A stretch of DNA of 64,000 bases from Bryoerythrophyllum caledonicum (lineage: Eukaryota; Streptophyta; Bryopsida; Pottiales; Pottiaceae), in assembly GCA_963971425.1 (NCBI GenBank), contig OZ020520.1, positions 5,746,553-5,810,552 of the forward strand, in the 5' to 3' direction. The position numbers were made by a program, and so were the translations under genes. Positions 1 to 64,000 of the stretch are shown piece by piece (positions within the stretch are counted from its first letter, which is position 1; each line of letters starts with the position of its first letter). The notes under the pieces were generated by a model. The model searched no databases. It was not told where the DNA came from and was given only the letters and a program-made list of their open reading frames with translations.

Positions 1-3000
1 ATTGAGATATACATTTTCTTGTAAAAGCCTTGACTCCTTGCATTAGGAATAAACATCCATCTTGTTCAAAACCAGAAATGATAATGAGGATCACAACCAC
101 AGCTAGGTTTTCTTCTAACTCTTAACTGTGTACACTATTATAACTTTTAATTGCTGTAGCTTTGTGAGAAGTGGAAATCAATCAAGGATGCTATAACCCT
201 AACTGGGTACTGTAAGTAGCATTCATGAAGAGTGTTATGCCATTCATTGAAAAAGATCACCTACTCTTTGTCCTCATTCCCTCACTTCAAATTAGAATTC
301 AGAATGCCCCATCCATGACTTTCTCTCTTCATAATACCCTTGTGGCCTGTCATTAACCTAATTCAGTTTCATAACCTTATTCTTCAAGGATTTCATGCTA
401 TTTGAATTTCACACATCGAAATACCACATTTGGGTCTCTCAGGCACTAAAGGATTACCAAAGTGAGTATGTCAATTAATTAACCAAGAGATAAAGGAAAT
501 GAACAATAGTGAGCCTTTCAAACTAAATAGTATTGACCTGATGTTTAATTGCCCCAATTTTCAATTTGTTCAATTGCATTTGTCATGTAGATGAACTGAT
601 AATCAATCATAGAGGAAAAGATAACCACATCGGTAATGTTTAAAATGACATGCTTATCACATAATAAGGAAGAAGGGAGCCTAGTTTTGTACTTTCATGG
701 AAACACAATATTTTATAGATGAAATCAATGATTATTTGATAAATTATTGATGTACAACTTGCCAAGAGGTAAAACAAAAGTTTACTTTGTTACTTTAAAC
801 TATTAATCAATATTATTTAAATGCCTAATTCAAAAAATTATATTTGAATCATATTGGGATATATAATTAATTCCAAAAATATTTCAAAATTCACGATCCT
901 AGTGCAATGAGTAAAGAAGCTAGAAACAATACTCCATTTCTAGTTTTGGCCATAGGACTTTAAATAAGACTTATAGATTCAATGTACAAATTGGAAGGTT
1001 ATTGTGTTTAAAGTACAAATGAAGGTGCTTTTACTTCCCTATGTAATGATGACTTCACTTGGTGTTAAACTTTCGCATTACATAAGGTCTAATTTTGTTC
1101 ACATTGTTGTGTACAATAGGAGGATAACCAAAATGGTGTTTTTGCATTCCCAAGGGAAAAAAATTAATTGCGGCCACATTAATACCCTCCCGAGGATTGA
1201 ACAATTGCTAATTTACGGTGAATTGCCGTGAATTACATAAGTTATAAGGAAGAAATCGTGGCATAAGTGATAAGAAAGAAAATACATATATTACTTGTAA
1301 AAGTTTAAAACAACTAAAATATTTAATATCACCTTTTTTTAAATATAATAAATTTTAATTGTTAAAGACGTTGGTAATACCTCTATATCATATGTGTAAG
1401 AGTTGGTAGCTTTTGAACCCATGGCAAAGTAATTTTAATTTGGATTAGAAGACCACCAAGCTTGTTCATTGTTATCTCTAAAGAGCTTAATCCATAAAAG
1501 GATATTTTGCTAATTTAGTCAAGCTTATATGATGACAGTTCTGGATGAAGAACTTTGGATTTATTTAAAAGTAAGATATCATATACAGGTTGTAGGCATA
1601 TATTTGATTTCCATCAAACATTGGAAAAAAGTTGTGATGCATAAAGCATTTTTCTTTCATACAATGTTATTGTGAAAGTTGTTGTACATATATTAAATAT
1701 TGGTCTTTTTGTTATGGTAGTTGTTATGGCCTAATATATAGATTTTCCTTCAATCTTATTCTTAAATCTATATATTGCTTCTCTTTCAAAGAGGTTGACT
1801 TAGGCTACTTTGATCTTGTGAAAGTAACTGGCTCTATATCTTCCAATTACAATACTTTGCATGCACATTAAAGCCTTATGGTGCTACCTACCCCCAAAAT
1901 TCTAGACTAAGCAAGATTTTGACAAGTAGTAGTGATTATTACTAACAACTTAATTTCATTGTTCCAACACTCATTTCCTTTGTTTTTATGTAGTGCTACA
2001 CTTCTTCCTTTGTAAATGTTATAGTTAACAAGAGATTATCCTCCAAATCTTATTACTATTGCTTTAAAATCAACTAAAAACAACCCTTCAAAGTTTATGC
2101 TTTGATTTGTGAGCTCCCTAGATCCCCTTCACTTCAACACATCTTTGTTCCGTGCTTGAAACTACCACAAATATGTGGTTGACTTTGTCCTTAAAGACAT
2201 CTTTAGATATTTTCTCAGTAAATAATTTTAGCAATATGCCTAAAGGAGCAAGATGTAGAATCTTGAATTCTTTAAAAAATAAAAGTAGAAGATGCAATTA
2301 TTGTACTTGGTGCATTTCTTTACTCTTTCATATAACTTCACTATCCTTGAATCCTCTAAGCACTCACAAATATTTTTAAAACTCCTGCAAACACTCAAAA
2401 CCAACACCATCACATATTGCCCCAACCTCAAGCTTCTAACATATTCATACAACACTCAAGCTCAAGAGTTGTCCAATGATAAGCTATCATGCCATTAGCC
2501 TCTATAAAGAGCGCTCATTGAGGAGTTTTATTCAATCATATGGTGGCTTTTCATTGAACCCACCTTGTAGAAGCCACCACAAAGACTTCTTTTCATATTG
2601 TTCAATGACAACTGCACGCTTGGTTGAAAAAATATTTCTCCTCCTTCAAGTCAATGGTTGCTCCACGCTTGGTTGAACAAAGAATCCTTCTTGGTTGGTC
2701 CCACAACAAGCCTCCATTTTCGCATCACCACAACTAGCCAAATCCTTATTGAATTCTAACCTAACCCTATCATCCAAGTCTTCTTGACCACAAATCTAGT
2801 GATCACTTAAACCAATTCTTCACCAAGAATATCATCTACATGAAGTAAAACACCATATCAATATCAATTCAACCACAAATCTTATAAATACTAAACACAC
2901 ATAATTGCTTAATTTAACTAGTGAGTCATCTACATGAAAACAATGCAAAGTTTATGCAATTATACTTTACACTTCTATTCCCTTTGATTCTTTAAAGAAT

Positions 3001-4013
3001 CACCTAACACAATCGTTTTTTATTTCTTTTAAATCACTTTATAACACAACAAATTCATTTAAAAGGGTTCAAAGGTTTGAGTGTGTATAAAAAAAACTCT
3101 TCTTTGAAACATTAAAACTAGAGAATTTTTGTTTTTTGTTTTTTTATGATTTATTGGGAATTAATTATATATATACACAAGTTTAAACTAGTATATTAAA
3201 AAAAATGCTAGCTTAATGTTACGTATGTTACTTCTACAAACCAATTTTAAAAATACTATAGATCATTTTATGACTTCTATATTTGATTATGCTTGTACTT
3301 AATATAATCTTGTTTAGAATTCTCAACTTTTGTAATAATTTTTTTATTTCCATGGCTAATTTAAGTGTGCTAGGAAAGTGTTAAACGATCAAGAAAATAT
3401 CCCAATTCATATAATAAAAATTCTATAATTATTGTGATTTAATTATCTATCATTCCATTTTTTACTTTTATAGTTGAAAAATAGAAATAAAAAAACTTAA
3501 AATATAGTTGTATTCTTTGGACTACAAATGATAACTTATGAACATGTTTTTACGAAACATAATCATAGAATTTTGTGGTTAAACAATATTCAATAGATAG
3601 ATAGAACACATATTTTATAAAAAGGGGAAGATGTGAATTGGAGTACACCATTATTCATTATTTGCTTGTTACATTTTATTCTTATGGTGTGCTTTAAGTA
3701 CGAGTATATGCTTTCACAAAACAAATGGAGTTTGAAGTAAAAAATTATTAAATTATAGAGCTTATATATAGCCATTAAAAACATAAGATATATTAATATT
3801 TTGGAATGTAAGACCAAATTAATTATTAAAAAACATATCTATAAATTTCATGAAGAAATAAATTATATACAAACATAACATGTTAAATTGAATATAATTT
3901 CACAATTCCAATGAGCCAATGCTTTAAAATGTGCAAATATATATTCATATATTTGAAATTCAATATAATATTGTTGTGTTTGGAAAATCAAGCTTCAACT
4001 ATATTACCAATTT
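1..4013. other. AT-rich intergenic DNA, no gene seen
   Basis: Only short unsupported reading frames (75 codons or fewer) occur on either strand, with no domain, splice pattern or RNA signature that I recognise. The last part is the 3' flank of the CFAP70 gene, whose stop codon is at 4014-4016 on the minus strand. Confidence 0.6.
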
Positions 4014-7000
4014 TCACATCGTTACGCGACGATTTGATTTAGGATGGCCTTCAAACAAGATTTCATTTTGCATTTGGTTAAAACTTTCTTCTGCCAAAGT
4101 CTTTTCATCATGTGAAGAACATTCTTGGTTCATAATATGCTCGTACTCTAATTTTGCACATTCTAAGTTTCCTTGTTGTATATATAGCTCCCCTAGTTTA
4201 AATCGAGCCACAACTTTTCCGTCTTCTTCTTTTAGTGCATCCCTTGCAGCTGCTTCTGCATCCCTATTATATTCAAAAATATTTTGATAAAAACAATATG
4301 TACGGAATTTTACACTTTTATATGTTTAATGAAATATGTCGATCATTTCTTCAAATCTAAGATAGGATTATAGATGTAAGACTAATATTCTAATGTATTG
4401 GTGATTCTTTCATGAAGATACAATTCTAAAAGATGGTAGCAAATTTCTCAAAGATATTAGAATATTTTCAAAAGTGGTATAATTTGAAATTAAAATACAA
4501 GTTTTTAAAATAAAATGATAGTGTACCGATAATTTCCACATTTGGCAAAGGTATCAGCAAGTTCAAGAAGCAATGAAACATCGTACAATTCAACTTTTTG
4601 CAATTGTTGAAATGAGATTTCAGCTTCTTCGTTTCGGTCCAAAGCAAGACACACTAATGTAAGATATGCCCAAACCTTTTGGTTTTTGTTGTCAATGTGA
4701 TTTGCTTCCACCAATGCTATTTCACATTGTTTGTAATCACATGTTCTAAAAAAGACAATGCCTGCACCTAGCCAAGAACTTGTACTAGGATCTTGTTGAC
4801 AAAGCATTAGAAATGTTTTCTTTGCTGCATTATAATTCTTGAGCTTGAGGTGAATGTTTCCAATATCAAGGTGTACATAAGAATATACCACCTTCTTTCC
4901 TTGATAACGTATGTGCTGTAAAAAGAAGTTACATCTTTAAATATTTAAATACAAGCAGATTTATGTTGCACCCAATGGAAAAAGGGTAGTCCCCAATTTA
5001 GTAAATGTGTATATATGCAATAATAAAATGTACCCTTTCTTTACTTGTTATAATTTATACACCTTTTATTTACTATATATATCCAAGTATCCTAGGTATT
5101 AGCTTCACATGATATTGTTAGTTTATTATATACACAAAGATGAAATATATGTTTAATAAACAAATATATTTTATTTTTGTAATTATTATAAACTAAAACA
5201 TTGAGATGTAATCAAACCCTCTCATAAGCCTCCAAAGCCTCTTCATATTTTCTGTTAACATAATGGAGGCGCCCCAAGCATAACCATGACATAGGATCTT
5301 CTCGATTAATAGACAAATTCTCTTTAATCCAGATGTCTGCTTTATTATACTCTTGATTGAGCTCATGTGCCTTTGATTGAGCCCATTTGTTGTCAAAAGC
5401 GGTTGAAAACACATCGCATTCAAGGTCTAGAATTTGTTTTCCTTCTTTTTGCAAGTGAAGGTCCAAAAGTAAAAGTGATGTTTCTACAAAAACAGTGCTA
5501 TCGGGATATCTTTCTTGAATAAACAAGTACCCAACACTAAATGGAAATTTGAGGAGAGGACTGAGAAGAATATGTGAAGATGTGTAAGCATTACAGGTCC
5601 CACGTGATGACTTGAACAATGACTCGGCTTTCTTGATGCAATTTGTTTCATTCTCCTTTTCTCCTTGTGCATAATACACTTGGCTAAGTATGCACCAACA
5701 CATCCATTCTTCGTCACTATGAAGATCTATAGCCGTTCGAAGAAGAACTTCAGATTGGGTGCAATAGTTGCGATGCCACATTAGGCAAGCTAATGCTAGT
5801 AAACTAAGAAAGTGATTGTTATCAAGTGTTAGCGCCTCTCGAAAGCATTCCTCTGCCTTTCCTCTATTCCCTATTGGGGCCCCCTCTTTTGACTGTAAAA
5901 TTTCAAGATCATTTCTATAGTTAAAAATCAATAGTATAAAATTAATATATTCATGTATTTTTACAAATTTTATTAACATTATAGAGTACATCAATCTTCA
6001 ATTTACGATGAATGTTATTCAAGGTTTTATTAAATGATTTAATTATAATAAACACAATGAAAGGCTTTAAGAAAAATCCTCACTCGCATGCTAAAACATC
6101 CATATTCAAACCAGATGTTAGGATTGTGGATTTCTTCACCAAGAAGTCTATCTTGGTGATACCTATTTGCGGTCCTATAGTCAAGATCATACTGCAAAAT
6201 AAATATTGTTAAGTTTATCAATTTATTTACTGAGCTATTCTTTTTTTCAATTTCTTCAAAACTATGTTTAAATTAGTTAAAGTTCTTACACAATATCTCA
6301 ATAAAAAATAATATTAGTTTTATAGTGATAGTCATAAACTTCCTTTCTAATTTGAAGACCAAGGCCTACCTCATACTCATCTGCAAGTTGTCGAAGATGA
6401 ATTACTCTCCTTTCTTTTTCACTCAATACTTTACAAACCTTTCCTTCTAAAGCATCGATTGTTTTTTGTCTCTATATTTTACAAAAAATAAAAGCTTTGA
6501 ATTGTATAATTGATTTATGCATGATAATTATATAAACAAAGAAAATTTATACTTGTAAGATTTATCCTAAGTTTTTATTATATGAGGTCTATATAGAAAA
6601 TTGATGGTTACCAATATATTTCATTTAAAAATTAAAGTAGAATTCAAGGCAATAAAAACCTTCAAAAACATTTCTGCAAGGCATGCATGGATTTCTTCCA
6701 TTAACTCTACATACAAGATATTGCAAAATTCAAACTTGCCAGCAGTAATAGCATCTTTTTGTCCAAGCCTAAACTTTTCTGCTGCAATTTTAAGTACTCG
6801 GCTCTTCATTTCTTCGCGCATTTGTTGCCATGCACCCGATTGGTGCAATTCCAAAACAACTTTTCTTCTTACATTTGACTTGATTTGTATCCTATATTGT
6901 AAATTAATGAATCTAAAGTTTAGAAATTTAAACGTGAAATCTAAATCATGTTTTGAATAATGTAAAAGAATAATTAATGAATATGAGTTGTTTTCATGAA

Positions 7001-9142
7001 ATAATTTAGTAAAAATTCTTCTCACAAAGGTCCATAACTCTCAACGTGATTAAGAATGTTTTTTGAACTCCTCCAAAATTAGGTTGTTTTGGTAATTTAC
7101 TTAATTTTTTGCTTTTTGTATGCACACATGTAAATAGATTTCTAAGCAGTGCATTCTATTACAAAATGTAACAAAAGAAACTCTTTGATTTGCACTTGTA
7201 TGAATAATGTTTGAAAAGATGTAGGTTTGTTGATTTTGTAAATAAAGATGTTAAATGAACTTCATAAGCACCTAGACTTTGTATCTTGAGAACATGTGTT
7301 TGTTCCCTTGCAACTATAAAGTGGCGTATTTTCTTCTAGCATTTTTTTCTTATGTAAATCAGAAATGTCATGAGCAGCAATTTGAACAAATTGTTTGAAT
7401 CTTTCAATAGCTACTTTTACTGAGTCGTGTAGGTTAGGGCATTTTACGCGATACGGAATAATATTCTCTACTTTAAGCTCCAGCTCAGGGGGTGGTTTCC
7501 ATACATGTTCAATTGGAATACTTGTTTTAATAATTACATACATGGTAGATTTTGCTGCTTTCCATGCATTCAATAAAGGCTTTGAAGGATCAATTACAGG
7601 AGATGGTGGAGGCCCACTATCATCTTCTATAGTATGGCCTTTGCTTGGAGGTCGTGGATCAGAGGGACAAAAGATGGTCCCGGTTGCTTCATTAAATTCT
7701 TTCAATGGACATGGAAGTTCAAGACATGTAGCACCTTCTTTATCCAAGAAGGGCATCATATCCAAGTCAAAAGTACCTCGGTACCTATCAAAAAAAGGAT
7801 CTGCAAAATCTTTGAAGCTTTCCTCGGTTAAATATCGTGCTATAGAACCTTGTATGTATTTTTTCCTCTTAATATTATCCCGTACTTCATTGGCAGCTTG
7901 ACTTGGAAGATACCTCTTAATCCCCGTTGCCTTCCACACTACAATTTTTTGTTTCTCTACCTCCATACTTTCAATGATGGAACCAGGTTCTACATCTTCC
8001 CCACCAAACAGAAGTCTTTTCAATTCACGATGACCAACTATGGTATCCGAAGGCACTACTTCATATTTTGGAACCTCCACTTCTTCTTCAGTCACTACAC
8101 CTGTGGTTGCCTTAAATTGACCAAATGTAGCCTTTACAATTGGATCTAAATCATTTATAGCATTCCACCATGTTGAATCAGAGGTAAATCCTGGAAGTGT
8201 AAACCCCACAGTATATGCAAATGGTTGAATGGATCCTTCCTCTAATGGTCCATATTGTTGAACCTTCGGTGGTAAGTGACGGATTGTCATTACACCAACT
8301 TCCATTACAAAGCCATATTTTTTGTCAGCTTCTGTAACGATTGGCTCACTTGTAGTTATTATAATTTTGAGAGTTGCACCTTCCAATAGACTAGGTTTTT
8401 CTTCTAAAGGTGCTTGAATGACAAGAGGAGGTGGATCTTTTGCTCCTTTCTTTGATGGTGGTGGTGTTTTTTTTCCAGCCGGTGGTGCTACTACAACCGG
8501 TGGTGGATTGGACTCAACATATGTTGTTAATGGATAAACTTCTGTGAAAGTGCATTTGTCCAAATGTAATAATCTTGCTAAGTTCACATTTGTCATTGCA
8601 ATTGGAGCTTTTACAGCACCAGTAGGAGAGATCCAATATACATTAACAACCACGTCTTGTTGCACTAATGTGTTGCAAAGATGATATGATGGTGTACGCT
8701 CATATTCCCTTTCAAAATTAAAGTTGAAATTTGCAGGTTTAAGCGGAAGTGGAGGCTCTATTGGTGGCTCTATTAAATCTTGTGAAGGTGCATTGGGATC
8801 TAGTGGTGGTGGTGGTGGAGTTGGAGGTAGAGGCCAACACCTTTTAGGAATTGGCTCAATATCTGGCAAAAAACCTTCCATTTCACTTTCAGGTGATGTA
8901 GGATCTGGTAATAAGAGAGGTGGTTCTTCTGGAAATATAATATCAAACCCAATTTTTGACTTTTCTTCTTTGGATTCAATATTCCATACAGTTGTAGCTG
9001 CAACAATCTCGATCTTAATTTTCAACTTTGGAATTTCTTCCTCTTCACCCTCTGAATACTCATCAAGGAGATCTCCTTCAGCAATTGGTGTTGGTGGCAA
9101 TGGTGGAGCTGTTGTTTTTGCCGGCGGTTTCTTTGGAGCCAT
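4014..9142 (-). CDS. CFAP70: CFAP70, cilia- and flagella-associated TPR protein, 7 coding exons
   Basis: CFAP70 (FAP70 in Chlamydomonas) is an axonemal protein, assigned to the central apparatus in the alga, so the expected role is in sperm flagella. Coding exons on the minus strand are 9142-7272, 6891-6660, 6471-6370, 6191-6084, 5892-5218, 4915-4527 and 4263-4014. All junctions are GT-AG, phases agree, and the sum is 3627 nt, giving 1208 residues. Human CFAP70 is a little over 1100. The first exon (about 620 residues) has a Pro-rich acidic start and the long non-TPR region. Exons 5-7 (residues about 772-1208) hold TPR-like helical pairs, for example around AWAYLTL-type and SWLCLGRLHYVNRKYEEALEAYER stretches. 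The start is the first ATG of the long open frame, after an upstream AT-rich flank. The exon 1 donor (AG|GTGCTT) is the least certain junction. The gene looks intact. Confidence 0.88.
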
Positions 9143-10138
9143 TTTTTAACTATTAATTTTCCACATTGCTTCAAACTTTTCATCTGCATTGGATTACCAA
9201 ATTTTTGGAAGAACATATAGAATAACACAAATATATATGAAAATCATCACATTTATATTAACTCATTAGTTAATAAAAGACAATAATTGAATATCTCATT
9301 TACATTGAGCTTATAAATTCATGGTTGACAGTGGTAACGCAAAAAATTCAAAAGAAGTAGGTTTTCAACATGTTTAGTTTTTTTGATGAAGTTACTCAAC
9401 GTGCATCAAAAGATGTTTAATATCTTTGAAATTTTAGATTTCACAATAAATTTTTGTAAAAAATTGAATTTATTGTCATAATGAACTAAGTAACGGAATG
9501 GTTGAATTTATATACAGTAGTAATTCTTATAATGTAAACAAAACCATGAAGAAAAAACACACTTTTATAGAGCACATATTTGCGGCATGATAAAATGTTT
9601 TACGTTCCTTAAAATAACTTATCATATTGTTATAATTTCTACAAATCTTGAAAAAAAATTATTGCATATTGATAAGTGTCTTATTTTATACTTATAGTGC
9701 ATCTTCATTACAAAGGAAAAAAAATTGGATACAAAAATGCATATTTTGATAGTGCTTAAATGAACATGATAGTTGTAGCTACAAAGTCAAGCTAATAAGA
9801 TACACTTTGATTAAAAAATAAGGCATTGTAGATATACCTTGAAACCCTAACCACCTCTAAAACCTCACATTCATAATAGTTTTTATCTAATATTAGAGTA
9901 ATAATACTTTTTGTTAACAAATGAAGGAGGTATCTATTGTCAATTGAAACTAACTTTTAGTCTAAAACATTCAATGGTTATGATTATAAAGAATGTATGA
10001 ACCATGAAGAATAAATTCATCCTTTAGTTTAAAAGAAGATAATAGATGAAATCCTTACATCAATTATATTGTAATTGTACATGTCGCAACTTAATCTAAA
10101 AAAATAAGATTTATGAATTAGTTGCATTTATAATTGTA
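9143..10138. other. Intergenic flank upstream of CFAP70
   Basis: AT-rich and without a supported gene. It should contain the CFAP70 promoter and 5' UTR, but I cannot point to a TATA box or initiator. It ends at the target-site duplication of the first retrotransposon (10139-10152). Confidence 0.5.
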
Positions 10139-11425
10139 TTCTTTAATCTCTAGACAACCGGCATCGGAAGAAACAATCAATAGATGCAAATTAAGTGGGT
10201 AAAAACACTAACCCAGCAGAATGTGTAGAGAGTGAGCTCCGCAATTCGTGGTGAGGGGAGGCACAAGGACTTAGTCTATAATCTCGAGGGATGAGCAGTA
10301 AGAGGTTGCTGGCCTTACTGAGAGCCCACATTGTTCGAGATCTAGACGTTGGTGAGGTTGGGGAGGCAAATCACTTTTGTTGGAAGCGCTCAAAACACTA
10401 GATCTGGACTTTTTGAGAGGTTGTGGTCAGGTCTTTGAGGGAGATTGTCGCAAGTTTTATCTGAAGCGTGGGAAACTAGTGTTGTGCATAGATCTGAACT
10501 CAATGACCCTCCTCAACCTTAGATCTGTTCAGATTGAGTGTAGTTAGATCGAGATCTGCGCCCACCACTTAGTCCTTGATCCTCCTTGATCCACGACCGC
10601 ATCATACACGCAAGATTGAGCACTAGATCAACACGACGCTAGTATCCGGCAACAACCTCTCACCATTCCAGGCTATTTCTTACTCATCTCATTGCTTTTA
10701 CACATTTTGGATCTCCACATACACTAGTCACAACACAATAGCTCTCACGCACACTAACCACAGCACTAAGCACAATCACCCTGCTACTAACCCTAGAATC
10801 TCTAGACACAACATTAGGACGTTTATATCTACACGTTGCACGCGGCAGCGCTGGAAAATTTTCTACAGATCCACACAACGCGCACGAGGAGCCCGCAACA
10901 TCAACCCAAAATCACTTCGCGCGCACTCAAGAACAACCTGCAACACCGCCAAGACCCCACAGATCATCAACAGCAGCAACAATCGACCTAGAGACGACCT
11001 GCGACAGGCGACCAGCAATCAAATATTAACAACACAGCAGCAAGCACATCAAGAGCACGAACAAACAAGATCACGGACCAACCAGGTAAGTATTCTTACA
11101 GAACCGTCATACTTTCTCTCAACACTCCTACAACCTCTATGCAACCTCTCCCCCCCCCGCAACAGGTGCCCCCTCCCCACACCCCATCCAGCTCCCTATA
11201 CTCCCTGTAAACCCAAGCACCCGCAGACAAGCACGAAGAGCGAGACAGGCACGATCCAGGAGCAAGAAACGATTCACGACTAGAGACAGACACAACATAG
11301 ACGAGCAAGAAACGAGACAGGCACACACAAGAAGAACAGAAGAGCACGAACAAGATCAGACAGACAGACAAGGAGAGGCGCGCACAAGGTATACAACAGT
11401 GGAGCACAAACAAGAAGACCAAGTA

Positions 11426-11569
11426 GACGCTCAACCACTCAGACGAAGACGATCAAGCAGGCACATAAGGAGAGCAGACGCGCACAGAAGAAACACAGAC
11501 GCTCAACCACTCAGACGAAGACGATCAAGCAGGCACATAAGGAGAGCAGACGCGCACAGAAGAAACACA
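11426..11569 (+). repeat. 72-bp direct tandem repeat, two copies
   Basis: Two adjacent, apparently identical 72-bp units (11426-11497 and 11498-11569) begin GACGCTCAACCACTCAGACG. If read in frame they would encode a 24-residue Arg-rich unit (DAQPLRRRRSSRHIRRADAH...). They lie in the 5' region of retrotransposon copy 1, where tandem units are common in LINE promoters. Confidence 0.85.
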
Positions 11570-11584
11570 GACACGCACAGCAGG

Positions 11585-12010
11585 TGCACAGACGCGGAAT
11601 GACTTGCGACACTCCCTGCACCAACCTCCCCCCTGGTCCCGACCTACCCCCCCCTAACTACCGACCCCCCCACGAACCCCGAGGCCCAACGGAACTCCCC
11701 ACGCCCCCGACCTCCCCCCTGACCGTGACAGTCTACCTCAACCCAGCAACCCCCCCCCGCTACCGACCCCCACTTGCTTGCGACCCCCCTGTTTTCCAAC
11801 CTCCCTCCCCTAGCGACCTCTCTCCTAACCCCCTACGACCCCCCCTCCCCTTGCGACCTTCCACAGACTCTTTTATCTCCCCCTGCGACCTCCTTCCCCC
11901 CAAGTTGTGACCTCCCCCCCCCATTTTCGACCTCCCCCCTCTTCTAATATTTCCCCCACTACCTCCCACCACCCTCTCTCCAACCTCCCTCCCCATATAC
12001 TTAACCCTCC
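11585..12010 (+). repeat. C-rich degenerate CGACC(T)CCCCC repeat
   Basis: The sense strand is dominated by runs of C separated by GACC, ACCT or AACC, as loosely repeated units of roughly 10-15 bp. It lies directly upstream of ORF1 in retrotransposon copy 1. The only long frame is a Pro-rich one that looks like a by-product of the composition. Confidence 0.7.
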
Positions 12011-12045
12011 ACCTATCCACCACTAGTAGAGCCCGACAAAACTGC

Positions 12046-14178
12046 ATGAGTCCTGGAAAACGGTGCCAATCCACTCCTCGCAACACCATAGAAAAGAAGA
12101 ATAGTGGAGTAGAAGTACATCGGAGGACCAATAGTGAAGAGGTATTAGAAAACCCCAAAAACAACCCACGTCTACGACAAGCCAAGTCTACCAATACCCC
12201 TAGAGTTGAAGCCACACCCTCAAAGACAAGACCATCAACTGTGAGGAAATCAACAACCCCAAACCCGAAGCACGACCCCACTCCTAAAACACGAGGTAGG
12301 AAGAAGAAAACCTTGGAGGCAAACTCTACCCCACCCCAACAACTACAATTAGAATTCCCAACACACCTCTCAAACGACCAAGAGGACACCCCTCTCACAT
12401 TCTTTAGAACAAACCAGAAGCGGAGGACTAATACCTCATTCCCCCCATCACCTGACCACAAAAAACAAACCTCATCCATAGACCCCAGGGACACTATGGA
12501 ACAACCCCAGAGAGAACCTAGCATTACCACCGAAGCCATGGACATAGAGAACGGCGAATCCACCTCCAAGGTAATCCATACCAACACAACCGCCACCTTT
12601 GACCTTCTAGAAGCACCACACCCTGCAAAGAAACAAAGAGGTAGTACCCAAGACCCAAAGCCTAGCAGTAGCACCCTAGACCAACCCACGCCCCGCTTCT
12701 GGTTGGGCTTCCCCAACATGGAGAAGCTTGCGAAGGATGCAAACCTTGAGCCACTATTTAGTGGAGAATGTGTAGCGGATATGATGACCAGAGGAGTACC
12801 CAAGGCAAAGGCGGAAGAGACCCTTAATGCTATAATATCCTACCCCCGAATCCCACAAATGTTATATCCCATGGTGAGAGAGGACGGTGTCCCAGGGCAA
12901 CACTACAACCTCACATAACTCCCATTCGATATCCCCACGAACCCTGACACTGGCCTATCATACGATTTCCGTGTGGCCATCTTGTTCGAACTGCCTAAGA
13001 CCCCATTGTTTCACGATGAGGTCAAAAGGCTTGCTAGAGATAGGCTTACCAAAATGAATATCCCCCTTGGTACTAGCCTCTTGGATCCCCTTGCCATCCA
13101 TTGCAAAGGAGTGAAGAAGGAAGGACAAAAGCATGTTTTCTGAGGGTTGATCAAACTACACTTGCTCTACCCGGAAATTGATGCCATCTCCCTACTTCAA
13201 GGAACAAGATACTTTATATTGCAACTCGACCCTATGGGACCGGCTACCATGGGGAAAGTTTGCAAAACATGGCATGCAGTGGCCCGACAAGGTTTATCTG
13301 TCAACATCAAGAGTGACAATCTATGTGGTATTCATGCGCATACATTGTTTTACAACGTGGTTCTGAATGGCTTTACCCGTAACCTTGAATTTGAAATTAC
13401 TGATGTCCAGAAACAGGAGAAGGAGCCATTTGCATGGATTGTAGCACCCACTCCTACCCAAGCGAAGAAACTAGCAATACACCAGATTACGACCTTCCAT
13501 GAGATCATCCCCGCGAAGCCCAGCAACTCTGGAACCTTTACAACCACTGATAGGGCCAAGAAAGATGCGCTCACACTCACGCTATCTCAATTACCAATCC
13601 TATTGAGCGTGGTTGAAACCACGGAGGCCATCACGAAAGCTTTGGAGGCCAAGAGCATTGTGAACATTTGGTTCCACAAGCAGATTAGTGGCAAGCACAA
13701 TGGCTCTGCCAACGTGCAAGTCGCTAATCCTATTGTCTATAGACAAAACCTTCACCAAACCTTCAACATTGGTTGCCACCAAGTTGAGATTCGACCCCAC
13801 CGCCGTAGCCTTGATGGCATTGATCCCCCCTCCACCACTTTGGTGGAGAAATGGGGATTCAACGACATAAACACCGCCTTGGTGAACACGGTTGCCGCCA
13901 TCAACCCCACCATCGTTCCCACCACCAACATACGTGACGAGATGGCTGCTATTGTGGCGGATGGTCACGAAAAACTCCGCTTGGAGTTATCTACTCTCAA
14001 GAAGGATATCATTCGAGAGACTCGAGAATACTCCGACGCCCGCAACGCCGAGGTATACTCGAAACTTGATGATGTTGAGAAACTAATGAGTGCCCCTCTG
14101 TCTGTGATGAAGGGTATCAAGTCCAATCGTGAAAAGCCATCCCTCCTCTCCTTGGATGACCCGTCAAACGTGGATTGA
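12046..14178 (+). pseudogene. Retrotransposon copy 1 ORF1 (nucleic-acid-binding-like protein), two in-frame stops
   Basis: One reading frame runs from ATG 12046 to TGA 14176-14178 (about 710 codons). It is interrupted by TAA at 12916-12918 and TGA at 13141-13143; between them the frame stays open and coding-like. The N-terminal third is basic and rich in Ser, Thr and Pro, with a KKQR/RGRKKK-type basic patch. The middle (about 12700-13600) is a folded region I do not recognise. The C-terminal part (about 13600-14100) aligns by eye with ORF1 of copy 2 (shared pattern SLDG..PST...GF.D.N.A..N.V) and ends in a predicted coiled coil (LRLELSTLKKDIIRETREY). LINE ORF1 proteins usually bind the element RNA; that role is inferred from position. 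ORF1 and the next long frame overlap at TTGA (14175-14178). Confidence 0.7.
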
Positions 14179-17100
14179 CCAAAGACCGCCCACGATCTCT
14201 TCAACAACATGGAGATCACCAAACTCCTACATACCTAGCTACATCTCCATTGGTAGTTGCATCTATCTCCATTACCTCGTCTATCTACCTTAGCACTCCC
14301 CTTTTCCCCCTCCTTCCAATAGTATTGTCAGTGATATATCTCAGTATATTTACTTATTATTGGTCTCTCTATACACCTACTATCCACCCTATTCTCTCTA
14401 TACTTTCTACCTCTCTAGAACTTGTTTTAGCTCCTAATAGGTATTTTGTAAACACATGTCATTGGTATGAGTATAAACCCATGAGAAGGCCACAACCTCT
14501 CCCGTGGGCTCCTCTAACTCATATGACAAAGTTATATGTTCAATACCACCACGATAATATACACACTTCTTGTCATTGCCAATGGCATTGGCATACTACA
14601 AAAATTTCCACTACCACACACATACCACACGCCAAAAACCATAAAATACCACCACAACTTTGCCAACAACAAAAGCAATTGACCACAAGCGACACATATA
14701 AACACCCTCACACCACAGTACTAATAGAGTGCAAAACACTACTAATAACTAATTCACTCATCAAAACACCACGCAAAGCCAAATACCAACCACAAAATAA
14801 GCTACCGCATATACTCATCACCCAAAAAGCTAGACACCTTCTCCCACTCACACACTCTCACAAACACATACTCCCCAAAATCAAAACACCATATACCACA
14901 AATATACTACACCGCCCCACCACACCACACCAACTATACACACAACTACAACCAAACCCCACCCCCGTTAACCACAACAAAAATACTAAAACCACAAACA
15001 ATAAACCAAAAGAACACCCAAAAAATACACATAAAACATTGAACCAAAACATACATACTAACACAAACATCAAAACAAACACTTATATAAACCCCAACAT
15101 ATACACCAACACACCTACATATAAAGACGTCCTCAATACCTCCTTCAATACTGTTATTAACCCACATAAAAAAATTCTTAAACACAACAATCACATACAC
15201 ACATGGCCAAACACAACCACAAAAATACACAAACAAACATACACACACCGATACACCATTAATAAAACAAAAACAACTACGCACATAAACGCATGGACAC
15301 AAAAAAAAGTCAACGAGGACTACAATTACACCCACTATAAACAAGAACAAAAAAAAAAACTCACTACCCACATACAAAATAAAAACACCCACCTACCCCC
15401 AAACAAACAAGATTTTAATAACATAACAAAGCCTCAAAAAATTATACATAAAACAAAAACTTTAAAATATAGCACTAAACATACATATCACAAACTCCTA
15501 CTACTTCTAGGAGGTGACATAGAAACCAACCCGGGACCCATGCCTAATATACTAAAAAGACACCCTACGCTACATAAGAAAAACGCCAAAATATACTTCA
15601 TACCTAATACCATAAAATTACAACCGGAATATGGACACATTGCAAAAGCTTTCGCACCTTTCTTAAAAAACACACATACATTACACCACACACATAACAG
15701 CACACATCCAAACATTGCCCAGTACATACAACAAAAAACTACACATCCACCACCCCACATTTTATACGCCCTAGTAGTCACTATCCATCCACACATAAAT
15801 GAATGTAACCATCTCCTAAATCCACAAAATTTGAACACAATTACATGGACCAATACACTTCTACAAACTTTACTAAACTTACAAAACCCGCCAGAACGAC
15901 ACATTCACACTCCACATCCGTACATAAAATTTCTTGAAGATAACCAAAACATTATAAACCATGAAAACTCAATACATAAGGAATTATATGACTTCCTACA
16001 TAGTCAAGCCATACCCCCCTCAAGGGAAACAATAAAACTAAAATTCCCTTACCTCCCTAACAACCTCATCAGTGAATCGCTAAAATGTTTAGACCCTATA
16101 CCAGAATACACCCACCCACCTCCACCTCTTCCCTACATCCCTCTACAAAATCAGAACATTAGATCAAATCAAGAAAATACACACATAATCACATGGAATG
16201 CCTCCTCTCTAAACACTGCCCTTCCTAGCCTACAAACATTGGCAACACACACAGACACACCACCGGCCCTCATAGTTATACAAGAAACAAAATTAACCGC
16301 CACGAAATCTACAAAATACATACAAAATATATTTCAAGACTATAAACTCATCTTTAATAATACACATACACTTACAAGATGCATTCAACAACGGAGACCA
16401 TACACACCGGGCCGCGGTGGCTTCCTTACACTAATACACAAAAAATATGCCTTCCCAGGCAACATCAACAAAATTCCTACCCCAATGCACATATCACCTT
16501 ACATTCAAATAATCAAAATCACTAACCACCCACTACAACCGTGGTTAATCTTCCACATGTATATGCCATCTCATCCCGAAGACACTAGATTTATCATAGA
16601 CATATAAAACACTATTACATCCCAAATTAATAATAACCCCAATCACACATACCTATTATGCGGTGACTTCAACAGAGACATAGCATTAATTGGTCGCCAA
16701 AATGGAAATCATAAAACCCCCCCTCAAAACATAGATTACCAGTGGCGCCGCTTCACAGAACACCTAAGTTTCACTTACATCAATACTGACACACAATTCT
16801 CTAGACAAGGTGGATATAATTATAATGATTGGAGTCTAATAGATGGATTCTATATAAATACAAATAACAATACACAATACACCTCTACAACAAACAAGGA
16901 TGTTATTCTCAACTCGGACCATTTACCTATACAATTGCACATCCCAAATAACACATTAATTAATAGAACTCCCATAATTCTAAACAATGACACTATACGC
17001 ATACACAACCCCATCCCAAAAAATAATATAGAAAAATTCAACACAAAATTCTTTGAAGAAAACTCCATACAAATAGACTCCCTCATAAACACTCTTGAAA

Positions 17101-20100
17101 ATAACAGTCAACTATCACAAGTACAATGGCAAGAAGCATGCCACACCCTAGACAAACTCATCAATAAAATCTCTGATACACTAGAACAAACTTGTAGAGC
17201 ACATACAATACCTCAAATGACAAAAAGGACTTCTCAACAAGGCGGGTACTTACCCCGCAAACTTTCTAAAACTTGGAAACAACACCTAACCACATACCAT
17301 GCTCTACAAAAAACCATTAGAATTGTAAACAACAACCCGCAATGGCGTATCCACCCCATATGCACTGAACTACTAACTCTACAACACACCCAAATCCCCA
17401 CCCCGCCACCTCCGGACCTTCCCCATGATACATGGATAAAAGATATCGCACTAATTGCAAAGAAAACCAACATACAAGCCAGGAAAATAACCACAAAATA
17501 CACCAAAGATAACATTAAAAAAGCCATCTCAAAATATAGACAACTACACGAAATCAGCCCCAAAAAAATTAACAAAAAAGTCTTTAAAAACCTTGAATCC
17601 CCGCCTATGGACTGTATCAGAGATCAATAAAATAATATTCTAACCAGCCCCGAAGACATTGCGAATGAAATATTAAACCAACAAACAATAACCAACAGAC
17701 CAACAGTACCAACATGCAATTATCAACCACAACATACAAACGAATGCACATGTGCAGTACGCCAATATCCATGGCATGACCTGGATGGATATACCCTTGA
17801 CAAACGAGGCGAATATGAAATTCCACTACATAAATACCTTTACAGAGCCACGTATGATACATGCCTTCAAAACCTTGGTAGCAATAAAGCCCCAGGTCCA
17901 GATCGCATACCAAACTCAATACTCAAAAACATGCCTCCAAGATTTCATAAACTATTATTCCTATTCTTCTCCCACTGCTATAAACAAAAACAAATACCGG
18001 ACTCATGGAAATCAAGTGCAACAATCTTACTATACAAAAAAGGCGACCCATCCATACTACCTAACCATAGGCCGATCGCACTAGCTAACACAATATATAA
18101 ACTCTTTACCAGCACACTCACCTCTATACTATCCTCATATGGTGAAAAATTCAAAATCCTACATGATAGTCAAGAAGGATTTAGAGCCGAAAGAAGTACC
18201 GCTCGACAAATTCAAACTATAATAGCCGCACTAGAAGACGCAAAATTTACTAACCAAGATATATACATATTATACATTGACTTCAAAAATGCCTTTGGCT
18301 CAATAGATCATGCCCGACTACTAGCAATAATGATGGACCTTGGTTACCCAAAAGAGGCAACTACACTTGTTGGAAACATCTACTCCCACTCATCCACTTA
18401 CTACATTGGTGAACACTTTGGAAAAACAAAACCTATACCTATTCAAAGAGGAACTATACAAGGGGACACCCTTAGTCCATATCTATTCATTATATTTTTA
18501 GAACCACTACTCAGATGGCTAGAAAGAGGCAACAACGGATATACTTTTGGCACATCACAAACCACAATAAACTCCGTCGCATACGCAGATGACCTAGCCA
18601 CCATAACTAACAAAATCAAATCAATCCAAATACAACTCAATAAAATTGATAGATATTGTAAATGGGCTGGTATAGACATAGGTGTCCCAAAATGTGCTGT
18701 TACCGGATGCCCAAACAAATCCAAACTGAACCCTACCACTTTCAAAGCCCTAATACAAGCCTCCAACATCAATTACCGCAACCAACCAATCCCTACACTA
18801 CACCAAAATGAACCTTACATATACCTAGGTACAAATCTTGTCCCCTCACTAAAATGGAAAATCCAAATTCACACTACAACCACGAAACTCATCAAACAAT
18901 GCAAAGACCTAATAACATGCCCAGCCACCATGAAACAAAAAATAAAAATGGTTGACACCGTACTACGCCCAGGTGTGGCATACAGTTTCTACGGAGTTCC
19001 ATACTCTATGCCAGCCATCAAAAAACTTGATCAAAAAATAATCGCCATACAAAAAACCATATGTGGATTACCAAAATGTATGTCAAACGCAATAACACAA
19101 CTCCCACATAACCTTTTTGGACTTGAAGCTTTCTCCCTCAAAAACGCATATCTCCGATGTATAGGCGAACAACTACAAAATGCGCTAAACGATAAAGGTA
19201 GACTTGGAAAAATATATAATGGATTAACTCAATATGTCCTGGCCCAACACGCTGGCGCCGAATACATACCCAGAATTAAAAAAAGTGACTGCATAAGATC
19301 ACCAATCACACGAACATTCTTCTTATTAAAACACATAGCTAAAGTCCACCTTAAAAGTACACTCCCAAACTTCCTCATCAACCCTACATCACTAGAAATA
19401 CTATGGCGCCAAGAAACACTAAACCACAACACACTCAATGCCCAACTCTCCCAAAAGCTACTACAAAAACTCCTCTCAAAAAATATTTTCGAACTAACCC
19501 AAATTACTTTACCCAACGGCACACACATCATGAACAATGAGGACTTCAAAACCTTCCACTTCACCCCAACCAAACTCATAAAAGTGCCCTAAATGTTGCT
19601 AAACAACTATTTTGCCATCCAACATGCCGCACTACATGTAATACTCCTTGTTACATACACCCATACTCTCATATACTCAAAGATACATTCATCACCCTCC
19701 ACAATAATGTATACCCAAGAAATACCCCCACACCAATCAATCCCCCTAACCTTCCACATACACACCATCTCCGCCCCCCAACATACATCCCCAAAAATCC
19801 TACCACATACCCCATTAATAACATCTTACGCCATAGACACATCCAAAACACAGACACAAATAACATACAAAATACCTACACTAAATATCTATGCCAATGG
19901 CAACACAATAATAATACATACAATAAATGGCTTCCCCAAAGAGACCTTTTCCCACGACACGACACTAATACTTCCAAATATAATACCGAAAAATTAAAAC
20001 AATACTACCAAAAAATTCAAAACAATACATACTCGGATATCATCCTAGCCCACCACCCCCAAGAACAAATTTAAGACTCAAGATCCGTAACACCACCCAT

Positions 20101-22561
20101 AATTATCCCACTCTTAAACATCTACACAACAGAATGTAACCCCGAAAATGATATTCTTACATCCTCAAACACAATTCAAATGGATAACAACCAAGCACAT
20201 CTATATGAAGAAAATGGCCGACATTTACACACCATCCCCGTCACTCGACTCCAATGGTTATGGAACCAAAACAATACAAAATTACAAACCCCAACAAACA
20301 TCGAACCACCGACCCAACCCTTTGAAACCGAACTAATATGGTTATACCAAAGATACAAATACCGAATACCATAAACGGACCCCCTAAAAAATGCGCAATA
20401 CACAATACCCACTCCAATCTTAGACTCACTAATCTCATCCTTTAACATCGAACAATCATACTTTTCCTCCCCGGTCACATGTTCTACCAAACTAAACAAA
20501 TTCTACTCACCTTATGAAAGAGACAAAATATTCGGATCCCTAGGAAAGGCCTTTGACTATAAATGGATCGGTAATGGTATAGCTCACCCCCACAACGAGA
20601 AGGACATGGAACAAGCCATACATTGGGCTAGACTTGCCGCAAAACACGATCCAAATAATACAAATACAATCATCATCACACCAAACAACAATTGGTACCA
20701 AAACAACAATCAACATTTAAACCCATTTCCAGATTCACATATCATTGCAGTATTTGAGGCAGATACAATACCATACGAAGAACCTACTATTCCACCCGAG
20801 CTAAAAAAACCCCGAATCGAGCCATCTACATTACAAATACTATGCGTCCATCATCAAAATCAAACCCTTGGCTCCCTAGAACAACTTGTTGAACTTACCT
20901 CCATAACAAACAATCTAGACATACACCCACTATACACAATACTGGCCCCACCAACACCCATACAAACCCCCGTAAACAAAAGTAAAAACTGGTCAAAACT
21001 AAGCTACGTCAACAACACATTAAACTACTACGTCACACCTCCCCCTCTACCAAACTACCCAACTCATACCACACCAAAATTTAACCCCGCACACAGTTAT
21101 TACACTGACGGCTCCTTTAAACCACCAGAACAAATTAGCCCGGGCTCTTGGCGCAGAGAAAAAGCTGGCTATGGCATATATAACTCTACCAAAGAAATCA
21201 AAATAGCCAAAAGACTCCATGGACTACAAAATATCCTTAGAGCAGAACTCATGGCCATTCACAAAACACTACAAATCATCACAACAAAATACAACAATGA
21301 ACCCGCACATATATTCACCGACTGTATAAATGCACTCTATCTACTAAACACTCAAATAACACACCCTACTCTTCACAATAGCCACCCCGACCAAATCATA
21401 TTAACGTCAATGGTCCAAATGATACAAAACCGTACACAAATCACAACCCTCCACAAAGTGAGAGCCCATGCCAACATCGATGGCAACGAACAAGCAGACA
21501 AATTAGCAAAAGAAGGCCGAGAAAAAACACACAAAAATGCTAAAGACCCACACGAACATGCCCATGCCACCCCATACTACTTTCAAAAAGAAGATTGGCC
21601 TTCCAAAGAAGATACCCCCGACAAAGGCCCGATTAGATTTTTGGGCAAATATCTCAAAAAACAAGACTCCTACAACAACCTTGATACAATCTCGGACAAC
21701 TTCCCTAACATAGAAAAGTGGACTAACAACAATGACATTGACAATGAACTCTCTACAAATTTTTGGAAAAACTCCATCATCACCGACTCACAAATCACAT
21801 GCCTTATCAAATTCCGTACCGGTCAATACATGGGAAATGCCCGTAAACAACTCTTCTTTGGAACAGAAAGATTCCCATCCATAACCTGCCCCATTTGCCC
21901 CTCAACGGACCCCGACACATGGCTTCATGTTCTACTCAAATGCCAAAACCACCACATACACTCTCTAATTGTTAAAAGACATAATAAAGCGGTATGAGAA
22001 GTCCGAAAACTAATCACCTCCTACAATAAATCGAGATGTTTTATACTAATGAACGCCGGCACTTTTAATAACTATCCACAAGAAAATACAGTCCCTCCTT
22101 GGCTACTCCCATGCTCATGTCAGACTCAAAGGTGCCACTGCAACGCTAGGCTCAAACCTGACATCCTTTGTGTTAAAGGTTTACCATATAATGACCCATC
22201 ACCAAATAACATCAACCAAGACTACACCATTCAATTCATTGAATTCACATATTGCAATGATAGATTTTCCCCGGAAACAATCCAAAATAAAATAGATAAA
22301 TACCAACCCCTTATTGACGACATCATTGCCCTCGGATGGAATGTAGACCCCCTTATTGTAATCACATCCGGCGCTCGCGCTACCACTTTTATCCCATCTA
22401 TGAAAACTCTGGAAGATACTTTCAAAATACCCATTGAAACAATCAAAACCACCTTTAAAAACATTAATACCATCGCTACCCAATATGCCATGTCCATTTT
22501 ACTGCATAAACGCAAAATTGAAAACAATCAAACCCTCCCTGATACACAAGACCCCCCTTAA
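14175..22561 (+). pseudogene. Retrotransposon copy 1 ORF2 polyprotein: 2A, APE, RT, RNase H, CCHC, RLE; disabled
   Basis: From 14175 to about 15480 the frame reads as Asn/Thr/His/Lys-rich low complexity and may not be translated. After the 2A motif come an APE endonuclease (about 16190-16920; IVIQETKL, LCGDFNRD, SDHLPI), reverse transcriptase (about 17960-18900; LYIDFKNAFGSIDH, AYADD at 18578-18592), RNase H (about 21090-21530; YYTDGSF, AELMAIH, FTDC, NEQADKLAKEG), a finger CPICPSTDPDTWLHVLLKC followed by KRHNKAV (about 21886-21997), and a C-terminal domain (22150-22500) with KPDIL, IQFIEFTYCNDRF and KIDKYQPLI, matching the R2-type restriction-like endonuclease pattern. Breaks: stops at 16605, 17628, 20072, 20372 and 21995, and a 1-bp frameshift at about 19584 in an A run, after which the frame changes once. 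Compared with copy 2, 16605 is CAA to TAA and 21995 is TGG to TGA. Confidence 0.85.
15496..15540 (+). other. 2A ribosome-skipping motif in copy 1
   Basis: The translated sequence reads LLLLLGGDIETNPGP followed at once by MPNI. It fits the canonical D(V/I)ExNPG|P signature, where the ribosome skips the Gly-Pro bond. Known 2A motifs occur in some APE-type LINEs. Here it would separate the low-complexity upstream product from the endonuclease/RT polyprotein. Confidence 0.85.
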
Positions 22562-22851
22562 TCTCCTCCCCTCGCTTTGATTTTTCTTGATTGGTTGGCT
22601 TTGTGGTTCTTGTCTGCTCGCTCGGTTGGTTTGTGGTTTTTTGGCTGCTTGCTTGATTAGTTGGATGGTTAGATAGTTGGGTGCTTTGTTTTGTAGGTTT
22701 ATGGCTACCCGTTACATAGTGTCTACCCTCGAAAGGGGGAAGTAGTTCCAACTTGCTAATTCTTTGTTCGGTGAGCATGGTCTTAGTAGTGGAACGAACA
22801 GACACTTTATTCACGCCGGTCCCCTCTCGGGAATCGGCGTTCTTCTTCTTC
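22562..22851 (+). other. 3' UTR of retrotransposon copy 1 with terminal hairpin and TTC tail
   Basis: The 3' UTR ends in a hairpin, CGCCGGTCCC (22814-22823) pairing with GGGAATCGGCG (22829-22839), then TTC repeats up to the target duplication. The block GTGGAACGAACAGACACTTTATTCACGC just before it is shared with copy 2, and so is a small CCCTCGAAAGGGGG hairpin near 22725. 3' hairpins of this sort are often the RT recognition site in LINEs; that role is inferred. Confidence 0.75.
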
Positions 22852-22865
22852 TTCTTTAATCTCTA

Positions 22866-24046
22866 AAAGCCCAATGTCCCCCGACCTCAAATTAAAGTAT
22901 GAATTTATGAGATTTTTTGATTTAATGGGCAATCTTTTATTAGCTTCCCATAAATATAATTTTTGTAAAAATCCGACTTACAGTTCAAAAGTTACAATTT
23001 TGTTTAAGTAACATATAAAAATAGTGCAGTGGTTTAGTGTGACATATAACAAATAGTGTAGCAAAACTCATATTAACTCTAAATTCAATAGAAATTCAAG
23101 TTTTTGTCCTTAAAAAAAAATCCTCTACGAAAGAAAATGGATATCCTTGCATCTACCGTACGGATTTTAAAATTTCAATAATATGAGAAGGATATGATTT
23201 ATGCCAAACTTGAAGTGTATTGTTAATTCTCAGAACGGAGTTGCATTGTAGGATGTTTAAGGACATCTTCTACCCCTCTTCTATTTCTAAAATTTGGTAC
23301 ACAAATGCCTATCATGTCCTTTTTAAGTTAAAATTACAATATCACGGATTGTAGTGCAAAAAGTTGCCATAGAAGGTGGTCAAAGTTTGTTGAAGTGTTT
23401 AAAGTAGAGGCACCTAATTCCAATCAATTAAGCCAGTTGGAGACTCAAATGACATTGTATGTAAAAAAAATTATGTAGAAAGATGCGGAATTAGGAATGA
23501 ATCTCAACAAATATATTTTCAAATTTAATCACAAAGATTTAGAATTGATATAGAATTTAAAAGCCCAAAAACCACCGGAGCCCATAATCAAATAGTAGTG
23601 TAGGTGAGATTTGGTGCCCTCCTTTGCTCAATACCAATAAGTGAGAGTGAATAAAAAGAAAGTAGACATGCCATGGATAATCAACTCATGGAGGTACCCA
23701 ATGCCAATCGGTCTTGTTCGACTTTCAACGCAAGGCCACTAATGAGAGCTCAATTGAGGTGGAGCAACCCAAAATTGCACACTTCATGACCCAATGCCGA
23801 TAATGCTTGGGGTTTTCAAATTTTGAGTTATTGGGTTTGGGTTGCTTCATGCACCATTTCATGCCTTTGCCATTTTCAAGCACCATGCCATGCATACTCT
23901 GCTGATCAGAATTGGGTGGCTGATCGGAATTGGCTGTCTCTACCTTAGTATAATCTAAAGTAAAGTTTATGTCTCATTTCAAAGGCTGATATCTTTCAAT
24001 CCATGTAGTCAAATCCAACAATTTTTTTACCATACACACTTGCACA
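22866..24046. other. AT-rich intergenic DNA, no gene seen
   Basis: This lies between retrotransposon copy 1 and the Tc1/mariner element. I see no supported coding region, RNA gene or clear repeat family in it. Confidence 0.5.
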
Positions 24047-24615
24047 GTGGGGTGGCACCTAAATTGGTGTCTTGTGCAATTCCAGGGATAGTGTCCACAC
24101 TGTTGCCAACTTGGACACCCTCCCGAGGGCTAAAAGTCCTTATTTTATCATGAAATTTTAGATACAAAACCATCTTTATGTTGAAAACATGTATACCAAA
24201 TTTCAAGGCCATGAGATTTATACAAAAAGATATTAAGATTTACCAACAAGGGGTAGTTGTAAGAAAAGTTTCACAGCTGCCAACTTTGACACCCTCCCAA
24301 GGATTGAAGAAATTTTTTTCCCATGGGATTCTTGGAGTGGAAACACCTTTATGTTAATTATACATGTGGAAAAATTCAAGTCCAAAAGACCCACAAAGAA
24401 AATGATATTCCAAATCTACCAACATGTGTGGGTGTGAGAAACAAAGAGTAACATCGATTCACAACTTCCAACTTTGACAACCTCCCGAGGGTTGAGAATT
24501 TGTTATTTCAAGACGAAATTTTTGTTACAAGATCATTGTTATGTTGATAACATGTGTGAAAATTTTCAAGGCCAATGGATACACACATAATAGTTATTCA
24601 AAATCTACCAACGTG
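24047..24615 (+). repeat. Left terminal inverted repeat, made of three diverged tandem units
   Basis: The repeat holds three diverged units, each with a CCAACTT(T/G)GACA(C/A)CCTCCC(G/A)AGG core: CCTCCC blocks at about 24118, 24292 and 24480, spaced 174 and 188 bp. Each unit continues with a stretch ending near (G)ATTTACCAACA or AAATCTACCAAC. A 61-65-codon open frame reads through part of both repeats but looks like a by-product. Confidence 0.8.
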
Positions 24616-25875
24616 TATGTCCTCCATTAGCTTCAGTCACTGCTTGTAATCTAGAGGGCATGGAATGACATAATTGAAGGAGCTTTGTATTACTAATTGA
24701 CTTCCACTCTCTTTCAAGAACTAGTTTTAATGCATCTATGTTTCTAAGACATGCCTTGTCACGTTGTACTGCATCTTCTAGAATATTCCACAGATTCTCA
24801 ATTGGATTGAGATTGGGAGAGTTTGCAGACCAATTGAGTTTCTCAAGAAGGTGCGTTTGTCTCCATTTTTCATATGTTTTGTTGAATGGACGGATGCACC
24901 ATCTTCCATGAGCACTGCATCTGGAACTTTATCCATTTAATGCGATAATTTCCCTTTATAAACCACTTCCACAAAACCCTTTGCAGAACGTCGATTTTTC
25001 AGCATAAAAACAAGTTTTGACTTCTTTCCTCCAACAAATGCGCCCCAAATCATGCGCTCTACACTTTGAAGACACACTCCAACACTGGCACCATCTATGG
25101 CGTCGATTGCGATGGCAGCCACCTCGGCAGGTCTTGTCACTCCGTTGGTGCGGACCCTAGGCTCCAAGTCTAGCTCCATTGCCGCCACCAGCTCCAGAAC
25201 GTCGCTCGTCGTTAGCAACGCTGCCAAGAGGACATTGTGTTTAGTAGAAGAGGCTGCACTTGCACGTGCTTAGATTGTGGGTAGGTTCTCGATGGCGTTG
25301 GCATTGGCGGCATTGGTCGTCAAGGAAGTCCATCTACTTTTAAAAGTAGGAACTATACAATTTGATGAATAACACTTATATGCACATCTTGAAACATGAA
25401 CTTGTCTCAAATTTTTCCCAATTTCAAAGGTAAAGTCATCTCCAAATGTATGCTCCCACTCTTTTGCGTTCCATCTACGGTACTTCTAAGCAAAAGCTAG
25501 CCATTGATATATGTGACGAGGTGTCAAAAAAGGTTTTTTGATTGCAATTCAACTAAAAATGCCACTTCTACGAAAGAGCCTTTGAATAGTACGTCCACAC
25601 ACTGGAGTATGGCATATACAGGCAATCTCTGATAGTGACGCACGACAATTATTTTTTGAGTAACGCAAAATACTACGCACATCCCTATCACTAAGTTTTG
25701 TAGTGTGACTTCCACCACATAGTTTGCACTTATAAGTTCCATCTTCTCTAAATTTTTTCACCAGCCTCTGAATTGTTCTAATAGAAATGCCAATAGTAGC
25801 TGCAATTTGAATTTGAGTACTTCCTCCTTCACTGATATCAATAATAACTCCACAAATTTCATCTGAAATTGCCAT
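24605..25875 (-). pseudogene. Tc1/mariner DD34E transposase, interrupted and frameshifted
   Basis: The N-terminus (25875-25549) has two helix-turn-helix-like parts: GGSTQIQIAATIGISIRTIQ and later SDRDVRSILRYSK...GRTIQRLFRRSG. Further on come RWNAKEWEHTFGDDFTFEIG (first catalytic Asp region), SVERMIWGAFVGG, LMEDGASVH (second Asp) and WSANSPNLNPIENLWNILED (Glu). Counting through the last two gives 34 residues between Asp and Glu. The frame is broken near 25550, there is a stop before RWNAKEW, a 1-bp shift lies between GASVHSTK and TYEKW (near 24865), and a 232-bp GC-rich insert sits between PTFKSRW and the SVERMIWG block. The gene ends HTRW-stop just inside the left terminal repeat. Confidence 0.8.
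25097..25273 (+). other. GC-rich insert with a plastid-transit-peptide-like frame inside the transposase
   Basis: On the strand opposite the transposase, an ATG at 25097 opens a 58-codon frame starting MASIAMAATSAGLVTPLVRT and continuing with Ser/Ala/Arg/Thr-rich sequence (SSSIAATSSRTSLVVSNAAK) before TAG. The composition (Ala, Ser, Thr and Arg, almost no acid early) is that of a chloroplast transit peptide. GC-rich coding-like sequence runs to about 25329, flanked by a 7-bp direct repeat CCATCTA (25091-25097 and 25330-25336). I do not recognise the source gene. It looks like a captured host gene fragment in a transposon. Confidence 0.55.
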
Positions 25876-26054
25876 CTAAAATATGTTGGACTTCTTTTTA
25901 ATAGGTTAACAAAGCTTTAAACTCTCATTAACAACATTAACAATTTCATACATAATGAATCACTCAACAACAGTCACTCATTCCATTGGGCATAACAACA
26001 TATACATCACTCAGCCCAATACAAATAACCACATACACATCACTTAGCATGCAT

Positions 26055-26177
26055 AAACATGCATCACTAAATTATCTAAGTTAGCAAGCATATGAGCAGG
26101 CATAGCCACATACACAAACATGCATCACTAAATTATCTATGTTAGCAAGCATATGCAACAGGCATAGCCACATACCC
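26055..26177. repeat. ~61-bp tandem duplication inside the Tc1/mariner element
   Basis: AAACATGCATCACTAAATTA and its continuation to GGCATAGCCACATAC occur twice in a row (26055-26115 and 26116-26177) with a few differences. They lie between the transposase start and the right terminal repeat. Confidence 0.75.
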
Positions 26178-26563
26178 ATTAGTCAATAGGCATAAGCAAC
26201 CATGACTAAATTACTCATGCAACACATCACTCCATGTCTCACACATAATACACTCTTTCTCTCTTCTCTCACCATTACTCCAACATTCAATGATCACAAA
26301 TCACACACAACATTCCCTTGAGTTTACATAGTAGTGCTCACTTGATATTTATGAGGGAGAAACTTTGTCATGCGTATATGGTGCAAGTAGTTTCTTCTTG
26401 CTGTGACAACTCCACACTTCTACATTTGGATGTTATTGAATTTATTAGATGTATTTATAATTAGGCGCTGTGTAACTTGGATAAGTTCAATGAGGCAGCA
26501 TGAGGTGTCAAAGATATTCCAACACTTTCACCATGTTCTTGAATTGGTTATTGTAGTTACATT

Positions 26564-27130
26564 CGTTGGTAGATTTTGAATAACTATTATGTGTGTATCC
26601 ATTGGCCTTGAAAATTTTCACACATGTTATCAACATAACAATGATCTTGTAACAAAAATTTCGTCTTGAAATAACAAATTCTCAACCCTCGGGAGGTTGT
26701 CAAAGTTGGAAGTTGTGAATCGATGTTACTCTTTGTTTCTCACACCCACACATGTTGGTAGATTTGGAATATCATTTTCTTTGTGGGTCTTTTGGACTTG
26801 AATTTTTCCACATGTATAATTAACATAAAGGTGTTTCCACTCCAAGAATCCCATGGGAAAAAAATTTCTTCAATCCTTGGGAGGGTGTCAAAGTTGGCAG
26901 CTGTGAAACTTTTCTTACAACTACCCCTTGTTGGTAAATCTTAATATCTTTTTGTATAAATCTCATGGCCTTGAAATTTGGTATACATGTTTTCAACATA
27001 AAGATGGTTTTGTATCTAAAATTTCATGATAAAATAAGGACTTTTAGCCCTCGGGAGGGTGTCCAAGTTGGCAACAGTGTGGACACTATCCCTGGAATTG
27101 CACAAGACACCAATTTAGGTGCCACCCCAT
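26564..27130 (-). repeat. Right terminal inverted repeat
   Basis: This is the inverted partner of 24047-24615. It holds the same three units in mirror order, with GGGAGG blocks near 26690, 26880 and 27055. Over the stretches compared by eye I find no mismatch except at the extreme outer and inner ends. Confidence 0.85.
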
Positions 27131-28399
27131 TATACAATCCTCGTGCAAGATCCTACGGTTAGATATGTAAAAACTATGTTTATTTGCATTTTGTGTTGAA
27201 TGAAGTGAAAGTGGCAATTTGTAGTGAATTTGGGTGCTAAAATGTTGCAGGCCTTTTGGGGTTAAATAAAACCATGTATTTTACAATAGAATCAATTCCC
27301 AAATCCTCATTTCATAGTGCTACCATGAATGCAAGAGAGTTTTAATCCGTATTTCTTTTATAGATGAAACCTACTACCTACTAAAAGTTATGATGTTTTG
27401 TTGGAAAACATAACTATAATTTATTCAGAGTTTTCTATAACCAAGAATTTAAATATGATCATTAAAATTTTAAAACTTTGAAATTTTACAAGATTTTTTT
27501 AATCGAATTACAAAACCATGATAAATAACAATATGATAGATGAGAATTATTCTTACATATAAAAAAGATAACAAATCTATGCAATTCATATTAAAGTTAT
27601 AATTGCAAGAAAAGTTGTTTTGAAATCTTGAAATAATTATTTTTTAGACATTATATTGCTCAAAAAATCCCAAATATCTTTAAACACTTCAATTTATTTT
27701 TAATTTAAAATTTATACTTAGAAAATAAATATTCTATACTATAATGTCAATTATTTGAGTTTTTATATACCAATCTATAAAAATTCATGAACATAATGGT
27801 TGATGTGAGTAAAACCAAGAAATATGGTGAAAGACCCAATATCTTTCTAAAAAGAAAAAAATTAGATGAAAATTATAGTTCAATATGTTTTAATAGCAAG
27901 AAGATTCAAAAATTGCAAAATTCATTTAAACGAATCTATTGAAATATATGATCAATATGTCAAATAATAGTTTCAAAATACAAACTCCTATCTTCAAAGG
28001 AAGTCGACATAGTATATAAGATATTTGTTTGTTTGACCATTGATCATATGTCCACAAGATATTAGTAAGTAGTATGAAACTACTTTCTTGTCTCAAGGGT
28101 AGACATTTTTGATCTAGCCTACTACCATGTATCTTTAGAGAAGAAAACATATTATTTCCCTATGGTCATTTTGATGGTATTCATACAACAAGGACTGAAG
28201 ACCTCCACCATTATTAAATGGACCATGGAAGTGATAGTAGGTACTTTATTATCTCTTAACCAAACCAAACAAAATCAACTTCTCACTTGTCGAAGTCACA
28301 ACCATTTTATTTGTACAAAGACAAATTATATTTAGCACACTCTAATTCCTATCATGAGCCAAGTCTTACAAGGAAACTAACTTCCTTTGTAGACGAGTA
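27131..28399. other. AT-rich intergenic DNA, no gene seen
   Basis: No supported gene, RNA or repeat was found. Short frames near 27926-28150 and 28287-28550 look random or arise from the adjacent pyrimidine repeat. Confidence 0.5.
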
Positions 28400-28524
28400 T
28401 TCATCTTTCATCCTCCATCTCTCACCTTTCAAATTTTACCCTTCATCTTTCATCCTCCATCTTTTACCCTTCATCTTTCATCCTTCATCTTTTACCCTTC
28501 ATCTTTCATCCTTCATCTTTCATT
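28400..28524 (+). repeat. Pyrimidine-rich minisatellite
   Basis: Repeated units of about 27 bp, built from TTCATCTTTCATCCTYCATC and TTTTACCC, run for about 125 bp. The plus strand is almost pure C/T with A spacing. Confidence 0.8.
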
Positions 28525-28879
28525 TGGAATTGAGGTCCTTTGGAAAATAAAATACATCTCTGTGTCTTTCATCTATTTTATTTCCTACAATATCCTCTTT
28601 TTATCTGGCTAAAAGAAGGAAAAGAAAGGATGGAAAAAGATGTAAGAGAGCTATGGTGAGTCAACTTGATAACCATCATACCACTAAAATCACAATCTGC
28701 GCAGTTCTTGTGCGGTTGACTGCGTGGTTGATTGTTGTGTGGTTTATTGTGCGGTTTTGAAATTTAGGATTTTGAGTTTTTGGGTGTGTCAAATTTGCAT
28801 TTGTGTGTCACAATTTAAGCCCTTGATTACAAATCTAACGTCCAAAGTATTTTTTGAGTTAAGCACTAAAAGATTGAAT

Positions 28880-29111
28880 TGTAAATTATGAGTTGTAAAC
28901 TTGGAGTGCAAAGGTTGTGAAGTTGGAGTTGTGATCTTGGAAGTTGGCATACAAAGTTGGAGTTGCAAAATTGCATATTCTAGTTGTGGAGATTGAAATT
29001 ACAAGTTTAGAGGTGAGATTGCAAGTTTTGAGATTGTAATTGCAAATTGAGTTTGTGGGTGTGTGAAATTGAGATTGTAATTGCAAGTTGAGTTTGTAGG
29101 TGTGTGAAATT
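28880..29111 (+). repeat. Degenerate GAG(A/T)TTG repeat with a 41-bp tandem pair
   Basis: GGAGTTG, GAGATTG and AAGTTGG motifs recur every 10-25 bp. The last part is a clear tandem pair of 41 bp (29030-29070 and 29071-29111), GAGATTGTAATTGCAARTTG and onward to GGTGTGTGAAATT. Confidence 0.7.
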
Positions 29112-29556
29112 TGCATTTGTGTGTTACAAATTGTGCTTATCCAAAACAAATTTGTAACTCTTGATTACATATTTGACGTTCAAAACATTTTTGAAATTCC
29201 ATGTTAAAATGCAAAAAATCTAAAACCTAATTTTTTTTCTTCCTATTCTATTCTATTACAGTATTAAAATTCATGCATAGATTTCAAAGACATATTTATA
29301 TTTTATGGAGATTGTTGTTACCTTTCTTTTTTAATATTTTGTGATATAAAAATTACATTAAAATGGTTGAACTAATGGGTTGCAAAGCAAGCACCAACTG
29401 CTAGTAAATAGAATAAATGAATAAAGAGAGAAAACACTTATCAGATCAAGCAGGTGTCAGCAAGTACAGCGCCAAGGCAACCGTTGGTTGCTATGGAAGA
29501 AAAGGTTCCCCTCCCTTTCAGCTCAAAACCCAACACCCCCTCAAAACCACACCAAC

Positions 29557-29783
29557 TTAACCCTGAAACGTCAATAGAGAACCGTATACACGACCGTATT
29601 TTACTTTATAGAATAGAGAAAATGTATCAAAGTTTGGCCAGACTTACACCTTTGGATTCAAGAATCTCCAACTAACATCTTTCATTTGAAAGTCATTTCA
29701 ATATCTCAACCTTATTCAAATACGACACCATACATGTGTAATACGATGGCCATGAGCGGCACCTTTTGACAATTAAGGGTTAA
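29557..29783 (+). mobile_element. TTAA-flanked MITE, copy A (piggyBac-like ends)
   Basis: The element is flanked by TTAA at 29557-29560 and 29780-29783, with ends CCCTGAAACGTCA and TTAAGGG. The body matches the units at 52144-52390 and 53655-54125 (GACTTACACCTTTGGATT, CATTTCAATATCT, CAAATACGACACC). The TTAA target and CCCTT/AAGGG ends suggest a piggyBac-type non-autonomous element, but no transposase is present to confirm the superfamily. Confidence 0.65.
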
Positions 29784-29816
29784 CCCTTAAACATCACAAG
29801 GTGCCGGTGGTGGCCA
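29780..29816 (-). mobile_element. TTAA-flanked MITE, copy B, left part (split by retrotransposon copy 2)
   Basis: It shares its TTAA (29780-29783) with copy A and runs in the opposite orientation, starting CCCTTAAACATCACAAGG. It is cut at CCGGTGGTGGCCA (29804-29816), the target duplication of the second retrotransposon. The remainder lies at 40777-40989. Confidence 0.65.
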
Positions 29817-29825
29817 GAAGAAGAA

Positions 29826-29848
29826 CGCCGGTCCCCGTAGGGCCGGCG
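29826..29848 (-). other. 3'-terminal hairpin of retrotransposon copy 2
   Basis: CGCCGGTCCCC and GGGCCGGCG form an almost perfect stem with a short loop. On the element strand the hairpin is followed by TTCTTCTTCT and then the target duplication. The matching hairpin in copy 1 differs in sequence but keeps the pairing, which supports selection on structure. Confidence 0.75.
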
Positions 29849-30053
29849 TGAATAAAATGTCCGTTCATTCCACCACTAAGTCCATGCCCACCGGGCATGG
29901 GTTAGTAGTATGGAACTACTACCCCCTTTCGAGGGTGGACACTATGTATCCAGTAACAAGTGGCCAAGAGCAAGGACCATAGGTCCCAAAAAGCTACTAA
30001 AAGGGAGGGCGTGTACGGTGGGATGCATGTTCGGTCAATGAAAAAGGGGGGTT

Positions 30054-33000
30054 TTAAGCTTCGGGAAGGGGTTGATTGTTTTCAAGTTTGCGTTTATGCA
30101 GGAGTATCGACATAGCATGTTGAATTGCAATAGTGTTAATATTTGAAAAGGTGGTTTTCATTGAAGTGATGGGGATTTTAAATGTTTCTTCAAGGATAGT
30201 CATTGAGGGAATGAAGGTGGTGGCTCTAGCACCCGCGGTGATGACAATGAGGGGGTCTACTTTCCATCCTAGTGCTTGGATATCGTCAAGTAGTGGTTGG
30301 TATTTATTTGTTTTGTTTGTAATAGTGTCCACGGAGAATCTATCATTGCAATATGTGAATTCAATAAACTGAATAGTGAGACTGGGGTCAATGTGGTTTG
30401 GTGGGGGGTCTTTGTATGATAGTCCTCTAACACATAGTAGGTCCGGTTTGAATCTTGCATTACAGTGGCATCTTTGAGTGCAACATATGCATGGTAATAG
30501 CCAAGGAGGGACCGTATTTTCTTGTGGGTTGTCATTGAAGGTTCCGGCATTCATGAGAATGAAGCACCGGGATTTGGATGATGATACAAGTAGTTTACGG
30601 ATAGCCCATACGGCTTTGTTGTGTCGTTTGACAATTAATGAGTGTATGTGGGGGTTTTGGCACTTGAGTAAGACATGTAGCCATGTGTCTGGGTCCGTGG
30701 TATTGCAAATTGGGCATGTTATTGTAGGGAATCTTTCTATTCCAAAAAAAAGTTGTTTACGGGCATTTCCCATGTATTGTCCGGTGCGGAATTTGATTAG
30801 GCATGTGATTTGTGGATCCGTAATTATGGGGTTTTACCAGAAACTGTTGGACAATACGTTGTGAATGTTTGGGTTGCCGGTCCATTTATCAATATTGGGG
30901 AAATTTTCTGTGAGTATTTATAGGTTATTTACGAGATCATGTTTTTTGAGGTATTTGTCCAAGAATCGTATGGGACCTTTATCGGGAGTTTCGCCCATAG
31001 AGGGCCATTCATATCTATGAAAGTAATATGGGGTGGCATGGGCGTGTTCGTATGGATGTTCGGCATTCTTGTGGGTTTTTTCTCTTCCTTCCTTTGCTAA
31101 TTTGTCGGCTTGTTCATTGCCGGCGATGTTAGCATGAGCTCGGACTTTGTGGAGTGTAGTAATTTGTGTGCGATTTTGGAGCATTGCAACCATAGATGTA
31201 AGGATAGTTTTATCCGGGTGACTGTTGTGTAAAGTGGGGTGTTTATGTGTGTATTAAGGAGATATAGTACGTTTATGCAATCTGTGAAAATGTGAGCTGG
31301 TTCGTTTGGGTATTGCGTGGTGATTATTTTAAGGGTTTTGTGTATAGCCATCATTTCGGCTCTTAGAATATTCTGGAGTCCATGTAGTCTTTTACCTAAT
31401 TTGATTTGTTTGGTTGAATTGTATATCCCATAACCAGCTTTTTCTCGGTGCCAATGTCCGGGGCTTACTTCGGTTGGTTCTTTAAAGGAGCCGTCAGTGT
31501 AGTAGCTAAAGTTAGGGTCGAATTTAAGGTCGGTATTAATTTGGTAGTTGGGGAGTGGGAGGCTCAATTCGGTAATAGGTGGTGCGGAGATGTTTATGTG
31601 GGGGATTTTAGACCATTTTTTGTTACGGTTTACTCGGATTGAAGTAGGTGTGGGAGGGGCAATTGCGGTGTATACCTTGTGAATGTTTAGATTTTTTGCT
31701 ATCAAAGTGAGATGAGTGAGGTTTTCTAGAGTACCTATCTCACGAGTTTGGTGATGTATACATAAGATTCGTAAGGTTGAAGGTTCAAGGCGAGGTGTTT
31801 GTATTTGTGGTGGTATAGTGGGTTCTTTGTAGGTCATAGAGTCTGCTTCAAATAGTACTATGATGTGAGAGTCCGGGAATGGACCTAATTGTGGTTTGGA
31901 GTTGTGGTACCAATGAGTGTCGGGGGTAATAATAATGGTGATGTTGTGGTAGGGGTCATTATTTGCCGCTAGGCGTGCCCAGTGTACTGCTTGTTGTGTA
32001 TCTTCTTCGGTGTGAGGGTGTGCAAGGCCTATTCCGCTCCACTTATAATCAAAGGCTTTTCCTAATGAACCAAAAATCTTATCACGTTCGAATGGGGAGG
32101 AGAATTTTGAGATTTTTGTAGAGCATGTAACTGGGGATGAAAAGTATGAGTGTGTAATATTCAGAGATGTAATAAGGTGGTCTAGGATAGGATCGGGTAG
32201 TGAATATTGTTCATTTTTTAGAGGGTTATTTTTGGGAATTCGGTATTTATATCTTTGGTATAGCCAAACAATTTCGGTTTCAAATGTTTGGGGTATTGGT
32301 TCAATGTTAATGGGTGTGCGTAGTGCGTTGTGGTATTGGACCCACAGCCATTGTAGTCTAGCGAGTGGTATGGTTATTAGGTGTCTGCCATTATCTTCAT
32401 ATATGTGGGCATTATCTTGTTGTATTTTGATTGTCTTTGTTTGTGTAAGGATGTCAGTTTCGGGATTGCATTCGGTTGTAAAGATGTTGAGGAGAGGGAT
32501 AATAAGAGGTGGCGTGACAAATCTTCTGTCTCGAGGTTGTGCTTGGGGGTGGTATATTTGTATGATATTCAGGTAATGAGCGTTTTGAGTTCTAATGTAG
32601 TATTGTGTGAGGATTTCGGTGTTATGTGAGGAAGCGTTTGGGTTGTGCCAAGGGAAAAGATTTCTTTGCGGGAGCCATTTGGTGTAGGTGGTGTTATTGT
32701 GGGGCCAATGACATAGGTATGACGTATATTGTTTGCTTATGTTGTTAGAGTCAGTATACTTTCTATGTTTGTGCGCGGTTATGTTGTTTATTGGATGCAT
32801 GGAAGGATTTTTTAATATATATGGTGGGGGGGCATGTGGTCGTGAATTTGGCGGGTTTGGGGGGATTAATGGAAGGTTGGTGTTGGGGTGGGTGTTATTG
32901 TGACCAATGATGTATGAGTCTTTAAGTGTGTAAGGTGGGGCGTGACTGGTGCAAAGGTTGGGGCATGTAGGGAGGCATGGGGGATGACAAAATAATTGTT

Positions 33001-36000
33001 TGGCAATATTTAGTGCACTTTTTATTAGTTTGTGAGGGGTACCGTAATATATTTTGTAGCTTTTATCGTCCATAAGGTGTGTTCCATTTGGTAGTGTAAT
33101 TTGTTTTAGATCAGTAATGTTTGCAGAATTTTTTTTTGTAGGAGTTTGGCGGATAATTGTCGGTCGAGTCTAGGGAGGTTATGTATTTCATTTGCCCAAT
33201 TTTGTTCAAGCGGTGCGGGGTCTAGTAAGAAATCTTCTAGAGTGCTTTTGAGAAATGTTTTGCCTACTGTTTTGAGTAGAAAAAGTGTGCGGGTAATGGG
33301 AGACCGGAGGCAATCAGATTTTTTAAGCCTTTGGAGGTGTTGTGCTCCTCCATAAATAGCAAGGATGTGCTGAAGGAGTCCACTGTAAATTTGTCCTAGT
33401 CGTCCCTTGTCGTTAAGTGCGTTTTGGAGTTGTTCTCCAATGCAACGTAGATAGGCATTTTTAAGGGAAAAGGCTTCTAATCCAAATAGTTCGTGGGGGA
33501 GTTGTGTTATGACATTGGGCGTACATTTGGGGAGTCCACATACTTTCTTTTGTATGGCTATGATTTTTCTATCAAGTTTGTTTATGGTGGGCATGGAATA
33601 AGGGACCGCATAGAAACTATATGAAATACCCGGGCGTATGACGGTATCTATCATTTTTATTTTTTGTTGCAATGTAGCCGGACATAGTGTGAGTTCATTG
33701 CATTGTTTAATAAGTTTTGTAGTAGTAGTGTGAGTTTGGATTTTCCATTTTAACGATGGGACTAGGTTTATTCCAAGGTATATATAGGGTTGGTTTTGGT
33801 TTAGAACCGGAATTGGTTGGTTACGATAGTGGATATTGGTAGCTTGGATAAGGGCTTTGAAGGCGGTTGGGTTTATTTTAGATTTGTTTGGACAACCAGT
33901 TACGACACATTTTTGAACCCCAAGTTCCATCCCGGACCATAGACAGAATTTGTCTATTTTGTCTAGTTGAGTTTGTAGTGATTTAAGGCGTCCAGAGATG
34001 GCCGCTAGGTCATCCGCATATGCGGCCGAGTTTATGGTGACTTTTGAGGTGCTAAAGGTGTAGCCATTATTACCTCTTTGAAGCCATCTCAGTAGAGGTT
34101 CTAGAAAGATAATGAAGAGATATGGGCTCAGTGTGTTGCCTTGGATGGTACCCCGTTGGATGGGGATAGGGCGTGTTTTGCCAAAAAATTCCCCAACGTA
34201 TGTAGTGGTGGAGTGGGAGTATATATTGCCAACAAGTGTGACTGCGTCTTTTGGGTATCCAAGATCGCTCATAATGGTTAACAAACGAGGGTGGTCAATG
34301 GAGCCGAAAGCGTTTTTGAAGTCAATATAGAGTATGTAGATGTCTTTATTGGTGAATTTTGCATCCTCAAGGGCGGCAATGATCGTTTGGAGTTGTCGTG
34401 TGGTACTTCTTTCGGCTCTAAACCCTTCTTGGCTTTCGTGTAATATTTGGTGTTTTTCCCCGTATGCCGATAGTATTGATGTTAGTGTGCTAGTGTATAA
34501 TTTGTAGATGGTATTAGCTAAGGCAATGGGTTGGTGGTTAGGTAGCTCGGATGGGTTACCTTTTTTGTATAATAGGATTGTTAAGCTTGTTTTCCAAGAT
34601 GTGGGGATTGATTTTTGTTTATAACAATGGAGGAAAAATAATGATAGAAGGTCATGGAATCTAGAGGGCATGTTTTTTAGAATTGAGTTAGGTATGTGGT
34701 CCGGTCCGGGAGCTTTGTTGGATCCCAAATTTTTTAGGCACATGTTATATGTATCTCTGTTATAGTATGTGTGGAGAGGGATTGAGGGTTCGCCTCTTTT
34801 ATCAATAGTGAATCCATCAAGATCATGCCACGGGTATTGCCTGACCCCGCATGTGCATGTAGATGTATGTTGTGGTTGGTAGTGACATGAGGGGGTGGAT
34901 GGTCTATTGTTTATGGATTGTTGAGAATGTATTTCGTTTGCAATGTCTTCTGGGCTGGTTAGAATGTTATTGTTTTGATCTAAAATGCAATCTAATGGTA
35001 AGTTTGTATTGTTTTTTAAAGACTTTTCTATTAATCTTTTTTGGGTTAGTTTCATATAGTTGACGATATTTAGAAATGGCTTTTTTGACACATTCTCTTG
35101 TGTATTTTGTGGTGATTTTCCGAGCTTGTTTATTGGCATCTTTTGCAATGACTGCAATGTCTTTTAGCCAGTCTTCGTGAGGGTTGTTGGGCGGTGGTAC
35201 TTGTGGGATTTGGGGGTGACGGAGGTTTTGTAGTTCAGAAAATATGGGGTGGGTTCGCCAATTTTGGTTAGTTTTAGCAATATAGATTGTTTTACGAATA
35301 GTGTGGTATGTAACCAGATGTTGTTTTCATTTATTTGCTAATTTTCTCGGAAGGAACCCCCCTTGTTTTGAGGTTCTAGATGTGAGTTGTGGGATAGAGG
35401 GTGCTTTACATGTTTTTTCTAGTGTAGTGGAAATTTCATTAATAATTTTGTCCAAAGAGGTGCATGCTTCTTGCCATTGTATGTGTGTTAGGTGTTGGTG
35501 GTTAGAGAGAGTTGCTATGAGGGAGTCTATATGTGGTGAGTTTTTTTCAAAGAATATTGTATTGAAGTTATCAAGGTTTTCTTTTGGGATGGGGTTTAGT
35601 ATTTTGATATCGTTTGAGTTTCTGTTTGTGGGAGGTCTACTTATAAGGGTGTTGTGAGGTATATTTAGCTGGATGGGGAAGTGGTCCGAGTTTAAGTTAG
35701 TTGTAGTATTGGTGATAGATGTGTATTGGGTATGGTTAGGTGTTTTAATGTAGAATCCATCAATTAGGCTAGTGTGTGTGTGATTAGTTCCACCTTGACG
35801 AGAGTATCGTGTATCTGTTGGAATCAGATATAGTTCTAAGTCATCCGTGTAGTTTCGCCACTGATAATCTATACCGAGTGGGGGGTAAAAACCTCTCCGT
35901 TTTGTCGTCCAATAAGGGCGATATCTCGGTTAAAGTCTCCGCAGAGTATTATTGTGTGGTTAGTGTGTGTATTTATTTGTGAGGTGATGGAGTTTTGGAT

Positions 36001-37110
36001 TTCCGGAATAAGCCTAGAGTCTTCGATGTGCGAGGGCATGTATAGGTGGAGAATAAGCCATGGTTGTAGGGGTTGGTTAGTAATTTCAATAATTTGAAGA
36101 TATGGTGATATGTTAACCGGGGTAGGGATTTTAGTAATATTCCCGGGGAAGGCATATGATTGGTGTATGAGCATGAGGAGACCTCCCCTTGCTGGTGTGT
36201 ACGGCATTCTTTGCTGGATGCATCTTGTGAGAGCATGAGTATTATTAAATATGAGTTTGTAATCGGGGAATGTTCTTTGGATGTATTTAGTGGATTTAGT
36301 AGCAGTTAGTTTGGTTTCTTGTATGGCAATTATGGCCGGTGGTGTGTTGCTGTGGGCGGATAGATTGTGGAGGCATGGGAGAGCAGTATTTAAGGATGCG
36401 GCGTTCCATGTTAGGATGTATGTATTTGTATCTATGGTGTTTTCATTATGATTCGCAGGGGGTATGTATGGAGTTGGTAGAGATGGAAATGTGTATTCTG
36501 GGATTGGTTCAAAACATCTCGTTATTTCCTTAGTTAGTTCATGTGGAAGGAATGGGAAGCGTAGTTGGATTGTGTTTAGTGTGGGGGGTGGGATTTGATT
36601 GTGTACAAAGTCAAAAATTTCTTTGTGTATGGAGTCTTTGTGTAAAATAATGTTATGATTCTCTGCTAGAAAACTTGTATATGGGTGTTTTGTATGAATA
36701 TGTCTTTCGGGTGGGTTGGGTAAGGTGATTAATTTGTTTAGGAGAGTATTAGTCCAATGAGTGATGCCGGAATTTTGTAGGGCTAATGTTTGGTTGCACT
36801 CTTCTAGAGAGGGGTGTACTATGATAATTAAAGCGTATAGGATGTGTGATGGGGGATGTGTAATTATTTGTTCAATGTAGTGTGCTATATGTGGATAGGT
36901 CATGTTATGTGTGTTGTGTAATTCATGTGTATTTTTCAGTAGTGGTGAAAATGTGCTGGCAAGGTGTTGGTACTCGGGGTGTAGTTTTATAGTGCTTGGA
37001 ATGAAATACATTTTTGCGCGTTTTTTATGGGCTGCGGGGTGTGTTTTTATTATGTTTGGCATGGGACCCGGGTTTTTTTCGATGTCCCGACTAAGAAGTA
37101 TTAAGATTTC
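30054..37110 (-). pseudogene. Retrotransposon copy 2 ORF2 polyprotein: 2A, APE, RT, RNase H, CCHC, RLE; disabled
   Basis: Open segments on the minus strand: 37062-35869 (start MPNIIKTHP; APE with IAIQETKL and LCGDFNRD), 35157-33106 (RT; LYIDFKNAFGSIDH, AYADD near 34010-34025), 33073-31097 (linker, then RNase H with YYTDGSF, AEMMAIH, FTDC), 31193-30918 (HKVRAHANIAGNEQADKLAKEG) and 30773-30054 (CPICNTTDPDTWLHVLLKC, KRHNKAV, then KPDLLCVRG, IQFIEFTYCNDRF, NKYQPLLDD). The last segment is the restriction-like endonuclease candidate. Breaks by comparison with copy 1: frameshifts near 35880, 35070, 33130 and 31190, and stops near 35325, 30926 and 30837. No intact product is possible. Confidence 0.85.
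37063..37110 (-). other. 2A ribosome-skipping motif in copy 2
   Basis: It reads CEILILLSRDIEKNPGP followed directly by MPNI, the same junction as in copy 1. The core DIExNPGP is kept, while the residues before it differ, as expected if only the 2A function is under constraint. Confidence 0.85.
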
Positions 37111-37194
37111 ACAGTGATAAATTTTGGTAGGGTAATGTTGTTGGTGATTTAGGTTTTGTAGGAGTTGTTTGGGTGGTTGAAGTTGTTGGGGTTT

Positions 37195-37371
<177 letters not shown>

Positions 37372-37528
37372 TTGTTTTGATTAGTAGTATATATATATAC
37401 TAAGGTCTTGGTTTTAGTTTTAGTTTTGTGTGAATTTTTGTGATGTTTTTTCCAGCATTTATTATTATTTATTGTAGTATATAAGTATACTATTGTATTT
37501 AGATTTATTGCAGCATTGTTTGTCAATA

Positions 37529-38155
37529 TTAGTTTGACGTGTCCATTTTGCCATCTATAGCACGTTGCTCCCGTTCCGAAGCTTGTGACTCGGCCGCCAT
37601 GATTGTTTGGATGAGTTGAGATCGGAGAGTTGTCATTTCCCCTCTAAGGGACTTGACCGTGTTAGCTTGCACCATATCCGCATATTGTCTTGCCTCTTGA
37701 ACGATTTCCCCCTTCATAGTCTTCATTTCCTTTCGGAGTTGTTCAAGGGTAATGCCATTGCCCTTGTTTGGTCCATTCTCCATGGCAATCACAGCATTGG
37801 CAACTGCCGAGTTTACATCTGAGAACCCTAACCTCGCAAGTTCATCCGTACTAGGTTTATTACTTCCATCTAAACTTTTGGGGTGGGGAGTGAACATGAC
37901 ATACTTTCCATGAATTTTCTTGCTTTGTTTGACATGTTTTTTGTATACTGCAGCGTTTAGACACTCAATGTTACAAGTCCCCACATGTCGCCCGTGCTCG
38001 AGTTTGAAGAATATATCAACCACATTCTCTTCACCGATTACGGACTTGATTCCACTTGCAAGTTCCTTTTCATTTTTTGTTTTATTGAGGTTTTTGGCAA
38101 TGAGAATAAGACGTGTGCCTCGAAGAACTGGCACCAGAGCTCGTGTTTCTTGTTC
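37529..38155 (-). pseudogene. Retrotransposon copy 2 ORF1, C-terminal part
   Basis: An open frame ends with TAA at 37529-37531 and begins after an in-frame TAA near 38168; it has no in-frame ATG near its start. The protein has an RRM-like pattern (TRLILIAKNLNK...VVDIFFKLEHGRHVGTCNIECL) followed by SLDGSNKPSTDELARLGFSDVNSA and a coiled coil (LRKEMKTMKGEIVQEARQYA). It aligns with copy 1 ORF1 from about 13600 onward. The N-terminal two thirds of ORF1 seen in copy 1 has no counterpart here, so this is a deletion, a subfamily difference, or a missing upstream exon. Confidence 0.65.
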
Positions 38156-40776
38156 CTTGCTTGGTTAGGGTAGCTGCTCTTCAACTGCTTCGCGTTGATC
38201 TGCGGCTTGATTCTGCTGTGAGTCTTGATGACTCTGCTCTGCACTTGTCTGTGACCTTCGTGGAGATCGTTTCCTAGTTTGGCTGATCTCTCCCTTGTTT
38301 GTTGCAGGTGCTGACCGGTCTGTGAGAAACATGCATAGATTAAGTTAGTGACAATCGACGGACAGGTATAACTCACAGCATACAATGAATTCGCAAAGCA
38401 AGGAGTAGAATGATCTTCACTGCTGGAGAGATTCCGATCTACGCGCGCGGAATGCAGCTTTCGACACCTTCGGTACTTCTCGTCACCTTCCAGGTACACG
38501 ATCTCCTCATGGGCTTGGTAGGGAGCGCAATGTGTCCACAGCATGCGGAGTGGACGTATGTGAGGTATGCCAGTTTGAGAGGGTTTGAGAGTGAAAGGGA
38601 GTCGAGTTATATACCTTGTTTTTTGCTGGTTCTTGATGGATGTAGTAGCGGTCATCGAACGTCGTCGTATTCTGTTTGTTGATTCGCTAGGGTTGGCTTC
38701 GACAAGGAGCGGTTTGAATGCGGCTAGTCGATCTTGATTTTCCATGAATTTTCTGTCTATGTAGTGGCGGCTAGGGTTTCGTCTGTGACTTTGTGGCTGG
38801 CCGTGTGTCCCTGTATATTTCGCACCTTTGTGTGTTCTGTGAGTTTTTAGCGATGTAATGCTATCAGTGGGGAGAAGAGATAGAGCGTTGGTAAGATTGC
38901 TTACCTGGTTCCGTGCGTACTTGTTATTTGTTTGTTGTCTTGAGGTTCTGCCTCCATGTTGTTGGCGTTTTTGACATTGGGCCTTCACTCCATGTGTAGT
39001 TAGTGTTGTTGGCTTCTCACGTTCCGTTGTTGTGTCGCTATCCAGCTGCAGAATTCTGTATCTAATTCTTTGTCTTCTTGTTGCTGCTTGGCTGGGGGAC
39101 TTGTGGTTCCTGTTGGCCAAAAACATGACGCACAAATTGGTAAAATATAAGGTAGGAGTACTCACCTTGGTCCCATGGGGTGACACGATGCTTCGTTTTT
39201 TGTTTTGTTTCTTGTTCTTGGCGCTCGTTGGATTAAATCTTTGGTGTCGATGCAGGTGTGTTGGTGTCGCCGCCGGTTCGGGATGATGCGCTGCTCGATC
39301 TGTTGTCCCCGGGCGATGCCGCCATATGTGTCGTCGCTGGATCTGTCGGCGTGCTTGTCGTTGGACATGCCCTTCGTGTGAAGTCGTTTCTGATGGCTTC
39401 TTATTTTTTTTTCCCTCGTTTCCATTCAGCTGCTGGTTCTTGTGTAGATTACCCTCTTTTCTGAATGCTGTTAGGTTGGGGGATATGTGGTTCCTGTAGA
39501 TCAGAAACAAGGAGCACAAAGGGGTTAGTTGTGAGGTAAGATTACGTACCTTGGTCCGGGGGGGGTGCGCGTCGCTGCGTTTGTTGGTTTGTGTCTTGCC
39601 CTTAACACCGGATTGAATGATCTTGTGGTGTTGTAGGTATGTTGATGTCGTCATCGATTCAGGGTGGTACTCTGTGCAGCCTTCTATCCAGGGGCGGTGC
39701 CACTCTATGCATCTTCGCTTGATCTTCTGCACCTTTCTCACATTGCAGCTGTCTTGTAGCTCTTTATGATAAGGATTAGATTTGAATATTGTATCTCCAA
39801 CAGCAATAACGGTTTGTCTTATGATTTTATGAGAGAAATATTGAGATGAAATAAGGTACTGGGAGAATGTGTACAACTTAGCTGTTCGACTGGATCGTCG
39901 TTTTTTCGGTGGTTTCCTTGGGTCTTTGTCTTCTGGGCTGTTGGAGTCTTTCGCCATCGGCAGCTGCTGTCTTGGCGGCGGATCTTGTTCTTGTTCGTGT
40001 GGCCCTATCGGTTTCAGCTCCTCTCCCATTGCGTGCTTCTCTTGTAGACCCTCGTACTTCGGTACCATCTTATGTTGATCAATGACGTTCTTCTTCACCT
40101 GTGGTTCTACTCTTTCTGCAGACTGTGGAGTACATTTGATCCTATGGTTGTTTGTGCCAATTTCCCCTGTGCCGGGAAGATTAAGCAACGGGTCTATTCC
40201 TATCATGTATACTAATGTATGTGAATTTTCAGTACAAACATTAATTTGACAATATGCAATATGTAGGGCATCACAGAGTAACTTAGCTGGTTTCGCATAA
40301 TGTCGACCGTTGCAGAATCTTGTGTCTCGGCAGCTGACTTCACTTTCTTGCAAGAAACACTGTGTCTTCATGGAATCACTAGAGTCCTAGTAGAGGAGGG
40401 ATTTGATGTGTGGTATCACGATGGTGTAGTGGTAACCAAATCTCGAACTAATTGACTTAGAGTTGGTATGATAAGTGCAACATCTAGATCTAGATCTGGG
40501 CCAACACAGAGCCCCGCTTCAGATCTACTCTCCCAAACTAGTACTAGTTTGTTGCACCTTCACACAACTTTGTACCAATCGATCTAAGATTTGCAATCCC
40601 TCTCAACATTTTCCTCATCAAACGCATACCAATCAGCAACAGATAATACACACCGGGATTTACAATGAGCCCAGCAGCCCTCATTGTTGTGTGTAGAGTA
40701 TTTGCGCCTAACATCAAAAGTCCCTCCTCACCAGGATTTGCGGAGCTACTCCTCTCTCATCTCACCCGCCCATTGT
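38156..40776 (-). other. 5' region of copy 2 with tandem exon/intron-like units
   Basis: On the minus strand, consensus donors follow ACCAAG or ACCAG at 39550, 39166 and 38905. The first two are paired with acceptors ending CTACAG and CAACAG, giving two candidate introns of exactly 56 nt each (39549-39494 and 39165-39110); both are followed by GAACCACA(A/T)(A/G)TCCCCCA. A third candidate runs 38904-38837. A larger one, 38614-38320, has donor AACAAG|GTATAT and acceptor CTCACAG. The repeated donor-intron-acceptor layout suggests tandem duplication of a unit of about 385 bp. A 777-codon frame (40371-38038) is open straight through these introns; I do not recognise a domain in it and treat it as unproven. 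Confidence 0.5.
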
Positions 40777-40989
40777 CCGGTGGTGGCCACAATATCCTAC
40801 ATGTATAGTGCCGTATTTGAACATGATAAGGTTCAGATATTGAAATTACCTCCAAATGAATGATGTTAGTTGAACAATTCTCAATACAAAGGTGTAAGTA
40901 TTGCTCAACTTTGATAAAAAAAAATTAGTATTATACAGAGTGAGATACTTGCATGTATATTTAGTTTCCTACTGACGTTCAAGGATCAA
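40777..40989 (-). mobile_element. TTAA-flanked MITE, copy B, right part
   Basis: This continues the inverted copy after retrotransposon copy 2. The complement reads CAATATCTGAACCTTATCATG, then ACTTACACCTTTG, ending CGTTCAAGG next to ATCAA, a mutated TTAA. Its first 13 bp are the target duplication. Confidence 0.65.
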
Positions 40990-41190
40990 CCTTTAAATGT
41001 CAGTCAATTGGAGTTCATTTCAATATGTGAACCTTACCATGTTCAAATACAACACCCCACCTATAGAATATTGCACCCACCTTCTGACATTTAACTCTTA
41101 CAGGTGAGTCAAGAACCATACATACAAGGAAGTTATTGGCTCTATAGAAAACCAAAAAAAAAAATACTAAAGTCTAACAAGACTTACACG
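40986..41190 (+). mobile_element. TTAA-flanked MITE copy C, internally deleted, and a further fragment
   Basis: Copy C starts CCTTTAAATGTCAGTC, jumps to the 3' half (GAGTTCATTTCAATATGTG) and ends about 41100 near CATTTAACTC. Degenerate 5'-half sequence follows (GTCAAGAACCATACATACA ... AGACTTACAC) to about 41190. The order A(+), B(-), C(+) indicates repeated insertion into the same TTAA junctions. Confidence 0.55.
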
Positions 41191-41309
41191 AAAATATAAT
41201 TTTATCTAATTTATTTTTAAAGTTCACAAAATTTCCATTGAACTTGTTTAGATCAACAACTTGGTCATACCCCACATCAAGTTAGTCCAAATTGACATGA
41301 AGTTAGTTC

Positions 41310-41417
41310 AATCCCACATCTTGGTCCGAACTCACATCTGGGTCCGAAGTCACACCTCGGTCCTAACTCACACCTCGGTCCTAACTCACACCTCGGTCCG
41401 AACTCAGGTGTTGGTCC
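41310..41417 (+). repeat. 18-bp tandem repeat, six units
   Basis: Units of exactly 18 bp, GAACTCACACCTCGGTCC with variation, end in GGTCC at 41327, 41345, 41363, 41381, 41399 and 41417. The array lies about 270 bp upstream of the PH-domain gene start. There are no spacers, so it is not CRISPR-like. Confidence 0.9.
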
Positions 41418-41458
41418 AACCCAAAGCTCTTGGTGAATTTCACGAAGCGGGGATTTAT

Positions 41459-41513
41459 TTTGTTGTTTGTATGTTTGTATGTTTGTTTGTATGTTTGTTT
41501 GTATGTTTGTTGG
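41459..41513 (+). repeat. TTTG/TATG microsatellite in the PH-gene leader
   Basis: Alternating TTTG and TATG tetranucleotides run for about 55 bp. They lie in the presumed promoter or 5' UTR of the PH-domain gene, which also has (CAG)n at about 41670-41688 right before the ATG. Confidence 0.8.
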
Positions 41514-41689
41514 TTCCAGAAAGCAGACAGTTGCGGCGATCAGTATTGTAGTAGGGGATGGAGAGATGGGGCCCTTGCTAGTTGTAGTAGGAGTAGGGTC
41601 ACTTTGCAGCCACTGAGTGGGAGATTGATTCAGAGTGGGCTGGTGTGAGTGGAGTTTGAGGATCATCATCAGCAGCAGCAGCAGCAGCC

Positions 41690-43809
41690 ATGGAGAGCAT
41701 CACTAGCTACTTCACTGGGAAGACCAAGGAGCCGGAGGGCAAGGTGATTTTTCTTCCAATGTTTAGGGTTTCACGATGTCATGTAATGAAAGACCAGCAC
41801 TATGTTTCGGGAAGAATTTCATCAAGTTTTCCGAGGTTGTGCGAATTCGGGGCATTTGGATGGGTTTTGAAGGGCGAGCTTCTTTTTGGGTGAAAATTGG
41901 GCTTCCTTTGGGTTCCGTGGTCTCGGGATGTAGTGAAAAATGAAGGAAAACCATGAGAACCGGAAGAACTCTGTCTTCGGGCGAGTTTTAGGGTTTTCAG
42001 AGGTTGTCTGAATTTGGGCCATTTGGACGAGCAGATGGGTTTTGGAGAGTGGAAGTTTTGGGGTGAAAATGGGGTTTCCTTTGGGTTTCGTGGTCTCATG
42101 ATGTGAAGACCATGAGAAGCGGAAGAACTCTGTTTTTGGGCGAGTTTTAGGGTTTTCAGAGGTTGTCTGAATTTTGGGGCCATTTGGACGAGAAGATGGG
42201 TTTTGAAGAGTGAGTTTCTTTTCGGGGTTTTGTTTGGGTTTCGTGGTCTCATGATGTGATGAAAAATGAAGAAAAATCATGAGGACCGGAAGGACTCTGT
42301 TTTTGGGCAAGTTATAGGGTTTGTAGAGGTTGTCTGAATATAGAGCAATTGAATGTTTGATCCTCCGAGAGTTTTGTGAGCAGCAACTTCTTTTTGGGTT
42401 CAAAGTTTGTCAATGGAAATTGGGGTTTTTCGTTGATTTTATTGGGGACTGGAGATGTGATTTTTGGAATCTGATATCAGGGTTTGAAACTAAACGACGT
42501 GTTTGCTGATGGTTTTTGGTTTTTGTCCTGTTTTGTTTTCTCAACAGATTGAATTTTGGAATAACCCGGAACGGTCCGGTTGGCTCATGAAACAGGGTGA
42601 GTTTCTTTTGGTCTTGCAAAAAGAGTTGACGTTTCTCATCATCATAAGACTGTTTTTCTAAAGGCTATAAGTTTTTTGGAGGTGCAGGGGAGTTCATAAA
42701 GACATGGCGCAGGAGGTGGTTTGTTCTGAAGCAGGGCCGCATCTTCTGGTTCAAAGAGCAGCAGATCACACCTGTAATCATCTTCTTACCCATGCCCTGA
42801 TGCCTAACCTCAGTTTATTTCTGAAGTAAGGCAAGGTACCCTGAGTTTTGACCTTTTAAATTTTTATAAACAAATAAAACCAGCCCCAAGTAGCTCCAAA
42901 TCTCTACAATCAGTCAGAACTGACATTGGTGGATATGTATCAATTTTCTGCAGTACTCAAAATCAAGAGGAGTCATTCCTGTGAGCAGCTGCTTGACTGT
43001 CAAAGGCGCCGAGGATGTGCTCAACAAGCAGTTCGCATTTGAGCTTTCTACCAACAGAGATACTATGTACTTCATCGCCGACACTGACAAGGTAATTCCT
43101 CCTTCCAAAGTCACCTAAAGTTTCATTAAGATACTGTTTGTTATCTCACTCTAAATAGTTATTAGATCAATAGAAGAGCCTGCTAGTCTCATCCTTCAAT
43201 TAAGTCAATACATGAGCTTGTTCACACTTTGGGTGACTTCACAAATAACTCTGGTAGTTGTTCGCTTAACTTTAAGCCCTCTTAAAACATCAATATGTTA
43301 ATGCATTCAAAACTCAACATATTATTCTAGGAATGGCGGCCCTTCATTTAGGATTCCATGAGGAGGAGGATTCCTAAATGTAATTAGAGCCTAGATCCAA
43401 TGAAAGTGAAGCATGTGAACATCAAAGGGAGGGAAGATATAGATGTGACAATTAAGGACTGGGAAAAGGAATTAAATCACTTGAGACCGTGGTAGCATGG
43501 ACTCTAGAATATTATGCAAGCATGAAAATGTCAAAGTAGTAGAGTTATCTGTCACCCAAAGCGTCAATAAGATACCGGTCCTTTTGATTCTTAATATTAC
43601 TAATTGGTGCCTGCAAGTCATCAATTCTGAACAAACTTGTTTATCCGGTTCACATCACTATTTTTACTGTTTCCTCATCTTCAGGTTTCTCATGTGCTTT
43701 TTGACAGGAAAAGGAGGACTGGATCAACGCGATAGGGCGATCCATAGTGCGCCACTCCCGGTCGGTGACGGATGAAGAGGTCTTGGACTACGACAGCAAG
43801 CGCGCTTGA
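41690..43809 (+). CDS. PH1: Plant PH-domain protein (AtPH1-like), 5 exons
   Basis: Exons 41690-41743, 42548-42596, 42688-42773, 42954-43091 and 43708-43809 sum to 429 nt, coding for 142 residues. All introns are GT-AG with matching phases. Arabidopsis PH1 is about 145 residues and consists of little more than the PH domain. Here the domain runs from about residue 27: RSGWLMKQGEFIKTWRRRWF contains the basic phosphoinositide-binding loop, FELSTNRDTMYFIADTDK forms later strands, and the C-terminal helix EKEDWINAIGRSI has the invariant Trp (residue 114). PH proteins bind phosphoinositides at membranes; AtPH1 is linked to late endosomes and metal transporter localisation, by family knowledge only. 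Intron 1 holds a four-unit tandem repeat. The start ATG is in a good context (CAGCC ATG G). The gene looks intact. Confidence 0.92.
41800..42400 (+). repeat. Four diverged ~160-167-bp tandem units in intron 1 of the PH gene
   Basis: AGGTTGT(C/G)(T/C)GAAT recurs at 41834, 42001, 42160 and 42327 (spacing 167, 159 and 167). Each unit also has GGGTTTTG, GTGAAAAT, TTTCGTGGTCTC and GGAAGAACTCTGT blocks. The units occupy most of the 804-bp first intron. Confidence 0.85.
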
Positions 43810-44881
43810 TGTAAGTTCCAAGCTTGAGGACGGTGTATCTACTCGTTGACAAGGTCCACAACTCATGCGCCTCCGATTCTTCCCAGAGGCGCATGTAACA
43901 ATAATAATACTATTCACTGTTGCATTAGATACTAGACACACTTTGATATTCCCAGAACATGTGGACATTCTTGAATGCGTTTCAAGAATGTGGGCTGTAG
44001 TAGTGGCTCCGGTCAACCAACCTGACCTGGACTAGTTTGTAGATATGCTTTTTTCATCACTTGTTACTGATGCTGCTGGTGGTTAGGATTGCTCACTGTT
44101 CCAACAGATAATGCAAAACAATTGCTGTTGTACTGTACTGTTTGACCTCATTAATGTCATCCTTGTTACTATCACACCTTGATTGTATCACCTCGAAGTA
44201 GGCAATGGATGTCCCAGTGAAAAATGACCCTTATCTTCTTTGTCTGTGTCACAGATCTTGTTTATAAAAAGTACAGAGTATGTGTGACACGATCAGACAA
44301 TTTACATGAAAGGGATATCCTTCCTCTCTCTCATCTCTCCCCTTTCTACACTATATCTTTTGTGTAGAAAACTCTTTCATCTCAAAATCCACAAGAATTT
44401 TCTAGAGAAGATCTATGTTTTGAGGACATTTCAAGTGTTGTTATTGATGATGTTAACGTTGATGTCAATGACATCGAATTCAAGGTTATTTGAAACTAGT
44501 ATCCTATCCCGTTATTTCCATCGGGTAATGTAAGTTTAGGTTAAGTTAGCTAAAACTGCAAAACTAAAAGTAAAAATTACATCCCTGTCCTGTTTGGAAG
44601 TATCTCCTAGATATCTCGAGTCAAGTCCTCAGTTATTACCTAGGTATTGATGATATCCGTCAGCGCTTTTATTATATAGAAATAGATAGCTTGAAGGATA
44701 CGTAGGCATTCGGTAGAGATTATTTGTTAGTTTTATGTTCTAAGGAAGTTGATGTGAAGTTGATTCACCGCCATGAAGACTTTGTAGATGAATAGAACAC
44801 GTCACAAAGTTACAAAGATGCATATTAGCCCAATCAACCAATCTACTAAGTTAAATGATATTTGAAGTTTCTCCACTTCCA

Positions 44882-45089
44882 ACTACACTAAACACTGAAT
44901 ATAGTGTGGATTCATTATTGATGTGGATCACCCACACTAATTTCCATTAAAGCATGTGCATGCCAAGTTCTGATTGGGTATTTGTTCTCAAGCAAGTGTG
45001 TGTCAGTCAACAATTGCATGTAAATTTTCAATTAGTGTAGGAAATTTCAAATAGTTTAGTCTACACTATATTTAGGGAACGGTGTAGTG
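44882..45089. mobile_element. Candidate MITE with ~30-bp imperfect inverted ends
   Basis: The left end ACTACACTAAACACTGAATA..GTG resembles the complement of the right end (CACTACACCGTTCCCTAAAT ATAGTG). The element would be about 208 bp. No convincing target duplication is visible, so this is tentative. Confidence 0.35.
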
Positions 45090-45374
45090 ATGTAGGACAA
45101 CAATCCAAAACCGATTGGCAATCCGATTCCGTTCCCTTCTATTCCCTTCCTAGACTCCAGGGAGGAAATGTCGGTAGTCATCACATCACTCGTTAATGCA
45201 TGAGCCATGAAATCCAGGAGCGGTATTGGGTCGTCCGCCGATTTTTGGTTTGTCATACCATAGTAGAGACGATTTTATGTTTTTGCACTTGTTATATACA
45301 TGCGCACTTGACATTATTTACACTACTTCTATAACTATCTTATCAATGTCACACCATGCTCCTTTATCCTATGA

Positions 45375-45425
45375 GCATCGCTTCAATGGTGGAACGAACA
45401 TACACTTTATTCACGCCAGTCCCCT
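45375..45425 (+). mobile_element. Remnant of the retrotransposon 3' end
   Basis: TGGTGGAACGAACATACACT followed by TTATTCACGCCAGTCCCCTC matches the last ~50 bp before the terminal hairpin of both retrotransposon copies. The sequence diverges after it. It is probably a strongly 5'-truncated or decayed insertion, or a short element sharing the same tail. Confidence 0.65.
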
Positions 45426-47173
45426 CCAGAGACCAGTTATGTAGGACTAGTGGACACCCATCGTCCCTACAAGCCACCAGCAATCCCAGACGCCACTCCA
45501 CTCCCACTAAGCAAACACACATGCGATGGCTCTCAACCCCCCATCTGGTCCCTAGAATCCTGGATTCGGACCCGGATGACCCAACGTGACGAGCGGAAGG
45601 GGGTCCGGGTCCAAGGCCATGTGCGCCTGCTAACATCAGTCCACATGGCTTCACCTGGGGTGAAATTATATAGAGAAGGAGAAGAAGATTAAATGTGATA
45701 TTATGAATTACATCACATATTTTCCAAGAGCCAAGGGTGTGACATAAAAGAGGTCAGAATGTAGAAGAAACCGACACAAGTATCTGGCGCTGGTTGAGTT
45801 CACCTCACACAGAAAACAAGCAGTGATGAGGATGATTGGCGTTCATACTGATGAGGGAAGGAGTGGGGGGCAGGAGTTCGGTGGTTTGGGAGCGGGAGCG
45901 TCGCGTCGGGTCGCGGCGCGGCGCTCGAGGCAACGCGGGTGCTGCCATCAGAAAGCGGGAGGAGATAAACGCAGTCACGGATTACAAGGGAGGTGAGGTG
46001 TTGAATATGCCTGCCACGCCGAACAAGCGCCTGACAGCACCACGCGCTGCACAGCGCGCTTCACACGACACAGGCAACTGATCACCTGGTTGCACTGCAC
46101 TGCTGCTGCGGATAAGTACACGCTGCTGAGTGCTCCATGTACAACTAGGATATGCCTACCTTTCCCTCACAGCCCTCCACGCATCCCTCTCTGGCATGGG
46201 CTCCATGTACTTGTACCACTTCCTCCTCATCTTCGCCTTCTCACCAGCTACTACCTGGAACGTACTTCTCCCGGCTCGCCATGCAGCACCTCCGCCCACA
46301 AACGTTGACCGTTATCCATGTCTCATGTTTTCTTCCGTCTCAAAATAATGAAACAATATTTTTCTCAAGTGACATGGTCAAGTTTTTACAGTTGAGTAAA
46401 CCAGTTGACGACGTGATGAGGTTTACTAATCTGGGAGTAAACTTCACTTGGTGTGATGACGTTTACTTTGGCAGTTGAAGTGAAACATGGTCGGGGATGA
46501 GCTTGACACGATGAGCTCTTTGAGGAGGTGTTACTAATTTGGGAGTGACGAGGGGAGTTTTTCCAGGAGGTTTACTTCGGCAGATGAAGTGAAATGTGAT
46601 GGAGCTGAGGAGGATGCAAGGGTAGTAGCTCCTGAGGTCTGCGAGTAGCCAGCGAAAGCAGTAACGACAAACGAGGTGGAAGAGAGCTTTTGGAGTTTTC
46701 CGGAATCAGAGAGAGTCGAATGAAGCGCACCACGTGGGCGGAGGAGCGATTCGAGTATGTCAGTTGGTGAGGTGGGAAGCGGCGGCTGCTGCGGCTGCTG
46801 CTGCTGCTGACTAGACGGTTAGAGGATCGGCCGAAATTACAGTTGGTGGAGCCGACAGTTGTTGGTGGTGCCAAGCATGCACTGGACCCGCCACTAACGT
46901 AGCACTGCACACCTCCATACTGAAGATGATAACTTCGAATCCCACTCGGTGAGTCGTACTAGTGCTGCTACTACTTCGTCGTGGTCCTGGAAACCATGGA
47001 TGTGTGCAGCTTCGCGGAAGAGCTCCGTGTGCCCACCTCATCGCGCAGATCCATTCCATAAAGGAGTCTGGAGGGCGTGGGGGGGGGGGAGATAATCTCA
47101 GACGTGATGCAAGGCATGTGCTGAGATTCTTTCGAGTGGCTGCTGGTTAGTTTTCTTGCGCGTTGAGGTGACC

Positions 47174-50100
47174 ATGGTGGCGATGGACATGGAGACGTTG
47201 GTGGCGGCGTGTGGGCCGGTGGGCCTGTCCACGGGCGTGTCCAAGCTGCTCACGTTGTTGGTCACCATCCAGGCCGCAGCGCTGGCGTCGTTCGGCGGCG
47301 GCCCCAGCTTCGATCCCAAGTACTTCGTGGACATCCCGCTGCGCTTCTCGGTGAACGAGACCGCGCGCGCGTTCGACGCGTTGCCGCGGTTGTCGAACAA
47401 CACCATCGAACCAAGTTCGTCCTCTCCCCACCTCCACTCTAGAAGTAGTGCAGGACGACCACCTCTCTGCAAATGCATGTCGACAGCTTCGTCTCTCTCT
47501 TAGTCTCCAAAAGCTCAACTCTCGTGGTAACCCACAACTCTCGTGATTTTCTTGTCCTAGATGTGGGTTTTCGAAGTAGAAGTTGAGATTTGGTGGCAGG
47601 TTCTGAGTCTTATGGCGGCTGAGTTCGTTTCCAGGCATCAAATCTTGAGAATGTAGAAAATTTCAGTGCAGGACTCGAGTGGCGTTCTCATGATGAAGGT
47701 GCCTCTTGTTGATGACGCGACACTTTGATCCAGTCCCTGAGAGAAGCACCAGAGTGATATTCTTCGCACCGGTTGTTTGACTCGTTGGTTTGTTTGCTTT
47801 TGTTTCAGGGGAGCTGGAGCAATTTGTGAAGGAGTACTTCAATGCGCCAGGGAGTGATTTGATTCCATCCACTCCCAAGGACTTCAACGCCACCCCTCCC
47901 AACTTCCTCCCGCGCGTGCAGAACCTGAGCGTCCGGCAATGGGCGCTGCAAATCCACGGGCTATGGCTGGAGCTCACCCGCAAAGTCTCACCTGCCGTGG
48001 CGCAGGAACCCAACCTCCACACTCTAGTCCCTCTCAGCCACCCTGTCGTTGTCCCCGGCGCGCGCTTCAGAGAAGTTTACTACTGGGACAGCTATTGGGT
48101 CATCAAGTACGCCACACCTTCTCACTCTCCACGAAGAGTTTCACACACTTTCTTTGTAAAAAAGCCCACTACAGTACTTGATTGTGCTTACTAGAGTTTC
48201 TTTGTTTTGGATCTATAGAGGTCTGCTTGTGAGCGGCATGTACGACACGGCCACGGGAGTCGTGGAGAATTTGATGGAGCTTGTAGAGAGGTACGGGTTC
48301 GTGCCGAACGGAGCGCGGATCTATTACGAGAATCGAAGGTATTCACGCTCTCTCTCTCTTACTCTCCACTAGAAGAGGTTTGTTGTTTTTTCTCTAGCGA
48401 CCTAGTTTGTGCACTCATTTTTTCCCCCCTGCTCTATGATGATGAGATAGGATGTGGTTTTCCATTCTGAGATTGAACATGTTGATACGTTTTGCACAAG
48501 TTAAGCCAACCTCCACTGCTGAGTATGATGATACGTGCTGTGTACGCCAAAACACGCGACCAGGCTCTCCTCAAGCGCGCCATGCCCATTCTCCTCAAGG
48601 AGTACGCATTTTGGACCTCAGGTATACCCCTCTTTTTTTTTCTACTTAAAAAAATCAATATATGAAGAATTGTGTTTTCCTTACTCATTTTTATGTTGTG
48701 TGATTTTTTCAGAGCCTCATGAGGTGAGGGTGCGAGACAAGTATGGGGATGAGCATCGTCTGAGTCGGTTCTGGGCGAACTGGAACACTCCACGTCCGGA
48801 GTCTTTTACCATTGTAAGAAGACAGCCCCCCCCTTTTTTTTTGGTCAAGCAACAGACGTGGTAGATTAGGGTTTATGTTCTATTTGGGTGTTTTTGATTG
48901 ATTTTTTTGCTGTTTTTTCCAGGACTTGAATGTGACGCAAGGGATGAACAAAACCAGACAAGCCCAGTTGTATCATGACATTGCCACAGCTGCCGAGTCC
49001 GGCTGGGACTTCAGTTCTCGATGGATGGAGTAAGTTTTCACAGGTTTTCATGTCAGTTTTAGGGTTTATGCCTTCATCTTTTGTTTTCTATCAGTAGAAA
49101 ACGTCTTGGTCTTTAATGTTGACAAGACTTATTGGTTGTGCGGTGGCAGGGACCAACAGAATTTGAGGACTCTTCGGACGTCTATGATCATTCCTGCAGA
49201 TCTGAACGCCTACCTTTTTCAGGTATATTGGCTTCTTCTTTACATTCATTACTACATCATGAGAGCACATTTGTGAAATACCCTTGGTTAGAACAGCAGA
49301 TTTCTGATTTTTTTTTAATGTGATGAGCAGATGGAGAAGAATGTAGAGTACTTTGCAAAGGTGCTTGGTAACCAGACCGTGGAGACACGGTTTGCAAGTG
49401 CGGCCAAGGACCGGCAGAGAGCAATTCAAAAGATTCATTGGAGCAGGAAGAAGGGCCAATGGTTCGACGCATGGCTCTCCTCAAACCAGTGCAGTCTCAG
49501 CAAATCAGACAATAGAACGGTGAGATAGAACTCCTCATTTTTCTTCTAAAGTCACCCAAAGTTTAAACTCGAGTCAAAAGTATATTTATCCATCTTTGAG
49601 AATGAAGTAGAGGTCATATTGCATCGTGAATCTTAGCTGCTTATCTCCTCTTTCAGCTGATTATAGAAGTCTGGAAAGAAGTAAAATCTCATGGTATCTT
49701 TGTCTTGCTCACTGAGGGATTATGATTGTTTGTGCAGATTGTTTATGAGTGGAAGCAGAAGCAGCTCACATATGCCTCCAACTTCATCCCTCTCTGGGCC
49801 GGCGTCTTGTCGAAAGGTACCATTTTCTAGCACTTTTTCTGTGCAAAGAGTCTGCAACCAAGATAAAATTCTTTTGCTAATGAGGTACTACTGCATTCGG
49901 TAATTCCAGGAGATGTGCGGAAGGAGAAGGTGATTGAAGCTCTCAACAGGTCTGGGCTGGTGCAGCCTGCCGGCATTGCAACCTCACTCAGGAACACAGG
50001 CCAACAATGGTAAGCATCTCCAGAAACCAATGATAAACACACCCAAAGTTTCAGTAAGATACCCGTCTTAAGATCTATGTACTACTTTTTCCTAGTCATT

Positions 50101-51748
50101 AGTTTTAGTGGTGTCTCAACTAGTTTCCTTGGAACAACTTGGTGTTCTCTAAGCGCAAGGTAGACCTAATTTTAGCTGCCTTTGAGAACGAAGAAGGAGA
50201 GCTCATGTTAGTCACTTGTTATGGTCTTTATTTCTTAATTAGCTGCTACATATGGTGGCTATCCTCTTGAATCCTTCATTTAAATATGGAAGAGTTTGGA
50301 TGGCTTCTAAACTCAAGTTAGAATTAGTTTTAGCTGCCTTTGATTATGAAGGAGAGAATTGGTGAGTCATTTGAACTGAAAGTTTCAATAAGTTATCAGT
50401 CTGTAGCTTCTCAGAATCCTTGAAAGAGTATGGTTAGTTTAACCCTTTAACTCCGTAAAGACCCAAAATGGGCCTTTGCAGCACTGCTCCAGGAATTCCG
50501 AGGCATTAAAGAATTAACCTCTCAAGTTAACTACTTTTAACTGCTTTTATGAACAAAGGAGAGGACATGTTGTACCGTGAGTCTAGCTCATTACAGAGTA
50601 AATGGAAGCTGATGTTAATTGACTAAATATATTTTTCCCTCACCTCACAAGTGATTGTCATGTTGCCAGGGATTTTCCGAATGCATGGGCGCCAGTGGTG
50701 GACATGATCATAGAAGGGCTGGATGCAAGTGGATATGCGAGAGGCAAAATGATGGCCAAGCAAATTGCACGCAACTGGCTCCGTACCAACTACGTTGCTT
50801 TTGAGCAGGTCGGAAAGATGATTGAGAAATATGATGCCACAAGCTGTGGAAAGATCGGTGGCGGCGGAGAATACAATCCACAGGTAACTCACCCCCATAA
50901 CCTTTTTGCTTTAGTACCAATAATCTTTGAAGTACCCTTTATATCCTTTTTGCTTCCCTCTAACAAATGAAATCACCAATTTTTACATTAATTACTGTAG
51001 GTGGTCAGTGTCCAGGTTAAAAATCAAATATGGTACTTCAAAGATCTCTAGGAACTTGCTATGTACTTCTAAAGCATCCCATGTTGTACGGTTAACTTTT
51101 GCCTCTCCATTAGCATAGAATATGGAATAGTGTCACCTCATTCACTTGAGGTTTTAAATGTACAAGCTAAAAACCAAAGTGCCACTTAATATTTCTAGAA
51201 GAAAAAATAGAATTTTCTTAGTAGGGAAAACTACTTGCTTTTCATTGATATGTAGTTTAGTCTCTTCTTAGAAGTTTCAAGTGATTTAACTCCTAAAGGA
51301 CCAAAGCATTGTAGAGGAATTCCTACGCCAGTCATTCAAAATTGCAAAGATGAATCTTTTCACAATGTAAGCGTAGAATCTTCCTCTAAATTGATATGAA
51401 ATGATGTGGTAAAATATTTGTGAATTTTGACCGTATGGATTGAAAGATAATTGCAGTCAAAGTGAAAAAAAAATTGTCTCCTTAACAGACACTTGGTCCT
51501 TTAGGGGTTAATGAGTTATATTAATGGACAATTTTGGTCGGTGAGCAGTTAGGGGCTAACTACCAAGTAAAAAATTAGTGAACAAGTGCTTTATTATTTT
51601 TATTTTTTTGGGGAGCTAACATTTGGGTTGTTTGATTGTACGATGGCAGACAGGTTTTGGGTGGAGTAATGGTGTGGTGTTGTCGCTTTTGCAAAAGTAT
51701 GGGTGGCCAGCTTCGGAGCCATTTCACTGTCCTGGTGACTTTTCCTGA
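47174..51748 (+). CDS. TRE1: Neutral trehalase, GH37, 12 exons
   Basis: It hydrolyses trehalose to two glucose. Exons: 47174-47414, 47809-48106, 48219-48338, 48506-48621, 48713-48813, 48923-49029, 49150-49222, 49331-49519, 49738-49816, 49910-50009, 50670-50883 and 51650-51748. They sum to 1737 nt (578 residues) with every phase fitting and GT-AG throughout. GH37 signatures are present: PGARFREVYYWDSYW (residues 163-177), ESGWDFSSRW (317-326, the catalytic-Asp region), QWDFPNAWAP (474-483) and GGGGEY (538-543). The N-terminus has a hydrophobic stretch (KLLTLLVTIQAAALASF), comparable in place to the membrane anchor of Arabidopsis TRE1. ATG 47174 is the first in frame; alternative in-frame ATGs follow at codons 4 and 6. 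Exon 1 is markedly GC-rich. The first donor (AA|GTTCGT) is the weakest junction. The gene looks intact. Confidence 0.95.
49550..50580 (+). repeat. Short dispersed repeats in trehalase introns, also in PH-gene introns
   Basis: A motif near TCACCCAAAGTTTCAATAAG followed by ATACC-GTC occurs at about 49551, 50041 and 50381, and in the PH gene introns at about 43113 and 43553. A second motif, TTTTAGCTGCCTTTGAGAAC followed by GAAGGAGAG, occurs near 50170, 50328 and 50526, and in part near 49597. Together they look like fragments of one interspersed family. Confidence 0.6.
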
Positions 51749-52143
51749 CATAGTATCGCATCAAAGACTGCGGAGGAGACTTGCCAACAGTCCCAGCATC
51801 ATTTTTGCAGATGTGTTACAACCTTGTACATAAATTCAAATTTTATCGATGAGTCAAACTTTGTACATTGTGTCTTGTACTATTACAACATATATTGTGT
51901 CTTGTACTATTAGAACATATGCTGTGTCTTGGACTGTTATGACATGGTATCTGCCTTTTTAGTGATAAGGGTTGAATATGTAGACTGCTTACTAAGTTGT
52001 TATCCGGTTCCTGTAGTACATGCACAGTTGAAGTGTTCTAAAGCCACATGCCATCATGATAGTTGTCACGGTTTTCTAGAAAACTGCCTTTTCATTCCCT
52101 ATGAAAACATTCCATCATGGTAGATGACATCATTCCCATTAGT
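51749..52143. other. Trehalase 3' flank
   Basis: No gene seen. A short repeated phrase, CATTGTGTCTTGTACTATTA followed by (C/G)AACATAT, occurs two to three times at 51868-51945, probably in the 3' UTR. Confidence 0.5.
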
Positions 52144-52395
52144 TTAACCCCTTAATACGTCAGTTGGGAACCGTATATGCAGGCATGTATTTTACTTTGT
52201 AGAATACAAAAAATGTGTTCAGCTTTAGCAAGACTTGTGCCTTTGGATTGAACATTTTTCAACTAATGTATTCCACTTGGAGGTCATTTCAATATTTCAA
52301 CCTTATCATGTTCAAATGCGACACTATACATGTAGAATATTATAGCCACTACCATGATGCCACCTTATGACATTTAAAGGTTGAATCATGCAACA
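52144..52395 (+). mobile_element. TTAA-flanked MITE, diverged copy D
   Basis: It starts at TTAA|CCCCTTAATACGTCAGT (52144) and ends near TTTAAAGGTTGAA. The body matches the other copies (GACTTGTGCCTTTGGATT, TCATTTCAATATTTCAACC, CAAATGCGACACTATACATG). It is more diverged than the 53655 copies. Confidence 0.65.
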
Positions 52396-53654
52396 TACTT
52401 GTGATAATCTCTCCTTGAAATTCACAGAGTGGTTGCCATAATTGAGTACGAAATAGCTTAGTCTACCTTTGGCCATTCATATTTTATAATTTACTGCATT
52501 TAACCCCAACATGACCAAAGTCTCCTTCGGGGGGATTTCACATTTTGGGCAGGTTCCTAAAATTCGAAAAAAAATCTTTTTTTTAAAAAACTTTTATTGT
52601 AGATCGGCCCTGATAAGAGCTTCGTGGAGGTATTTTTTTTTTTAAAATTGGATTTACGGTTTGAAAGTTAGTACCACCTATTGTCAAAAATGGGGAGGCT
52701 GGGCAGCCTGGGCACCCCTGGGAACCAATGACACACAAGTGTGAAAGAGGGGCAATAAGTAGGGGCACAAAGGGTGGAGAAAGGGTGGGGCAGCCCAAAT
52801 CAAGGGGAGGAATAGTGGAAGGGAAGACCCCACAAATTCCAAGAAAAGGGATAAATATAAAAAAATTTAAATAGCAAAAAGTGGTGCATGGCATGGGCTG
52901 TGGGTACTGAAAGAGATGGCACGTGTGAAAAAATAAAGTAAAAAATTAAAAAAATGTCGCCTTGCAGTGGCGGGCCACCCCCGAGGAGCTGCGCGGGTCC
53001 CGCACAGGGGAGTGGGTGAATGACGTGGCCCTTCATTTCTTGAAGGGTCCCCATTTTGAAGCCCTGCCCTCAACCTATAATATTTGAATAATTCAATAAA
53101 CTCATTAAAATTAGAGATTTTACCCGTTTTAGAAAAGAAAAATCTCTAGAATAAGTAAAAAATTAAATTCCACATTTCAACCGTACGGATTTCTAAATTT
53201 GTAAGTTCATATTTAGCAAATAATTTCTCACTTCATTTGTAGTCATTTGCATTGTTTTATACCCCCTTTCACTAAAGTATTTATTTGAGCATGATGTACC
53301 CCTCGAAATGACCTCAAATTTTGCACACACTTAGCTAACATCACATTCTTTACATTGGTAATGGTTTCCAACACAATGTACTATAAATACTAGACGATAT
53401 GCTTAGTCAAAGTGAGCTGATTTTGTCGGGCAAGAGGAAAAAATAACTACTTCTTGCACTTCAAACACTATAATCTTCACATCCGTGCGGTGGATTGCAA
53501 CTAAAATTTTTCAGGATTATTATACATGAGTCTAGTTTTAGATCTTACGGTTAAAAGTTGAGAATTCTTCTAAAAAATGTGATTATTGCGGCCATGTTTG
53601 ACTATGGCAGTTTTGGACTAGTTTTGGACAGAAATTGTCAAGGAACTTTAGGGG
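52396..53654. other. Intergenic DNA without recognised genes
   Basis: A more GC-balanced block at about 52600-53080 has several open minus-strand frames but no recognisable protein. The rest is AT-rich. AGGGGTTAAT- and TTTAACCCC-type sequences occur at 52499 and 53651, probably relics or edges of the TTAA MITE family. Confidence 0.45.
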
Positions 53655-54140
53655 TTAATCCTTGAACGTCAGTCGGGAATCGTATATGCAGGATTGTGTT
53701 TTACTCTATAGAATACATAAAATTTATTAAAGTTTAGGAAGACTTACACCTTTGGATTGAAGAATCTTCAACTAACATCTTTCATTTGGGAGTCATTTCA
53801 ATATCTGAACCTTATCATGTTCAAATACGACACCGTACATGTAGAATGCGATGGTCACCAACTACACCATATGAAGTTTAAGGGTTAATGCCAAATCAGT
53901 TGACGTCAGTCGGGAATCGTATATGCAGGATTGTGTTTTACTCTATAGAATACATAAAATTTATTAAAGTTTAGGAAGACTTACACCTTTGGATTGAAGA
54001 ATCTTCAACTAACATCTTTCATTTGGGAGTCATTTCAATATCTGAACCTTATCATGTTCAAATACGACACCGTACATGTAGAATGCGATGGTCACCAACT
54101 ACACCATATGAAGTTTAAGGGTTAATGCCAAATCAGTTGA
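53655..54140 (+). repeat. Perfect 237-bp tandem duplication of a TTAA MITE
   Basis: A MITE with TTAA at 53655-53658 and 53885-53888 is followed by an apparently identical second copy. The exact period is 237 bp (for example ACGTCAGTCGGG at 53666 and 53903, CCAAATCAGTTGACG at 53891 and 54128). The duplicated blocks are 53667-53903 and 53904-54140. I found no difference by eye, so the duplication is very recent, or else an assembly artefact. Confidence 0.85.
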
Positions 54141-54457
54141 CGGCTCAAGTAAACATGCAAGTAAATGATGTGGCTACCAAATTACAAGTCCAGCAATGCA
54201 AAATAATTTGAGAAAGATATAGATCAAAGTAGATTTGCTTTAAAACTTAGTTATGCTCACACTTGGATTACGCAATGAATGCTACAAATTTGACATGCAT
54301 ATGTGGTTTTCTAGGTCTGTTTTTTTGGATGGGCATGATTTGGCCTTCACATTTATAATTGTATCCCTATTTAGTACACATCATGTATGCAAATTGAGCA
54401 AAATGGTTTTGTTGAGGTCTCTCTCTGTTGTTGATGGAGAGCATATAGAAGAAGCTA

Positions 54458-55570
54458 CTTAAGAGAAAATGAGAAGGGTGAAAGTACTAGAAATGCTGCT
54501 AGAGACTTATAAGTATCCCAAAGTTGGATTGCACAATTTTATAAGCAACATTCGAGTGAGTTAAGTGATGTGAATCGTAGTTTTAGTGGCAGGCCACAGG
54601 TGTACAGTGTAGCTGATTGCAGGGCTTGTGTGAGAGAAATCATTGTAGGTGGCTTAGAAATTCCACACAAAGTTGGAAATTACTTGAGAGAAGAGCTTCA
54701 TGTTGGTATGACTGATAGTACTGTGAGAAGAATGTTACGAAAAGCAGGTTTGAAATGTAAAGTAAAGCAAAAGAAACCAAAGCTCACACTTCTTCATATT
54801 GAGGGACGATTAGAATTTGCTAGACGTCATTGCGATTGGACTGCTGATGGTTGGGATTCTCTAATGAAACAAAAATCAACCGATTTTGCTCTAGTGGTCG
54901 CAATTGGTGTTGGTTTCGTGATGAGCAGAGTAGAAGTGCTGGAATCGTGGAATAAACTGTCAAGTTTGGAGGTGGGGGAGTGATAATGTGGGGTTGCATG
55001 ACTCCGAGTGGCCCTGGTATGATATGTAGGATTGAGGGAAGAATGGATCAATACGTGTATAGAGAAATTTTATAGCGAGAATTGATTCATACACTTTATA
55101 CATACAATTTAGATCCTGCCAATTTGATTTTTCAACAGGATAATGACCCAGAACATACATCCAAGAGTGTGCGTTGTTGGCTGAATTCGTAAGAATTCAC
55201 TCTTTTGAAGTGGCCGGCGCAATCTCCAGACTTGAATCCGATCGAACACTAGTGGGCAACTTAAAACGTCAACTGAACCAATATGAGAGATTTCTCAAAG
55301 GAATGTTAGAATTGTGGGAACGTGTTGAGGATTGTTGGGCTTCAACTACTCCCAATGAGTATAAGAACTTGTATAGAAGCATGCCTAAGCGCATTGCAGT
55401 TGTTACAGCTACTAAGGGTAGGTAATAGACCTCAATCCCCATCGAGGTATGACTGATTGCAATGGTAATTCTATGCAATTTATAGTTTCATTTTTGGTGC
55501 ATCCAATTTCTTTACATTGTTTGTTGAATTTCAATATGCTCTATTTGTAGTGAGTTTTGGCAGTCACTGT
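54458..55570 (+). mobile_element. Decayed Tc1-type DNA transposon resembling fungal/plant Tc1 elements
   Basis: The transposase remnant (54458-55425) has a helix-turn-helix-like start, [73 protein letters not shown] and a C-terminal LWERVEDCW...SMPKRIAVVTATKGR. The spacing between QQD and NPIE is 34 residues (DD34E). The first catalytic position reads FSNETKINRF, so the usual Asp is Asn. Several in-frame stops and at least one frameshift make it dead. The right end is probably TTTTGGCAGTCACTG at 55555-55569 before TA. No matching left end was found. Confidence 0.75.
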
Positions 55571-55743
55571 ACATAGTCAGCTCCCTTTAAAATAGCGTCT
55601 GTTACTACAACCTCTTTCATTGTAATAGTCGGCTTCCCAAGTACATTTGTACATTTCCATACTAAAACTCCCTTCATTATTATATCCGAGTTGCTTTATT
55701 ATAGGCATAACAACTAGGGATGTTGTAGAGGGAGTTGATTGTA
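55570..55743 (+). mobile_element. 174-bp MITE with TA-flanked inverted ends
   Basis: It starts TACATAGTCAGCTCCCTTTA and ends AGGGAGTTGATTGTA. The complement of the right end (TACAATCAACTCCCTCTACA) matches the left with small gaps. TA at both edges fits a Tc1/mariner-type target. Its left TA abuts the presumed right end of the dead Tc1 element. Confidence 0.65.
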
Positions 55744-58700
55744 TGGACTCTAAGAACTTTGAATGAGAAGTCTTATCCATTTTAATCTTGAAGAATGATT
55801 TACTATGATATACTTATAAATTAGTGAAGGAAACCCTTGTAATTGTTAGGAGAGTATTTTATTTTTGTACTTGTATTATCCACAATTACTTGCCCACCAT
55901 TTTGGTAGTTTTTCAATAGATAAGCAAGTACAAGATAATTGGATTAGGAACTAAGGAGTGGAACTTCAGTACATTTAAGTGCAACCTACAACAAAGTTAG
56001 AGTAGAAGTTATGTAGTCACTTTATGGATATTGATATTGGTTCCAGACATCTACTATTTAATGCTAGCATAAATCAAGCTAGACATTGTGTCGTTACCCC
56101 ACCTTTTTGGTTCCTCAATTAAAGCTCGCCACATTGAAGGCAATCGATTAAACTCTAGATCCATTGTCAAAAGGTAGGTCACCATACTAACTAGTTTTAG
56201 GGAAACTCTTTGATTCTAAAATGTCATGTGGTTGCAACAACTAAAATTGGCATTGAAATTTATTTTATTTGAAAATAATATTCATCTAGTTGAATGTAGA
56301 AACTTGAAAGGGTGGTGAATAAATCCCTACAAATTCTTGACTATCTCTCATCAAAATCACTCTAAACTATTCATTCTAGTGTGATGAGTGTAAATAAATC
56401 ATCAAATCTTTATTGTATTTCAACCAAAAAATCATAATCTAAATTATAAAAAAATAAGTTGCTAAAATTTTATCAATTTTTAACACATAGATTGGAAGAT
56501 TATGGTGTTTCAAGTTAAAGAAAAAGAGATTTTTCTTTCCTTCCGTTAAAAGGATTGGCAAACTTTTGTGTCAAGCTTTGTTGAATATCAAAATTTAGCA
56601 TTACACATTACACATGGTCACAATTTTATTCCATCGTGGTGCACATGATTTTAGTTCCTTGTGCAACACTATTTGATTAAAGGTAGTAGAGGGTCTGCAA
56701 TAGCATGTTCATAACAATCTTGCAAGGAAAAAGAGAACCAAAATTTGTCATAATACATTTCAAAACTTTGTAAATTCTTCATGGAATGCAAGTTCATGCT
56801 ACTTTTAAAATATTGTGGAAAAATAATGAAATAGACCAAAATCTCTAGTTTTCATGTGGACATCAAGAGGTTTTTTTGGTAACTCCATGCCATAGAGTGT
56901 GGCATCAAGTGCCTCACCACATCAAAGTAGTATTTTACCAATCTACTTTGTGTTTCATTGATTTTTGCATTCTACATCCGATAGATGATTTCACCTGCAT
57001 TGAATTTGAGTGTATTAGAAAGAGACCCTCCTTGACTTGACATGCTTGTCAAATCAAGCTTTATAAGTGATGTGGAGAGTTAGTTGTTGTTAGTTCTTGC
57101 TTGGAAATGGTGGTTTAGTTGTTTGAAAGAGACTCCCACTTTCTTATGTCACTTACATGCTTTGATTCTCCCATGGTGGAATGTCGTGGAGTGAGAGACG
57201 CTTGACTTCTCTGTGATTACCTCTTTTCACTTTGAAGGTGTGCTATGTGTGCATTGTTGTGCATATGATTTTTGCATAGCTGTTATTGGTTATGGCACTC
57301 TATATGTTGTGTGTGACAATGTACATTTACACAACACCTATCCAACATTGTTTGGTTCCATAAAAATTCCTTTTGATGTATTTTTTATTTATTTACTGTA
57401 CATGTCCAACCATAACTTTTTATCTACTTGTTTGATTTTTATAAAAATTTGTTCTTCCACCAGTCACTTCATTTTTCCCATTCTACAATAAATAAATAAA
57501 AAATCACCTCCTTTATACTAATTGACACTATTGATACCTTTCCAATACCTCTAAAATCATCTTAGAACTTTGGGAGTTTAGAAGTTAAAGTGACTCTATT
57601 CCTACATACAAATTTTTCCAAAAGTTTTGTTTGATTTTTTACTAAGAAACTAATAGAAATAAAATAAGTGTATGTATGCATGAAAGATGGATTTGATAAA
57701 ATATTCTTTCTAATAATAAATCAATAAGTAATAGGAAGATATCCCAAATTGATGTATTTGAAGATTTATGAAGTATTTTTTGCTTAGACATATATGTAAA
57801 GAAAAAAATCAGAAATGAGTAAGAATATATCTTTTCTAAAAGTGAATATAGTTGTGATTCAATTCATCATGTTTGCATTAAAATGAATGCTGACCTTATT
57901 TCGTAGTATGGGTAGAAAATTACAAATAAAAAGAGAACATAAAGATATAGAAATATTTGACCTGTATGTTTTCAAAAAAAATATAATGTTTTGAAATTAT
58001 ATTGTAAACTACAATCATGCATAATGATGTTCATTCACAATTCATTAACATTATATTGAAACACTAGATATCCAAAAATTTGAAAAAATATTTGAAATAC
58101 TATAACATCCTAACTTCTTTTTTTAAAAATCTAAAATAAGCAATTTAAACATAAGAAATTCAATTGAAAAATGAATCATCATGAAATAATTCATCTAAGA
58201 TAAAATAGACAATGAACATTTTTTTCTCCTTAAACTCCTATTTAAACGAGTCTATCACTCATTGAATGTTCTCATTGCCCAACATTATTATATTAGTTCT
58301 TGGAGTTGTCTGAGTATATTTCTTAAACAATTATATCACTTATTAGACTAGGTAAAAAGTTTTCAAAATAGAAATAAGCTAGAATTTAAAAGCACCATAC
58401 CTTTAAAAATGTTTGAAACCAATTATTCCTTATTATACCAAATAAGCGTAAATCCCTATAGTCTCAATGAGACAAGGGCAGTCCATTAGTTAAGTAAACA
58501 TATGTAAATGCAAAAATCAAATGTATCCGTTATACAACTGTCATTTACTTTATATAGTCCTTATATACCTGGTATCTAATTCAACCTTACTAGGTATCAC
58601 ATGTTTTTTGTTACATCAAAAGATTCATCATCGCTTAATAAACATAATGAAAGAAGAAGAATCTTAGGATAGTGATCATGGTCATTTGAACATGATTCAC

Positions 58701-59210
58701 TTATGTATTTTTTTAACATTATACCAACTCTAATTTGTTCAAGAATCTAATATGCATCATTTCTTTCACCTTAAACTTATAAGATGGTTAATCATATCAT
58801 TGGTTTTTTATTTTAATATTTAAATATTCATTTGACCAAGCTTGGACCAATTATGCATTAATAAGTGTGAAAAAAGTTTTATAATTCAATTTTATTTTTA
58901 TTTGATTTTTACTTAAATGATTGGCAAGATTTTCTTGATAATTTTGGCAAAATAGCTTTGCATATCAACTGAGTCAAATAAATGAGTCAAGAGATTGTAT
59001 ACTCCATAAATTTAAATAATGTTGGCAAAAATATTGGCAATTTAAAGGCCTTCAATATAACCTCCATGCACCATAATCTATCAATTACATAACATTGTCA
59101 AATCAAAATGGTTACGAAGTATTCCCTTTTTGCTGTCAATAAAATAAGCTAGAATATATTGAAAATTTATATAGTCATACAACTTGTGGCCAATATTTTG
59201 GAATAACAAA
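55744..59210. other. AT-rich intergenic DNA, no gene seen
   Basis: About 3.5 kb with no supported coding region, RNA or repeat. The 92-codon frame at 57213-57491 has no features beyond Phe, Cys and Tyr bias from AT-rich DNA. Confidence 0.5.
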
Positions 59211-59384
59211 CACTACAAGAAAACAAGGTGTTTAGTAGCGTTTTGAAAAATTCCTAAGCAACGCTTAGGGCCTTGCTTTGTACATAAAATCACGCTACAA
59301 CTGTTGCTTGTTTAAAAAGCAAGCCCCTAGGCGTTGCTTAGGAATTTTTCAAAACGTTGCTAAATACCCTTTTTTCTTGTAGTG
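59211..59384 (+). mobile_element. CACTA-type MITE, 174 bp
   Basis: The termini are CACTACAAGAAAA and TTTTTTCTTGTAGTG, the classic En/Spm (CACTA) ends, flanked by a 3-bp AAA duplication (59208-59210 and 59385-59387). The ends extend into a long foldback: GCGTTTTGAAAAATTCCTAA with AGCAACGC on the left, and GCGTTGCTTAGGAATTTTTC on the right. It has no coding capacity. Confidence 0.88.
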
Positions 59385-60420
59385 AAACTTAATGGACATA
59401 ATATATAAAACTATTTCTATATCTTATTGGAATTTAGATGTTAAAATTTTGTCTATATTTATGATATTAGAGAGATAATTAGCATTATAACTTTATGGTT
59501 TTTCATTGTCTTTTGAACTAAAATTTCACTAAATCATATGAAACATTCAAAAATATTTAAGAATTATGTACTTGAGTTTTTTTTTAATCTCACAAAATCA
59601 CATTTAAATATAATATTAATGGATGTTTATTTAAGATACATCTTCAAGTTATTTGAATATACATCATTTCAATTAGTTTATAGATTTCATTATTATATAA
59701 TGACCAAAGCACAAACCAATTAAATCTTCAAACCAAACTATGTATGTTCCTTAATTAATGAAAGATCCTCATATATTTTTTTCCATTCACGTTCAAAAAA
59801 ATTATTCTATTTTGTACAAAAACCTGTATACAAAAATCATGTTAACTTATTTTTGAATGTGTACAAACCTCATGGCATATATCATAGCTTTTTATTCACG
59901 AAAATAATTACATTGAATATATAATCCAATTCATGTATTGAGTCTTTTGATCAAATTTAGTACAACAATAAAAAACTCATGACTCACTATTAAATAGTTT
60001 TTATATAAATATATAATCCACTTTTTAGAGTATTTGATCTCTTCCTTATAAATGTATGTATTTTTGTTGTTTAATAGTATGACTTATGTATATTTACATG
60101 CATTGACCTTGAAATCAATCAAAACAACCATCAATAAAATTTGAAGTATTTTGGTTATTCATTCAAATTGAAATCAAAATTTATAAGCTGATCATGGAAT
60201 ATATATATTTTTTCAACATACAAAATACAAAAAAAAATCAATTAAAAAAAACCGTATCCAAATATCTCATACTCACTATTCCAACTTGAAATGTCTAATA
60301 TAATTGCCAAAAATCAACAATAATCAAATGATTTCTTCTAAGAATACATTTCTTGAATATACCGCATATTAAGAGTGCATACGAGCAAGTAAGATCAAAT
60401 TTTATTTCAACTTTGTAATT
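59385..60420. other. AT-rich intergenic DNA
   Basis: No gene seen. It includes the 3' flank of the minus-strand Cys-rich gene, and a 61-codon frame that looks random. Confidence 0.5.
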
Positions 60421-62079
60421 TTAGTTTCTTTGTCTTGAAGTACATGATTCTCCATTGAGACACTTTAGACAACAACAATTATTAAATACAGTTGTTGGTG
60501 ACCACACAACATTTGACCATTGTGCCCTTGATGTACATTGCGTTGTTCGAATTGTTGGTGTAGGACGAGATGTTGTTTTATAAGCACTTAAAGGTTGTAA
60601 AACATAATGCTGAGAATTATTGAGATTATATAGAAGAGGATTTGTTTCCGTGTGAAATTTAGAACTTAGTGGATCCGATCTTCCTTTTAAATGCACATTG
60701 TGAAATTTACAACACTGAGCATAATGATCTCTAAATCTCTTTTTTTGAAGGCATTGTGAGTTTGGATCAATGGGCCTTGTCAGTTTTGACTTTTGTTGTT
60801 GATGATTGAAAGCCACTTCTTGTCTTGATGAATTATTTCCATGTCCATAATTTGGAGACCTTGGACAAAAAGCATTCGGACATAAACACATTCCGCAACA
60901 ACAAGAATGTAAATTACCACAATGAAAACATTTTTTTGAAGTCCTCATTTCAAACTCTTCACCACATTTGCATTTTCCACAACAACAATTATGAACGCCT
61001 ACCAAAGGATGAGCATGTGGAAATTCTAAGGCACATGCATTCTCGGGTTGCCATAAACTTTGTGGTGACGTTGGAGGATATATAGGTTTATCATTGCATA
61101 CATGATCTTGATATGATGTACCATAATCTTCATATGGACACGGAGGATCTTGCATCTCACCTTTTGCACACTTTGGGCTATGTTCATGTTTGCTAGGTGA
61201 ACAATCCGGAGATCCACAAGGAGATTGTGGAAAAGAATCAATTTCTTGAGTTGAGGGAAGTGGGGAACATACTCTACATGAAAAGGTTAAAGTTCCACAT
61301 GATGAAAAAGGTGGAGATGGAGATTTACTTTGACAACATGAATTTGATGGAATATTACGTTGACAACGTGAATCATATGAAATTAATGATCGAGGTGTAG
61401 AGCTTTTAGAAGATGAAGATGGTATAGGACTTGTTTGAGAACACGAAGTTACTTTTGTATTATTTGCTTGACATGCAAATGGAATCGGAGAGGTTGAAAC
61501 TTGGGCTTTTGATAGAGGTGAAGAACTTTGAGAACATGGACTTGTTTGAGAATATGAAGTAATATTTGGAGTGGTTTCTTGACATGCAAATGAAATTGGA
61601 AATTGGACTTTTTTAATATCGTGACTTTTTTTGTTTAAAGAAGGAGATATACATTCATTGCTTGGACAATCATTTTCTTTAAAATGCATTGGTAATAAAT
61701 TTGTTTCTAAAAAACGATTCTTTGTTTTTGAAGATTGTCCAGAAGTCATTGAATCTCCTTCATCATGGATAAATACAGGATATTTGTTGGATTGAATTGG
61801 TGGTGCAAGTTCATCGAGATTGCGTTTAGTTCCAAATATGCAATCATCCATAAATGCATCTCCAAGAGGTGATGTATTAGGAGTAGGACATTGTGTGGCT
61901 TGAATGTGCATATAAAGAGAGGCTCTTTGTTTAAGAAAAATATTATTACTTGTAGGTTTTGATCTAATTTTTACTGTGATCATATGAGGTGAAGAAGGTC
62001 TTGAAAGACCTTTACTAGCATCCATAGAGCTTGATTCTCGAAGCTTTTGAGAATTATTAGAAGCTTTCCATTTGAACAT
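60421..62079 (-). CDS. Ser/Pro/Cys-rich protein of unknown function, large exon
   Basis: An uninterrupted frame of 552 codons in AT-rich DNA, far too long for chance. I recognise no family. The first two thirds are Ser/Pro/Gln-rich, with repeats of the type PI(P/S)FACQ...N(I/V)TS(Y/C)SQTSP (two clear copies, residues about 165-225). The last third has three related Cys modules: HNCCCGKCKCGEEF, HSCCCGMCLCPNAFC and NNCCCLKCLNGESC, plus CFHCGN, which suggests metal binding or a disulphide-rich structure. There is no signal peptide or membrane segment. The frame stays open upstream of ATG 62079 to about 62280 with similar composition, so the true start may be further out or in an upstream exon. 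It could be a lineage-specific gene; expression is unknown. Confidence 0.65.
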   Translation of the reverse strand: MFKWKASNNSQKLRESSSMDASKGLSRPSSPHMITVKIRSKPTSNNIFLKQRASLYMHIQATQCPTPNTSPLGDAFMDDCIFGTKRNLDELAPPIQSNKYPVFIHDEGDSMTSGQSSKTKNRFLETNLLPMHFKENDCPSNECISPSLNKKSHDIKKVQFPISFACQETTPNITSYSQTSPCSQSSSPLSKAQVSTSPIPFACQANNTKVTSCSQTSPIPSSSSKSSTPRSLISYDSRCQRNIPSNSCCQSKSPSPPFSSCGTLTFSCRVCSPLPSTQEIDSFPQSPCGSPDCSPSKHEHSPKCAKGEMQDPPCPYEDYGTSYQDHVCNDKPIYPPTSPQSLWQPENACALEFPHAHPLVGVHNCCCGKCKCGEEFEMRTSKKCFHCGNLHSCCCGMCLCPNAFCPRSPNYGHGNNSSRQEVAFNHQQQKSKLTRPIDPNSQCLQKKRFRDHYAQCCKFHNVHLKGRSDPLSSKFHTETNPLLYNLNNSQHYVLQPLSAYKTTSRPTPTIRTTQCTSRAQWSNVVWSPTTVFNNCCCLKCLNGESCTSRQRN

Positions 62080-62672
62080 ATTGTTAAAAGTATAATGGAC
62101 CTTTAAATTTTCAATATCTTGATGTAAATTACAACTTTGTGATTGATTGATAGAATTTTGTTCAATAGAATTTGAACTTTCTTGTTCGTTGCATATTATA
62201 GATGAAATATCAATGTAGCCTTTGTTTTTTGTTGTACAATAATGTATTGCCGATTTGCTTAATTTTGATCTATTGTGCAGATTTTAGGAGTTTCAATATT
62301 ATGATGATATAGATAAAATTCACCAAAAAAAAATTTGAACAAGGTAATGTGATATTTCAAACTTTTTAGCAATTAAAAATTTAATCTAAGGCTTCAAATA
62401 TATTGCATACAGACTAACTAGAATTTCATCTATATAAACAAGTCCTTTGAAAAATCAATAGCAAACGGTAAACTTTTGATTTTAACTTTTTGAAATTTTG
62501 AAGTTGATTGAGTTGGTGATAATTGTAAAAATAATTTTGCTAAAGTGTCATATTGATTTCTTAAAATGTCAAAATGGTTATTTGGTAAATCAAAGATTGA
62601 CTACATGGAGAATTTTTACTGTAGACTTAAAACCTTATTATATTCATTTGATATATAAGGTTTTATACTCAC

Positions 62673-62724
62673 TTCAAATGATCTTTGTCTTGCACAAATG
62701 CACCAACAACATTGTTCTTTTTTC
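62673..62724 (-). other. Candidate upstream exon of the Cys-rich gene
   Basis: On the minus strand, a strong acceptor (TTTGTTTTTCCAG) and a strong donor (GAA|GTGAGTATA) bracket 52 nt. One frame encodes KKEQCCWCICARQRSFE, which resembles the CCCGxCxC modules of the downstream protein. I could not find a connecting exon with agreeing phase, so the link is unproven. Confidence 0.35.
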
Positions 62725-64000
62725 CTGGAAAAACAAAGACAAATATCATCAACAATTTTCATCATGAATAATAATAGAGCAATCTTCATGACAATCCAAA
62801 TACAATGTTTATGTTAAAAATGTATTCCTATTGGGAAATATTGGGCAATTTGTATGGTTGGTATTTTTGTATTCGTATTGAAAACATTGGTTGAACATTA
62901 CGGTCTTTGTTTTGTAGTTTGGTTTTCTTGTATTCTTAAAATTTTAAAAACCCTTTTCTTTTGATATGTTATTTTCATTTTTCAAGTTAATTGATGTTTT
63001 TTTTGTTGTGGGTTCTTTCAATGAAACCAGTATTTGGCTCAAAGAATGATTATGTAAAGAAAGTGTTTTATAAAACTCTTTGTTTTTTAATTTTCCAATT
63101 TGAATTTTCACAATTATTTTGAGAGTTTCTAAATTCATCTACATATTATAGTTGGATTTTGAAATTATTTAAAATAAAATCATTTTAAGCTTCAATTATG
63201 GTTTCCTCACATTATGATACTACTTTCACATACTTCAAACCTTTTGTAGAATTATTTATCAAAGATCTTTGTGATATATTTATTGGTCAAACAATCATAA
63301 TTTGAAATATATCATATGAAATGCATAATGCAAACTTGAAATTAGTTTTTAATACATTTTTTCTGTCATGAAAAGAGTTTGCATCATTCAAAGAAAAAGA
63401 TGTGTAACACATACCCATATTCAAATTGAAAAACCTCAAATATTATAACTTTTTGTAATTTCTTTGAATACTAATTATGAATATTTTTGTTTATCGTTTG
63501 CCAAAAGGATAAAAATTCAACAAACCCTAATAATAATATATTTTCAATATTATAATTTTGTTCAGATATATCATCTAGCCTGAAAAGTTTGTTTAGAGCT
63601 GATTCATAATTGACTTATTCATAGTTAGTAATAAGTCAAATGTTGCATTTTTATATTTTAAACTTTAAATTTTGTATGTTGTCAAATCACATGTTATAAT
63701 TTATTTAACTTACACCATCCAATTTAATTATAAATCTTCAATGACCTTATGGTTGTTGAAGTCATATTAATCTCAAGATTGTGTGGAATGTGATTGTATA
63801 GAAATGAGTACCATATAGAATCAAGATTTTCAAATTCAATGGAAGTATTTATTTTTGTCTCTACATCTTAATAAACAAGAGTAGTCTAATTCTAATATAA
63901 AAAATGTTCGAAGTCTCAATGATGCAGTGGGACAAAGACTCATGCCCTTCTATGGCCCCTGTATACTCAAACCACCAATATATACATGAGTCAAGTTTCA
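62725..64000. other. AT-rich DNA to the window end
   Basis: No supported gene, RNA or repeat was found. It may hold more 5' exons or the promoter of the Cys-rich gene. Confidence 0.4.

Follow-up and report, generated by a model that had tools for sequence, protein, structure and literature searches.

The window analysed here, a stretch of 64,000 nucleotides, holds two complete, decayed LINE insertions on opposite strands, with exons of host genes nearby. Copy 1 lies on the + strand at 10153..22851. A preliminary description had read this interval as a LINE, and its borders proved to be those of exactly one insertion, abutted at both ends by an exact 14-bp target site duplication (TSD), TTCTTTAATCTCTA, at 10139..10152 and 22852..22865; the first three bases of this repeat, TTC, can alternatively be assigned to the (TTC)n tail of the element. 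All of the motifs named there for APE, reverse transcriptase (RT), RNase H, CCHC and C-terminal nuclease were found in copy 1. Its 5' part contains an ORF1 remnant (13144..14178) that has no Pfam match and is about 30% identical to its copy 2 equivalent over 189 amino acids (BLASTP 7e-18). There follow a 2A-like peptide (LLLLLGGDIETNPGP / YHKLLLLLGGDIETNPGP, 15486..15539), which has a counterpart in copy 2 and recurs in sibling copies elsewhere in the genome, and a region without Pfam match that extends from 15540 to approximately 16180. The APE endonuclease (16180..16950, borders approximate) has TWNA, QETK, GDFN, SLIDG and SDH, and the RT with its thumb (17631..19592), recognised by Pfam (RVT_1 4.3e-28) and by its place in a tree, carries YADD. 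Downstream lie a PCIF1-like domain of methyltransferase fold (20189..21031; PF12237 6.9e-9), RNase H (21095..21520; PF00075 2.4e-13), a CCHC-RHN module (21887..21994) identified by its motifs and by a profile match to R2, and a restriction-like endonuclease (RLE; 21998..22558) identified by its PD, E and K..KY motifs, by a profile match to R2 and by the fold of its copy 2 counterpart.

Decay of copy 1 is evident from in-frame stops at 16605, 17628, 20072, 20372 and 21995 in the main frame, a shift of frame at about 19.55 kb and, in the ORF1 frame, stops at 12916 and 13141. An alternative genetic code was considered for these stops and rejected, since only one of the five in the main frame faces Q in copy 2, the counterparts of the other four being N, R, K and W. 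The frames of sibling copies are open under the standard code, and the stops of copy 1 are thus simple decay.

Copy 2 (29817..40776, - strand) is flanked by a 13-bp TSD, TGGCCACCACCGG, at 40777-40789 and 29804-29816, and its DNA is about 71% identical to that of copy 1 between the vicinity of the 2A and the stop. Its reading frame is broken, with pieces spread over several frames. On the - strand it retains an ORF1 remnant recognised by similarity to that of copy 1 (37532..38164), a 2A-like peptide (ILILLSRDIEKNPGP, 37063..37119), an APE split over two frames (35650..36430, borders approximate; Exo_endo_phos 1.3e-4), an RT (33109..35163; RVT_1 2.1e-27), a PCIF1-like domain (31589..32416; modelled, pLDDT 88.6), a broken RNase H together with the CCHC-RHN module (30603..31588), and an RLE (30057..30602; modelled together with its CCHC, pLDDT 86.7). 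The Pfam RNase_H match of this copy (6.1e-5) is partial and below the cut-off.

Of the neighbouring host genes, trehalase exons on the + strand at 47781-50967 have their best match in 7e9u/7e9x (1.2e-52), which we take to be the Arabidopsis trehalase, and the next trehalase matches at 2.6e-19. Exons labelled CFAP70 gave six matches among the best 7,991 candidates and no match in the PDB. The trehalase match and a genome of 437 Mb with chromosome-scale contigs favour a land plant as the likely host. A streptophyte alga or some other eukaryote is an unlikely alternative, under which the element would extend the known range less; it would accord with a volvocine alga being the one named member of the RT clade described below and with the LINE/Dualen annotations reported for cryptophytes (PMC12747079).

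Sibling copies, target sites and the 3' end

The genome to which the window belongs comprises 437 Mb in 894 contigs, chromosome-scale contigs among them. Sibling copies in it have an unbroken frame of 2,349 codons spanning 2A, APE, RT, RNase H and the C-terminal nuclease. The 2,349-residue translation of one of them, L011, from the 2A on matches Exo_endo_phos (1e-5), RVT_1 (4.3e-26), PCIF1_WW (2.1e-10) and RNase_H (1.7e-12) in Pfam; another, L027, has a similar set of domains. The C-terminal nuclease motifs of sibling copies lie in the same frame. The best 150 of 8,101 genome matches to the RLE are 93–100% identical to it, with a stop in eight of the 150, which excludes a chance origin of this domain. 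Only the best candidates were scored in the genome searches (68 of 6,674 first-look candidates for RT, 150 of 2,614 for PF12237), so the resulting counts, among them the 33 of the 150 PF12237 rows that have the same score and a frame of 3,087 codons, are lower bounds that lean to intact copies. The same PF12237 search gave no match in any of 14 control genomes. Two insertions drawn from these 33 rows lie on separate contigs and have 2 mismatches in 9,895 bp, and copies B and H are 98.6–99.0% identical; judged by such comparisons, the LINE family is recently active. A second 2A-like motif lies further upstream in three of eight sibling copies. Upstream of the last 2A, frames stay open over long distances, but they were not accepted as coding. 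Base composition may account for them, given a strand with little T and G and, in copy C, three frames open at once.

TSDs are exact in 10 of 12 copies (12 bp in six, 13 bp in three and 14 bp in one; lengths that are upper bounds, since in several cases as many as 3 bases may be tail), and none was found in copies C and D. For B and J, an element start located independently through a sister copy is no more than 4 bases from the TSD; copy E has an additional, unrelated 12-base match to its 3' flank. Random windows shared at least 11 bases in 4 of 3,000 trials. Complete insertions with TSDs are between 9.9 and about 15.9 kb long, and the copies examined lie at differing insertion sites.

The last ~140 bases of the element (22713..22851 on the + strand in copy 1; 29817..29955 on the - strand in copy 2) fold better than shuffled sequences, with z -3.83 and -6.02, respectively, and the predicted 3' hairpin is followed by the (TTC)n tail. 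Comparison of eight copies found, for 7 of the 46 predicted pairs, one or more double changes that preserve pairing, and a few cells in which pairs are broken. Few independent changes stand behind this count because the eight copies are close kin. A search of 22500-30100 against Rfam returned nothing at E<=0.1.

Two nucleases and a PCIF1-like domain

The Pfam match of the APE in copy 1 is weak (Exo_endo_phos_2 0.0044), and the best for this element is that of the uninterrupted sibling L011 given above; the SDH motif is absent from one of eight sibling copies (copy F). The C-terminal domain had been described at the outset as a restriction-like endonuclease of the R2 type, and this was borne out: a profile search reached R2, and the predicted fold of the copy 2 domain is the same as that of R2. 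By modelling, then, the second nuclease has a restriction-like endonuclease fold. Pfam returned no RLE match, the best being VRR_NUC (0.005) in one of 14 rows. Comparison of copies 1 and 2 gives pN/pS values of 0.20 for RT, 0.21 for RLE, 0.08 for CCHC and 0.29 and 0.37 for the two halves of the APE, which are to be read qualitatively because pS is near saturation. As far as substitution patterns indicate, both nucleases and the PCIF1-like domain are under constraint.

The second half of LINE integration is described in PMC6895275 as very poorly understood. The element suggests the following scheme. The 2A peptide or peptides would release the N-terminal part during translation, and the RT would recognise the element's own RNA by the hairpin and UUC tail at the 3' end of that RNA. 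The first strand would be nicked by one of the nucleases, most likely the APE, and the nick would prime reverse transcription. Anchored by the adjacent CCHC module as in R2, the RLE would cut the second strand some 12–14 nt away, and RNase H would remove the RNA. The narrow range of TSD lengths suggests two cuts with a fixed geometry. Which strand belongs to which nuclease is a guess by analogy: we give the second-strand cut to the RLE and the first to the APE because the RLE keeps the R2 arrangement with the CCHC module. It is possible, if rather unlikely, that the RLE has been kept without its DNA-cutting activity and serves solely to bind target or RNA, the APE making both cuts. Insertion sites that vary and carry TSDs would fit such a role, given that LINEs encoding an RLE are mostly target-specific (a passage of PMC4640811); however, PD, E and K..KY are intact in all six sibling copies whose C-terminus was searched, and the RLE pN/pS given above also speaks for a domain that still cuts. 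An origin of the APE-type LINEs by replacement of the RLE with an APE has been proposed (PMC4640811, in part of its text), which makes a recently active element with both nucleases, in what is probably a plant, useful. With a constrained APE and RLE, near-identical recent copies and TSDs of 12–14 bp, simple mutants would assign the two cuts.

The PCIF1-like domain of copy 1 also matches in a profile search against the PDB (1.6e-9), and the copy 2 model extends the likeness to PCIF1 from sequence to predicted fold. It is shared with the cap-specific m6Am methyltransferase PCIF1 (6irv, 6irx) over the core methyltransferase region, human residues 426-668, and the earlier parts of PCIF1 lie outside the match. 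PCIF1 has the motif NPPF, whereas the domain of the element lacks it and is embedded in a retrotransposon polyprotein. None of 15 sequences inspected retains NPPF; at its position the window copies have HPHN (copy 1) and HPHT, siblings L027 and L028 have HPHN, and the deep relatives P0008 and P0020 have NPEY. Of the 12 relatives that were scanned, 9 match PF12237 (E<=0.0011); P0011, P0015 and P0017 gave no match. The domain is apparently an old feature of the clade, since P0009, the sister of a protein from the alga Pleodorina, matches at 0.0011; the Pleodorina protein itself (P0018) ends before this region. The domain has lost the catalytic motif and is probably an RNA-binding module, perhaps for the 5' end, or a scaffold, and not a methyltransferase. 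We consider it very unlikely that, despite the altered motif, the domain still methylates RNA, be it that of the element or of the host: its match to PCIF1 in both fold and sequence and its recurrence in relatives, two of them with NPEY, would agree with activity, but NPPF is missing from all sequences inspected, HPHN or HPHT stands in its place in the window, and an F-to-H change in the NPPF of Drosophila PCIF1 could explain the missing m6Am of that species (a passage of PMC9479742).

Carrying the loss of catalysis one step further, we offer as a speculation, more likely wrong than right by a wide measure, that this LINE lineage captured the PCIF1 core and lost its catalytic motif, and that the domain senses the capped 5' end of the element's own RNA and licenses the second-strand cut by the RLE only once copying of a full-length, capped template is complete. 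Were this true, full-length insertion of elements of 10–16 kb would be favoured and there would be a reason for keeping two nucleases. Among the matches listed for literature on PCIF1 or methyltransferase domains together with retrotransposons, non-LTR elements or algae, the excerpts of those sources contained no report of a PCIF1-like domain in any LINE. The domain connects LINE biology with mRNA-cap biology.

Relationship to known LINEs

For the RT tree, 19 of 123 proteins were dropped for incomplete RT domains, P0018 and P0022 were restored as partial rows, and 63 of 111 rows were used, none of them a named sequence of Dualen, RandI, I or Tad. A clade of 21 rows (support 100/99) unites the window copies with P0018 of Pleodorina starrii, a volvocine alga and the only named member of the clade. 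One relative in it, P0007, has matches to APE, RT, PCIF1-like domain and RNase H as well as the RLE motifs; other members have parts of this set. The preliminary reading would have failed had the RT grouped within a single-nuclease clade; in this tree, which has no named I rows, L1 and R2 both lie outside the clade of the window copies. A constraint that joins the window group to L1 lowers the log-likelihood by 77 units (p-AU 2.5e-5), and one that joins it to R2 by 44 units (p-AU 1.7e-4), the groups having been named after the tree was seen. That the element is an ordinary I-like APE LINE with RNase H, its RLE look being due to chance short motifs, is close to negligible: APE and RNase H do occur in I-group LINEs too (PMC4640811, in an excerpt), Pfam gives no RLE match and the tree held no named I-clade row, but the profile match to R2 and the predicted fold of the RLE speak against it.

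Other candidate modules were not upheld. A profile that included P0008 suggested a chromodomain between RT and PCIF1-like domain, matching mostly chromodomains (best 9.5e-4), and a control without P0008 gave no matches; Pfam found no chromodomain on nine pieces or proteins, and values for copy 1 alone and P0020 were 0.011 and 0.099. Visual inspection of P0015, P0017 and P0008 suggested PHD, OTU and Ulp1-like modules, which Pfam does not confirm.

In sum, the reading as a two-nuclease, Dualen-type LINE has held up on its APE, its RLE motifs, profile and predicted fold, its RNase H and the rejection of RT grouping with L1 or R2. We conclude that this is very probably a recently active Dualen-type non-LTR retrotransposon of about 10–16 kb, with a polyprotein in the order 2A, APE, RT, PCIF1-like domain, RNase H, CCHC-RHN and RLE. 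With plant L1 LINEs, which can carry RNase H (a passage of PMC4640811), it shares the order of APE and RT; its RT lies outside the L1 clade, at the p value given above, and the RLE and PCIF1-like domains are extra. R2 is the best PDB match of its RT (7.3e-30), and the CCHC-RHN and RLE module is shared with R2 in the same fold (9nl2, 9nl3, 9dou, 8gh6). The R2 group, however, has RT followed by RLE without an APE (PMC3636483, in part), whereas the element has an APE and an RT outside the R2 clade; and R2 inserts into rDNA, whereas the element lies at differing sites with TSDs of 12–14 bp.

Dualen/RandI is the group described as having both nucleases (excerpts of PMC3636483 and PMC4640811) that has been reported from green algae (PMC4438587, in part) and in all species annotated in PMC8226300, again in part of its text; LINE/Dualen annotations also exist for cryptophytes (a passage of PMC12747079). 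Compared with this group by description and not by named sequences, the element is alike in combining APE and RLE with RT and RNase H, the APE lying N-terminal and the RLE C-terminal to the RT. The domain set of Dualen/RandI is said to go back to Kojima and Fujiwara in 2005, and the original description of Dualen reportedly gives a cysteine protease domain as a feature. Pfam detected no cysteine protease in the window copies, in two sibling frames from the 2A on, in six upstream pieces, in four ORF1 frames or in two N-terminal ORF2 pieces; Josephin is given for the relative P0018 and is weak in P0007 (0.0074). Relative to the Dualen/RandI descriptions, then, the element is without a detected cysteine protease, adds a PCIF1-like domain and 2A peptides, and resides in a host that is probably a land plant as against the green algae.

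Sibling copies in the genome

Three of the eight sibling copies fetched from the genome that contains the window, G000 (L018+L011, L020+L014 and L025+L026), have a second 2A-like motif; the paired motifs are GELEINPGP and GDIETNPGP, and about 800–1,050 codons separate them. At the 5′ ends of two copies, L025+L026 and L029+L027, there are about 51 and about 39 unshared bases, respectively, counted from the 5′ target-site duplication to the first base in common with a near-identical sister copy. The PCIF1-like domain between RT and RNase H was searched for in G000 as PF12237, and among the best 150 of 2,614 candidates the young subfamily (matches that share one score and a 3,087-codon frame) includes same-orientation pairs spaced by about 10.1–10.9 kb. 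Such pairs on contigs C7 (404136/414599), C8 (18486971/18497868) and C6 (22432522/22442618) look as if LINE elements were arranged there head to tail.

Other repeats in the window

Between LINE copies 1 and 2 sits an inverted-arm structure (24040–27137) whose 574-bp arms are 99% complementary and enclose about 1,950 bp; by our own reading, a minus-strand frame inside it recalls a Tc1/mariner transposase. Similarly, a plus-strand ORF at 54513–54983 looks to us like a fragment of a Tc1/mariner-type transposase. In copy 2, a CAA microsatellite (37109–37423), which reads as poly-Q in one frame, lies immediately upstream of the 2A, and a 55-bp LINE 3′-end fragment, the third in the window, is found at 45372–45426 on the plus strand. 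Three copies of a 237-bp repeat lie within 52148–54130, and a 131-bp stretch adjoining copy 2 (29585–29715) is related to this repeat.

Database relatives

In two related database proteins, P0020 and P0008, the stretch that separates RT from the PCIF1-like domain weakly resembles a chromodomain; the control for the window's LINE elements was negative. A third protein, P0128, is assigned to a Candidatus Nitrosocosmicus metagenome-assembled genome, and since it is 52% identical to the PCIF1–RNase H stretch of the window's LINE, this archaeal bin probably contains eukaryotic DNA.
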